From contig OX235279.1 in assembly GCA_944472155.2 (NCBI GenBank), positions 160,664,199 to 160,728,198 on the forward strand: a DNA stretch of 64,000 bases. The letters are read 5' to 3'. Below, in pieces: positions 1 through 64,000 of the stretch (positions are counted from its first letter, which is position 1; the number at the start of each line of letters is the position of its first letter). This DNA is from Trichobilharzia szidati (lineage: Eukaryota > Platyhelminthes > Trematoda > Strigeidida > Schistosomatidae). The position numbers were made by a program, and so were the translations under genes. The notes beneath the pieces were generated by a model. The model saw only the letters and a list, made by a program, of their open reading frames with translations. It searched no databases and was not told the DNA's origin.

Positions 1-323
1 TGATTAGAAGCATACATCGAAAATGGATTATTTTTAGATGAATTAATATAGACTTTTAGTTAGCAGGTTTACAGAAAGAGTACTACAAAGAACTTCTAAG
101 TAATGGTGTGAACATTAATGGTTCATTTGTAGTTACGGGTAAAATTCTCAGTATAGTTCTTACAATATTCAGAAGTGATAACATAAATGAATTTAAAATC
201 AATGGTAACAATTTCACACCGAAGTTTTCACAGCGCATACACAGTTTACATAAAGTAGGAGCACTCTACTGCAGTATAACAGTATTCAGTCAACAAAACA
301 CACAAACACAAAAGATGACTTAC
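1..323 (-). other. start of intron 2 of the USP24-like gene
   Basis: This stretch lies immediately 3' (minus sense) of a strong GTAAGT donor at 323-318 and is read as the beginning of the second intron. The remaining exons would lie beyond the left edge. No exon or repeat was recognised in it. Confidence 0.5.
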
Positions 324-644
324 TTTGGTGACACATTCCTTCAGACAACTTGTCAAGAATCTTTGAGCCTCAGGATACAAATCAAATGTTTTCAAACCAT
401 TAAATCTTATTTCATGGATGGTACCCAACAAACAGAGACCAAGCGATTGTGATCTCAAACAAGGTATATCCCATTGTTCAGTATAAATTCGACTCTGAAG
501 TCTATTGAATTCAGATGAAGTAAAACCATGACTTATATCATGACCCTTAGCCAGTTTATCAAGTGGACTTGTACTTTCATCTAAAACGGTACCACTGGTT
601 TCAGTGCGTTCGCCCTCCGATAACTGTTTGGCATCATTTGAACC
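324..644 (-). CDS. USP24: USP24-like ubiquitin hydrolase, coding exon 2 (partial gene)
   Basis: Internal exon of 107 codons on the minus strand. Its 5' edge is a pyrimidine-rich acceptor ending in CAG at 645-647, and its 3' edge is a GTAAGT donor at 323-318. Both edges are phase 0, so it joins the upstream exon (2730-2897) without a frame change. The translation is open throughout. Its second half resembles the conserved N-terminal stretch of animal USP24: a segment like SRIYTEQWDIP, then SQSLGLCLLGTIHEI, then a Phe-Leu-Thr-Ser-Cys-Leu patch. In human USP24 this follows a low-complexity linker after the UBA domain, and here a Ser/Thr/Glu-rich linker precedes it as well. USP24 is a very large cysteine-protease deubiquitinase whose catalytic domain lies far downstream, so it is outside this window. 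Assignment is from remembered family similarity. Confidence 0.75.
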
Positions 645-2729
645 CTGATAAAAGAAGAAGTATCGAGGAAAACTAGAAGTTGAGATAAACAGTGCCGACA
701 GTGGGGATTAATAAAAGTAGCTATGTCCCATTGTATATGTAATGTGTTTTTACTTTGTTATGAATACCGTTTCTCTACTACTTTGTGTTTTTATCGAATG
801 CTACAGCCGGAAATGATGGACTTTTGTGTGGGGTTCTACGTTTGCAAGCCAGGTCACTTCACAAGCCGGATTGTTTAGAAAGATGAGGTTATAAAGAATA
901 ACATTTTTATAAAATCATTGAATGAAGACTGAGTGTTTGATAAAATAGATGCGTCTTTAATTGACAAGAAATCAAAAGCTAACAACGAAGAAACAATTAA
1001 AGGGAGTTTGGATTCCCACAACTGTTACAGGTATCTGAAGTAAAATGTTAGTACACTCAAAAATGAATAAAGCATTGCATTCAACAGGGATATTTATAAG
1101 TGAATGCGTTATCCGAAAGACAATTTTCAGTAGATAACTAGCTACTCCAGACTGAGGTAGGTAATGTGGACAGGTTGCTAATACAACCCCTCCTTAGGAA
1201 ACCATTCACAGAGTGAGCAACTTAAGAATGTGAAGTGCGATGGCGTATAATCCATTAGAAGTATGTAGAAATATTTTGTTAGTATTTATGAAATCAATCT
1301 GAAATCTTACGTACTCAAATATGAGTTTATTTACTCCATCGAAAGAGAAAGAATTTCTTAGATATTTATGTACATAGAAACAAATAACACTAACTAATTC
1401 ATCGGAGCTAAAAATTTATTTTCTTCTAGAAAAGGGTTAGTCTCTAGTGTAATATGGGCAATCTTTTCTTCTTCGTTAAATATATCACAAGACAGTATTC
1501 ACAAATAAAATAACTCCGTAAAAAGATGGATTTCCTCCCGGCAGTAATTATCCAAATCAAAAACAACATAGCGGAAATCTCCACTAACTTCTTGGGAAGA
1601 TTTTATGCATGTATAGCAAAAGCTACCATTAACATACGTCTTAACATCCCGATTATCGGTTTGTCATTGAAGAATTCACAAACCAACTACTTTGTTGAGT
1701 ACATATTTTTGTGAACCGATACTTCCTAAAACGTCCCCTCCATGCATCTCTTAGTACCTCACCTTCTTTAACAGTTTTAAATTTTTGTGACACTCGTTAT
1801 AATTGTTAACTTTCCTGGAAAAGCCTAAGTAAAAATAGAAATAGATGAAATTCCGAAATTTGAAGGTTTCTCAAGGTATTTGTTACTAGCGTTCAGTCAA
1901 AAACTGTAACCTAGTGATCGGATAAATTTCCAACTTCTTTATAAAAAGGAGGATCACTATGTTAGCTTTTACTGAGAAATGATGGGTAGAGATACTCTAA
2001 ACGAGTTACTGATTCTTTTATTAAGATTTCACTTTTTGTTGAATATGTTAGTCAGTGACAAAGCAGAAGTTAAAGTCTAATCATATAAAGAAGATTAGCA
2101 TGTCTCTCTTATTCCAAAAGAGTCAAAAAAGAAATCTAGTGAAAAGCCAAATCATCTAAAAACCTCTCTAAATTTGAGAATAAGACACCCATATAAGGCT
2201 TAGGACTCTAAAGACATGCTGAAGGATACAAAGAATGAAGGTGTAGTTTACTTAAGATTCACTGACGTCTAAAATCAACATCGTTACCCAGGATAACACA
2301 TTACGAATCTGAAATTCAGTAGTACTTTTACAGAAAAGTGAGAAATTCAAATTCTAAGAACTATAATAAGGAATCAGAAGTTGGTTAAAAATTGAAGAAA
2401 CCGATTCAGAATGAACGTCCATCTTAAATAAACGAGCAAAGAATAGATACTTTATTTAGAAACGTTATATAAAGTGTAACATAAAAACAGTCTATAATTA
2501 TTATTCTAGATATACGCTCAATAAAAAGTATTAATTCAGTATACAAACGAACATTTATTCTTTGCCAGAGTAAGATCAGCGTTTAAATCTGCCAGGCTGG
2601 TTAATTTCTTTTCCGTTCCGGTGGTAAATATATTAACTAATATAAACTTAAACAGCGGGAAATAATGTGCCTAACAAATTGAAATGCTGGGAATTTACCG
2701 TAGGAAACAGTAGAAACAAGTTTTCTTAC
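645..2729 (-). other. intron 1 of the USP24-like gene
   Basis: About 2.1 kb between two phase-0 exons. It begins GTAAGAAAA (2729 downward) and ends in a polypyrimidine tract plus CAG. The sequence is AT-rich. Short open stretches such as 1526-1714 show no recognisable family, and no mobile element was identified in it. Confidence 0.6.
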
Positions 2730-2897
2730 CTTTTCAGGTGTGAAGGCACTATTATGCTTCGAATATATACCTTCAGACGCTAATACAGAAAGTGCTTCGT
2801 TTACATCTGAGCTGCAGGACTTTAGAACAGCTCTTATATCGTCCTCATCGGCAAAACCCATCATCATAATCTTTCTCAAATTCTCTTCGTCACTCAT
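2730..2897 (-). CDS. USP24: USP24-like ubiquitin hydrolase, coding exon 1 (UBA domain)
   Basis: First coding exon: ATG at 2897-2895, 56 codons, ending exactly at an AAG/GTAAG donor (2730/2729). The protein starts MSDEENLRKIMMMGFADED and forms a compact ubiquitin-associated (UBA) domain: a Met-Gly-Phe turn at residues 13-15, an acidic cap, then a Asp-Val-Asn-Glu-Ala helix near residues 31-35 ending in Leu-Ala-Ser-Glu. Human USP24 begins the same way, with a UBA domain containing Met-Gly-Phe and Asn-Asp-Ile-Asn-Glu-Ala. Some codons read past the donor are intronic. The ATG is chosen because it starts the UBA helix directly and no longer upstream frame is supported. Together with 324-644 it gives 163 N-terminal residues of a protein whose family is usually over 2,000 residues. 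Confidence 0.78.
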
Positions 2898-3129
2898 GAT
2901 CGGAATAAGTAAAATATCGACTTGAAATCCAATGAAAATGAAAAAAGGTACACCCTTTGTTTGTAGCAGACAATTTTGCGATTTAAGTTGAAAAGCTTAA
3001 ACAAACTCACTCTAGAATTTAAAACATTGCGTCTGATTGCACTTCTTGTAAAATATTTTAGCCATAAATTTGACGGGCAATAACGGAGGTAATACTTTAA
3101 CATTTCATGCTTAATATAGATCAAAGTTA
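2898..3129 (-). other. upstream flank of the USP24-like gene
   Basis: About 230 bases between the start codon and an old RTE fragment. They must contain the 5' UTR and possibly promoter elements, but no clear TATA box or splice site was recognised. Confidence 0.3.
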
Positions 3130-4044
3130 TTACTCATAAAGAGCTATAAAGAGTCAATGTGGTTCTTATGGGAGTCATTTGAGCAGGAATCATTCCAGTC
3201 TTCCGTTTTTGACCTCAAGTTACGTTTCCAGAAAACGTGTCTGCCCTTATTTAAGGCCTGTGTTTTATTTAGAACTGCAATCTGAATATTTTCTTTTCTT
3301 ACCATAGTGATAAATTTTGATGGTTCGCAGTCAATCGAAAGTTAAATTTAGCATATGTCCAATCCATCTCCATATTTTCTGAGCAATACGTTGTTTGTAA
3401 TTTTGCTGACAAATTCCCTTGTTATTTGCTCACTCTCTCTAGCTGGTCATCTTATGTTAAGTACCTAGGTAACTAAGGCAGTTTTTGATGGAATACTGCA
3501 GTCTGTTAGGAATGTCTATATTGATGTACACGTCAAGTCTCTGGCTCATATAGAAACACTCACTAACTTGACACCAGTGTTTGAAATTTCGATCTGTTCC
3601 CTTGTTCTGAATGATGTAAATCTCCACACTTATTTCAAAGTATTGATCGCTTATCCGTTCTAGACTGGTTTTAACATACTCATACTCACCCAGGTGTTCT
3701 ATGTTTGAAATGATGATGCCCAATAGGTAAGTGAAAGCGGACACTTCTCTCGGATTTCTCCCATTCATTCATCACACCTATCTCTCCTGTGTTCACATGA
3801 AATCCTGACTTCCATGACTTCTTGTTAGTTTTCAATTATAAAATCTTTAGTTTATGCTACGAGACATTAGTTGTTTGCGAAGTCCAGATAATCAAGGGTG
3901 TTGTTGTCAATTCACTATATCAGTGTCTTCTCACTCACCACGGTCTGTTGCGCTATCTTCTGCTTCACAAACAGGAAGATCATTACGAATGATCAACAGC
4001 CTTGTCTTACTCCTGTCTTCACTCCAAGAACTTTGACATTTATT

Positions 4045-4236
4045 TATTTTTATTTTTTATTTTGATTTACAGCTTGATTCCACACCGTATTTTAAGTACA
4101 AGTATGGAATTTTCAGCATGGATATCGGTAGCCCAAATTCAGGCCGACCATAGATATCGGGTGTGCGCCGGCAGGGGATCGAACCTCGGACCATGTGCAT
4201 GGTCGGCGAGAGTCCTAACCACTGTGCCACCGACAT
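4045..4236 (-). mobile_element. tRNA-derived SINE, antisense copy inside an RTE
   Basis: The reverse complement starts at the GTCGGTGGCACAGTGGTTAG head (a tRNA A-box type sequence). It has a GGTTCGATCCC box B, then a body ending in a TGGAATCAAGCTGTAAATC tail and an A-rich end (T-rich at 4040-4065 on the plus strand). A near-identical copy lies at 39600-39787 on the plus strand. It interrupts the RTE reverse-transcriptase remnant at 3130-4600. No clear target-site duplication was seen. Confidence 0.85.
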
Positions 4237-4284
4237 GCTCTCTGAGGTGAATCATCTGACATATAGCATTACTGTGAAGCTGTT

Positions 4285-4328
4285 GAATATTTGCTTCACT
4301 TCGTAGTGAAGAAGTGAAGCAAATATTC
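4285..4328. repeat. perfect 18-bp inverted repeat (hairpin)
   Basis: The left arm 4285-4302 (GAATATTTGCTTCACTTC) is the exact reverse complement of 4311-4328, with an 8-base spacer. It lies inside the decayed RTE copy, where the first catalytic Asp of the reverse transcriptase would be expected. Confidence 0.9.
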
Positions 4329-4600
4329 ATATTATCACAGGTCTTTTCACCTTTGACGAAGATCAACTGATGTTCTAGGCTCTGTTCGCCAATGTGGCGC
4401 ATTGTTACGATTCGGTCCACACAGGATTTGCTTCTACTGAATCTAACCGGTTTCGGGAGGGCCACGTCACATCCCACTCCCACTGGAATGGTGTGACAAT
4501 AATTTTACTTCTCGCAAGGTATCCAGTCATTGTTACAGGCATGAAAATATGTGGGTTACAGATGAATGTCATTAATTAGGATATGTAAATTCTTCTTAGA

Positions 4601-5344
4601 AAATTAGAATGTCCAAAATATTTGATAAAGATGGCAATCTGAGATAGCTTGTGCTAAAAAGAAACATAAAGGCTTCAAAATTTACACACATTAGTGGTTT
4701 ATGAGGTATAACGAACACAATATAGACTGCAGTGACGAATTCTGAGTCCGAAAATTCCGTCAAATTCACAAATACCAATGGATACAAAATTTCTCCTTAA
4801 TGAATTCGAGTAAAGAAAGAACAACAGTTTTTGCAGAATAAAATGGTGCCTTCATTTATTTCATTGGCTTCTCACCAGCTCCTTACAGACCAAAGTTATT
4901 ATTGTGCACTACAGATGTTCTGGCTCTGTGGGATTCATTTCTCAACTTTCTTTCGGAAATTAGCCACGTTCCTCACAATATCCATATATCCATACTTAAC
5001 AAAGATTATATTCTAGCGCTCGGAACTATATATAGTATTCACTTGTGGAATCTACAACCCGTAATCTTCTGATACCCTTTCTAACTACCTGGAACTAAGG
5101 ATTTTATCCCAAGGAAACACTGTTAAAGGAAAGTCTGACTTTATTTTGCAATGTATAGCTGTTTATTGTTGTTTTTGATACTTCGATAATACAACAATCT
5201 TTTTTATATCCCCAAGACTATTTTCCGGTAATCGGGAAAAGTTTTGTCTTTGCAACGGTTGAGTCTGTCAAACGTGTAAGTTATACCTCTTACAAAAGGA
5301 ATTTGAATATATTCACGATTCCTTGATGGAGTAGTTTCATAAAG
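4601..5344. other. no gene recognised
   Basis: AT-rich sequence without a convincing open frame, splice-flanked exon or recognised repeat family. Confidence 0.3.
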
Positions 5345-5985
5345 AAACATATGAAAACATCGGAGAAAAAACTGGAGACTCTGACTGCACGTAAGAAACC
5401 TCTATTTATTAAGTTACAATTTAATGGTGACTTACCAAGTGAGATTTTATTACAAAGACTTTCAAGGAGTATGCGAAGAACATGTTATGCAGCACACCTA
5501 TTTTTGTCATTCTCTAGTCGAAGAACAATTGGGACGCAAACGAAGGACTAGCTTGATAGTTTTGCCACATCTATATGCATTTATCAATTCAACTGCAAGT
5601 GCGGGGCAGTTATATTGGGGTTTCTACTCGACAGCCTGGCCAACGTGTTAGTGAATATTTCCCATCGTGTTTGGCAAAGGACAGACAATGACAATACGTA
5701 GCTCAATTTTGCCACACTTACTTGATAGTGGTCATGTAATCGAGAAAACGAGAGCCTTCAAACTAATTCATCGTATCCCACCGAATCTTTCCAATAGACT
5801 TCGTATCCGTTTACTGCACACAGCTGAGACGATAGGCATTCAAACTATTAAATCTAAACTATGTATTCGAAAAAGTTCGTACAGCCCTTATCCCTCCCGT
5901 GGCCTATTAAGACATAACCAACTAATGACTTCTACACCACCCCTAACTTATATTTTCAACTCCCCTCTTATCATACCTTAATCTT
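5345..5985 (+). pseudogene. Penelope-like element fragment with GIY-YIG endonuclease
   Basis: Across two frames, this region reads like the end of a Penelope-like retroelement polyprotein. Near 5590-5690 there is a cysteine pair (Cys-Lys-Cys-Gly) followed by a Tyr-Ile-Gly-Val motif with Arg-Gln-Pro-Gly-Gln-Arg-Val-Ser-Glu downstream, matching the GIY-YIG nuclease. A shifted frame at 5667-5981 continues with SSILPHLLDSGHVIEKTRAF, the conserved His-Leu...Gly-His segment of the same nuclease, and a C-terminal Glu-Thr-Ile motif. At least one frameshift and one stop separate the parts. No reverse-transcriptase domain was found upstream, so this is a truncated copy. Schistosome PLEs of this type are known (Perere-10, Cercyon). 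Confidence 0.6.
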
Positions 5986-6180
5986 ATCACATCTTCGTTA
6001 TAAACGCGTTTCATTTATTTCCCTTACATTATAACATTACTTAATCGGTTCATTTGTTTGTACTAGCCTTTATTGACTACTTCCACCTGAACAGTTGTTT
6101 GTTTAATCGTACTGTTTTTTCATTATTCGTGTTATCACAGATTGCCTCACTTTTTCATCCTTACTACTGATAAGACCATT

Positions 6181-6219
6181 TTTATTATTACTATTATTAT
6201 TATCATTACTACTATTATG
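6181..6219. repeat. ATT-rich microsatellite
   Basis: Imperfect run of TTA/ATT triplets with occasional C interruptions, between the PLE fragment and the ORF1 remnant. Confidence 0.8.
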
Positions 6220-6423
6220 ACAGATTGCACAATTTACATTCACCATCGTATTATCCTGTAGACAAAACACCATGATTGGTTTATATTTGAATTTTTATTT
6301 GTAAACTTATACATATTAGAGTTAAGCCTGTTGAGATCTAATTTGAAAACAATATTGTTCGCATAAATGAGTTGTTCTAAACGTGTAAGTACCGTAAAAA
6401 GACTGAGATCTAATATTCGCTAA

Positions 6424-6969
6424 CCATCTGAAGGTTCGGTGGTTTGTTATATGTCCTTAGCAGACTGTCAATTTCTGCGTCTTCGTAAGAAATCTGCAAA
6501 CTATCCATGTCCGGTGCTTTTAAAGTTTGAGTCTATTAGAGAATCTAGGGATTTTCTGATACCTGGTAAGATAATAGTCTCTTCAACACCCTACAATGAT
6601 ATTAGGGTTGCACCTGATTTAACACCATGCCAAAGACTATGCCGCTCAGGAACACTGAATGCTGATAACTCTGATACGACAACTGTAGATGATGTTCTAT
6701 CGAGTGATATACCTGATGACCGCATGGATCAGACATTTTCTCAGGCACTGATAAATATTAGCCAAGTATTATATAAAGACACCAATCCCGACACTGAAAT
6801 GGTGGACATAGATGAGTCAACGGAGCATAATGTTGAAATACATCGTTTGCACACTGACACAAACGTCAAGAGTCAGATAACATCAAAACCCATCCCACTC
6901 ATATTCCACCCATCTCCTTATAAGTCAGTTACTACTCAGTCTGACAATGCTCACACTGTGAAGTACTAG
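6424..6969 (+). pseudogene. ORF1 fragment of a CR1-like non-LTR retrotransposon
   Basis: About 180 codons open from a stop near 6421 to the TAG at 6967, with no plausible ATG at the front, so the fragment is 5'-truncated. It starts with a Cys-x-Phe-Leu-Arg-Leu-Arg-Lys-Lys-Ser block followed by CPVLLKFES and a Arg-Val-Ala-Pro-Asp-Leu-Thr segment. The same order is seen in the ORF1 at 19212-19895 (CYRLKKSQ then CPIRFQFET). This is the RNA-binding, RRM-like part of the ORF1 proteins of CR1-like elements, which coat the element RNA. The second half is acidic, low-complexity and unconserved. Inference rests on the internal comparison with the 18.7-kb element. Confidence 0.5.
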
Positions 6970-8114
6970 TCCATCGTATCTATCCAAGTTAGCAAGTTCC
7001 CTAGGCGTTATGAAGAAAGTCCTATTTCCACTAAGAAAAGTGAAGCGCCAGAGGTGTCTAACAGAAACCCTACATAACATGAGCTGGCTGCCCGACTAGC
7101 CACCATTAACCAGGTAAATATAAGAAAGGAGGTACCGAAGTAAACAAATTAAATTCCGAACCCCGAACACGAAAGCCCATTGATATGATATTGGTGCAAG
7201 CCCCTTTAACCCATCTTACTAAGAGAAAGTCGATCGTGGTAGAACAACCTACTTCACGTAGGCCTAATCGATCTCAAGCGGAAAGCCAGTTATATCCAAC
7301 CACTACTTCCAGACAAACAACAAAGCGAGGTAATTGGTATTATTCTGCTCATCCACCACGCAAACCTGTTGTTCGCCAGCCCCCTTCTAATGTTCTATCA
7401 GCTGAATGTTACAGAAAACCCCCTAAACATTGGCTACAGACTACATTCAGTAAGCCAAATAAGCCCATAGAACCCATTCATACATCTGACTATCTAACAG
7501 GGAGCATGTGCCGATGTCTGCACAAAACATTCTATGGTTTGATAACCACTCCATCCAGATACCAAGACTTCATTCCTATTCCGGCAACAAATAAGCGAAT
7601 ACTCACATTGATCGAAATTTCACAATAGCATCGCCTCCTACTAGCCTCTTCGAGCAGGATTTTCACTGGCGTCAGTTAACAGAAACACCTGGGATCCTAC
7701 GTATAGCACTCATGATATAGGATCAATTCCTGGTTGGCATAGTAAACAGTATACATCTTGGACAAGGTATATTTCCCAGAAGATAGCTGACACAGTGTCG
7801 GGACCAAACGCGGTAACTAATATTTCTAATTATCGAACATGTTCCTATCCAAAAGACACACCACTCCTGACTACTAACCTACAAACCTGCCTAAATTCTT
7901 CCTATGATTCACAGATAATGGTCAGTGAGTCTAAAAGCATATATACGGAGGATAGTCACAAAGGATTTTATCGAGATATTGTCCGCGCACTGGAGCCACG
8001 TAGCCAGTGTTTATCTATTATCTTTTGCTAAGGCTCCTGAATGTTAATGACTTCAACAAAAAACATAATAAAAGCTGCCTGTATGCCAAAGCTTGTGTAT
8101 AAATTCTTTGAAAA
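6970..8114 (+). other. probable further ORF1-derived debris up to the BEL insertion point
   Basis: Open stretches at 7185-7628 and 7795-8031 are Pro/Ser/Thr/Lys-rich and lack a recognisable domain. They lie downstream of the ORF1 fragment in the same orientation and may be its C-terminal remains in shifted frames. No endonuclease or reverse-transcriptase motif was seen. The BEL element inserted at 8115-8119 cuts this region. Confidence 0.3.
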
Positions 8115-8119
8115 CAAGC
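8115..8119. repeat. target-site duplication CAAGC of the outer BEL/Pao element (left copy)
   Basis: The five bases before the 5' LTR are CAAGC, and the same five bases follow the 3' LTR at 16495-16499. A 5-bp duplication is typical of BEL/Pao integration. Confidence 0.95.
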
Positions 8120-8441
8120 TGTCAATGGACGTGAACATTGAACGTTTGTTTTACTGGGTCTGGCAGCCATTGGCAGGCAATTGAAGGTGCGAATGGAACG
8201 ATCTCTTGCAAGTTGAAAGAAGACTGGAATTAAATACGAATAAAAGTACTTTATAACTTCATTTGTACATAACATTTGTTTGCAGACTTTGTAGTTTTCT
8301 TCACTTTAATTGCCAAACAATATAATTTCGTTCAAGGAATACTGGTGTTTTGGATTTAAAGTTGAAGGAAATACATAGTGTTTATCGGTTCAATCGCTTA
8401 AGTCTTCATTACATAGGAACTTAGGGCTAAGTTCCTTGACA
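8120..8441 (+). repeat. 5' LTR of the outer element
   Basis: 322 bases, TGTCAATGG to CCTTGACA, matching 16173-16494 base for base by eye. As the 5' LTR it should contain the element's promoter, but the exact start site is not visible. Confidence 0.95.
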
Positions 8442-8572
8442 GTTTTTATTCTTCTCCAAGTCTTCGTGGGCGCCTTCTGGAAATCGTCTGGGTGTACTTA
8501 CTAGATCTGCAGCCAGCTTCTCTTTGGACAAGGATTATCAACGCAATTTGGATTCTTTGGTGACGCTGGATA

Positions 8573-9423
8573 ATGCCTGGGTCAAGAAAGGGACATGGCA
8601 CAATGGAAGCAGACAAAAAAGTAAGTCACGATGAGTTGCCTGTTAATTGTAATGATATGTATGATGCTCAGCATGTTAAGTTTGATGTTCACGCTTCACC
8701 GTTAAGGGATAGTAAGGGTTTAAAATTGCCTAAGTTCGAACCGCGATACTTCGATGGAAACCCAGCCGACTACCCACAGTTTATCAAAGAGTTTGAGGTC
8801 ATGCTGAGTGGTTTTGTATTAAATGATGAAATGAAGTTAATGTATTTGTTGAGATATTGCACTGGTGTGGCTGCAAGAGCCATACAGTGCTGCAAGTTTA
8901 TGCCCCCGAACGAAGGATATACTGAGGCCATGAAGATACTACGTCAAAGGTTTGGAAAACCATATATGATATCCCGTAGTATTTTCGAGACAGTGAAAGG
9001 TAACGGATCACAGTTGAACGATAATCCAGAGGAACTTGCAGAGTTCTTGGATAATCTGATGCTATATCGAAATACACTCATGTCTTTTAACTGCGTAGAT
9101 GAATTGAACTCAAGTTCCGTGCTTGAGACTGTTGCCAGGAGATTACCTGTTCGTCTACAAAGGAAGTTTATAAAGGTTTGTTCACGTCTAGAGGAGGAAG
9201 GTTTAGAGCCCAGGTTGGATGACCTTGTGAGCCTGGTGAAAGACAGTGTCAACCAAGCTTTGAGCAAGTTTGCTAGTATACTGCATCCCTCCCCTGGAAT
9301 AGAGAAATCAGAGAGTAAAATGCAATCATTTATGACGAAGGGGTCTCAGCGTATTGGATATCGAGAAACCTGTATGGTTTCTAGTAAACCTAATGATTGT
9401 GACAGCTTCAGTGGGACGTCCCC
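8573..9423 (+). pseudogene. BEL/Pao gag, 5' part (interrupted by the nested element)
   Basis: Starts at ATG 8573, 131 bases after the 5' LTR. Residues about 48-215 match the DUF1759 gag region of BEL/Pao elements: a Leu-Pro-Lys-Phe-Glu-Pro-x-Tyr-Phe-Asp-Gly start, a Pro-x-Phe-x-x-x-Phe-Glu helix, and a Leu-Leu-Arg-Tyr-Cys-Thr-Gly-x-Ala-Ala-Arg-Ala segment. A Arg-Gln-Arg-Phe-Gly-Lys-Pro box and a Leu-Pro-x-x-Leu-Gln-Arg-Lys-Phe motif follow. Gag forms the particle that packages element RNA. The frame is interrupted at codon 284 by the nested insertion (TSD TCCCC at 9419-9423). The frame then reads 29 codons of LTR sequence and stops at 9511. With the insert and one TSD copy discounted, the frame is in register with 14318-15431, so the gene was open before the insertion. 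Confidence 0.88.
9419..9423. repeat. target-site duplication TCCCC of the nested element (left copy)
   Basis: TCCCC precedes the left LTR and recurs at 14313-14317 after the right LTR. The duplicated target lies inside the outer gag gene. Confidence 0.95.
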
Positions 9424-9817
9424 TGTAGGATTATTTTTATCCTACAGATTTAGTCCTCCCTCAATACTGACAACACAGAGTCTGGGCTTAGCAATAGTTA
9501 AAACAGAATAACTTGACTTTAACTTTATCTGTTTCTAAAACATAAAATAAATCATAAAATTACACCAAGAAAAATGTACAATCCACCGTCATTACAAAAA
9601 ACGGACAAAAACGTACCGTACAGTATTGAAGGTACGGACAAAATGAACAGTCAATTAATTACATGTATATACAAGTACAGTGACAGACAAAAAAGAACAT
9701 TCAAGGTCACCATCACGTGGTGTGAGTTACATTAATTGGCCAATAATCGCGACAAAAAAGGTCACATAATATTGATTGGCTGTTTATCATACAGTTATCT
9801 ATCTGTCGCGATTAACA
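9424..9817 (-). repeat. 3' LTR of the nested element
   Basis: 394 bases, equal in length to 13919-14312 and differing at two positions (near 9448 and 9464). In minus sense it begins TGTTAATCGCGAC directly after a purine-rich CGGGGAG. Its far end is a small hairpin with arms TGTAGGAT and ATCCTACA (9424-9446). Confidence 0.95.
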
Positions 9818-11230
9818 CTCCCCGCGAACGATCACCACGTTGACCTTTCGTACGCTTCTTATATCTTGTTCCACTCCTTGAGTTGAAGTTTTCAAACACA
9901 GCGTCCTGACGTGGCCATCTTGGTCATAGTACATCTGCTTAACTATAGCCTTTCGCCAGAGACCTCTCTGTGTGTCAGCACTGTTAACTAAGACGAGATC
10001 ATCAGGTTGTAGGTTATGCTTTATATCCAACCACTTAGATCTTGTTTGCAGCATCAGAAGATATCCACGTAGCCATTTATGCCAGAGCAAATCAGTCAAA
10101 TATTTTGGAAGTAGTTGACTATAGTGTTGGAAGAAAGCATATCCATACATAGCATTCGTTTTACCTTTGTAATATTGCAATTTTCTTAAGAATTCACCAA
10201 TTGCTGAACGAGCCACAGTTAAAAGTCTTTTTGGATCGAAGGAAATACACAAATCAGATGCATCGTCCTCACCGACTACTTTATGCGTACGTCCCATAGA
10301 ATCGTCAGCTTCAATCGAAACTCGCAGAATCGCATAATAAGCACAATAATGTGCTTGACACCATGATCCAATGTCATCAGCATTTTCTGCTGGAGAATAA
10401 AACTCCATGGAAGTTACAACTGAAGGAATCATTGACAACCAATTAATATAGACTGCATCTGGGATGTCACCTTGAGCACAGTTGGTATTCAAACCGAACT
10501 GCTCCAGAACAAGATGTAAATCAGATAAATAAATTCCAACGCACTCAGCTTGACACTTGTCTATTGCAGATGAAAGGTTTGAAAACTTGCTGTCATACGT
10601 TTCTCCTGCTTCACACCAACCTTTTACAGGATCTGCATTTATGACATATTCAGTAGTTTTCGTATGGAAATTTCGTTTTCCATAACAATCACGCAGAAAC
10701 AGTTTACCAGAACTATATCCCATCAGTTCATGAAGTCCAACTTGTAATTCAAAGGAACTTTCAGCATGTTCCACGTACATTTGTTTGTCTTCATTACGTA
10801 GAAATTCTGGTTTAGGATCCTCGAGACGAACACTAAGTACATTATCCAAAGAAACATTTTTAAATCCATCAACTTGTCGTACGTCATCATAGTTAGGAGT
10901 ATTAGTTCCAACAGGAATCCCAGCAGTTGCAAACGTAACCACATTCAAACTAGTAAAGTCTGGCTGTGAGAAATTAACTTTTTCAAACGTAGAAGGCCAT
11001 GGTAAACTTGTTAACAACCTTTCAGCATTATTTACAAGTCGTTGGAAATTTTTAGACACTGATCTATTTACAACAGCGACAAATGATTCAAACCTTGCAC
11101 GAACACCAAAGGGATCACGGTACGACTCGATAAAACCAACATAGTTTTCAACAACAGGATTCTTATCTTTAACACATAACCTGAAGGCATCTTTGTGAGT
11201 GGCTACTGAGCCGGTAGTGAAGCTTTCAGC
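9812..11230 (-). pseudogene. captured dipeptidyl peptidase III segment fused to BEL DUF5641 C-terminus
   Basis: This continues the frame of the spectrin fusion after the TAG at 11233-11231. DPP III is a cytosolic zinc exopeptidase that removes dipeptides from peptide N-termini. The match runs in family order: ESFTTGSVATHKDAF near 11224, a Gly-Phe-Ile-Glu-Ser-Tyr-Arg-Asp-Pro-Phe-Gly box, and PNYDDVRQVDGFKNVSL near 10895-10845. The zinc site reads HELMGYSSGKLF where the family has HELLGH. Then come a Gly-Glu-Thr-Tyr-Asp-Ser-Lys-Phe box, DKCQAECVGIYL where the family has EECRAE, and an Ile-Asn-Trp-Leu box. So the second zinc His is Tyr and the zinc Glu is Lys: two of three ligands are lost. From about 10114 the sequence turns into the BEL polyprotein C-terminus (WHKWLRGYLLMLQTRSKW, then a Asp-Leu-Val-Leu-Val box), and the stop lies inside the LTR. 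No introns. Confidence 0.88.
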
Positions 11231-13879
11231 CTACTGATGCCACATTTCTGATTCGATTTGGTTAAGCGAATGTGCTTTAAAATCTTTACAACAATCGACT
11301 AGTAACTTCATCAGCTCACTACAGTCACCATATTCAAGCTGCAAAGATGTGTCCGAGGGAAGGGCATCTCTTAACTTCTCACGACGTTGACTTAGAGGGA
11401 TTTGCAGGTCATGGTAACGTTGGGCTAACTGTCTTTGTTCTTCTTGGATAATAGGAGCGTCGAGATGACTTTCTGCAGCAAGCGTGTCAGCCTGGACTTT
11501 AAATGCATCTATACGTTCACGATGAGTAGCTACATCAGATTCAAGCAAGTTGTGCAGTTTTTGTGCGTTCATCACACCGTTTAGATCACGAACGACATCC
11601 TCTGAGGCTACATGAGCTTCAACATCATTCAACCATAACTCGACATCTTCTACGTTGCGAGCGAACTGTTGTTGCCTACTTGCTTGATCTAAATTTTTCT
11701 TCTTGTCTCCCATGGCATTTACGAGATGAGACCAAGTTTCATCCAACTGTTCAATCTTTACTTTTATTTCTGGCGAGTTGTAATGGTTTGCATTTAACAA
11801 ATCCTGACCTGTCTTTTTAATACCTTCAACGCGGGATTGGTCCGCTTGTATTTCTGCCTCAAAACTCTGATGCTTCTGCACCTTTGTTTGCAAGTTCGTG
11901 GACTCTTTGTAACTTTCATCAAGTGCATTTTTAAGTTTTCCTGATATCCACGACTGCATTTCATCTGCATCTCTATCGAACATTTGGTAACGGTGGGAAT
12001 CTTCAAGACGCTGACAGCGGTTCTGAGCTTTCTCTTTTAATGCATTTCGTCTACTTTGAAGACCTTCCTGAATCTCATGAACCTGTGCAGCCTCATAGTG
12101 GTTTGACTCGATTAATTTTGCAGCGAATTCATCAAGTTGTCGCATCTTTTCTTCTTGTGCTAAAAGTGACTTTTCGAAGTCTTGATGTTTCCTGATAAGT
12201 GCTTCGACAGAATCGAGTGAGTCTCCCACATCATTTATTTCTAGGAGGGCCTCTTGCTTACCAATCCAAGATTCCGACTGTTCAGTGTCGCGGTAAAAAT
12301 ACTGAAGGCCCATACACTGTTCTAGCTGTTCACGTCTTTCCTCACACAACTGCATCAAGGAGGCTCTCTCTCTTTCAAGGGTGGAAAGTTTAGCAGCTAT
12401 GTCTCCATTACAGGGATGGCCAACACTTAGTAATGCCTGACCTTTTTGCATGCATGTATCGAAACTGTCAGCTCGAGAATTTATCTCAGCGGTGTATTCC
12501 TTATGTCGCTCTACTTGGGCTTCAGCACCAACTACATCCTTTGCCAAATCATCCGCCAATATTAACGTCTTCATTTCATTCATCCAGATACTCAAATCTC
12601 TCCAGTCAACCAAAAAGCGATGCATCTTGAATGACTCTTCCAGTTTACCTCTCCTATCTACAGCCTGACTTTTCAGCTTATCCCATGCAGTAATTAAGGC
12701 GTCATACTTGCCTTGTATAGTGTCTTGCAAATCAGGATGCTTCTGTGCAAGCGCTTTAGCATCATCTCCAAGTTGAACAATCTTTTCATCTGTGTCAGTC
12801 AAATACCTTTCTAATGCTTCGTGCTTCCTTTGTAAGGCTTGAACTGAGGCAAGATCACGACCACAGTCCTCAATGGATAAAGGAATGGACTTTTCATTCA
12901 CCCACGATATAGTTTTATCTATGTCTCTAAAGAAGCGCTGTATGTCATAGGCTTCCAGGAGCTTTTCTTGTCGTTTTCTAGCCAGATCTTTCAGACGTTC
13001 TAGACCTTTTCGGACCTCTCTGGACTTTTCTATGACTAGGGCATCCTCAGGAAATTTCTCTTTTAGAAGTTTATCTGCCTTCCGATAGATATCTTCGACA
13101 CGACTTTCTTGATTCTCGAGATCTTTTGTAAACTCATTAAACCCTTTTTGAAGTGTCTCAACATCTTCCAAGTCTTGACCTAAACCCTCTGATGTTACGT
13201 AAGTCTCTTTTTCACGTATCCAGAAAAGTATCCCGTCGACTTGGCTTAAAAACTGGACAAATTTAAGCGTTAGGTTAATAAGACTTGATTTTTCTCTGAA
13301 AATAGCCATAAGCCTTTCCCACAGGGCATGCAATTCATCAAGACGGTTTTTCATAATATCTGTTGCGTAGTGTCCCTGACCAATCATTTCTTCTCCCGTA
13401 GAATCTAGAGCAGAGAGTGTTTCAGCATGAACTGTTACTTCGAACTCAAGCTCTTGATGTTTCTGTTTTTTCAGCTGAAGATTACTGAGTTCTTTAAAAT
13501 CCTCGTTTGCATAGGTTTGCAGCTTTTCATTGATCCAACACTCAAGTTCATCGGCATTCCACTTAAAATATTGATATGCTTTAAGCATGTCCAGAAACTT
13601 AGATATGGTTCTGGCGGACTCATCATTAGGAGATACAGAGACTTTATGAGAAGTAGAAGGCTTGTAAGGCGATTTATTGTGACAAGAACATTCGCGACTA
13701 CCTTGTCGTAATCTTTCTAATTCCATTTCTTTCTCTTTTTGGACTATGCGCAATTTCGCTAGCTCCAATTCTATCATATAGCGTGATTCATACTCGTTGC
13801 TTCCAAGGAAATCAGCTTCATTACTCTTTCCTAATTGTGGAGTTAACGACGGCATAGTTTCATAACTTTCGACTGCCAT
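11231..13879 (-). CDS. chimeric ORF: element leader, seven alpha-spectrin repeats, start of DPP III
   Basis: 882 codons from ATG 13879 (39 bases past the 5' LTR) to TAG 11233-11231. Residues 1 to about 98 are an element-type leader with a charged coiled coil (residues about 34-60) and a Cys-x-Cys-His patch. From about residue 99 (near 13585) the protein is alpha-spectrin. Seven triple-helix repeats of about 106 residues follow, with the invariant Trp of each first helix visible (ECWINEKL, LFWIREKE, ISWVNEKS, SIWMNEMK, ESWIGKQE, QSWISGKL, ELWLNDVE) and signatures such as GRDLASVQALQRKH and GDSLDSVEAL. These align in order with repeats 1-7 of animal alpha-II spectrin. At about residue 848 (11338) the sequence switches to DPP III (LEYGDCSELMKLL). 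The TAG falls where family members have a Tyr, so it looks like a later point mutation. Spectrin normally builds the membrane skeleton; a function here is not shown. Confidence 0.92.
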   Translation of the reverse strand: MAVESYETMPSLTPQLGKSNEADFLGSNEYESRYMIELELAKLRIVQKEKEMELERLRQGSRECSCHNKSPYKPSTSHKVSVSPNDESARTISKFLDMLKAYQYFKWNADELECWINEKLQTYANEDFKELSNLQLKKQKHQELEFEVTVHAETLSALDSTGEEMIGQGHYATDIMKNRLDELHALWERLMAIFREKSSLINLTLKFVQFLSQVDGILFWIREKETYVTSEGLGQDLEDVETLQKGFNEFTKDLENQESRVEDIYRKADKLLKEKFPEDALVIEKSREVRKGLERLKDLARKRQEKLLEAYDIQRFFRDIDKTISWVNEKSIPLSIEDCGRDLASVQALQRKHEALERYLTDTDEKIVQLGDDAKALAQKHPDLQDTIQGKYDALITAWDKLKSQAVDRRGKLEESFKMHRFLVDWRDLSIWMNEMKTLILADDLAKDVVGAEAQVERHKEYTAEINSRADSFDTCMQKGQALLSVGHPCNGDIAAKLSTLERERASLMQLCEERREQLEQCMGLQYFYRDTEQSESWIGKQEALLEINDVGDSLDSVEALIRKHQDFEKSLLAQEEKMRQLDEFAAKLIESNHYEAAQVHEIQEGLQSRRNALKEKAQNRCQRLEDSHRYQMFDRDADEMQSWISGKLKNALDESYKESTNLQTKVQKHQSFEAEIQADQSRVEGIKKTGQDLLNANHYNSPEIKVKIEQLDETWSHLVNAMGDKKKNLDQASRQQQFARNVEDVELWLNDVEAHVASEDVVRDLNGVMNAQKLHNLLESDVATHRERIDAFKVQADTLAAESHLDAPIIQEEQRQLAQRYHDLQIPLSQRREKLRDALPSDTSLQLEYGDCSELMKLLVDCCKDFKAHSLNQIESEMWHQ

Positions 13880-13918
13880 ACTTTTCGAAACTTTCGTCTG
13901 CCTTACTGTTCGAAACTT
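13880..13918 (-). promoter_or_regulatory. short leader between nested 5' LTR and the chimeric ORF
   Basis: 39 bases containing two copies of AAGTTTCGAA about 28 bases apart (minus sense). A primer-binding site should lie here, but no tRNA-complementary TGG start was recognised. Confidence 0.4.
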
Positions 13919-14312
13919 TGTAGGATTATTTTTATCCTACAGGTTTAGTCCTCCCTCAGTACTGACAACACAGAGTCTGGGCTTAGCAATAGTTAAAACA
14001 GAATAACTTGACTTTAACTTTATCTGTTTCTAAAACATAAAATAAATCATAAAATTACACCAAGAAAAATGTACAATCCACCGTCATTACAAAAAACGGA
14101 CAAAAACGTACCGTACAGTATTGAAGGTACGGACAAAATGAACAGTCAATTAATTACATGTATATACAAGTACAGTGACAGACAAAAAAGAACATTCAAG
14201 GTCACCATCACGTGGTGTGAGTTACATTAATTGGCCAATAATCGCGACAAAAAAGGTCACATAATATTGATTGGCTGTTTATCATACAGTTATCTATCTG
14301 TCGCGATTAACA
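13919..14312 (-). repeat. 5' LTR of the nested element
   Basis: 394 bases, two differences from the 3' LTR. In minus sense it lies upstream of the chimeric ORF and should drive it. Confidence 0.95.
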
Positions 14313-14317
14313 TCCCC
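14313..14317. repeat. target-site duplication TCCCC of the nested element (right copy)
   Basis: Matches 9419-9423 and restores the outer gag frame when only one copy is counted. Confidence 0.95.
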
Positions 14318-15431
14318 AGCGGATAAGTTACAAGCTGCAAGGCAAACACGGTTGTGCTTCGTTCGTTTGCAAGAAGTGCATACAAAGGCGAACTGTGAAA
14401 CAACGAAGTCAGCGTCATCGTGTTCTGACTCCGAATCGTGTATCGATAATGGTGCGGTGAAGAAGCCTGTAGTCGTAACTGGTAGTCCATTGTTGAAAAG
14501 AGTGGCTCAGACGACACCGCAGTTTGTGCATAAGAAGAAGATTACAGCTTCAGTGTCCAGTTCTGACTCCACAAGCTTACTAGGTATTACTAGTCAGAGT
14601 AAAGGGATAAAACCTCTATGGATTCATGAGGAAGTACCTAAGTCATCTGCGGCTGTTATTGAAGAGGTTGAAAATGATGAAGTCAACCATACAAACGGCG
14701 GTAAAGTGGGTATTTGTGACAATGGTCACGATAGTTCACATTTGTCTGTGGCTGATCATGACGAGATTAGTGGAATGCCTACTACTACTGAGTTGAACGA
14801 AGGTTCTGTACAACTTGAAAGTGAAGAAGAATTAAAGGCAGATGCGGTTGCTGCAGATATGAATAATCGTGAGACCGTCAGGGTAAATGATCCGAGTGTA
14901 GCCCAACTATCGACAGATGTTAAAGCTGAACTGGAGCCAATAATAAAGGATAGCAGTGGTGGTAATCCTGTGGTTAGACAACCTCCTAAAGGTCTAACAA
15001 CAACAGCTTCTGATACACCGCTAGGTTCTTCAACTGGTGTCAGCCAGTCGTCGTTGGTGTTGTCATATGCAGAAAAAGAGCCGTCCATGAATCAACGTGT
15101 CTTATGCATTGATTATGCTAGTGACGGTCCGTTCGAAGGGACGAAAGTCAATGGCCAGTTTAGTGACGATAAGCCAACTGTGTACAGGATGGTAACTGTT
15201 AGACTGACTTGCACGAATCAAGGCATTTCAGGTTTCAAATTACTATTTGAATGTTATTATCTTTGGTGCAAATTACTGTGTACATTCGCTTGGTTGGTCA
15301 GATACGTCGTATGTTTGTTAGTCATCTACCTTCCACGATACAATGTCATGGGCGTGTTACCATTGAGAGTCGAGGATATAGATGGTGGAAGGAGGTCAGC
15401 AAATGAGCTCAACGACGATTTTCCAACTTAA
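14318..15431 (+). pseudogene. BEL/Pao gag, 3' part, with degenerate zinc knuckle and hydrophobic tail
   Basis: Continuation of the outer gag after the nested insert, with stop TAA 15429-15431. It opens with Ala-Asp-Lys-Leu-Gln-Ala-Ala-Arg and a knuckle-like box LCFVRLQEVHTKANC. In this box the spacing of a CX2CX4HX4C finger is kept but the second Cys is Arg. A long acidic, Ser/Thr/Val-rich low-complexity segment follows (about 14440-15200). Near 15220-15345 lies a strongly hydrophobic, Cys/Tyr/Leu-rich stretch (about 35 residues around LLCTFAWLVRYVVCLLVIYL) that could be a membrane segment and is not expected in a gag. The total frame with 8573-9423 would be about 654 residues. No pol gene follows, so the element looks deleted after gag. 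Confidence 0.75.
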
Positions 15432-15760
15432 GGGCGTAAACTTGAGAAGAGTTGTAGGCGTACTGCTGTAAGTCCTACAATTCTTCAAGGGTAGTACGTC
15501 GAAGAGCGGTCCATCGTACTTGGTGTATTATTTTGTATATATGTTCATGTTGTATATAATCAATTGGTATCATCCCTCTTCTATGTGTTGATTAACTTTG
15601 TTTGTGTCCGGACGTCTTCCACCTGGATCGTCAACCTGAGAAGAAATGTAGGCGTACTGCTGTAAGTCCTACAGTTCTTCAAGGGTAGCTCGTCAAGGCA
15701 GAATCCGCAATATTTGATGTATTGATTGTACATATGTTTGTGTTGAGTAATTAAGTGGGT
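15432..15760 (+). repeat. imperfect tandem duplication (about 120-bp unit) in the outer element
   Basis: A block starting near 15439 (AACTTGAGAAGAGTTGTAGG) recurs near 15639 (AACCTGAGAAGAAATGTAGG). Both continue with GCGTACTGCTGTAAGTCCTACA, TTCTTCAAGGGTAG, a CGTCG/CGTCA motif and GTAY TTG-type AT-rich tails. Each unit contains short TGTAGG...CCTACA arms. It lies in the non-coding part between gag and the 3' LTR. Confidence 0.8.
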
Positions 15761-16172
15761 GCCGATTCATCTGATTGTCGGTTAATTTTATAGTTGTCGC
15801 ATTGTGTGAATCATCTTGTAATGTTTTGTAAGCACTTCTGAATTCGCTTCTAAACTTGTGAGTGAATCGTGTAATGTTAGAGTCAGCGTACGCGATTGGA
15901 TACGCCGGGGAGAGGATTGGGCCAGAGTGGAATGAAGCAATCGATACTTTGTGAACGAGATCAGTGGTGGTATTGTCGTCAGAGAGCGTAGACCCTATGC
16001 GCCGGGGAGAGCGTGTCGGTGTGATGTGGTCTGTTTGCTGTGTGTTGGGCTTTTTTGTCTTGCTTTTCCAATTTTAGCCTAGTCCCGATTGGCCCAGGTT
16101 CCCGCATTGGCAGTTCAATTCAAGGTTACCGCCGCTGTGGAAAAAAGGGGTGGACCCTTTTTTGCCGGGGAG
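15761..16172 (+). other. non-coding 3' region of the outer element with purine-tract repeats
   Basis: No frame of note. CGCCGGGGAGAG occurs near 15904 and 15999, and GCCGGGGAG occurs a third time immediately before the 3' LTR (16164-16172), where it should act as the polypurine tract priming plus-strand DNA. The nested element has CGCGGGGAG in the same position. Confidence 0.6.
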
Positions 16173-16494
16173 TGTCAATGGACGTGAACATTGAACGTTT
16201 GTTTTACTGGGTCTGGCAGCCATTGGCAGGCAATTGAAGGTGCGAATGGAACGATCTCTTGCAAGTTGAAAGAAGACTGGAATTAAATACGAATAAAAGT
16301 ACTTTATAACTTCATTTGTACATAACATTTGTTTGCAGACTTTGTAGTTTTCTTCACTTTAATTGCCAAACAATATAATTTCGTTCAAGGAATACTGGTG
16401 TTTTGGATTTAAAGTTGAAGGAAATACATAGTGTTTATCGGTTCAATCGCTTAAGTCTTCATTACATAGGAACTTAGGGCTAAGTTCCTTGACA
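16173..16494 (+). repeat. 3' LTR of the outer element
   Basis: 322 bases, no difference from 8120-8441 seen by eye; followed by the TSD CAAGC at 16495-16499. Confidence 0.95.
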
Positions 16495-16499
16495 CAAGC
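16495..16499. repeat. target-site duplication CAAGC (right copy)
   Basis: Same five bases as 8115-8119. Confidence 0.95.
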
Positions 16500-17279
16500 T
16501 CATGGTACGATTTCTCTACTTCATGAGGACATCTAACTGTATAAATCAGAAGAACAGCATAAATAAGTATTCTCATACTTTTTTTCTTCTTCTACATATT
16601 TTATGTAATTTGGCGTTTGGATTCAAATTCTCCAATTTCTATTCCCATTACCCTATATAGGTGTGAAAATCATTATTCGTTTTGCCCTTATATTTTTTAT
16701 TTTTGTTATTCTATATTTTTTGTTGTTGCTTACTACCACAAACTTGAACTAACTGTAAGTATGTAACGCTATAAAACTCAATGACTCTAAATTATCAGTA
16801 ACAAAAAAGGGAAATAAACCCTGCTTTTATCGCATAATGTTTGCTTAAATTATTATTGGTTGCTGGCTGCCTCTGCACCTCTCTTTCTGCTTTCTCCTTT
16901 CTTCTCTTCTCGAAGGTATTGCATCGGAGCATTGCAAATGTACAGTGATGTTGCTTTCTACGTTTGTATTACTTGAGCGTTATTCAGAACCTTGTTAGCA
17001 CATACGATGAACAAGGGAACAAATTCCATTATGAATTCTGTTTATCATCGCGAAGTTGGTCCGTTGTATCTGCTAATACCGAAATAATGCTGTACTTACC
17101 CTCTACTGTGGAGTTGAATAAATTTTCGAACCCTTAATTATTGATCAAATGATAATGATCGTAAGCTTCGCATCCTGCGTGCCTTACTCTAGCACCTGTG
17201 TACCACCTCTCTTCTTACCTTCCATTTACGCAAAATTTCGTAATTCCCGCATGAATTTGACTGACCATAAGTATAATAA
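16500..17279. other. no gene recognised
   Basis: AT-rich flank of the BEL insertion; no supported exon or repeat family. Confidence 0.3.
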
Positions 17280-18620
17280 CAATATTATATTCTCATTTTT
17301 TACATGAGGGACACCAGTTTACAGGCATCATCAATACGATGAATTACATATACGATTAGTAATCATATTTAATAATAGTAATTTAATAAAATACATTTTT
17401 TCCTACCTGTGTAGGACACACCAATTGTACAGGCATGGATAAGTATTATTTAAATTACATAAATTTAGTTCATGGTAAAATTATAAGGTTGCAGTCATTG
17501 TGCCCACGGGAACAATATGATAACTAGTCGTTCAATGGAGCACATCAAGAATTATAGAAATATTGTCTTCGCATTAACAAAAAAATCCAAGTATGTTTTG
17601 GATGGATTACAAATACTTGGGAAAAAAATAAACCTTGAAGTAATTCCCCCATATAACTTTGGTGTGTACGGCATCGAGTCTTATTCTTGATTTATATCCA
17701 AATTTGGTAATAATTTAAAATAAGTAATACACTTGTATACTTTTGTCAGCATTTTCATCGCAACATCACAAGTGAATTGTACTCAATGTAGACTAATAAT
17801 AATGACAGTTTATATTTTCTTATAAACGGGTGTTTCCAAGAAATGCAAGCTATTTTTGCAGACACAATCAGTTATGTTGTAAGTTACAATCGTGAAATAT
17901 TATAAATGAATGCTTTTTTATTGGTATAAAGGTATATTTCACTACTGTAATCCAGGTTGCGTCGGGGGGAATTGTAATGCGTAATTCACGAGGCGATTGT
18001 AAGATATGGGACCAATAATGTTTGCAGATCATTTGTCATTGTAAATGGTCAAATTTCCACATTCTTCATTCTCATTCAAAAAGTTAAATGGAAGCTAAAA
18101 ATTGTGAGAGAAGAGAGAAGACAAACAACAACAACGCAAAAGAAAGCAAGTGGAGTACTTAGGGAGTGATTAATATGTATATATACATTTATATTCTGTT
18201 TAGTAATTATGGTTATTTTGGTGCACTAACTAACTATTCCCGTGATGCTAACTTTTATATTGTGTGAACTAATATTATTGTCCTGTGTAAAAATGTCTAT
18301 CATGTACTTCCAATAATATTAAAATTTATAATTGCAGTTTGTTGTAACTACACGTTTAATGAACTTAAAATATCTATGTAGGGTGAAAAAGAGGGTATAA
18401 GAGTCAGACGCAGAAGTCAATTGTCATCTTTGAGCAGTCTGGTGACTGAGGAGATGAACACTGCGAGCGTGTTTGCATCGCGCACATCAGCTGGTAGTCT
18501 ATTCCAAATGGCTGAAAACTTATTTAAGAAGAAGTTGTACCACATGTAAATCTGACAATGCTATATAGCAGCTAGGTTGCGATACGCGGTAGTCCAACGT
18601 TTGCGTTACATTTTTGCGTG
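17280..18620 (-). mobile_element. 3' end of a CR1/jockey-like LINE (reverse-transcriptase tail and 3' UTR)
   Basis: Minus-strand frame ending at TGA 18419-18417 reads FSAIWNRLPADVRDANTLAVF followed by a Leu-Leu-Lys end. This is the typical C-terminal tail of CR1/jockey ORF2 proteins (Trp-Asn-x-Leu-Pro, then a Phe-x-x-x-Leu helix). Further upstream the frame is shifted and stopped. The block 17280-17650 is repeated at 41090-41510 in the same orientation, again 3' of an ORF2 tail (41960-42220), so it is the shared 3' UTR. Both copies end at a CTGTAAACTGGTGTCCC-type sequence (minus sense). Confidence 0.65.
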
Positions 18621-18712
18621 ATTCGTTACATAAAATTTATCTTGTTGTAATCCTTGCACAAGTACTCTACTACCTCCATACCTATAACTGTTAACTCTCA
18701 TATCAAATAGTT

Positions 18713-19895
18713 ATGGTTAACCAAAGTAAAAAGCAACGAACTCAATCCCCTGTAAATCTGATGACTAATTTTAAGTCGTTGATTGCTACATCAAGCAACA
18801 CACTCCCTACAAACGGTTATAGTGAGCCACATAACTCACTTGTATATCGTGAGCGTCGACCTGAAACTGAGGATGAAACTGTACTGACAGCCAGTGTTAG
18901 CACTACTCCCAAAAATTCAGTAGCCTCTGCTCATACAGAAACCCTCCCTACACCTTATGTGCTCATCGAAAAGCTCCAGCCTTCAAGCTCAGTTTCAGTA
19001 CTGTCTTCAGAAATAGAACTTCTAAAGTTGTCTATAGGAGAACTTAAGGCCGAGTTAAGGGAAATAAAAAACAATAAGTCAGTAAATCCTGGAATTTCTG
19101 AAACCAATACCAAAATATCCAAATTATCATATCAGTTCAGCGATATCAGATTGCAGGTCTGTGAACTGACACCCTTAACTATCCTCATGAAAACTGTAGA
19201 CCTTAACAAACTTGACACGGAATCGGTATCTATCTGAGGTGGATAACCTCATTAACTTTGTTACTACAGAAGTAACAAAACGACTCGACGCTAAACTAGG
19301 TGCTATTGTCTACAACGTTCCGGACAATGAGGCACTGAAAAGGGTACAGCGCATCTTACTTAGTGAGGCGAAAATGCCCAACTCCAAGACTAAGTGCTAC
19401 AGGCTGAAGAAGAGTCAACATGAAAAATGTTGTCCTATTCGTTTTCAGTTCGAAACACCGGCTGAGGCCAGAAAATTCATCCACTCCCAACACACCCTAT
19501 CGCAAGCCAGAAATTACAAACTAATAAAGGTTTTGGTGGGCAAGACAGTCATAGAAAGGCGCGTATATAATCATCTCACTGAGTCTAATTGTGGAATAAA
19601 CAATAGGACATTGCAAGCAGCAATTATGCCCAACCCTTTGAGAGGTACCGTAGAATCCACCGCACCACCTCTCTCAAACCACACAGAATTATCCTCTCAG
19701 AGAGCGACACCAACCGAAAGGCCGCTAAAGTATAATCAAATAGCCAATAAATCTATACCGCGTATCACCGTAGATATAGACATGTCACTAATTAATCCCG
19801 GAAAAAGGTCAAAATCCCCCGAAAGTCGACCCTGTCCTCTTTTAGCCATAAGCCCATTGGTAAGAAAAGAAGAATATGACCCCAAATCATGCTAA
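18713..19895 (+). pseudogene. ORF1 of a CR1-like retrotransposon, frameshifted
   Basis: Begins at ATG 18713. The first frame (to 19237) is Ser/Thr/Pro-rich and then forms a Leu/Glu/Lys heptad region at about residues 98-125 (EIELLKLSIGELKAELREIK), a likely coiled coil for ORF1 trimerisation. Near 19212-19237 the reading passes to another frame that continues to 19895. It has a KRLDAKLGAIVYNVPDNEAL segment and CYRLKKSQ then CPIRFQFETPAEARKF, an RRM-like RNA-binding fold typical of CR1-family ORF1, followed by a basic, Pro-rich tail. One frameshift separates two otherwise long frames, so the copy is fairly young. ORF2 remnants follow in the same orientation. Confidence 0.7.
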
Positions 19896-21435
19896 CAACA
19901 ACAATGACAGTATAAATAAGCCCACATTCCCCACGGTCAATAGTATTGGCACCCACAACGTGCGAAATAGCACCATGGCCTACACTGATAACCAACGCCA
20001 AAACAATGCCACCCTTATAATCCGATACAGTTAGTATATCAGAAACGAAGTAACAATATGTTTGGCACACTGGAAAGAGCAAACAAAGAAGAGAACCATG
20101 AGAAGAATGTTGCCATATGATGCAGAATCCAAGAAGCTATCGAATGACACGATATTCGACCGATTCGTCAAGGATGTGGTAAATGATGTGCAAATGACCG
20201 GTTGAGAATATGGTATACCAAATTTAGCTATGTACCATACGTTTTATCAAATAAACATTCCTTTCAGCCTCCTCAGTTTTGTCTTCTTTACAGTATCAGC
20301 ATCTAATTAGATACGATAATTGGGACTCGTACTTTTAGAACGAGTTCTTAGAGGCAATTCTTAACAATTTTTATCACATCATTGACTCAATTCATGACGT
20401 CATTGCACCTGAGAAGATTCTTAGCTTCAAATTCCCCCGAAGCGATTATATTCCAACATCGTTATGGAAAAGTCTACGAGAGCACTGAATAAAATACTGC
20501 AAATTTCATGGCTTATCATCACTAATTGCTATTGCGTCCCTTCTCAATAGAATTGAAGAGTTGAGAGATATTGGCCTCAAGAACAAAGAAATCCAAGCCA
20601 TTCAGCCACCGCATAACCCAGAAGAAATAGCCAAACTTTCAAAAGCAAGTTAACAAACTCCGAAACCGCCTACCCAAAAATAATATACTTAGATGGCATT
20701 GCTTACGAGAATACTGAGGTGATATGTCAACAGTTTAGCAAGCACTTCGCCAGATTATACATCTCAGAGAACGACCAGGTCGTGGATTTCCCATGTGAGA
20801 CAGACGAATGTATAAGTGATATACTTTTCACCACACAGGAGATCGATAAAGCTATCGCAAATCTCAAGTTCAGTAACACTATTCGTCCAGACAATATATC
20901 TTCCATTCCACTGAAAAACGGTGGTAATGACATGAATTTACACCTACTCAATTTATACGCAATTTCATTTAGCGATGGGACATACCTTTCCATCTAGAAG
21001 AAGTTTTACATTGTACTCATCCATAAACACTGGTCTGTAACCGATATCAACAACTAACGCCCCATCAACATAACGTCCGTAGTTTCACGTGTAACGGAAA
21101 AGATAGCAAAGATTCCGATCATTCATTACTTGCTCTCAAATGACCTACTATCCCCATCCCAGTAAGGTTTCTTAAGTAGAAGTTAGTGCATTACTTGTTA
21201 CTCAGATTATTTTGACCACATTACACAATTCATTGATAATGGGCGTTCAGTAATAACATTATTTCTCGACGTTAGCAAAGTCTTTGATGACTTGCAGACA
21301 GCTCTCACCACACTCATATACATGTATGCATGCACCGGTGTACTTGGTGACCTAATGGGGAGCATTTGTCATGAAAGCTATTAATGTGCAGCATACTGAT
21401 ACAAGTATAAAACTTGGGCACCGTGGTAGGGCATA
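19896..21435 (+). pseudogene. ORF2 (reverse transcriptase) remnant of the same CR1-like element
   Basis: Endonuclease sequence is missing or unrecognisable; after about 20340 fragments of the linker and reverse transcriptase appear in shifted frames. At 20719-20997 there is a block with FTTQEIDKAIANLKFS and Pro-Asp-Asn-Ile-Ser, the usual start of CR1 RT. Near 21000-21110 a Trp-Lys-Lys...Ile-His-Lys segment and RPINITSVVSRVTEKIAK follow. Near 21170-21300 a Gly-Phe-Leu-Ser-Arg-Ser block leads to LFLDVSKVFDDL, holding the first catalytic Asp (family Phe-Leu-Asp-x-Ser-Lys-Ala-Phe-Asp). The second catalytic box (Ala-Asp-Asp) was not found. The sequence runs into an inverted repeat at 21436. Confidence 0.65.
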
Positions 21436-21661
21436 ACTCCATTATGGATAAGATTTTATTTTGATAAATCACACAGTGTTGTACAGTAATATTGACTGAC
21501 GACGTCTCGAGCATAAACTATTGCTCATAATCATATTATATTGCTCATAATCATAACTTGATATGATTATGAGCAATAGTTTATGCTAGAAACGTCATCA
21601 GTTAATATAACTGTACAACACTGTGTGATTTATCAAAATAAAATCTTATCCATAATGGAGT
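21436..21661. repeat. long inverted repeat with arms of about 100 bp
   Basis: The left arm from 21436 (ACTCCATTATGGATAAGATT) to about 21536 is the near-exact reverse complement of 21561-21661. The roughly 24-base spacer repeats TTGCTCATAATCAT. Small differences lie around 21490-21512 (such as CGACGTCTCGAGC against GCTAGAAACGTC). A GTGCAGCATACTG sequence lies both before the left arm (21388) and at the end of the right arm (21660), suggesting a local fold-back copying event inside the CR1-like ORF2. Confidence 0.9.
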
Positions 21662-23764
21662 GCAGCATACTGTATGATTGGGACAGGCTCAAAGCAATGC
21701 AGTGCTACAACTGAAGCAATTGCAAGAAAATTTCAGAGCTTAACATCGAAAAAGGGGGAGGGGGAGCATGTTGATCAGCAGATATCGTGGTGGTCACAGA
21801 TGTGAATCGCTCGTATCTGTAGGACAGCAACATGCATTTTTGACAGCTCGAGAATTATACACGAGTCTACATCCTTAACAGAAAACAATAAAGTTTGTTC
21901 AGATCTACATTCTAAATTTAAAAAATGCTTTCGCTTCCACCATCTACAAACCTGTTCAGCTTCTTACCAAGATGCTACCCCATGGGCACTACAGAAATTC
22001 GCGAGACATCTTACATGTCAGCTTGTCCTATGGGTTCTAACCTTTCAAATCTTTGAACTCAACTCTCGCTGAAATATCACTTTTCTTCTTCACGATAATC
22101 TTCTTATTTACGCAATGTTATACTCTATTTTGTCTTAACCACCTAGGCCTCTATTGAAGCTCAAACTTATTCTCTGCTCATAATTGTTGCTTGCGTGAAG
22201 TTTGGTTGCTTTGATAAGGAAAACAACAACACCGATATTTGAGCAATGCTATATTTTCATCGAAAACACCATAGTTTCTATGTTCAGACCAATATGATTA
22301 GCATAATCATTGCAAATGTGTATTACCATTCCAAAGAGTCTCTAGCTCCTTCTCGTATATACCTTGTCAATGTACTTCCAATGACGTACCATCCATAATT
22401 GTATTTTAAACCGTTTTTCAGTTTCCCAAGACGTTCTTCTCTTCCTAAAATAGCCTTTAATCATATGGTGGCATTACACTTACCCAAATGTAGGCTGTTA
22501 ACTGGTTGACCACAACTATCAGCAGGAGGCGGAATGTAATCCCAATCGCCAATCATGATCTGAAACAGAGAGCAAAGTGCACATTGGCAGGTCGATCACA
22601 CAAGCGCCGCGTGCTAGTAAGGACGAAGACTCAAGGTCAATCATGATGCAATTATGTGAGAGAGAAAAGGCATTCCTATTAGTCATCCGTTGCATTGTCT
22701 TGAGCGACCGTTCCCTGCACGCTAAGTAGCCAACGTGAAATTAGACGAGCATAGTTTAAACATTGAAAAGTCACCGAATTCGCCATACCTTAGAGGAACA
22801 AACTTTGGGTTTGCGCTCAACCTTGGTGGTAATCTCAGTGACGAGTTTACAATTTAACATTTATATGAACCCGTTCAGAGTGCCTGTACGATAGTCCGAC
22901 AATTTAAACTTTTGATAAAGTAGTAATTTACGATACTTCAGGATTGTAATTTATGAAGTAACTGATCGTGACTGTAAAAATGGCATCCTATTAATGTTAA
23001 CTTCCCCGTTTATACGAAATATGAATTATTATTATAGACAGTTCTGGACAGGCACTACGGTGCTTCCTCATATGAAACCCATGAAGCACTGACAACCACT
23101 GGTGGTTCCATTTTTATCCGAGAGTTTGTCGCTTATGTGAACCATTTTAGCTGACGCAGCCAATACTTGGCCACTTGATGGCTCCAAAAGAACTACAGAC
23201 AGCGTGGAGGGCTTGAATGGCTCATTCACGTATATTTCAGGTTTCTATGAAACATGGGGACACATCATCAGTTTCAGTCAGTTTGCCTCGCCTTAATTTG
23301 TGTAATTTTTCGGTTTTTCCGATTCTCTCCTATTTCCTTCATATGCTTCTTTCATTAGATTCGTTCTGTCCACTCATTTTCCCGGTTTAGTCTGTGTGCT
23401 CTTAATATCTCGCTTTCCAATGCTTTGATCGGTTCGAAAGGCTGCAGCTGAAACATCCAGAAGTGACACCATTCTGAGGTAAACTAAGGTTTCCTATTAG
23501 TAAAAGTGTGCCCCCGCTAACTGAACTCAACAGAGCTACAGCAGCCTAGGGGTGAACCTTCCGTAACAAAGATCAAAAGCTGTTTATTGATACCAAGAGA
23601 CGACGTTCACGGGTTTATACAGTACTGGTGCCACGGTAAGGACAAGATACAGCCAAAGCGTCTAGTCACATCTCAACCACTGTGAACAAGTATCGTTCGC
23701 ATGAACAATGCACCAATGGATATAATAACCATAGTGATAGACATCCAGACATGGTGTGTTTGTG
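21662..23764. other. no gene recognised
   Basis: About 2.1 kb. The first 200 bases may hold further CR1 ORF2 debris. A GGGGGAGGGGGAG run lies near 21753. The rest has no supported exon or named repeat. Confidence 0.3.
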
Positions 23765-24075
23765 CGAAACAGACAATGCGTTCCAACGGAATATTATTCC
23801 CACAGTAAGAATCACTGTATTTGTTGGTGTCAAAGTCGGAATAGTATTCCAACAGTTCAATAGTGCCTAAGCAACAGAACACGTATATATTTGAACATTC
23901 CATTTCTTGTCGTTTGTTGTAAACCAAAATCACACGCTCAGCGGCTGGTTAGGGAATATAAACCGTATAGAAACAAACAGCTGTTCGATCACTTGAAAAT
24001 ATACCTTTGCTTCCGTGTCTTGCCTTCTGTTGCTACAGTTGTGGCTTTAGAACACACACTATTCCAACCTTGAGG
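23765..24075 (+). repeat. dispersed repeat, copy 1 (shared with 52825-53100)
   Basis: Shares CAACGGAATATTATTC, a TTTC(A)TGTCGTTT...GTAAACCAAAAT block, CACGCTCA, GATCACTTGAAAATATACC and TTCCGTGTCTTGCCTTCTG with 52825-53100 in the same order and strand. Family unknown. The second copy lies just 5' of RTE remnants. Confidence 0.8.
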
Positions 24076-25467
24076 ATCAGTCATCTGCTGCCTCCTGTGA
24101 ACCAACGCAATACCCCCGAGTTTTATAGTTTCAAGTGTGCAACAAATAATTTATAGCTAATAGCACCTAAAATGAGCTCATTCGCTATTGACGTTAAAAT
24201 GGGGAACCTCATAGTGGTGGCCAATCCTAACGTGATATCCCGGTGGCGTTATATGGACAATCTACGAGCAGAAAGGACTGACCAATGAATAAAAGTGACT
24301 TGAGATCATCTTTTCCTCCATCTTCGCAAGAGAATGCAGAATCTCAGTGCTCTTACTATGGCGTCAGTGTGCATGAACAGGCCGCAGTGAAACAGACAGG
24401 ATGTTTGAAGCCATTTTATTAGTTATAGGAACTAACATTCATGTGTCCTCTTACTAGAACAATACATATCATTCAAAAAATAGTGCAAATCATTGAACCT
24501 GTCAACCAAACTATGGTGTCTGTCTCGTGTGAAGACTTCTTTCATTGTTTCAAAGGTTCAGACGGTTGGTTTCTTAGCACAGACTAACAGAGCAGTGTCA
24601 ATTTATTGTTGCATAACGGAGCCATCATCAGAGCTGGGTGCTGATCTCAATTTTCACCTAGTTTTCTGCTGGTTACTGTACTCTACCGATAATCAACCAT
24701 ATCCTCAGACACTAATCAGATATGTACCATATCCGAGCATGGCTGCAAGCTGTTTTGTAGAAGTCAGTATTCTAACAAAAACAAAGTTCAGTAAAAACAG
24801 AAATGAGTCTAATGTGTCATTAAAAATGAATTCGGCCATACGATCACCAAAATGATAATTAACATTTGCAATATGTAATCTTAAGCACGCTGTTATCACT
24901 ATCAAAACTATGCTATTTGTTATGAAAGTGTAATGTAATACGAGCAGGCTGCTTTTATTTCTGCAAAACTAGACATTAAAGGGGCAGAGAATGCAAGTGA
25001 AAAAGAGAGTCAACTTCAGGATGTGGTTGGATAGATGAGATCCATTGTAGTATACATCGGCACCCAAGTTAAATCATCATGGTTTCATTATAAGTGACAT
25101 TCAAAGATCCGGCGAAGAAGAACATGCCGACTTGTAAAGTGTTTCTCAGGTCCTGTAGAAAAGGATTTGAGCTGACTTTTAAACTTCGAGTCGTCATAAT
25201 GCATACTGATGTCCTACATATTACGCGGTGCCATTAATAAAGCATAGCACAACCTAATGGGCGTAACGCTTGATTCACTGCACACCAACGTACATAGAGA
25301 AAATGGAATATTCTTATAGGAAGGACTTGTTTGGCGGGTGTTTAAGATATGGATTTGAAGGTTACTAAAAGGTTTCTGTCCAAAGAGCTTACTTAGGCTT
25401 AACACTTAGCGACATTTTTCACGGGTGGAAACAAACATAGCTATAATAATAAAGCTTCATTTGAGAC
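24076..25467. other. no gene recognised
   Basis: Open stretches such as 24493-24855 lack family motifs and splice support. Confidence 0.3.
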
Positions 25468-26425
25468 GTGCGAACACAAAACACAGAGATTTCTAGCTTA
25501 TTTAATTCCAAAATGCGACAAACAGCGGGCAATGAGGAAACAGGCATAAAATGGACTCACACAGAAAACTTGGAGGATCTGGACTTCGCCGATGATATAT
25601 GTCTGATTTCCCACAAACTGGAAGATATGCAAGTGAAAAGCAACAAGTTGGCAGAACAAGCATCAAAGATAAGAGGGACTTCAGGTGAACATAGAGAAAA
25701 CAGAGGTGATGAAGATTCCTGGGCAACATCACCAACAGCAACAACAACAACAGACAACGATCAGCATAAATGGGAGGAACCTGAAAGAAACAACCTCTTT
25801 TACCTACCGACCTGGGAAGCACCGTTTCAACTACAGGCGGACGGAGCTGACGAGGATATCAAAGCAAGAATCGGAAGAGCAAGACAAGCTTTCACTACTC
25901 TCAAGTCTGTGTGGAGGTCAACAGCACTCAGCATGAAAAACAAGATCCAGATTTTCAACTCCAATGTGAAGTCAGTGCTACTATACGGATAAGAGACTTG
26001 GCGCGTCATAAAGAGGATCTCAAACAAACTACAGACCTTCATCAACAGCTGTTTTCGCTCAATACTTCACTCAAGATCAGATGGCCGGCCAGAAAAGATC
26101 AGCAATAGTGAGGGATCTCTGGGAGCGAACCAACCAGGAACCGATTGTGCAACAAATAGGCAGGAAGAAATGGAGATGGATTGGCCATACTCTGAGAAGA
26201 CAAACCATCAAGTGACATCACTAGACAAGCCAACACTCGAGTGGAACCCGAAAGGGAAGCGGCGAGTTGGTCGTCGGTGCAAGGGTGACTTGGAGGAGGT
26301 GATCTGAAGAGGAGATGAAGACGTGTGGGCATACTTGGAGCCAGGTGTAGACTCTAGCAGAGAACCGAACGCAATGGAGACGCACGGCTGAAGCCCTATG
26401 TTCCTCTGGGAATTAAAGGAAACAA
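25468..26425 (+). mobile_element. SR2-like RTE retrotransposon, 3' third (plus strand)
   Basis: Plus-strand reading gives the RTE ORF2 C-terminal order. ENLEDLDFADDICLISHKLED (about 25563-25625) holds the Phe-Ala-Asp-Asp active-site box intact. A shifted frame gives VNIEKTEVMKIP-type sequence, followed by INGRNLKETTSFTY and AFTTLKSVWRSTALSMKNKI, the helix before SVLLYGSETWR. Further frames give a Leu-Gln-Thr-Phe-Ile-Asn segment and a Trp-Arg-Trp-Ile-Gly-His-Thr-Leu block near 26170. The 3' end has the GAAGCCCTATGTTCCTCTGGGAA tail near 26390-26415, shared by other RTE copies and by a SINE in this window. Several frameshifts make it inactive. The 5' half of the element is missing. Confidence 0.85.
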
Positions 26426-27747
26426 TAATAATTCCAAAATATTTCTGCTTTAAACCGGATTTACATGTAAAGTAATAACCTGAAGTATATCATAGGACAC
26501 AGTGCTGTTCCATATGAAGAAAGAAACAAATCAGTGAACTATTACTTCCTTTCCTTCAAGAATTGTACTGTTGCGTCGAAAGCCAATTAATTAGGTGCGC
26601 GGGTACATGTAGTGATCACTCTATATAATTGCACGATTAAAACCATAAGAATTATAGAAGGTCTTAGGTATTCGGGTGGGTGGAAACACTCGTAGCCCAG
26701 TAGTTTGAGCAGCGTCTAACCTACTGATGACATTTTGGTGTGGTTGTGTTCTCTGAGCTGGATGGTTTGGTTGAGAAGCTTTCATTGCTCTGATGAGCAA
26801 CATCTTCAGCGAATACTTCGATGTGAATACACTGAATGCAAGACTTCAACAAGACACTTCTCTGAGCACTTGCAAACGACTCACATCAACTAGCAGTGCT
26901 TCTTGATCAAATGATCATTCTGATTAAAACACCAGACAGTCACTTAATTCCATTGGAGTCGAGCTGCTTATCAGTGGCTGGCTGGGATCGCGGTAGTTCG
27001 GCTCTGTGATCCAAATAGGACTGGACATGCTGCTGATGGGTTCAGGCCCAAAAGAGATAAAGGGCTGTCCATTGTTTGGGTAGTTTGGATAATTTGGTCA
27101 GCGAACACTACAAGTTGATCTGAGTGGTGTCCAACTATTCATGTCAATGAGTCAGCATACACAGCATTAGGTGAAATATATCATTTTTCTTCAGTAAGTC
27201 CATGGAGTCCTTAAGCCGACAAGGTTCAGATACCACCCTGATTCCAATCCAATTATGAATTCTACGCAAGATCCATGATTTTCTTTCATTCCATTTTTCT
27301 GATCGGAAATAGTAAGGTGTGAGTCTGACTGAAGGGCGTAATGGTGCAGCAGCTCATGACGAACACACAAAATCAAATACTCAGCAGGAACTATACACCT
27401 GTTTGAAATATCAGGTAGCATGGTAATATTTAGGGTTTTTCAGAGACAGTGCAAGCAGTAAATTGTGTTCCCAATGTCGACTGTAAACGGGAAGGAAATA
27501 AGGTAACTCAGCCTGATTCATTACAAATGTTGAGGGACTGTCAAGTGAATGCAGCTTATATCCCCATCAACAAACAGCACATCCTCACAATGATAAACTG
27601 ATGTACCACATCTATTCGCATTCAACACAGCTACAGCAATGAAGGGAATAAGTCATATTGGATTCTACATTCTATTCCAAAGTGACAAGAAGCGGTTCTC
27701 AAATAGTCACATGGTTTATGCAAGCTCGCCAAAATAACATTGGATAT
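26426..27747. other. no gene recognised
   Basis: AT-rich; a block at 26690-26830 (GCTCTGATGAGCAACATCTTC and neighbours) looks repeat-like, but no second copy was found in the window. Confidence 0.3.
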
Positions 27748-28360
27748 TGGATGATTGCCGTCTCTGGAACGCTTTACCGGCGGCCGTAACTACAGCGCCA
27801 TCTGTGGAGACTTTTAAGCGGAAGTTGGACAATCATGCAGAAATGCATTGTTTGTGTCTCAATGGCTCATCCTCTTAAAATTTGAAACCACAGTGTCAAT
27901 GGATAAGCATACAAGCTAAATCCCCACGACCCGTCCTGTCTTCTCCCACGGTACCGACTACTCTATCCTTTCTTTCTTTCTTCATTATTTCACCTTTATT
28001 ATTTCACTTATCTCAACCTATATCATCTACACTACAACCTATTATTATTCTATTTTTATGACTACACCGAATGACCAACGGGTGTTAGGTCAAACTCCAT
28101 TCACGGCAGCAGTTGAGTCCTAACATACTGCACACTACAAACCACAATCATGACAAATCCTCGCACCACTCCTCTTGGAGTCTACCAGAACTAAAGCAGT
28201 CGAGTGGCGGGATTTACTACGCATAAGTTCATCGAAGATCTGGAACCTCTATCTTACAATCAAGAAGCGAGCTCAAAGAAATCACTGGTTTATACTAGCT
28301 CGTAATCAGGATATTGGATATTGGAGTGATTACCGCGTCTTACGAAAATGTCGCTAATAT
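27748..28360 (+). mobile_element. CR1-like ORF2 C-terminal tail with 3' UTR
   Basis: The frame at 27748-27879 reads CRLWNALPAAVTTAPSVETF and then a Lys-Arg-Lys-Leu-Asp helix before a TAA, the standard ORF2 terminus of this LINE group (compare WNSLPDLVVTAPSVNAF at 31174). The following 450 bases are presumably its 3' UTR. The region upstream is shifted and not clearly coding. Confidence 0.55.
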
Positions 28361-28854
28361 TGCGTATGTGACGGACTGAAGTCGTTCTCGTCCTTCTTAG
28401 TGCCCATTTCGAATTTCCGCATCTTTTTATCATTTTTTTATTAATATGTACATTGAGCGCCCTTATTGGCCAAGTTTAATTATAGCGACCAAAGCGGGAG
28501 GGCTCAGCAAGGATCTTACAAGTAGTTGATCTGATTAATCGGGATACCCTTTATTAGTTACTGTTACTTTTTGAAGATGGGATAGACTATTCAAAATGTT
28601 AAGTGGATGGTCTTCAAGCCTATTAGAAATTTTTTGGGACTGAGAATATTCGGCGACGTTAAAGTATCAAAGCCAAAGTCAAGGTTTTTCGAAGTTGACC
28701 TTCAAGAACGGATCAGACACAGGGGATGCAATGCAATGTCATTACAAATCAATTCATGCCTCGCTTTATGCACTTGGAGAGGGAAGATACAGTATTCTAC
28801 TCATTTACTAGATACATTTTTCTTCAAATTTATACTGTTAGATAGGGTTATGAC

Positions 28855-28955
28855 TTTTAAGATTTAGGTTTAGGATCTAGGATTGAAGTCAGGATTAGGG
28901 TTAAATTTAAAGTTAGGATTTATGATTATGGTTAGATTTAGGAGTAGGTTACAGA
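28855..28955 (+). repeat. imperfect TTAGG(G)-like repeat cluster
   Basis: Repeated TTTAGG, TTAGG, GATTAGGGTTA and GTTAGGATT motifs about every 6-12 bases. It resembles a decayed interstitial telomere-like tract (schistosome telomeres are TTAGGG) but also fits a simple AT-rich minisatellite. Confidence 0.5.
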
Positions 28956-29901
28956 ATAGTGTCAGAAATATCAATGGATCTCAAATTACCACAACCCATA
29001 AGTCATGCTACAGTCACCTTTATAAATGGATATGTCGCTCATGGTATGATCTCTTTATAGACCACCTGTGTGGTGAGTCGGAGACATTCTTACAATACAT
29101 AAGCCACATCCGTACAGAGTATTCTCATATTTGCAATATTTTTTAGTGTATTTTTCAACGATTATGCGACAATTCTGCATCTGAATTTTGATTGGTTGTT
29201 CAGGGTCACTGTGGTTTTGGCTATGATAGTCTAACTTTGCCGAGAACGCCATGAAAACCTCCCGGAATACTTTTGTGTCTTAAGGGACCCTGGAGGCATA
29301 TCAATGCATTTCTCTCAAATTTTCACATTAGGTTACAAAATTAAGTGTATGTGTATAATAGTAGTATGTTGTTATGCCTGATGGTTTGTCGTTCTGCGTA
29401 TTTTTCCTGTTTTCTCTTCTAGATTACCATACTGCCTGAGTTAATTGACACCAGCTTTACCAAGTGTTTTAACGGCTGCACTTTAAACAAGAGGTAATCT
29501 GTTAGTGGACGGTGCACTGGTTTTAGTGGTTGGCCTTTCCTTTCTACACCGAGATTCAATGATCATTAAAGTTAGTTAGCATTCTGTTTTTAATCATTTG
29601 TATACGTGTCTGAATAAGATAATTATATGTCTGGTAACCTTCATGTTTTTGAACAGTACTGAACTTCTGAATTCGGTAGTTTGCCTGAATCTTTTACCTG
29701 AACCTACTGAGTTTCAGTTCCTCATTTCTTATATTCAACAGTATAATGTAAAGCCAGAGTGCTAACCAGGCTTTCTTAGAAGCTAATGTTTAAATCCTAG
29801 AAAGGCATTTCCTTCCACCACTTAAATAATTAGGCTGGTCTCATTGTAGTGAAAAGTACTTTAAAGTCTCGGAAACATCTGAAGTTCATCCTAACACTGC
29901 C
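28956..29901. other. no gene recognised
   Basis: Probably the 5' flank or truncated 5' part of the LINE that follows; no endonuclease motif seen. Confidence 0.3.
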
Positions 29902-31278
29902 TTGGCGGATATAACACACATTCCATTTACGGTTATTTTTCAAATGTTTCTGACTCAGGTTAGGCTGCCCAGGGACTGCAAAGATGCTTTTATCAGCCCC
30001 ATCTTCAAAGTTGGAAACAGAAAGTTAATATCTCACTACCGGCCTATAAGTCTGACCTGCATTATAGCAAAGGTATTGGAAACACACCTAAGGGATCAGC
30101 TCTTAGCTAATATGGAGAAACATGGCTTACTGGCAGTGGAACAGCATGGATTCCGACCAGGACGATCCTACCTGACAAACTTACTGTTAGCTAGGGAAGA
30201 TTGGGTCGAGGCCAGGGATAAGAACCATCTACTGGACGTTGTCTTTATCGATCTTAGTAAAGCATTCGATGAGGTATCCCATTTAAGTCTTCTTAGTAAA
30301 CTCAAACGTTTTGGATTTGACCAACACTTATGTGAGTTGTTTAGCGATTACCTGATGGATAAAAGGTAGAAGGTAAGGGTTAATGGTGTACTGTCAGGTC
30401 GGAAAGTAGTACTCAGTGGAGTACCTCAGGGAACTCTACTTGGCCTCCTGCTATTCCTATTATACGCAAAATGAAGTGCCAAAAATTCTTACCTCATCTT
30501 CGTTACTATTCGCGGATGATATTAAGAAATGGAAAACCGTAAATAGTGACGATGATAGGTTGGTACTACAAAACGATCTGGATAAATTAGCTGAATGGGC
30601 TAACCTCTGGAGTCTGGAAGTTAATTCCAAGAACAACACGGTAATGCACCTAGGTCAGAAGTCTTACACGTCGCACTCCCAAGGACACACTGAACTGCCA
30701 TATATTAAGGGACAAAAGTTCTTGGGAATTATTGTAAGCCATGACTTGAAAACAATGGCAAATTGTAATGGAGCCGCAGCTAAGGCCTTTCGAATGCTAT
30801 GGGTACTTCGAAGGGCTTTCAAACGATTAGACGAGGGTATGTTCCAAGTACTCTATACAACATATGTCAGACCTCGTCTAGAATACTGCATACAAGCGGC
30901 GAGTCCATGCTTTGAAAAGGAGGCACATATCCTGTAAAGAATACAGAGGGTAGGAACCAAATTAGAGAGATAAGAGAATGGAGAATCTAAATCTCTTCCC
31001 ATTATCATCCTGAAGGTGGAGAGGCAACTTAATTTTGGCTTACCGTATATGAAAGAGTGATCCAATTCTCTCCCTTTAGGATATATTTACGGGGTCACCA
31101 CAAGGTGCTCAAACCGAGGTCGAACAAAATACGTGTGGAGTTTAGATTTTCTCACAGAGTGGTCAACGGCTGGAACTCCTTACCTGATTTGGTAGTAACA
31201 GCTCCATCGGTTAACGCTTTCAAAGAGAAACTAGATCTTTGCAGAGATATATATCGCAAGGATTACCATAGGCAATAA
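29902..31278 (+). pseudogene. CR1/jockey-like reverse transcriptase, nearly continuous
   Basis: The frame at 29902-30369 covers RT motifs in order: VFLTQVRLPRDCKDAF-type entry, ISHYRPISLTCIIAKVLE, EQHGFRPGRSYLTNLL, and VVFIDLSKAFDEVSHLSLL with the first catalytic Asp. A TAG at 30367 and a frameshift near 30420-30470 (GVPQGTLLGLL region) interrupt it. The frame at 30416-30937 then holds SSLLFADDIKKWK, with the catalytic Ala-Asp-Asp intact, LDKLAEWANLWSLEVN, and VRPRLEYCIQAASPCF. Another shift leads to 31057-31278, ending in WNSLPDLVVTAPSVNAFKEK and TAA. The order is complete from palm to thumb. No endonuclease precedes it, so the copy is 5'-truncated. Confidence 0.85.
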
Positions 31279-32149
31279 AAGCCTTCCATCCTTATAATCT
31301 GAATCTACTACAGGCCCAACCAACAAACATATATGTAAGTTATGATACACTCTTCGGTGTGTGCTACTACAACATTATTTTTATCTCATGAAAATGAAAA
31401 CCCCTGTCTCCCAGTGGAAAATTTAAAGTTCGTTTCCATATATATTCACTCCAAAAGAAGTCCCGCCGTTAGGGCTCATTTGTTTCTTTAAATTCAACAC
31501 AAAAGTTCAATTAGCCAATTCCATATTATTAGTACACGACATTCCGCTTTTTCATGGAGAACAGGTTGTTCGTCCTTTTCGTAAACAACACATTAATAAG
31601 AATCATTAGTGTTGTAATATTTCATACCATTGATAACTCATTTTATTATTTAGTTCATTTTAGAGAAGACTATCGTCTCCATTTGGGCATTGGAATGTAA
31701 TGAATAGTGGCTGGCTAAAAAACTTAATCTATAGCTTCGCGCAGACCAGTCACATTTCGGTAAAGTGGTCAAAAAAAACGACGGAAGAAGTATGTAACGG
31801 TACTATAAAGGAAAAAAGTTGTTCGAAAAAATAATGTGATGAAGACGAATCTGATGACATGAGGTAATTACATCTACCTGTGAATAATTTACAATCGCAC
31901 CCCTTAAGGAATGACTGATACATCAAAGTATAGCTGTGCTCGAAGATGAAGTACAAATCGCCACTCTAAGGAAAAGTATTGGAAGAAGCCAAAAAGGACT
32001 GTTGACTCAGATTCAGTGATAAAGAACAGTATACTCTTGTAAGATATGTTACTTTTGGAACTTATATTTCTTTAGAGATACAACTCCTCATAAATGGAGT
32101 CGATACCGATTGATCAAGTAAGGGGTTCTAGTTGTTGACCACTCTGTGT
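31279..32149. other. no gene recognised
   Basis: AT-rich spacer between two oppositely oriented LINE copies. Confidence 0.3.
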
Positions 32150-33770
32150 GAAAACATGAATTTCTCGTGTATTTTGTTCGACTGCATTTTAAACAACCTC
32201 TTATGACTAGGTGACAGAGGTAGCTTTAAAAAAGAGGAAAGGTTAGAAACTTCAGTACCCAAACCATTTATTACAGCATAAACCAAATTAATTCGCATCA
32301 TCTTACGGATGTTAATGAAAAGAGGTTTGGATTTTCCATCCTCTTCTCATAAATGACGTGCGAAATACTTCTAACTATCCTGCTACCTACTAACTGTACT
32401 CTTACCAAGAATTCTAGCCCCTTGGAGCATAGATCAACTGCCTGTATGCAGTATTCAAAATGGGCTTTGACTGACTGATGCTTTCTGCGTGACCACAGAG
32501 CCGAGGGCACAACTGCTTAAGGGCAGTTTTTAGAATTGTGTCCGTTTTAGGACCACCGTACAGTAGGTCGGAATGTGAAATTTTCGGGTCGACCATTTCT
32601 AACCCCTGTTCTCCAAAGTAGAAAGGCAGCATAACTGGCATGCTGGAAATCTGAGGGTAACATCTTACTGCTGTTACATTCCTGTTCCCCAGCAGTACAA
32701 CTTTTTCCACAGACCCCCAGCATAGTGTAAACATCTTATACTATACTACTTTTAGTCTAGTCGCATGGTGGGACCTCTGGGAACATTAGTTCTAACCAGT
32801 GTAGGTCGTTGGTCATTCCGATATGCAAGCTCGACCACCACTTCATGATAGCACCTATTAGTTGGTGTCTAACATATGCTCACAAGAGTACCTTAAACGT
32901 AATCTCATCTCAGCATTCAAAAGTCCTTCTAATTGTCCACAGTGTTCAGAAAGCCTTGGCTCCAGCTGTTTTTAGGTCATGACTGAAAGTAACTTCCTGA
33001 TTCCTTGTCCTTTAATGTTGGGTAATTCTGTTTTCCTCAGGAGGTACGTCGAATAAAATTTCTAGGCTTGGCGCATCACCTCACTTTTAGGAATTGATTC
33101 CTAAACTCCACCGGTTGAACCATTTGTTTAGTGTGTCTGATTCATTTTGTAAGGTCAGGCTGTCGTTGTCATAATTACTTACGGTTCCCCAAGTCTTAGT
33201 ATCGTCCGCAAATACAGACAAAGATTTTTGGTAGTTTGCTAATGTACATTAAGAACAGTAATTGGTCTGAAATCGTGTCCTACTGCACCCTCACTGCGAG
33301 AATATGTCACTTACTTGCCTGCCCGCTTGGCAGTCCGTAAACCAACCACGTAAGCTGTTAGCTAATCGGAACTCTTTTGGTCTACTGAGACCTAAATGAG
33401 GCACCTTACTGATTGCTTTACTAGAATCAATAAAAACTACATCAGTCAGCAGGTTACTATCCGTGGCTCCACATAATTTTTTCTTAGCCGTCAACAGATT
33501 CGTTAGACAGGATTGCCCTGGTGTGAATCTGTGCTGTTCCTCTTCCATTAGGTCATGTTTCTCCACATGAGCTAGTATGCGCTCCTTAACAATTTTCTTT
33601 AACACCTTAGCGACAATATATACTACACCTACAGGTCGGAAATATGTTACAAACTGCATGTTCCCCTCTACGGAGATGGAGCCTACAACTGCATCTTTCA
33701 AGTCCTTGGATAGCCTAGTCTGAGATACAAACATGGTGAATATACCTGTTAATGGCAACTATGCAGTTGC
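32150..33770 (-). pseudogene. CR1/jockey-like reverse transcriptase, older minus-strand copy
   Basis: Same family as 29902-31278 but more decayed and inverted relative to it. The frame at 33758-33291 carries SQTRLSKDLKDAVVGSI, a Phe-Arg-Pro-Val block, EEEQHRFTPGQSCLTNLL and DVVFIDSSKAISKVPHL, where the Ala-Phe-Asp of the first catalytic box has become Ala-Ile-Ser. Many stops follow. The thumb reappears near 32510-32298 with YCIQAVDLCSKGLEFLVRVQ and a Glu-Lys-Arg-Met-Glu-Asn-Pro-Asn-Leu-Phe-Ser-Leu segment. The Ala-Asp-Asp box was not found. Confidence 0.75.
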
Positions 33771-35104
33771 CACTGAGAAGAATAAGAACTTAGTGTGGAG
33801 CGTCGTAAGCCCTGGCGGCAGTCTTAGAGTCACAGCATTGTCTATTATGGTATAGAGAGTAACCTTGCAGAACTCATGTGTATTATTGCCTGATATGAAA
33901 AAATCATAGAAGTATTTGAAAGGGTTTTCAGCTGCCGTAAATATATTTTTATCATTTTCGGTATACCACCATTTATTTAAGTTCTACTTTTTGTATGTGA
34001 TCGGTCTTGTGGGGGCAATATGGGCAGTCCATCATGTTTCATATTCTATACGACTTTTGTTACATATGGACTTGCAAAGCTTCCGAACTCTGTGATAAAA
34101 TTACAATCGAGGGGAATGTCATCAAGAGTCTAAGCTATGATTAGTAGAATCTTGAGGACCCAAGTTATAGTTTCTTTGTTGGCATATCAAACAAACATTG
34201 GAATTCGTTTACAAGACTAATTAGTCAATGATTGGAATTTTGCTTTGTCTGTCAGTGATGAGATAGTATAACAAACCCATTTGCATAATGCATAGATACA
34301 TTCATGTTCGCCAGTGCACATTTATACATCATCTCTTTCGTTGACTGGTGATGCTAGTTGACATAGGATTGGGTTGGAAAAGAGCTAGTGGTAGTCAAAC
34401 CAGTCGGTCAGTGAAATCCATAACAGTTAGTTTAAACCACGTAAGGAGGTATAGACTGACTGCCTACCTGAGTGGAGTCCTCGGGATGTTAAGAACGAAT
34501 GGCTAGAGACTATTGGTGGTGATATGGTCCAGAATCTTCGTTCTCGATGGCGCAGAAGCGTTCACTCTTTCTGACTTGTCACATCCAATAAAACTCTACC
34601 ATTCTTCTATATTATTATTCCTTTTCCCTCACACTTCTGTTTATTATGTCTCCTTTGAACCTCTCTTTACACTCTCCTCTTGCTTTGTGTGGTACATGAA
34701 GGGAGTGTGGCAACTCGAACTGCTGCACATCTATGCATACTTCTATGTTGAAACCAGTCAGTCATTTATAAATCCTTTTGATCCTAGGAAGACGCAACTT
34801 AGTATGCTAGGTGGTAGTGTGTTTTAGTTGTAGTTTTGACGAGTAAGATTGAACTACTGAACTGAATTCTAAAGAGGTACGTCAACTGAATCTTTATTTG
34901 TGTAGGTTTTCATCCCGACAAACTATTTTCAGCCGGTAGTTTGGGTCCAGTGCGATTGTTCTTATTTTTCCTAAAGGTGTGTCAGTTGGTCAGCATATTT
35001 CTGTAGGCGATGAATCACACAGCTGTCTCAGGAGATCACAGGTGTAAGATAGTGCGATTCAGTTACTCAGATTCTTTAATGTATAAAGCTATAAACCTGA
35101 CTTA
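33771..35104. other. no gene recognised
   Basis: The stretch 34440-34830 looks repeat-derived (GGACTCCTCGGG, TCGATGGCGC), but no family was assigned and no second copy was seen. Confidence 0.3.
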
Positions 35105-35340
35105 ATATGATGTGTTATGATGCAGGTTTGATCACGAGCTGATATCAATTAGAGAACCATTGGAAGGAACATGAAGTACGGGACAGCTGTTTCGTCCTAG
35201 TTTGGGGATCTTCATCAGTATGCACCTACCTGGGTTTGAACCCCGGAACTTTTCAGTGGTTACTCGACGACGACTGGTAGCTGCTCCATATATTGCGAAT
35301 TGGCAGAAGTTGGAATGCATAGGCCAGTGGGTGAACGGTC
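35105..35340 (-). mobile_element. hammerhead-bearing SINE (Sm-alpha-like), minus copy
   Basis: In minus sense it has a tRNA-like region with a GGGGTTCAAACCCAGG box-B type sequence (35232-35247), directly followed by a hammerhead ribozyme core (35181-35218). It then has a tail reading CAATGGTTCTCTAATTGATA and TCAGCTCGTGATCAAA. The same layout and shared tail words (GGTTCT...ACTGATGTCAGCTCGTTACCAATCAAA) occur at 35341-35530 on the other strand. Schistosome Sm-alpha SINEs are known to carry hammerheads between a pol III promoter and a 3' tail. Confidence 0.75.
35181..35218 (-). ncRNA. hammerhead ribozyme core (type I, short stem III)
   Basis: Minus sense order: CTGATGA (35218-35212), a stem II hairpin with GATCCCC and TAGGAC arms, GAAA (35193-35190), then the self-complementary ACAGCTGT (35190-35183) as a minimal stem III. 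The cleavage triplet GTC follows (35184-35182). All core nucleotides are present. Compared with the Sm-alpha type (GTCCC...AGGAC) stem II carries extra bases, and stem I is not obviously paired, so activity is uncertain. Confidence 0.75.
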
Positions 35341-35530
35341 TACGAGCTTGCCTTGTACCTGGGAGGTCCTGAGCTCGAACCTCGGTGGGCGTATACCGAC
35401 GAGGAGTCCCAAACTAGGACGAAACATCTGTCCAGTACTTCGCGGTATTCTAGTGGTTCTATAACTGATGTCAGCTCGTTACCAATCAAATCACTACAAA
35501 CCAACGCCTGAGAATAATGACATGACGTAA
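35341..35530 (+). mobile_element. hammerhead-bearing SINE, plus copy with mutated core
   Basis: It contains a GAGCTCGAACCTCGG box-B type sequence (35371-35385). The core is CCGACGA (35396-35402, two changes from CTGATGA), GAGTCCCAAACTAGGAC forming stem II, GAAAC at 35421-35425, and CATCTGTCC. The tail words match the minus copy at 35105-35340, so the two SINEs lie head to head. Confidence 0.75.
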
Positions 35531-35920
35531 ATGCTGAAGTGAAAGGCATAGTATTAAATAGGTAAACAATAATACAGACTAGCGTTTTAGTATTCTCTTG
35601 ACAGTAATGCTACTAGTTAACTCATTATCGTGTAAAACGAATGGTGAGGTTTTTTCTACTGATAATACTTATTGTTAACATTTAGCACCTTCATATATCT
35701 AGCTGGATTACAAATCTATCCAGAGTTGCTCAATAGAAACGTAATGGCTGATAAAATCAATGGCTCTTGATAAATTTATCGTCCTTTACGCGGCAAGATG
35801 AAAAGTCCGATGTTTCGTAGTTCCCTTTGTGTTCTTATCATTGTACTTCTTTTCGGTTTTTTCTTATTAATAATTTCAAACAATGCTTAACAATGTACCA
35901 AAACTGAATTTCTTTTTCAG

Positions 35921-36447
35921 ATCACCTTTCGGTATTAAATTCCTTTTGGATTATGAAAGCCCCTGAAAATTGTTCAGCCGATTGTCGTACTGTTATTGCT
36001 CCTGCAAATGTTCTTCTTGTTACAAGCATTTGTACCATTCTTGGAGGCATTGTTCTTGTCACGTTAGGCATTTGCTTCGGACTGACCAATGGTGGTCATA
36101 GTTCCCATTTATCTATATCGTATGTTGGCATTCCTATTATTCTCTCTGGTTGTGTCACCTTAGCAGTAGCTACTGTCAGAATTATCCATACAAATAAGGG
36201 ACTCAACAGTATGAATCTGACATTATACGAATTTAAAAAACAATGGAGTCAAGAGGATTCCAGTTTTGAGTCTACATCCTTCAACGTTCAAGAAGGTGCT
36301 TGCAATTCATTCTCTTCATCGGTGTGTACACCTGCGAATAAATTCGATTCTGCTTCATTGAATGATGGTGATGAAGTAGAATTTCCGAAACAGTTGACAA
36401 ATCATCAGCGATTGCCAATGCCGCCAAGACGAGCTGTATTGAATTAA
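35921..36447 (+). CDS. two-pass membrane protein, terminal exon (unrecognised family)
   Basis: A strong acceptor (TTCTTTTTCAG, ending 35920) opens a frame that stays open through ATG 35953 to the TAA at 36445. From the ATG there are 164 residues. Residues about 20-45 (VLLVTSICTILGGIVLVTLGICF) and 58-80 (VGIPIILSGCVTLAVATVRII) form two hydrophobic segments with a short loop. The N-terminus has two Cys, and the C-terminal half is Ser/Asn-rich and hydrophilic, ending PMPPRRAVLN. A poly(A) signal follows at 36609. Topology suggests a small integral membrane protein with both ends in the cytosol. The frame is also open back to the acceptor, so this may be a 3' terminal exon continuing an upstream coding exon, or a trans-spliced exon with its own ATG. 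Clean reading frame and codon usage differ from the decayed repeats around it. Function not known. Confidence 0.7.
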
Positions 36448-36608
36448 GAGGATTTCAGGTGCTTTTGTAAGCTGAGGTGTCTTCTACCTATGTAAATGCT
36501 GGGTGTATTCGTTTGTAAATATATATACTTTGTGTCTTTCTCCAGAATCTTTATTATTATTATTATTTTTCTATCTTCTATGTTTTATGTGATATTAATC
36601 ATTGATTA

Positions 36609-36614
36609 AATAAA
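36609..36614 (+). terminator. AATAAA poly(A) signal
   Basis: Canonical signal 162 bases after the stop codon of the membrane-protein exon. Confidence 0.7.
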
Positions 36615-37559
36615 CTTTTATATGCGTTCTGTTTGTTTTAAGTTGAAGGAGGCATACTTAAACAAGCCAGCTAACTGACGTGTGTTTAAGTTGTCTTAAC
36701 AGTAAGCGATCATTCTGACCTAGTTTCAATTGGCTCGCCTCACTGCTTAGTGGTATTTACTGTTAGGCGAAGTTGACTGAGTTAACAGAGCCTCGAGAAT
36801 GGAGCATAATTTAATTTGTTCCGTGTACAGTTCTCATTGTGTTACAGTTTAAGTTATTATTTGTAAATAAGTTATTGAATTGCAATTATGAGTGTATCCT
36901 TGAAGCAATAGACATGTTAAGACAACAATACTACTTATTTCCTTCGGGGGGGGGGGAGATTGTATCCTTGGTCTATTGATTACTGCACAAACAACCGGAT
37001 CATATTCTCATATTGAAAAAAATAATAAACGAAGTTCTGTCGATTGACCTTTATGCAATCACCCGGATACACAAATTGGGAGAGAGAGAGAGAGTTGAAA
37101 GACAGCCTTGGCTTCTCTTCTGATTGACGGATAGATGTAGGACTTTGCGCAGGAGTGGATTAGTTCAAGTTGCGGTGTATCGAGAGAGACAAAACAGAGG
37201 GAACATTATTCTGCATAGCATTGATAAGCGGGAGTATCTAAGTGATATTTCTGTTCCTCGAAGGTGATATGGAGTAGTGATTAGGTCAACGGCATGTGAC
37301 ACAAATTTTCCATCAGCAACCACGAAAATGTGCTAATATAATATGGGATCGAATGCTATGTACTTTTTTATACTAGGATGTAGAAGAATTCGTAATAGTG
37401 ATAATTTGCTGTATTCTAAAAACAGTAGTTATGATACACTATGGAATTTTCAGCATTCGGTACAGCATTGCATCTAACTTACTCGACAACAGGAAAAACA
37501 AAATATAAAAATAATATTGCAGGATTGATAACAGAAGCATTTTTGGCATAAGCAGTGAT
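36615..37559. other. no gene recognised; simple repeats
   Basis: Contains a G run near 36946-36956 and a (GA)n tract near 37081-37094. No supported exon. Confidence 0.35.
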
Positions 37560-40490
37560 AATGAAGTTAAAAATCTACAAAAAGTGTAAAATGATGATAA
37601 TAGCTAAATTATGAGTTAATTGAAATAGTATCGCCTTAGAGAATAAAAGAGCCAAATATGGTATCCTTGAGTTTCTGTACTTGGTTCTACGAGCAGATAT
37701 TCGTTTATAATGGCTTGTAGTTCCACCTGATGCGATACAAGGAAGGGGATAGTTGAGAATAGGGAGAGGGGGTATATGCAGTTCAGACAAAATGGATTCG
37801 GAACATTCGTTACACAAGTCCAGGTGTCTGTCAACTACTGTAGTAACAAGCTGACTAATTTGATGAACACTACTCGTCCTACTGACAACCTTCAATACCC
37901 TGTGCAGTATTTTTTTATTTTATGACGTCACCCTTTTTGAGTGGCCCAGATAAGACTACGAGGGTATTAAATAACGATAGGGAGCTAACAAATTGTAAAA
38001 GTAGAAGTCGAGTCACTCCAGATTGTCTTAACTTCTTAATGTAGCAGGTTAGGTAGATAGATATGGGATGACTAAGGAAAGGCAGAGGATAGAATTATGC
38101 CATGGCATTTTATGCTAGACTTAGTCTCTATTTTGGCACCCCCTATGCTAAAAGCGTCGTGTGAACGAACCAGTTCTTGTAGATCATATTTCTTTTTGAA
38201 GGTGAATTTAATTATCTGACATGCAGAAGGATTCAAGATAAAACTGTTTAGCTTGGACCACTGACTGATATCCGATAGAAAGCTGTTAGGTTTGAAACAG
38301 TCAGATCTAGAAGTAACTGGCAGCGAGACAGTCAGATCATCGTCAGTGTATTTGACGAAGTTGATTTCATCCGAAAGAGTCGTGTCGTGTAAGAAGGGAT
38401 AAAAAAGAAAAGGACAGATAACAACACCTTGAGGGACTCCAGCTTCAGTAAGCAGGCAAAGCAGAGGAAGATTTACGGTTATGTACTATATACAGAAATG
38501 TGCTAGAGAGATAAGAATGCAGCCAGTTGACACCACAGGACCCAGTTTGTGTCAGAGGAAACTTATTTGACAGAAGGCATCTAGGCACAGAGTGAAAAGC
38601 AGATGTATAGTCAAGGAAGGTAGGTATATCGGACACATTCGGCCCCTTTGTCATAGGGGAAACAATATTACGATCTAAGACAGAAGTAGCACCATCTAGA
38701 GTACTGCTGTGTTTGTAAGCAAACTATTTGGGGTCGTTAACGTCTTTCAAAGTTGAGTAAGAGTAATTTCTCTATTAATTTCAAAATAGAATAGGTAGTC
38801 GGCATTGGTTCAAATTAAGGATTAATACCAGAACGTGATCTGGGTGCCGGTATAATTTTAATGTCTTTCCATAAGGTAGGTACAACATAACTGGGAAAGG
38901 AAGCATTGAAAATGTTCGTAAGGAGATAACATGAAGTATCAGCACATCTAAGGACAAAAGCAGATGCATCATCTGGACAAAGGTTTTAGAGGTTTCGGAT
39001 ATTTGAGAACATCAGCAGTGTTAAAACCTTCGAAGTCACTAACATTTTTATTTGCTACATTAGGAAAAGAAGCATCACTAGGAGGGTGTCTGAAATACTT
39101 GTTGGTTAGTTTACATCAACAGAGGGAACACTAATACCCTGCTTACCGCTACCAGTAATCTCGTTGAAAAATATCCACATGTTTGCGGGAGTTTTACATG
39201 GCAAAAGTCTTTGGCTATGAATAGTGTTCAGTCTTTAGATTTCAGGTTAGATCAAGATGTTGATCATTTTTAGACGAGATTTGTCTTTAGACTTGGACAA
39301 CTGCTGTTTTTCTCTGCGTAGTTTTTTGAGATGAGGAGAAGAGAAACGGTCAAGTCTTTAGAATGATGTCTGTGTTAGGGCAATATACGTCTAGGCAGGT
39401 AATCAGTTATATCATTGACACTATCATCTAGTGCGTGCTCAGTACATAGTTAACAGTTAGTGTCATTCAGCATGCATCGAAGGTTATGTATATTGTCCTG
39501 TGAGTAGCAAATCTGTTGCGTTTTCTCGGAAAGGTGTTAAAAGATAACTGTGTGCGACTTGCCGTGTATTTTAGGCAACACTCGAATAATGCAATATGCG
39601 TCGGTGGCACAGTGGTTAGGACTCTCGCCGACCATGCACATGGTCCGAGGTTCGATCCCCTGCCGACGCACACCCGATATCTATGGTCGGCCTGCAAAAT
39701 TTGGGCTACCGATATCCATGCTGAAAATTCCATACTTGTACCAAAAATACGGTGTGGAATCAAGCTGTAATCAAATTAAAAAAAATGATCTGATATCGAT
39801 ATTGGAGCACGTTTGCATTCTGCGCATATTCCAACATCATTGGTGAACACACCAAGACAGGTGTTTAATGAGGTCGAGTAGCAAAGTTGACAATGTTTAC
39901 ATGACCCAGTGATTGAAGGAAAGAACAGTCGCAGGAATTGAAGTCATCAGTGACTACTGATAGACAGTTCTCAAGATGAGTAGCAGCAAATATAGTGAAT
40001 TCATCCGCAAAATTTGATAGATCCGAGAGGGAACAGCCAGGAGTAACGTGAATGTGTGAGGTAAAACTGTGTTTATGCTGTGATAAGTATTTGGGATGAC
40101 ATTTGACTGTATTACAATCGATAAATTCACTCGAGAATGAAACTGACCACTGGAAATAAATGAAAGCAGCAACTCCACCGCCACATTTCTCTCTGGAGTA
40201 AAGTCGATCTTGTCTGAATTGTGTAAAATCATTTAGTGAGACCAGATTGTCATCATAAAGCTCATGGAGCCATACTTCTAATGAAAACAGGAACGGTAGT
40301 ACAATGGGTAGTTGTTTGTTGTAGTGCTCGTTGCCATATACTGTGATGCTTTTTCTTAGCTTTGTTAGAAACCTGAAAGTCACCTGGTCTTAAACATTTT
40401 AAAAATTCACGAGAGTAAATAATACTGTTCGACGCCCTACTTTGAGATATACAGACAAATAAAACGCGATAAATTAGAGGCAATATATTG
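37560..40490 (-). pseudogene. CR1-like LINE ORF2, full order but degraded, split by a SINE
   Basis: Minus-strand order from 40490 downward. The apurinic-type endonuclease comes first (40383-39865): LEVWLHELYDDNLVSLNDFTQ, DRLYSREKCGGGVAAF, a Ser-Asp-Leu-Ser-Asn block, then Val-Thr-Asp-Asp-Phe-Asn-Ser where the family has Gly-Asp-Phe-Asn. A linker follows, and then the reverse transcriptase with DIPTFLDYTSAFHSVPRCLL near 38640-38580 (first catalytic Asp), a Gly-Val-Pro-Gln-Gly block near 38440, and FVKYTDDLTVSLPV near 38350 (second catalytic Asp pair). The tail runs to about 37575. Most segments need frame changes. A plus-strand SINE (39600-39787) lies between endonuclease and RT. Confidence 0.8.
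39600..39787 (+). mobile_element. tRNA-derived SINE inserted in a CR1-like ORF2
   Basis: Starts GTCGGTGGCACAGTGGTTAG (A-box), with GGTTCGATCCC (box B) at about 39650-39660. The body matches the copy at 4045-4236 almost completely, with the tail GTGGAATCAAGCTGTAATC and an A8-type end. Younger than its host LINE copy. Confidence 0.9.
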
Positions 40491-41089
40491 ATGGAAGTTT
40501 AGGTAGCCCAACGTTGAAACAGGCCAACTCCATGTAAGCTATGAAACAGTCACCAAGCAATGAACTAATTAGAAACAGCATAGTTACTCTCTTCTCTCCG
40601 TGTATATATTCAATAAATAAGTAACTGAGCGTTTGATATCTCAATTTGAACAAAATTAGTGGGTGTACCAGTACTCAGACTGCTAGAATGAACAGATTTA
40701 TCGAAAAGCATAGGTTTGCCCTGAGTAATAGCATCTAGCAAGCCTACTACAGTGCTGAATTAAATCTCACTAATTCTGAACTAACTCTAACATTCTGAAT
40801 CTGTTCTGAAATGGTGTGATCAAGCACACACAGATCAGAACTCAGTGCTGGTCTTCACCATGACTGGCACTAATTCAGCATCCTGTTCATTTTCCAGGCA
40901 TTTTCAGGAGTAGATCAGAACCTACTGGGTCTGCTTATCAGCGTTGTTTCAGTCTTCACACCACATATTCAGCAGTGACTAGCATAACTTAAGAACGAAA
41001 AGACTGCTGGCGCAATTCATTCAGTTTGCAGAAAGAAATCAGTTTTTATGATTAGGAGAATTTTATATTTAAATAAGCAAATAAATGAA
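40491..41089. other. no gene recognised
   Basis: Possible 5' UTR of the minus-strand LINE; the block 40790-40990 is rich in TCAGAAC/TTCTGA words without a clear repeat unit. Confidence 0.3.
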
Positions 41090-42220
41090 TAAATTTATTC
41101 TCATAGTACAGTACATAAGGGACGCCAGTTTACAGACATCATCAAATTGCCACAGAAATAGAACCATATAATTCAATCACGATTTACAGGCAGTAGGAAG
41201 ATATGCTTTACGTGTTCGCTGGAGATTATACATACACTTGATAAATGTTAATCCCAGTAGTATAAAACAGCCTTTTCACTTATATACAATCATTTCTGTG
41301 CACAGTTGGAAAAATCTGCTAGATCGTCAGTGAGTGCAACACATCAGGAAATACAGAAGTATTGTCTTCGCATTAACAAAAAAAAACCAGGTCTTTGGTG
41401 GATGGATTATAAGTGCCTGGGGAAAAAAAATAAAGCTTGAAGTCAATTTTCACACATAACTTCGTTGTGTGCAGAATCCTCGAATGATAGTTCATTGATG
41501 TGTTATTTTGAAATCAGTGATGTGTTTATCTCATTTGATCTGCAATGTCATTGTTGGGAGTAAATACATAAGCTTCAGACGCATTAATTAATGGATTTCT
41601 ACTGCTTGTGGGTATTTTCTTAGCGTGAAGAAGGTTTATGAATTTCAGATGTTCCGACAGGAGTTGAGAATATTAACTGCTCAGCAACATTATGGATATA
41701 AGTTCATCACATTATCTAAGGAAAGGTGGGTTGTAGTTGGTGAGGTACGCCCAACGAGCGTACATCTGTCCATGTGATGTTGTGGTGAGTTATACCTTTT
41801 TCATGTTGTCGGTTTATGTCCATTTTATTCCACTTATTGTGTTGGGTAGTAGTTTTACAAACGACATTTCTTGTCTGTTTGAGGATACGTATCTTAATCG
41901 TTAATGTTTTATCTAGAATTATAAATATAGGCAAAAAACAACAGGTGTAGTATTTAAGCTTATACATTAAATGGACCTATAATTTCGGAGGCTCTCAGAT
42001 AGGAACTAGAACTACTATCGTTTGCAAACTCTTGTAGTTTGTCATTAAGCACCTTTTTGAAGGAGGCCAATGTACTTGCTTGACGCATTTCCATTGGCCG
42101 TTTATTCCATATCTGTGCATACCTAATCAAGTAAAACTTTTGCCTGTTGGCTGTTTTACATTGTTCGATAGCTACTGTACCCTTAGTGTGTCTTAGTTTG
42201 TAGCCATTGGTACTTATAGC
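41090..42220 (-). mobile_element. 3' end of a CR1/jockey-like LINE (ORF2 tail and 3' UTR)
   Basis: The minus frame at about 42213-41960 is open and reads GYKLRHTKGTVAIEQCKTAN, then QIWNKRPMEMRQASTLASF and an FKKVLNDKL helix, ending at TAA 41962-41960. This is the C-terminal tail of ORF2. The sequence downstream to about 41090 is its 3' UTR, the last 400 bases of which match 17280-17650. The frame is cleaner than in the 18.4-kb copy, so this copy is younger. Confidence 0.75.
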
Positions 42221-42944
42221 ACATTATCACTGCATACCCGTCAAGTGAGGTCCACTGGTAGTATCCTGTAAATAAGCAAAATATGAGATTAGTTGAGGAA
42301 AAATTCTGTTCATCACACTTTAAGCATTAACATTGAGAAAAGTGTACTTACACAACTGCCACTGTTGCCTAACCCTAGTTTCTTTTTCATTTGTCCAGCT
42401 AGCGTTTCTTTCAGGCGCACAGAATAACGTGGGACAAGGCCCCTAAGCCTGCCCCGAACATTCTACAGCTCACTCGAAGTCTGTCCCAAACATTCTGCAT
42501 TGCGCCCGAAATCGTTGATGTTTATTCCTAGCCATACCTAGGACTAAAAATCAATATTGTGAATACATGCTGATTAAACTATAACTTATAAAAGTAAGTA
42601 GGCGCTTCACAATATTACCTGAATTCTTTTCTTCAGCTTACGCCTTTGGATATGTCCTCTCAAATTATGATTTCGTGGTCTTATCCATTATGTCACCAAT
42701 CTCTCTTGACGACATCAGTTGGCCGGAGAACTGCGCCATAATTACAGTTACAGAAGTAAGGACTTCATTAATGAACCTTACATCTCATTATTTTATAAAA
42801 AGCATAGGGCACAATACTGGACTTTGTCACAGTCCCCGAATTGTAAAATTCAAACCCACTTCAGGTTTTAGAACAGGGTACACCATGACTTAAAGTGATA
42901 ACTTTGGATCACTCTGAAGGCAGCCAACCATTTTTTGTTCCTTT

Positions 42945-43080
42945 ACGTTACCAGTGGAACATATGGCCTCAAGCTAGAGGCTTGAAGTTCCGGTAGCAAT
43001 GGTAGCAATACACAACCTTCCCTCTTTACCAGTCTAATTACTGGCTTAGTGAGGTGAAGAAGTGCAGTCTACAAAAAATG
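42945..43080 (-). mobile_element. SINE tail, antisense, in copy A
   Basis: Reverse complement has a short AAGCCTCTAGCTTGAGGCC-like segment, TAGACTGGTAAAGA(G)GGAAGGTTG and a TATGTTCCACTGG end, matching the SINE at 61869-62106. The same SINE is at the same place in copy B (47575-47712), so it was inserted before the duplication. Confidence 0.7.
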
Positions 43081-43155
43081 AGGATTAAACACGCGAACTC
43101 ACAAATATTCCCTTGTACTTTTCGTCTCTTAAAGATGCTTCCAGCTCGTCTAAGT

Positions 43156-43508
43156 GATTGTAGCGGTAAATAATTCCACAAAATTATCGACCACAGCAAT
43201 CATCACTCAACATTGGATGCTGACCCTCACTGTTTAAGTCGACTTGTTTAGCTGAAGGCTTCCGATCAAGCATCGCCGCCATTTGCTACTCCGCCGTGTC
43301 ACGTGCGTGCACGATTACTAGCTAGCTAAGTATTCACTTCAGCCCGCAACTTGGTCTCAAATATATTACGTACTTCGGACGACTAAATCTGGTCTTTTGG
43401 TTTGTCTTTGGTACTCGAAGAGCGAACACTATAGAAGTTGTTGGTATAAGAACTTGCGTTAGTATACTCTGTCCAGTTCGCAAACATTGATACATTCAAC
43501 CTCCAAAT
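43156..43508. other. 353-bp segment present only in copy A
   Basis: Flanked by TGAT at both ends (CTAAGTGATT and CAAATGATC); copy B reads CTAAGTAATC across the join. It is either an insertion in A or a deletion in B through short homology. It contains no recognised feature. Confidence 0.7.
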
Positions 43509-43853
43509 GATCTACATTCTCATTCGGGGATTCTAGTGTGTAGTCACCGTGGACTGAAAGCTGAGTTCTCCCTCGAGATTTGCTGCTAGTACTAAAAATG
43601 TTTGAGATTTTCGTACACAAGTTGATAATTTCTATTGAAGCATCTTTAAATGAATAATCATTTTTAAGTACTTACCGAGTAATTTCTCAAAATTCAGGGA
43701 ATCAGTGACAGCTTCGTTAGACGCCAATCTAAAGCAAGTGTATACTAAAGGTAACAATTATTCCAGCTGGTCAGATACAGTTGTCGTCTTTTTGCCAACA
43801 GAAGATGGAGAATGGAAGTTTGAATTACTGGAAATGAAAACCGTTGAATCGTG

Positions 43854-46600
43854 TTAATACCTTGGAATTGGCGTTACTGAGTCCTCGAATATGTTATAAT
43901 CTGGATATTGTGGTCTGATGCAACCAACTTTGCTGGCAACTGCGTCAATATCCATGGAGTTGTAAAGAGAATCCTTGCCATTCTTCTTTTTTTTTTTCTT
44001 CTTTGCATCCCTGAAAAATATGTACGACAGAAAACGGTACATACCTTTTCGGTCTGTTACTAGGCATTGACAGGGTGTCATCGTTTGTGTCTACTTATTT
44101 TTAGTGCTTTGACCACAGCTTCTCAAAAGCTCTAAAGACTTTTGACAGCTTTCATACGTATCTAGAAAGGTGACAATGGAAATATTCCAAATTACCAGAT
44201 TCCTGTAGTTGACAGAATTCAAACAATGACCATCCAGCCCCAGTGTACACAGGCTCTACTCTAGATGGCTTGCGGTGCTGTTGCATGCACATATACCAAT
44301 TCTCACATACCAAGTGTTTGGGATAGCGACTATACTATCATCTTCTAGAGAACGGACGACAAGAAATCGAAACGATATAGAATTCTGCAAAAGGAATCGC
44401 AAATACGGCAGTCTTTCTTCAATGTGTATCAGATTGCTTAGCAAAAACTAACAGCATAGATATAACTATATCTCAGAAAAATCGGAATAAACTGTCAACA
44501 GCATTAGCCAGTTAGAGGTAGATTTTCCGACTTGATAGCACATAGATGTTACAAAATAACGTTGACGAATTACACGTCAACAGTTCAAGGAACAAATTTG
44601 CCAATTCGATGACTTACTGCAAAGTATCTTTATTTGAATGTATGAAGCAGGGGTGTGACGACTACTTCGTCATTATGCGTTGGGACAGTCATGCACTTGC
44701 AAACAATATTCAAACAGGATATCCAATGTGTTTCGTGAATGAATGTCGAACATCTAGATATCTCTAAATTCCTTGATTTAAATGATGAAATGAAATCGTC
44801 ACTGAAATCTCAGTATGGCCGAAAGCGAATTTTTTCTTCACTTTCAGTTTCCACTATAATTTCTGGTTTACCTAAGGCCAAGATGACATTATCCGGTGAA
44901 TAAGATTTGAATATGGTGTTCAGATACGTCATCTTTCCTTTAGTAAACTCAGCGCCTTAAGTACCAACTTCTTTTGGTACATGCTTGACACCTGTACTTT
45001 TCATTAAGTACACGTGCTCAAGATAACGCTGAGCTGTCTGCTTAGCCACAGAATATCCGCAGTGCAGTGACTCTCTGATCTTAGGCATACAGGATTCGTA
45101 GGGAAACGCAGTGAATCCTTCTAATGGTCCAGGCAGCTCGACGTCATCCGCTTATGTTTCAGAGAATGAATATTATAAACAATATGTTCACTTGTGAAAT
45201 AATTCTCATATTACAGTAAGAAATTACTTAAGTCTGTTCAAGCAGCATCCAAAAGCAGTCGACTGTATTTGGTATTTGATAGCTGGTATACTGCCAGGGA
45301 TAGTCTCCGAAATTAGTGCAGGGGTAGTGGTAGAGTGTTCCTGAATAGGATGGGACCCAAATATATAATAGGAGAAGTCTACCCTCCGTTGCTTTGCATT
45401 GGCCAACCTCATCTTACGACTTATATTTCCTCTGAAAATTATAATGAATGTGACTCCTACTTCTAAGTAGGAACCATATTCCTTGCAGTCCGTTATTGAT
45501 ATCTCCAATAACTTTATCCTGCCAAAGGAACACCAAATTGTTAACAACACCAAGGGTATAGAAGATGCACTGGCTGCAATGGAAATGATTTGACCATGTC
45601 AAGTGGCAAGTCCTCAAGACAAGTTCTGCCCCAATGGTGACTTACTTCAACCTTACCGTGGAATGTATTATCATTTCTCAGGGTATGGTTCCCATTAGGA
45701 AATGTCATCCTAACCTCCAAAAGAAAGCCGATGACCACACACTTATCACAACCTGTTTTTCCATTGTGACCTACAGTTTGTTTTACATTAGAATGAGCAA
45801 GTGTGTCATATATAAACGCTAGAACACTGACAGAAACACTCCTACCACACTTGTCAAATTGCAGACCGTTTTCATAATAGCTCCCTAGAAACCTGATTGA
45901 GGTCATCCCGTTTTCCAAACCCACCATGTTTGCCAATTAAAAAAACGTCACTGACGTATGGCATCGTGATATGACTTAGGAATGGCCACGACTGCTGCGA
46001 AGAACTATTTGATATGGATAAACCCATCATAGTTGATTCGCACGTCAACATGTAGAAAAGTTCCATTGTCAGCCAAATTATCTAGATAACGCTGCAGATT
46101 TTCCTTCAGTCCAATATGATAGTAAACAGCTTGTCCAAGAAATGTAGGTACACATATGCCGCCGTCTTTTAGCAAACCTCTTATGGTTGTTGGCACATGT
46201 CTATTTAATTTACGAATACAGTCCAATATTTCTTGCGCACCAACTCCTGTTACGTCTGATGATGGTAACAATTCCATAATGAACTTTCTGACCAGCTCTC
46301 TGTATGCCACTTTTTCAGGAACAACCTGAAGTTCTATTAAAAATATTTATTGCATAATAATGCATATTACGGTCCTCCTCAGTTTATGAAACAACAGTGA
46401 TGGCCTCACTAGTACTAGGTATACCCACTGTTCCCTGTACAGTTGAACTTGAAAGCAATGGTACTGCATTATCCCTTGACACCTCTTCACTAGATGCGCA
46501 GTAACGTTTCCAGAAATCTCAGTCACTAAAAGCTGCATCGAGTAACCGTTTTTTGACGGCGGTAAAATGTGGAGTAGCTGTATCCAAGGCATTCATGCAG
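43854..46600 (-). pseudogene. CACTA-superfamily transposase (SmTRC1-like), copy A
   Basis: Minus-strand pieces, in order. Near 46590-46400 there is a short Asp-Phe-Trp-Lys-Arg-Tyr block. At 46310-46005 there is a segment with ILDCIRKLNRHVPTTIRGLL. At 45936-45541 come a Val-Gly-His-Asn-Gly-Lys-Thr-Gly-Cys-Asp-Lys-Cys zinc-type box, VRMTFPNGNHTLRND and LEDLPLDMVKSFPL. Near 45553-45224 a Lys-Ala-Thr-Glu-Gly-Arg-Leu block follows, and near 45160-44950 a Glu-Leu-Pro-Gly-Pro-Leu-Glu-Gly-Phe-Thr-Ala-Phe-Pro-Tyr-Glu block. This is the order in animal CACTA transposase-like proteins, which cut and rejoin element ends. The Asp of the expected Pro-Leu-Asp-x-Met-His box is Gln here. Frameshifts and stops make it inactive; some breaks may be introns. 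Confidence 0.7.
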
Positions 46601-46782
46601 TTTGCCGGAAGATCTTCACTAGCTAGTGAAGTCATATCCCCCCTACTCCATACACTTATTTACTTTCCTGAACTGAAGGGTTTCTCAATAAACCTTTCAC
46701 TTTTACATTGTTATTTTCTCCTGATAACTTTGATTATCCTGCAGTATGGTTTATTTAAGAGTAACTTTTGTCTACATGGAGC

Positions 46783-46852
46783 TCGTTGGTGGCTCATCGG
46801 TAGAGAGAGCGTGAGCCGGTGTTTGAGTGTCTACTGGCGCACACATTTGTCT
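46783..46852 (+). mobile_element. tRNA-like SINE head fragment
   Basis: TTGGTGGCTCATCGGTAGAG resembles an A-box and GGTGTTTGAGTGTC a weak box B; the rest of a SINE is absent. Confidence 0.45.
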
Positions 46853-47574
46853 GAATTAGCTGGTTAAAATCTGAATAGTGAGGAGATCTAGTTCTCACGC
46901 ATCACCCTATTTGTCTTTTGTCAGTTGAATGCATCTCACTTCACAAATAATGACAGATAATGGTCGCTGACTAAGTGCTAGATATCCTGGGACAAGTGGT
47001 CGACACACCCCAGCTAGCATTTCTTTCGGGCGCACAGACTAAAGTGGGACTAGGCCTCTGAGCCTGCCCCGAACATTCTACAGTTCACCCAAAGTCTGCC
47101 GCAAACATTCTGCATTGCGCCCGAAATCGTTGATGTTTATTCCTAGCCATATCGAGAAATAAAATCAATATTGTGAATATTAAATGTTGGTTAAACCATA
47201 ACTTAAAAAATGTAGGCAGGCGCTTCACAATATTACCTGAATTCTTTTCTTCAGCTTACGCCTTTGGACACAACCTTTCAAATTATGGTTTCGTGGTCTT
47301 ATCCATTATGTCACCAATCTCTCTTGACGATATCAGTTGGCCGGAGAACTGCGCCATAATTACAGTTACAGAAGTAAGTACTTCATTAATGAACCTTACA
47401 TCTCATTATTTTATAAAAAGCATAGGGCACAATGCTGGACTTTGTCAAAGTCCCCTGGAATGTAAACTTCAAACCCACTTCAGGTTTTAGAACAGTGTGC
47501 ATCATGACTCCAAGTGATAACTTCGGATCAGTCTGAAGGCAGCCAACCATTTCTTATTCCTTTACATTCCTAGT

Positions 47575-47712
47575 GGAACATAGGGCTTCAGACTAGAAGC
47601 TTGAGGTTTCAGTAGCAGTGGTGTTTATTTTTACCGGATGGGTTGCTAGCCTCATGCGCAATCTTCCGTCTTTACCAGTCTAATTACAGGCTTGGTGAGG
47701 TGAAGGAGTGCA
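47575..47712 (-). mobile_element. SINE tail, antisense, in copy B
   Basis: Reverse complement runs from CTCACCAAGCCTGTAATTAG through a GGTAAAAATAAACACCACTG segment to GAAGCCCTATGTTCCACTAG. This matches the SINE at 61869-62106, including its RTE-like end. Confidence 0.75.
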
Positions 47713-48144
47713 GCCTACAAAAATGAGGATTAAACACGCGAACTCACAGATATCCCCTTGTACTTTTCGTCTCTTAAAGATGCTTCCAGCTCCTCTAAGT
47801 AATCTTCATTCTCATTCAGGAATTCTAGTGTGTAGTCACCGTGAACTGAGGCTGAGTTCGCCCTCGAGATTTGCTGCTAGTACTAACAATGTTTGAGATT
47901 TTCGTACACAAGTTGATAATTTCTATTGAAGCATCTTTAAATGAATAATCATTTTTAAGTACTTACCGAGTAATTTCTAAAAATTCAGGGAATCAGTGAC
48001 AGCCTCGTTAGACGGCAATCTAAAGCAAGTGTATACTAAAGGTAACAATTATTCCAGCTGGTCAGATACAGTTGTCGTCTTTTTGCCAACAGAAGATGGA
48101 GAATGGAAGTTTGAATTACTGGAAATGAAAACCGTTGAATCGTG

Positions 48145-50098
48145 TTAATACCTTGGAATTGGCGTTACTGAGTCCTCGAATATGTTATAATCTGGATATT
48201 GTGGTCTGATGCAACCAACTTTGCTGGCAGCTGCATCAATATCCATGGAGTTGTAAAGAGAATCCTTGCCATTCTTCTTTGCATCCCTGAAAAATATGTA
48301 CGACAGAAAACGGTACCTACCTTTCCGGTCTGTTACTAGACATTGACAGGGTGTCATCGTTTGTGTCTACTTATTTTTAGTGCTTTGACCACAGCTTCTC
48401 AAAAGCTCTAAAGACTCTTGACAGCTTTCATACGTATCTAGAAAGGTGACAATGGAAATATTCCAAATTACCAGATTCCTGTAGTTGACAGAATTCAAAC
48501 AATGACCATCCAGCCCCAGTGTACACAGGCTCTACTCTAGATGGATTGCTGTGCTGTTGTATGCACATTAACCAATTCTCACAAACCAAGTGTTTGGGAT
48601 AGCGACTATACTATCATCTTCTAGAGAACGGACGACAAGAAATCGAAACGATATAGAATTCTGCAAAACGAATTGCAAATACGGCAGTGTTTCTTCAATG
48701 TGTATCAGATTGCTTAGCAAAAACTAACAGCATAGATATAACTGTATCTCAGAAAAATCGGAATAAACTGTCAACAGCATTAGCCAGTTAGAGGTAGATT
48801 TTCCGACTTGATAACACATGAATGTTACAAAATAACGTTGACGAATTACACGTCAACAGTTCAAGGAACAAATTTGCCAATTCGATGAGTTACTGCAAAG
48901 TATCTTTATTTAAAAGCATGAAGCAGGGGTGTAACGACTACTTCGTCATTATGCGTTGAGAAAGTCATGCACCTGCAGACAATATTCAAACAGGATATCC
49001 AATGTGTTTCATGAATGAATGTCGAACATCTAGATATCTCTAAATTCCTTGATTTAAATAATGAAATGAAATCGTCACTGAAATCTCAGTATGGCCGAAA
49101 GCGAATTTTTACTTCACTTTCAATTTCCACTATAATTTCTGGTTTACCTAAAGCCAAGATGACATTATCCGGTGAATCAGATTTGAATATGGTCTTCAAA
49201 TACGTCATCTTTCCTTTAGTAAACTCAACGCCTTAAGTACCAACTTCTTTTGGTACATGCTTGACACCTGTACTTTTCATTAAGTACACGTGCTCAAGAT
49301 GACGCTGAGCTGTCTGCTTAGCCACAGAATATCCGCAGTGCAGTGACTCTCTGATCTCAGGCATACAGGATTCGTAGGGAAACGCAGTGAACCCTTCTAA
49401 TGGTCCAGGCAGCTCGACGTCATCCGCTGTTTGTTTCAGAGAATGAATATTGTAAACAATATGTTCACTTGTGAAATAATTCTCATATTACAGTAAGAAA
49501 TTACTTAAGTCTGTTCAAGCAGCATCCAAAAGCAGTCGACTGTATTTGGTATTCGATAGCTGGTATACTGCCAGGGATAGTCTCCGAAATTAGTGCAGGG
49601 GCAGTGGTAGAGTGTTCCTGAATAGGATGGGACCCAAATATAATAGGAGAAGTCTACCCTCCGTTGCTTTCCATTGGCCAACCTCATCTGACGAATTATA
49701 TTTCCTCTGAAAATTATAATGAATGTGATTCCTACTTATAAGCAGGAACCACATTCCTTGCAGTGCGTTATTAATATCTGCAATAACTTTACTCTGCCAA
49801 AGGAACACCAACTTCTTAACAACACCAAGGGTATAGAAGATAGAAATGATTTGACCATGTCAAGTGGCAAGTTCTCAAGACAAGTTCTGCCCTGATGGTG
49901 ACTTACTTCAACCTCACCGCGGAATGTATTGTCATTTCTCAGGGTATGGTTCCCATTAGGAAATGTCATCCTAACCTCCAAACGAAAACCGATGACTTCA
50001 CACTTATCACAACCTGTTTTACCATTGTGACCTACAGTTTGTTTTACATTAGAATGAGCAAGTGTGTCATATGTAAACGCTAGAACACTGACAGACAC
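48145..50098 (-). pseudogene. CACTA-superfamily transposase, copy B (truncated)
   Basis: Same product as copy A without the N-terminal blocks. 50098-49736 holds the Gly-His-Asn-Gly-Lys-Thr-Gly-Cys-Asp-Lys-Cys box and VRMTFPNGNHTLRND, then LENLPLDMVKSF with a frameshift directly after. 49811-49505 gives IADINNALQGMWFLL, VGQWKATEGRLLLLYLG and a Tyr-Pro-Trp-Gln-Tyr-Thr-Ser-Tyr block in two frames. Near 49430-49250 the Leu-Pro-Gly-Pro-Leu-Glu-Gly-Phe block recurs. It keeps some positions better than copy A, so the two could be used together to infer the ancestral order. Confidence 0.7.
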
Positions 50099-50118
50099 AC
50101 TCCTACCACACTTGTCAA

Positions 50119-50769
50119 CCTATCAGGCATAGGATCATAAACCTTCACTTTCTTCAATTCATTTAAGTAAAATCAACAATGTGAAATGATAATAATTACC
50201 GATAAATAATTGTATTTTCATTTAGCTACTTTATCACTAAACAGTAGTAAGTATCTTAATTTTTAAATTTTTCTTGTTCGTGGTTCTGTTAGCGTGTAAT
50301 TTGCTATTCCTGCAAATTTGTTGTTACACAAGCTTGACATCAACTGTTGATGCAAGCACCACCGGTGAATTCGAGTGGTATCCATCTACTTATATCAGTC
50401 AATCAGCAGTGCAAGGCATAAAGAAGAATTTCAATCTATCCACTTATAATACCTCAATATTCAGGAAATCTTGACAAATAGTGTCGAAACCATTATGGCG
50501 GTGTCACTGTAATTGATTATAAAATTTAGGGAACTTTGTTTCAATAGTTAGCTCATGAGAAACAATAAAAAATGAAATGTTGAGTTAATACACCTGTGTT
50601 ACTCAAGTTGCATGCAACAAGAGCTGGAGTAAAATCTTACCCCGCATACTGCATACTACATGAAGCAGGCATATTCCTACATTATATATAATTATGCCTT
50701 TGCGTTTCCAATGGAATATAGGGCTTCAACAGCTCACTTCAATTTCTTTTTCAAATCGTAAGTGATACC
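50119..50769. other. no gene recognised
   Basis: A stretch at 50274-50474 encodes a hydrophobic start but has no ATG. A fragment of the SINE/RTE tail (antisense) lies near 50705-50735. Confidence 0.35.
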
Positions 50770-51060
50770 CATCAGGATATTAGAGAGAAAAGGACAAGAA
50801 GTTCAGCAAACGGATATCTTTCCGGAGATTTCATTTTCAAAAATGGCTGTACAGTCGCATTTATATACTGTACTCTTTCTAGAATATGTGCCTCCTTTTT
50901 GAAGCATGGACTCGCCGCTTGTATGCAGTATTCTTGACGAGGTCTGACATATGTTGCATAGAGTACTTGAAACATACCCTCGTCTAATCGTTTGAAATCC
51001 CTTCGAAGTGTCCATAGCATTCGAAAAGCCTTGGCTGCGGCTCCATTACTTTTTCTATGT
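50770..51060 (-). pseudogene. CR1/jockey-like reverse-transcriptase thumb fragment
   Basis: Reads AFRMLWTLRRDFKRLDEGMF then YATYVRPRQEYCIQAASPCF and AHILERVQ, nearly identical to the thumb of the 29902-31278 copy. It is a short isolated piece. Confidence 0.85.
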
Positions 51061-51589
51061 GATTAATTTTATTTATAATATGAGGAAATTAGATGCAATA
51101 TTGTGACTAATGCTGAAAATTCCATTCTGTATCACAAGTACTGTTTTTGGAATAAGGTAAATCATTATTATTATTATTATTACAATTTGTCGTTGTTTTT
51201 AAGTCATGGTTTACAATGATTCTTAAGTCCTTTTGTCCTTTAATATTTGGGAGTGCTGTGTAGCTTTTGTGTTACATTTTGTTTTGATACGATTGCAGTT
51301 GTACTATTACGTCTGCTATTTGTTTTAATAGTCTTCGTTGTTATTTTGTCCTTGAGTATGTCCTTTTAACTTGACCTAACTCTATTTTCTCACCTCTCAC
51401 CTTTTTATTAATTTCTGATATATTCCTGTGACAAGTCCCTTTGTGATCAGATTGTTCGAAATGTGTTGCGTAATTACATTACTCGATTCGGTCATATCAC
51501 GTCTTCTTTTCGCTTTTTCTTAATTCATAAAGGGGACTAATTGTTTTGAATAGAAACAATTATTATTTAATCCTACATAATAACGACAA
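51061..51589. other. no gene recognised
   Basis: Includes GCTGAAAATTCCAT(T)C near 51110, like the tail of the 39600 SINE, followed by an ATT run at 51165-51181. Otherwise AT-rich. Confidence 0.35.
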
Positions 51590-52640
51590 AGGGGATTATA
51601 GGGGGTAGTAATTTTCAACTTTACGTGCAAGTCTGAAGGGGTGAATACCGATTACAAGGGGCTTAGATACAAGATTACACAGGATTGGAACAAAGTTGCA
51701 ATGTATGTTAAATAGGTTGTTTTTTATTAAATGCAAGTGGAAACAAGTTGAGATAATAGTTGTTTTGTTGTTATTTTATATATTTATTTATTTACTTTTC
51801 TCATAATAACTGGAGTAATAATCTGAACTTGATATGAAAGTTCAGGGTTACTAGGAGCTTCGAAACAAAACTGTACAGGATTGGAAAATAGTTTTTTTTA
51901 ACGACTAAAGGTGTGAATGGGATGAACATGGGAACAAGTTGAAAGAATAATATTTTAGAAAGCTGGAGATTAAAAGACGAAAAAGAAAAAAGGAAAATGA
52001 AGGGGACGTAAAAAGGGGACCTAATGAAACAAACTGGACTAGTCCAGCCTTTACAACTACCATAGATCTAGTTCGGTATGTTCCCTTATGCTTCAGTTTT
52101 TTTGTTTTGCTCTCTCTGTGTGTAATTTTCTCTCTTTGTCTTCATTCAATTCATCCCATTTTTTTCAGTTATAAAATCAGTTATTTAAGTTTGTTTCCAT
52201 GCTCCTCCTGATCACACCTGTAATCCGTTTAGAATAACTATTTTGCAATTATACTCTAATCTTGTGTAATTTTTTGTTTCTATGCCTCTTGTAATCTATA
52301 TTCACACCTCCTAACTTACATTTCAAGTTGAAAATTTTGATTTCTAATTTTTTTTCCATGCTCATTTTGTTCACCCCTGTAATTCGTTCTATCCCCACGT
52401 AATTTTTGTTTCTAAGCCTCTTGTAATTCACATCAAGTTGAAAATAATTGTCACCTTTCATTTGCCTATAAAATTATTTCTCCAGTTGTCAAATATTAAT
52501 TTTGCATGCCTTGTAACTGTTTTCTAATCCTATGTAATCTTGTCTCTAAGCCCCTTGTAATGTATATTCGTACCTTCAAACTTTCATATCAAGTTGAAAA
52601 TTATTATCTCCTTCGTTACCATGTGGAATTAAATAAATAA
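51590..52640. repeat. inverted array of an AT-rich repeat unit
   Basis: Plus-sense units at about 51590-51720 and 51830-51960 share words (GATTACAAGGGGCTTAGATACAAG, AGGATTGGAA, AACAAGTTGA). These recur as reverse complements in three units at about 52240-52390, 52390-52500 and 52520-52640 (for example CTTGTCTCTAAGCCCCTTGTAA, ATCAAGTTGAAAAT). The whole is a large imperfect palindrome around about 52100. No coding capacity; possibly a foldback element. Confidence 0.75.
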
Positions 52641-52824
52641 TAATTGTAACCATGTGAACTAATCTATATAAATGCGATTGTACAGCTTTTGAGAATGAAA
52701 TCGCCGAAAAGATCGCCATCTTTGCTGAACTTCTTGTTCTTTTCCCTCTAATGTCTCGATGAGTATTTTCCACGATTTGAAAAGTCTGTACTAGGACCAT
52801 TGTAAATTGTGGTGGTGTGATACA

Positions 52825-53100
52825 GACAATGTGTGCCAACGGAATATTATTCTCTCATGTTCCCACACTTCAATACTGCATCAGCAACAGAATACCATAT
52901 GTGTATTGCACATTTTATTTCATGTCGTTTAGTGTAAACCAAAATTACACGCTCATTGACTGGTTAAAGAAAATAAATTGTGTAGATATAAAGAGCTGTT
53001 TGATCACTTGAAAATATACCTTGGTTTCCGTGTCTTGCCTTCTGCTGTTACAAAATGTTTGCGGTTGTACCAGTTTCTTTTGAACATACAGCTCCATTAT
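52825..53100 (+). repeat. dispersed repeat, copy 2 (shared with 23765-24075)
   Basis: See 23765-24075. Same word order with about one difference in eight bases by eye in the best blocks. Confidence 0.8.
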
Positions 53101-53104
53101 TCCG

Positions 53105-53350
53105 ATGTGTTTCCATTTCATCCTGTTTCCTGAAGTCCTGTTTAGCTGGCCCCACCTTTACCCATAGGTTTCCATCTCCTCCTCCCCCTCCTTCATCTCA
53201 CACTCGAACATCCAACTCGTCGTGACGCATTAGGGTTCCACTTGAGGGACTGGCGCACGATGTCACTTAGTTGTCTCCTCAGTGTGTGTCCGATGAATCA
53301 TCACTTTCTCTTGCATAATTTTTGCTGGATAGGTCCTTGGCTGATTCGTT
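53105..53350 (-). mobile_element. RTE 3' end fragment (minus)
   Basis: Reverse complement reads like the RTE C-terminus: a Leu-Arg-Arg-Gln-Leu-Ser-Asp-Ile-Val block, then Leu-Lys-Trp-Asn-Pro and an Arg-Arg-Val-Gly-Cys segment, in a frame with stops. Confidence 0.5.
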
Positions 53351-53379
53351 TCCACTGTCTGTGAGAACGAAATCGAGAA

Positions 53380-55440
53380 AATGGAGATGTGGTCTCAGTT
53401 CACAGTTATCTAGTGCAAGGAGGCCTCAAGGTCAACTTGAAAACCTTCAAAGCAAATGAAGATAGACCACAATTCAAGTTCAGCACTCAGAAACTCAGGG
53501 ACAAATACTACAAACACTTGAGAAACCTCTGAGGAGGAGCAACGGAACTCTGTGGTGGCAATGTAAGAGGAAAAGTGTATAGCTATTTGAGAAAGAAAGA
53601 AGAGGCAAGACAAATACCGCCTCTCAACGGGCACCTGGAAGCTAAGAGGGAAAAGCAGGGTGGTGAATTAGAGGATGAACCAATGCAAAGTTTGAAAAGT
53701 GAAGGAGAAGCTGAGTTCAATGTACAACTCACTGAAAAAAGAAGTAGAGGAGAGTTCTAGAAGCGGAAGGAGAAAATTATACCGTACACTGGCAAATGAA
53801 GCGCGACTTCAAATCACCAAACCAGATGAATAGGCCGCTATTCGGGAAGGGATCAACACAAGTGAAGACAGCCTAATTACCAGAGAGGAGAAACGAAAAA
53901 AATGGACTCCTGAACCGACCAGCACCTGGCACACATCCAGAAATACCACACCAACGGCCACGGAATTGCCAGTAAACACAACTCTTCGAAAAAAGTAGAG
54001 GTCTTGAATATAATGAATATAACGTTATCAAAAGCCAGCTTAGAAGGCAACCGGGTCGGATAAAAATTCTTTCCAAAGCACTGAGAATGAATTTGGAACA
54101 CCCAGTGGACATCCTAATGTAACTGTTGCAGAAAGTTTGCCAGGGGAAAGATAGGTACTTACTGATTGGAAAATTTGCTACCTTCTTAAAAACTGGATTG
54201 GAGTCATATTCTTGTCCATGCCAAGCAAGATATTAGTTAGCGTCATCCAGAGAGAAACAAAAATATGCTCTGGATGAAAAACTCCACCTGGAACAAGTTG
54301 GATTCAGGTAATACCAATCATATCTCGATCAAATCGCAGCGCTACTTATCGTTATCAAACACAGTAAAGAACGACAATATAATTTCTACCTCAGCTCCGT
54401 AGACTGTGAAAAAACCTCCAGCAGTTTTGACTGTGAAGTAATTTGGAAAATGCTTCACCTCTACTGACCTCCCAAAAACATCAGCCAACAGCCGTATGAT
54501 TATGATACATGTCAAGTGATTTACAACGGAAAGCTCCGTAAAGCCTTTGATGTGAAGACAGACAGAAATGAGACAAGGCTGCCTATTATCACCGACGGTA
54601 CTCACAATTTTGGTGGACTCGATCATGTGGAAGACTACAAAGAGTGAAAAAAACAGGAATACGCTGGACAGATAAGAAGACTCTGAGAGATATGAATGTC
54701 ACGCGTGAACGATTTGTGTCTCATGTCACACAAACTCGAAGATAGACAGACGAAAGCTAAGGAGTTGGTGGAAGAGCATGACAGCGAAGGCAGGACTTCA
54801 TCCAGGTGAGCATGGAAAAGACAGAGGTGATAACGACACCTAGTCAACAACAACAACAATAACAAGCGCTAATCACCATCGATGGAAGAAATCCAAACGA
54901 AGTCGTCTCTTCCACTTACCTGATCTGTGTAGTGTCGTTTCAACTACAGGCAGCATAGACGAGGATGTCAAAGCCAGATAGCATCACAAAGATACGATAG
55001 ACATTCATTAATCTAAAATTGGTGTATAAATCTGCTGCGCTAAGCATAAGGAACAGGCTTCAGATTTCCAATGCTAATATCAAAACGGTTCTTCTATGTG
55101 GTTCAGGGACTTGACTTGTGTATCACGAAGAGAATTTCCTACAGCCTGCTGAAGACTTTCATAAACGGCTGCCTTTACTGGCCGCAGGGGTTGGCAACAA
55201 ACCAACTAAGAACACATTCCTGAAGAAAATGCAAAAGAAAATTGTGAAGGATAGAACAAACACACTGAAGAGACCTTTGAGTGACACTGCGTGTCAGATT
55301 ATCGAGCTGCACCCGAATGGGAAAGGATGGGTCGGCTCGGGTGTTTGGTTGCCACTGGATAGATCGTATGAGGAGGAGATGTGTGTTTACGGGCAACCAT
55401 GGGGTCAACTAAAGATGGAGATGTTGCACTTAGAACGGTA
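53380..55440 (+). mobile_element. SR2-like RTE retrotransposon remnant (plus strand), linker to C-terminus
   Basis: About 2 kb in RTE order, in shifting frames. 53440-53760 is the Lys/Glu-rich segment before the RT. Near 54290-54330 comes a Glu-Gln-Val-Gly-Phe-Arg block, near 54420-54470 a Asp-Cys-Glu-Lys-Thr-Ser-Ser box (family Phe-Glu-Lys-Ala-Phe-Asp-Ser), and near 54580 a Cys-Leu-Leu-Ser-Pro-Thr segment. Near 54700 lies the active-site region followed by Ile-Cys-Val-Ser-Cys-His. At 54870-54990 there is a Ser-Thr-Thr-Gly-Ser-Ile-Asp-Glu-Asp-Val-Lys-Ala block. Many stops; an old copy. Confidence 0.7.
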
Positions 55441-55545
55441 GGGAATAAAAACAGATGCATATACTCCTCGAACACTTGCGAACTTTTAGGAAATTCAAAT
55501 GCATGGGTATTATGACAAAAAATATAGGTAGTAAAGAAGATCAAT

Positions 55546-56480
55546 AGCTTAAGTTGAGTGGGTATTATTGTTATTATTGTTCCCTTGGGCTCCGAGTGTT
55601 ACATACGGCTTCAACAACACATCTCCACTTCCTTCTATTCTCTGCTTTCCTATTCACCTGGCTAGCCACACGATTGCCTGTAATCTCCCATCCCCTCTGC
55701 CTCCTCCTCACCACACAATCTCCTCCATGTAACCCTTGCAATGACGACCCACTAACCCCTGCCCATTAAGATTCCACCCCAGCGATGACCGGCATTGAGC
55801 TCGATGTCATTCGGCGGTTTCCTTAATGTATGCCCAATCCGTCTACATTTTATCCTACATATTTTTCCAGCAATAGGCTATTGGTTGGTTTGTTCCCACC
55901 TAGTCAGAGTTTCCTGCTACTGATTCTTTCTGCCCATCAAGCCATTTGATCTTTAGTATGGAGCCAGAGAAGTCACCTGTTGATAAAAGTCTGTTGCTAG
56001 CTGTTGGAAATGCTTTCTGTGACTTGCTGGTCGAGTTTCTGATCCGCATAAAGGAACTGACTCACCCAACATTTCTGTTGGAAATCCAAATCTTGTTCTT
56101 TATGCTGTGTCGGAATGCAGTTTATTTCCAAACTGATTTCAGATTGATGAAGATATGGCCTGCCTTTTCGATTTCAAATGGCTTTCACATCTTCATCTTT
56201 CCTGCTGGGTGTTGCTGAAATGCCTCTGCCTAACCAGATAAGTGAAGGAAGTGACTTCTGTTAAATCTCTTCGGTTGATGGTGATTGGTGCTTGTTGTTA
56301 TTGTCGGTCGGTTGGTTGGTTAGCTTAATCACCCCCGTCTTCTCTATGTCAGCCTGCATTCCTGTCTTCGCTTCCAGGCTCTTCAGCCAGTTTGTTGGTT
56401 TTCACTGACAACTTTTCGAGTTTGTATGACATTACACATAAGTCATCTGTGAAACCAAGATTCTCTAAGGTCTTCTTACC
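55546..56480 (-). mobile_element. SR2-like RTE 3' third (minus strand), first of two in tandem
   Basis: The reverse complement from 56480 reads KTLENLGFTDDLCVMSYKLE, holding the active-site box as Phe-Thr-Asp-Asp. It continues through the helix and Trp-Ile-Gly-His region to a 3' end at about 55560 with GTTCCCTTGGGCTCC (plus strand). The 3' half matches 62420-62755 in reverse complement over about 330 bases. Confidence 0.8.
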
Positions 56481-56484
56481 GGTA

Positions 56485-57330
56485 TTATTATTATTTATTA
56501 TTATTTCCTTCAGCCAGACGTCTACATTGCGTTCGGTTCTCTGCTAGAATCTTCACCTGGCTCCAAGTATGCCCACACGCTTTCATCTCCTCTTCACATG
56601 ACCTCCACCAAGTCACCCTTGCACCGACGACCAACTCGCCGCTTCCCTTTCGGGTCCCACTCGAGCGATGGCTTGTCTAGTGATGTTACTTGATGGTTTG
56701 TCTTCTCAGAGTATGGCCAATCCATCTCCATTTCTTCCTGCCTATTTGGTGCACAATCGGTTCCTGGTTGGTTCGCTCATTGCCAGAGATCCCTCTCTGT
56801 TGCTGATGTTTTCTGGCCGGCCATCTGATCTTGAGTATTGAGCGAAGACAACTGTTAATGAAGGTCCGCCTGTAGTTGAAACGATCCTTTCCAGGTAGGT
56901 AAAGGAGGTTGTTTCTTTCAGGTTCCTTCCATTTATGCTGATTGTTGTCTTTTTTTACTTCTTACCGGTGGTCCAACGTATTCCTGACTTCGCAATCCAC
57001 ACGTACGTTTCATCTCAAAATCTAATTAACCATAATTAGGAATATCATCGGTGATAATAGGCAGCCAGCTTGTATTACTCCTGTATTCACTTAGAACGCC
57101 TCGCCGAATTTTCCGTTGTGGATCATCTGACACGTGGCCAGCTGTTGAACGAAGTTGATAAAGACTTGGGTCACGCTGTAATGTTGAAGCAAAACTGCAA
57201 AATACCAATATAGTAATAATGTTTGTTTCCCTGGGAAACATGGTCTAATTTTGTTAATCACACAGTGCAGAAGACTATCACTATGCAGGAATCTGGACAC
57301 CAGGAAAGAGCCAGCATAAGACAAATGAAT
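56485..57330 (-). mobile_element. SR2-like RTE segment (minus strand), second copy
   Basis: 56500-56960 is the reverse complement of the 3' end seen at 26060-26400 (Trp-Arg-Trp-Ile-Gly-His and Trp-Asn-Pro-Lys-Gly-Lys blocks). 57010-57200 reads QQLATCQMIHNGKFGEAF and a Thr-Gly-Val-Ile-Gln-Ala-Gly-Cys-Leu-Leu-Ser-Pro segment from the RT core. The part between, with the Asp-Asp box, is missing, so the copy has an internal deletion. Confidence 0.75.
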
Positions 57331-57999
57331 TCATTTCTTTTCCTCGAAGCTTTCAGTTATTGAAGTAAGGCTTTTTCGTCTAGCACAGAGATTGCTTTAG
57401 AAGTATGATTCACTCATTGTAGCGGATGATTCATCTTGACGATAATCTGGAGATCGAATGAATCAAACCTGTGGCTAAACAGTATATTCAATATTTTTTT
57501 TCAATAAAACTTTGTTTTTATAATCGCCTATAGTTTACTTATGAATGGCGGCATTTAATGTCTGTGTGAGTCAATGACTTTTGATGGGAAGCTCGCATAA
57601 TTCCACCCTCAACATTTCAACATCAGTCCATTACGTTGTCTAGTACGTGGTCACTTCAAAGTCTCCTTTGTCGTACCCTTAATATTGTCATGAGAATGAA
57701 TGGGTTGAAGGTGGCAGCCTCACGCCCAAGCTTCGCTCTTCATCGGACATGCGTGCGTGGTCGACGAACATTCTACCACTGGACTTACCACTGACTCACC
57801 ATATGGATGACATTTTCCAGGAGTAAAACACACATGTTTGTCGACTTATCCAATTTTTTTTCACATCTCATATAGAATTACAGTGTGCATTATGCGCAAT
57901 ACTTTTTTACAACACACACATATATATTTCTCTCAGCATTCAGGGATAGAGAGGGTGTTAAATTGATTAATATTCGAAGCATCAGACACACTGCGAACC
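57331..57999. other. no gene recognised
   Basis: Possible 5' flank of a PLE fragment; a GGTGGCAGCCTCACGCCCAAGC block near 57711 may be repeat-derived. No supported exon. Confidence 0.3.
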
Positions 58000-58385
58000 T
58001 ACCTTGTCCATATAAAAGACCAAATCCCTAAAGATTCTCTATCTAATTCTGTCTATAAAATAAAATGTTTGGAATGCGATGCGATATACATAGGACAAAC
58101 CTCACCAGCGAGAAATCAAAATCAGAAGAAATGAATACCGTAGAGCCATGTGTATTCGACCACCGAGAAGTAAATCCGGTTGAACTAGAAAAGCTTGAAA
58201 AATCATCAGCCATAGGTCGTCTACACACTATAGAATCAGGTCACAAAATTGATTTTGACAATATTGAAATCGTCATCCAGAAAGATTACAGAAATCACAA
58301 AGAACGTCTCACTTCATCAGAAGCACCTCATGTGATCAAGTGGAATCCAAATTGTCTGAATAGGAATGATTGACTAAAACAGAAT
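58000..58385 (+). pseudogene. Penelope-like element C-terminus (GIY-YIG endonuclease)
   Basis: One frame reads Ser-Val-Tyr-Lys-Ile-Lys-Cys-Leu-Glu-Cys-Asp-Ala-Ile-Tyr-Ile-Gly-Gln-Thr-Ser (58040-58105), with the two-Cys knuckle and Tyr-Ile-Gly of GIY-YIG nucleases. A shifted frame (58065-58373) continues with AIGRLHTIESGHKIDFDNIE, the Gly-His-x-Ile-Asp-Phe block, and KERLTSSEAPHVIKWNPNCL, the Arg...Ser-Glu-Ala end. A frameshift near 58105-58130 separates the two. More intact than the copy at 5345-5985 and of a different subfamily. Confidence 0.75.
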
Positions 58386-58842
58386 TTGACCCGGTTACAA
58401 CATCGCCCTTTCCCCATGAAGTGACAAAATCAACACCAATGTGACAAGTAATTTCATTATGTAAACACACGCTGCTTTTATAATTTCACACACTTATCAA
58501 ATCCAACAATCTACACCTGGTTTTGTTATCTTTACCAATTGGCCAATCTGACAACGCAAAAATGACCCCATACTGAGGAACGATGATTGAGTTGTTATAT
58601 ATAAGCTGACTGGATTTTGTAAATTCTGGTTTAATAGTACTTTGATAAAGCTATTAGCAGCAACATTAAATAGTGAAACGTCAGTAAAAACAACAATATA
58701 GCTTTGTTTTTCATTCATTGGGAAATACACAAGAAACCTTTATTATAAGGACTAACATTCACTGACCAAATAGTATACACATAAATGTGTTAGGAAAATA
58801 TTGATTTTTTTGTTTGTTCTTCTTCTCATAAATTAATTAATA

Positions 58843-58894
<52 letters not shown>

Positions 58895-59019
58895 GGTAAA
58901 CAGTTTGTAGATGACGTTTAAACAGGCTATACTTCAAATTATTGAATGATTGATCGTCTTTATTCTTTTAACGAAGGTAAGCAAACGGATATGTTCACTG
59001 TGACAAGACAGAGTGATAT
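58386..59019. other. no gene recognised
   Basis: Probably the PLE 3' flank; an (AT)n tract lies at 58844-58891. Confidence 0.4.
58844..58891. repeat. (AT)n microsatellite, about 24 units
   Basis: Uninterrupted TA dinucleotide run. Confidence 0.98.
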
Positions 59020-59170
59020 ATAGAAAGAATATTAAAATCGGAAAATACTACAATGTATTCTATGCCTATAAAAACTTATGCATATGTCTACACCACAACC
59101 TTCCTGTGGTAGTGACTGGTGATCTGAAGGCAGTTATTCTCATGAAGTTATCCAAAAAAACTTCTGTAGA
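59020..59170 (+). CDS. candidate exon of an unrecognised host gene
   Basis: The frame is open with a protein-like composition, ending LPVVVTGDLKAVILMKLSKK and Thr-Ser-Val-Glu, immediately before GTATGT at 59171. This ends in phase 0. The 5' edge is uncertain: a TATATAG at 59020 could be an acceptor but lacks a good pyrimidine tract. It would join in phase with 59490-59678. No family recognised. Confidence 0.3.
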
Positions 59171-59489
59171 GGTATGTAGTACAGTGAGTGCTCAGATCAG
59201 GTGACAGTTTACTGAAGCTAAAGGGCGACAGCGTGGCTCACTTAACAAAATGCCTTTTTATGCTAGCTCTGAGTAGGTTAGATGCTGTTCTTTCAGCCTA
59301 TAATGACACATATTTTGAGTGATGAAGGCCAGTTAACAGGAATGCGGGTATAAGTTATTTCCAAACCTACTAAACGCACCTTCATCTCAATATACTTCAA
59401 CAGGTAGAATGGAGGCGGTCAATTCTGGTTTGAATTTCCCTCAGGTAGTTGGTCTTATGTGATTATTTTTTATTGCATTAGGTGTACAG

Positions 59490-59678
59490 ATGTTACGTTT
59501 GGCTGCTTTAAAGTGCTCTGCAGAACTGGAGTATTTATTATGGTGTTTGCCGCCATTCAATGCGCGAAAATACCTTGCGATAGCTTTTATCCTCACTCAG
59601 TTATTAGACGACACTGCAAATAAAGAGTTATATAAGAGTTACTCTTCTCAGCGATATCATTCTCAAGCTGTACTATTC
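59490..59678 (+). CDS. candidate internal exon of an unrecognised host gene
   Basis: 63 codons bounded by a T-rich stretch and CAG at 59487-59489 and a GTAAGC donor at 59679. Both edges are phase 0. A second acceptor (TTAG, 59481) would add eight bases. The protein is helix-rich and regular: LAALKCSAELEYLLWCLPPF, a Tyr-Leu-Ala-Ile-Ala-Phe-Ile-Leu segment, then SYSSQRYHSQAVLF. It lacks stops, repeats and transposon motifs, and stands out from its surroundings. It may belong to an alpha-solenoid-type protein, but no family is recognised. The neighbouring open stretch 59020-59170 fits as the preceding exon. Further exons were not seen before the RTE at 59820. Confidence 0.42.
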
Positions 59679-59819
59679 GTAAGCTCTCTCAGTGACAAAA
59701 TAAATATTTACAAAGATGTCTCATTAGAAATGTAGATTTTAGAGAGCGTTAGTCGGATAGAAACTAAGTAAAAATTAAATAAGCAAATTGACTGACGTAA
59801 TAAAAGTGACAGGATTAAG

Positions 59820-60665
59820 TACAGTACAGACTTGGAATTCACGGATGATTTATGTTTGATGTCACAAAAGATCGAAGGCTTACAAGCGAAAACCGACAAA
59901 CTGGTCGAAGAAGCAGCTGGAGAAGACAGGACTCCAGGTGAACATAGACAAGACGGAGGTTATGGAAATAACCAAACAACAACAACAACAGCAGCAGCAA
60001 CATCCAGTGCCAATCACCATCAACGGGAGGGATTTGAAAGAGGTTACTTGATTCACTTATCAACGGAGCATTGTCTCAACTACAGGAGGAACGGACGAAG
60101 ATGTCAAATCGAGAATCGGGAAGGCGAGAAACAAATTCATCAACCTGAAACCAATCTGGAAATCTTTGTCACTCAGCATCAACAACAAAATTCGGATTTT
60201 CAATACGAACGTCAAGTCAGTTCTTCTATACGGATGGATCAGAAACTTGGCGGGTCACAAAGAATATTTCCAACGGCCTGTTGCAGACCTTTATCAACAA
60301 CTGTCTTCGTTCTATACTCAAGATCAGATGGCCGGAAAGAATCACAAACAAGAAGCTATGGGAACAAACGAAGGAAGAACCAATCGTCCAACAAATATGC
60401 AGGAGAAAGTGGAGATGGATTGGACACTCACTGGCTGAGGAGGCCGTTGGGTGACATCGCGCGTCAGGCCATCACTCGAGTGGAACCCGAAAGGGAAGCG
60501 GTGAGTGGGACGTCCAAGCGTGGGTGACATGGAGGAGATCGTGTGAAGAGGAGTTGAAACAGTATGGATTAAGATGAATGCAGGTGAAAAGTACAGGAGA
60601 AGACAGAAGTGGAGACGTGCAGTTGAAGCCCTATGTTCCACTAGGAACCCAAGGGAACAATAATA
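59820..60665 (+). mobile_element. SR2-like RTE 3' third (plus strand)
   Basis: Begins with LEFTDDLCLMSQKIEGLQAK (active-site box Phe-Thr-Asp-Asp). Shifts of frame then give a Gly-Arg-Asp-Leu-Lys-Glu-Val block, a SLSINNKIRIFNTNVKSVLL helix (60166-60240) and Trp-Arg-Trp-Ile-Gly-His remnants. The 3' end carries GAAGCCCTATGTTCCACTAG and AACCCAAGGGAACAATAATAAT (60628-60667). Two frames stay open for over 200 and 90 codons, so it is among the younger RTE copies here, but still frameshifted and 5'-truncated. Confidence 0.85.
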
Positions 60666-61439
60666 ATACAACTAAAATTTGAACAAGAGTCAAGTTAACA
60701 ACACTGATCATAACAGGTAGAAATTTAATAAAGAGTGAGGGAGGAAAATTATTTAATTAATAAATAAAAACCAAAAATTACATATCTGATGTTAAGATAG
60801 ATCATGTCCATTGTAGAATTAATGACTGAACAAACTTATTCTTTTGTATGAGAAGGTGAGGATCTAACTATGTGAATCTCCATTGCTTCTTCTGTGGTTT
60901 GAAGATATTCGATTCATTGTGCTGTTTTAGGAAGATTTCCATGTATTCTGTAGGTGGCCTTGCGGTTATTTTGTGTATTAGCTTCGAAAATCAAGGGGTG
61001 CTGAATACCTGCTTCTCCCTATTTCTTGAAATCTTCAGCAATGCACTCCCACGAACTCACTATGGATTGAACCCCCGACCCTGAGGTTACTGGACCAATT
61101 TCGTTGATCATTTAGTCATTTGAACTGGAGCTGAGTAACTCGTGAATTCTAACTTTTTCAGCTTGTTATATAGCACCACCTTCACCATGCTTTCGTCGAG
61201 AATATATCCACTTCACCCTACTTCACACTGCAGCTTCAGGAAATATATGCAGTACTCAACAACGGGCCGGCAATCGATATTTAGATAAAAGGATTTGTGG
61301 AGACTTTGGATTAATTCCAAATGCCGGATTTTTGCCACGAACTAACAGCAGACAGAAAGACCTTCAAAATCATCCAGCTGAGCTACACACCTTCTCCATT
61401 AGTCGGAAAGACCTTTGAAATCCAGAAGGTTAGAATTCA
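60666..61439. other. no gene; possible LINE thumb fragment
   Basis: Near 61200-61270 the minus strand reads a Pro-Val-Val-Glu-Tyr-Cys-Ile segment like the CR1 thumb (RPRLEYCIQA). Otherwise nothing supported. Confidence 0.3.
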
Positions 61440-61610
61440 CAGGTCACTGAGTTCCAGTTTAAGCTGCTGAATCGTCAACTAGATTGATCTCGTAACCTGA
61501 ATGTGCAAAGTTCGATCCCTGACAGAGTCGTGGGTGCACACTACTGATGAGCCCAGAAAATAGGATGGAACGACTGTGCAATGAATCCTGGGCAAATCCT
61601 ATAATCTGAA
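61440..61610 (+). mobile_element. hammerhead-bearing SINE, degraded copy
   Basis: Has a GTTCGATCCCTGA box B (61510-61522). CTGATGA follows at 61544-61550, with GCCCAGAAAATAGGAT as stem II, but GGAA replaces GAAA and the cleavage triplet is absent (CTGTGC). A short TA run follows at 61610-61624. Confidence 0.6.
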
Positions 61611-61799
61611 TATATATATATATTATAAAGCCTGACTGTCGTTTTCCATATTCCACTTGCAATTATGAATCATACCATACAGAAGAAATTTCACAATCAT
61701 TAAATACCAGTTTGTGAATTAACTACTACCACAAACACTAAGCACTGAAAAATATATAAAATGTCTTCTGCTTTTCTCGCTTATATCAGAAGCAGAATT

Positions 61800-62755
61800 C
61801 CAAACTAAAAACCTGAATAATCTGACTCACCATCAACAGGAGGGATTTAACAGAGGCCACTTCCTTCACTGTGAGTCGGTGGCACAGCAGTAGAGTGCTC
61901 GCTGACCACGCAGGTGAACTGGAGTTCGGTCCTCAGCCGACGCACTCCTTTACCTCGTTAAGCCAGTAATAAGACTGGTAAAGACGGAAGGTTGGGCATG
62001 AAGCTAGCAACCCCATCCCGTAAACATAATCACCACTGCTACAGAAACTTCAAGCCTCTAGCTTGAAGTCCTATGTTCCACTAGGAAAGTAAAGGAATTA
62101 AAAAAGACTTACTTCATTTATCCGGCTAGGCATCGTGGTTTCAACCACACCCAGCACGACGGATGAAGATGTCAAAGCTAGCCAGAATCGGAAAGGCAAG
62201 AAAAGCCTTCATCAACCTGAAACCAGTTTGGAAATATGCTGCACTCCGACACAGCATAAAGAACAAGATTTGGATTTCCAACAGAAATGTTGGGTGAGTC
62301 AGTTCTTTTATACGGGTGAGAAACTCGGCCAGCGCATCACGAAAACATTTCCAACAGCCAGCAACAGACTTTTGTCAACAGGTGGCTTCGCTGGTCAGAG
62401 AGAACTGGCAACATGAAAGTGTGGCTGGCTGGGAACAAACCACCCAATAGCCGATTGCTGGAAAAATATGTAGGATAAAATGTAGACGGATTGGGCACAC
62501 AATGAGGAGACCGTCGAATGACATCGAGCTCAATGCCGGTCATCGCTGGGGTGGAATCTTAATGGTCAGGGGTGAGTGGGTCGTCATTGCAAGGGTTACA
62601 TGGAGGAGATGGTGTGCTGAGGAGGAGGCAGAGGGGATGGGAGATTACAGGCAATCGTGTGGCTAGCCAGGTGAATAGGAAAGCAGAGAATAGAAGGAAG
62701 TGGAGATGTGTTATTGAAGCCGTATGTTTCACTCGGAACCAGCGGAATTATATAT
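61800..62755 (+). mobile_element. SR2-like RTE 3' third, interrupted by a SINE
   Basis: 61826-61868 reads Thr-Ile-Asn-Arg-Arg-Asp-Leu-Thr-Glu-Ala-Thr-Ser-Phe-Thr (family Thr-Ile-Asn-Gly-Arg...Phe-Thr-Tyr-Leu). A SINE then intervenes (61869-62106). The element resumes with a Asp-Glu-Asp-Val-Lys-Ala-like block, Leu-Leu-Tyr-Gly and the C-terminal region. 62420-62755 matches the reverse complement of 55560-55900. Confidence 0.8.
61869..62106 (+). mobile_element. tRNA-derived SINE with an RTE-like 3' tail, inserted in an RTE
   Basis: Head GTCGGTGGCACAGCAGTAGAG (A-box) and GGAGTTCGGTCCTCAG (box-B type). The body includes AAGACTGGTAAAGACGGAAG, and the tail is GAAGTCCTATGTTCCACTAG followed by AAAGTAAAGGAATT and As. 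It is flanked by ACTTCCTTCA (61859-61868) and ACTTACTTCA (62107-62116), a 10-bp target-site duplication with one mismatch. The tail equals the 3' end of the RTE copies (60628-60650). Confidence 0.85.
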
Positions 62756-63060
62756 ATATATATGACTGCTCAACTTGACAATAAATTCGTTGAAAAGAGA
62801 CTCTTTGCTGAGTCACATGTTTTGATTTTTCCTATGTCCTAATGGGATTATTCCATGTAATAAGCCTCTCTGACGAGTGTGAATAAACAGGAAATTTATT
62901 TTAACTCCATGCAATCAAAGAAAATCCCTACAAAACCAATACTTGAAAATTTAGTTTTAAAGCAAGCCTCTACCAACTGTCTTAAACTATTTAATACATT
63001 TTAGGAGTTGACAAGTGACAGCACTATAATCACGAATTGGTGTAAGTTGGAATTCATGGG
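62756..63060. other. no gene recognised
   Basis: Starts with a short TA run at 62750-62762; no supported exon. Confidence 0.35.
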
Positions 63061-63270
63061 CTGGCCATTGGATCAGATCCCAGTGGATGGATGGTCTACA
63101 AACTTGCCATGTGACTAGAAAGTCGACGATTCATACCCCTTTGTGTGTGTATTGCTGAAGAGTTCCATACCAGGACGAAACAGCTCCCCGGTACTCTTGG
63201 GTTTTCCAATGATTCTCTGACTGACATCAATCCGCAATCGAAATCTTGAAACAGATCGAATCCCTGCAAA
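63061..63270 (+). mobile_element. hammerhead-bearing SINE, plus copy with altered cleavage site
   Basis: Same layout as 35341-35530: GTCTACAAACTTGCCATGTGAC, a degraded box-B region, and CTGAAGA (63154-63160, allowed by the CUGANGA rule). Then a GTTCC...GGAC stem II, GAAAC at 63177-63181 and AGCTCCCC, where the GTC cleavage triplet is lost. The tail GATTCTCTGACTGACATCAA matches the tails at 35105-35530. Confidence 0.7.
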
Positions 63271-64000
63271 CTAGCTCTTGAAAATCATCGAGACTGTTGA
63301 CATGCTTCGTACATTCCGAAAGAAAATCAATAATTCCTGCATAGAATATTACCCTACCAGTCATCCAATAAAATTATTCCTACGATAGAGCTCCACTGCG
63401 CCCAAATTCCATTCTTATATTCAGAAAACCCCATAGGCTTGTGAATCAATAGAACAAGACAGAAAAAAAATCTGTAGACGCAAACAAACAACAAAACATA
63501 CGACTCTTGTCAGAGCAATTGCGTGATCACTATGCGTACATATGACTAGTGATACCTTTTTTGTTTCAAAGTCAGAATTTTTTTTAAAAGAAAAGAAAAA
63601 ACGCAGCCGAATTTCTCAAGTAGATAAATTCCACTCGACTCGAAATACTTTCTTCCCCTGTCATATTGTAGAAGGAACGAAAGAACTTCATTTTGACGAT
63701 AGTGACTATTACTATTTATTATCATTATGGATTTTCAATTCTATTTTTACAACACAGTGGAAAATGGGGAACGGAAAAACGCTTTCTTTCTTCTCTCTTT
63801 TTTTATTATTATCCCTATTATGTGTATCAGATTTCGTTGTGTATTATAAAAGTGGAGTAAGTCACTTGTCATTACCTACCGTCCAGAATTTCCTTTAATG
63901 TAAATATCCTAGCAGCAGTGATTAATCTCTGCCCCCATACTTTTCTATGCATATATATATATATACATATATATAGTGTTTAGAAAATATTTTCACTGAA
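63271..64000. other. no gene recognised
   Basis: An open stretch from ATG 63542 to 63898 encodes a Lys-rich start and one hydrophobic run but has no splice or family support. An (AT)n tract lies near 63950-63975. Confidence 0.3.

Follow-up and report, generated by a model that had tools for sequence, protein, structure and literature searches.

A BEL/Pao-type LTR retrotransposon of Trichobilharzia with parts of two host genes in place of its core, probably acquired in separate mRNA captures

The 64,000-nucleotide stretch of Trichobilharzia szidati DNA analysed here, referred to below as the window, carries on its minus strand, from 14312 to 9424, a chimeric element that is very probably a BEL/Pao-type LTR retrotransposon in which the core has been exchanged for pieces of two host genes, encoding the cytoskeletal protein alpha-spectrin and dipeptidyl peptidase III (DPP III). 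The two pieces likely entered in separate captures of mRNA, and the resulting element was likely mobilised by a complete BEL element. A preliminary description of the locus had proposed at its core a BEL/Pao-type LTR retroelement with parts of two host mRNAs, and that proposal is sustained by the termini, the gap-free alignment of the captured segments, a join common to T. szidati and T. regenti copies, the separateness of the native genes, and the grouping of the element DPP III sequences in one clade.

The termini are those of an LTR retrotransposon. The 5′ LTR (13919–14312, minus strand) and 3′ LTR (9424–9817, minus strand) are direct repeats of 394 bp each that begin with TG and finish with CA, agree at 392 of 394 positions with 2 mismatches, and have a short target-site duplication outside them, the 5-bp sequence TCCCC, which abuts the element on either side (9419–9423 and 14313–14317). 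The near-identical LTR pair and the duplication had both been recorded in the preliminary description and are borne out by the comparison. The purine-rich minus-strand sequence GCGGGGAG (9818–9825) abuts the 3′ LTR and is a candidate polypurine tract. At the other end, inspection by eye recognised no TGG-type primer-binding site directly inside the 5′ LTR, and the window offers no tRNA gene for comparison, tRNA and Rfam scans of its sequence having given no matches. Directly after the 5′ LTR, at the expected position of the primer-binding site, imperfect repeats of ~25 bp (AAAGTTTCGAA...GGCAG.CG) are visible by eye (13850–13918, minus strand).

The chimeric element is nested in a second LTR element of opposite orientation, which spans 8120–16494, a setting that the preliminary description does not mention. 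The 322-bp LTRs of this outer element (8120–8441 and 16173–16494, plus strand) are 100% identical, with a CAAGC duplication on both sides. The insertion cuts a gag-like frame of ~650 codons, of which the first part (8573–9423, plus strand) contains DUF1759 matches with Pfam E values of 3.2e-8 and 2.5e-8, and the remainder (14318–15431, plus strand) lies in an ORF that has no Pfam match of its own; base counting shows that the phase at 9423 resumes at 14318. The outer element is probably also non-autonomous, since of all Pfam families only DUF1759 matches its scanned ORFs at an E value under 0.1. The chimeric insertion must be younger than its host element, the LTRs of which have 0 differences, and the 2 mismatches that separate its own LTRs are compatible with this younger age, these numbers being small. 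Both insertions, inner and outer, are likely recent.

Within the chimeric element, Pfam resolves a minus-strand frame that runs from an element leader through seven alpha-spectrin repeats and DPP III (family M49) to a BEL-type DUF5641 tail. The E values are 6.8e-143 for Spectrin (in seven stretches), 1.2e-98 for Peptidase_M49 and 9.6e-18 for DUF5641, the last of which we take to be the C-terminal domain of BEL-type Pol and which occupies 9815–10099 (minus strand). The leader, from an ATG at 13879 (13577–13879, minus strand), resembles the leader of a T. regenti protein, P0174 (68% over 82 aa), and corresponds to the N-terminal portion of a gag-type protein of BEL elements. The frame comprises 882 codons (13879–11234), a TAG (11231–11233, minus strand) and, with no shift of frame, a further 472 codons reaching 9815, so that it passes through the purine-rich tract before closing at a TAA inside the 3′ LTR. 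The preliminary description had reported a single frame with the order leader, spectrin, DPP III and DUF5641; the order stands, but the frame is not open in the window copy, where the TAG at 11233–11231 breaks it. This stop is the only break relative to the protein P0121 of T. szidati, with which the 1304-aa alignment is gap-free.

The captured alpha-spectrin segment (11363–13576, minus strand) encodes 738 aa with seven repeats and aligns without a gap, at 82%, to the alpha-spectrin of Schistosoma intercalatum (P0122). In a longer BLASTP alignment of this region all 16 gap positions fall in the leader, ahead of the spectrin segment. A schistosomatid source for the spectrin is supported by this comparison, for which the native sequences were taken from schistosomatids other than Trichobilharzia. 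The captured DPP III segment (10100–11368, minus strand; 423 codons) was delimited by tblastn with the native T. regenti DPP III (P0003) and corresponds to residues 225–647 of that protein, at 81.8% and again with no gap. Because both segments align gap-free to native proteins, neither contains an intron, in keeping with the initial claim that the host segments are intronless, in sense and in frame with the element. Stretches skipped in the native gene models (6 and 117 aa in the spectrin gene of S. mattheei, 49 aa in the DPP III gene of Heterobilharzia) suggest introns in those genes, and the gap-free coding sequence of the element points to capture from mRNA.

The same design recurs in other copies. 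P0121, the best match of the window frame pieces, is an uninterrupted protein of 1304 aa with the same domain order, belongs to a cluster of 13 member sequences, and matches the two pieces without gaps at 771/831 and 394/415 identities (93% and 95%). In T. regenti, P0014 has the same REKLRDALPSDTS spectrin/DPP III join as the window; this junction, of the kind that the preliminary description had proposed to look for in other copies, is common to the window, the P0121 cluster and P0014. Further relatives retain parts of the arrangement: P0007 (T. regenti) combines spectrin, M49 and DUF5641, and P0001 (T. regenti) and P0002 (T. szidati) combine M49 with DUF5641. Judged from these proteins, the chimeric element is a multi-copy family in two species. 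Outside Trichobilharzia no spectrin/DPP III chimera was seen in the best 120 of 654 matches, in 54 further matches from a protein search that scored the 7995 candidates sharing most words, or in 2 matches to the tail. Native alpha-spectrin and DPP III are separate genes.

These relatives also bear on whether the chimera could be an artefact of assembly or gene modelling, a concern raised at the outset. The assembly is that of a repeat-rich eukaryote, and some T. regenti gene models seem to have been broken by false introns. Nevertheless, an artefact is exceedingly improbable: the domain order recurs in T. szidati P0121 and the spectrin/DPP III join in T. regenti P0014, the target-site duplication is clean, and the outer gag frame continues in phase across the insertion.

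The DPP III sequences indicate how often that gene was captured. In a DPP III tree built from trimmed sequences, all 8 element sequences are separated from 6 natives at a node with 100/100 support, and the element clade adjoins the native T. regenti gene, not those of Heterobilharzia or Schistosoma, among natives in which no T. szidati sequence is distinguished. This topology makes a single capture of DPP III likely, on the Trichobilharzia lineage and ahead of the divergence of T. szidati from T. regenti. Within the clade, the window groups with two T. szidati sequences at a node with 99.7/100 support, and support for the T. regenti branches is low (at most 82.2/57) except for the pairing of P0001 with P0174 at 97.5/99.

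The order of the two captures can be read mainly from P0174, one gene model from a 5597-bp contig. The likeness between its leader and the chimeric leader stops at the leader/spectrin join, and P0174 continues instead into a stretch that resembles the DUF1759 gag of the outer element (45% over 42 aa, E 3e-5). It then carries DPP III from the start Met, preceded by a stretch that may represent DPP III 5′ UTR and followed by DUF5641, and has no spectrin match. We read the segment between the gag-like sequence and DPP III as pol-like; a Pfam scan of residues 1–376 returned nothing, even at E 10. Since P0174 has DPP III from its start Met and lacks spectrin, DPP III was likely captured first and spectrin later. 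In the first step, DPP III mRNA, likely with some sequence ahead of the start codon and ending near codon 647 of about 725, would have replaced the region from reverse transcriptase to integrase and become joined to the BEL DUF5641 tail. In the second, the seven alpha-spectrin repeats would have displaced gag together with the beginning of pol and DPP III residues 1–224, creating the joins from gag-type leader to spectrin and from spectrin to DPP III residue 225. The reverse order would need an in-register re-capture of the N-terminal part of DPP III. Such a later re-capture is disfavoured because the N- and C-terminal parts of the DPP III in P0174 have diverged to the same degree from the native T. 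regenti protein (163/205, 80%, and 232/286, 81%). The preliminary description had envisaged at least three template switches; the chimera and its joins are confirmed, but the joins were likely not made simultaneously, given the spectrin-less P0174. Another T. regenti sequence, P0009 (651 aa), combines a spectrin fragment and, downstream of it, pol-like sequence with a stretch preceding DPP III and a DPP III that begins at its Met; it fits neither simple form and may be a third arrangement or two merged copies.

The joins themselves carry traces of how they were made. At the spectrin/DPP III join (11363–11368, minus strand), comparison with the parent proteins leaves two codons, D-A, assignable to either gene: native Schistosoma spectrin reads KLSDAY, native DPP III FDALPSD, and the element KLRDALPSD. 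Template switching is our best guess for this join because the parents share these codons. At the spectrin start, splicing of a read-through RNA is possible, since the captured spectrin begins exactly at the edge (between KR and YQYFK) of a stretch skipped in the S. mattheei gene model P0123. In a rival account, the joins would have arisen at the level of DNA or splicing, by read-through from an LTR inserted near the gene followed by splicing or deletion, and not by template switching between packaged RNAs. The classical model of retroviral transduction likewise invokes read-through, with a later template switch. However, the edge is seen in just 1 of the 6 spectrin models compared, no skipped edge of at least 5 aa lies at the spectrin/DPP III join in 13 DPP III and 6 spectrin models, and the D-A codons common to both parents are what switching at short homologies would leave. 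We consider an origin of the joins by read-through and splicing or deletion unlikely, if still worth weighing, and favour template switching for the spectrin/DPP III join.

The captured peptidase has lost residues of its zinc motifs. The native motifs HELLGH and EECRAE, residues of which we take to be the zinc ligands of M49 DPP III, read HELMGY (10732–10715) and DKCQAE (10561–10544) in the window. In an alignment of 7 element sequences (P0007 was left out, P0009 spans neither site fully and P0014 spans the first only), the second His of HELLGH is altered in all 6 that cover it, and 2 of these 6 have a changed first His as well. All 5 that cover EECRAE carry Lys in place of its second Glu. The element DPP III is predicted to be a dead peptidase, and because the Lys change is common to both species, the enzyme was probably dead early in the history of the element.

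Such losses also have to be set against the possibility that selection maintains the chimera as a host gene, or as a protein domesticated from an element, and that it is not a mobile element. In its favour, the 738 and 376 aligned captured residues contain 0 indels relative to the natives despite ~18–19% amino-acid divergence, and the T. szidati P0121 frame is uninterrupted over its whole length. Both the window copy and P0121, neither with indels in the captured segments, were noticed for their long frames, however, which limits the weight of this absence. Against it stand the LTRs, the target-site duplication, the nested position and the 13-member cluster, as well as the lost zinc-motif residues. 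The differences that separate P0121 from the window copy show no sign of constraint: 28 of 83 are conservative, where 33–36% are expected for random change, and the window copy has 1 stop where ~3 are expected without constraint (P about 0.2), in a test that used missense and nonsense counts only, with the window as the one copy represented by DNA. Maintenance as a selected host or domesticated gene is improbable in light of these features, and we do not claim selection on the chimeric protein.

What the element retains and lacks is consistent with mobilisation in trans. It resembles BEL/Pao elements in its DUF5641 tail, in the 5-bp length of its target-site duplication and in a gag-type leader whose relative in P0174 continues into DUF1759-like sequence, DUF1759 being a domain of BEL/Pao gag. 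Unlike complete BEL/Pao elements, it has no match to gag DUF1759, protease, reverse transcriptase, RNase H or integrase in the two frame pieces scanned with Pfam. The absence of the last four from these scans marks the chimeric element, at the level of its domains, as a derivative of BEL/Pao and not a complete member. Its retention of both LTRs, the leader and the purine-rich tract adjoining the 3′ LTR leads to the prediction that proteins supplied by a complete BEL element can act in trans to package the chimeric RNA, reverse transcribe it and integrate the product. The chimeric protein is predicted to act at most as a structural fusion, with no peptidase activity; we infer both the mobilisation and the role of the protein. 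A search for a helper BEL element with the DUF5641 tail, in which 26 candidates were scored, matched P0121 itself and P0174 only, and a scan of IMG/VR viral contigs with P0121 found no relative.

Capture of several host genes by one LTR element has precedents. The maize LTR element Bs1 carries parts of three unrelated host genes, for a proton ATPase, a xylan endohydrolase and a beta-1,3-glucanase, and its chimeric gene is transcribed and translated (PMC13317346, PMC5408686). The Trichobilharzia element is like it in being an LTR element with segments of unrelated host genes; these segments are intronless and in sense, and the spectrin/DPP III join recurs in several copies. It is unlike Bs1 in being of BEL/Pao type, in an animal, with other cargo, which fills ~3.5 kb of the 4.1 kb between the LTRs, and with a one-gene form, P0174, also found. 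The avian leukaemia virus E26 encodes Gag-Myb-Ets, in which two unrelated host genes form a Gag-fused protein (PMC4276956). Whereas E26 is a retrovirus with transcription-factor cargo, the present element is a multi-copy genomic family whose cargo is a structural protein plus a peptidase predicted to be dead. For metazoans, Tan et al. 2016, according to PMC5408686, described LTR-mediated retroposition in which LTR-element RNA and cellular mRNA are joined by template switching at short similarities. The retrocopies of parental genes described in PMC5408686 differ from the present case, in which the chimera has proliferated and likely gained another host gene. Among the matches listed in a search of open-licence PMC papers by titles and abstract openings, none described spectrin or DPP III within a BEL element.

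Discussion of how LTR elements capture host genes has centred mostly on retrocopies or transforming retroviruses; here the chimera is a multi-copy family in two species, and the one-gene form beside the two-gene form makes the order of capture readable and testable. A more far-reaching reading, which we offer tentatively and think is open to considerable doubt, is that an animal LTR lineage replaced its replication genes with host genes in successive steps and survived speciation, and that a protein made of gag leader, spectrin rod, dead peptidase fold and Pol tail enters BEL particles. If true, BEL particles would contain a new structural protein, and the element would be a hyperparasite made almost wholly of host parts. 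A practical consequence is that schistosome protein sets carry such elements as unnamed proteins or as ordinary spectrins and peptidases.

Several other features of the window lie outside both LTR elements. Reverse transcriptase fragments (RVT_1) occur at 29830–30369 (plus strand) and 33291–33758 (minus strand), and a DUF6451 match (E 5.4e-18) at 25465–25992 (plus strand) overlaps a stretch, 25580–26432, that is related at 70% to 59833–60667. Large direct repeats at 42395–45857 and 47010–50118, in which 43500–45857 matches 47792–50118 at 95% and 42395–43158 matches 47010–47803 at 87%, are perhaps a tandem duplication. Finally, a 226-bp long palindrome at 21436–21661 matches its own reverse complement at ~90%.
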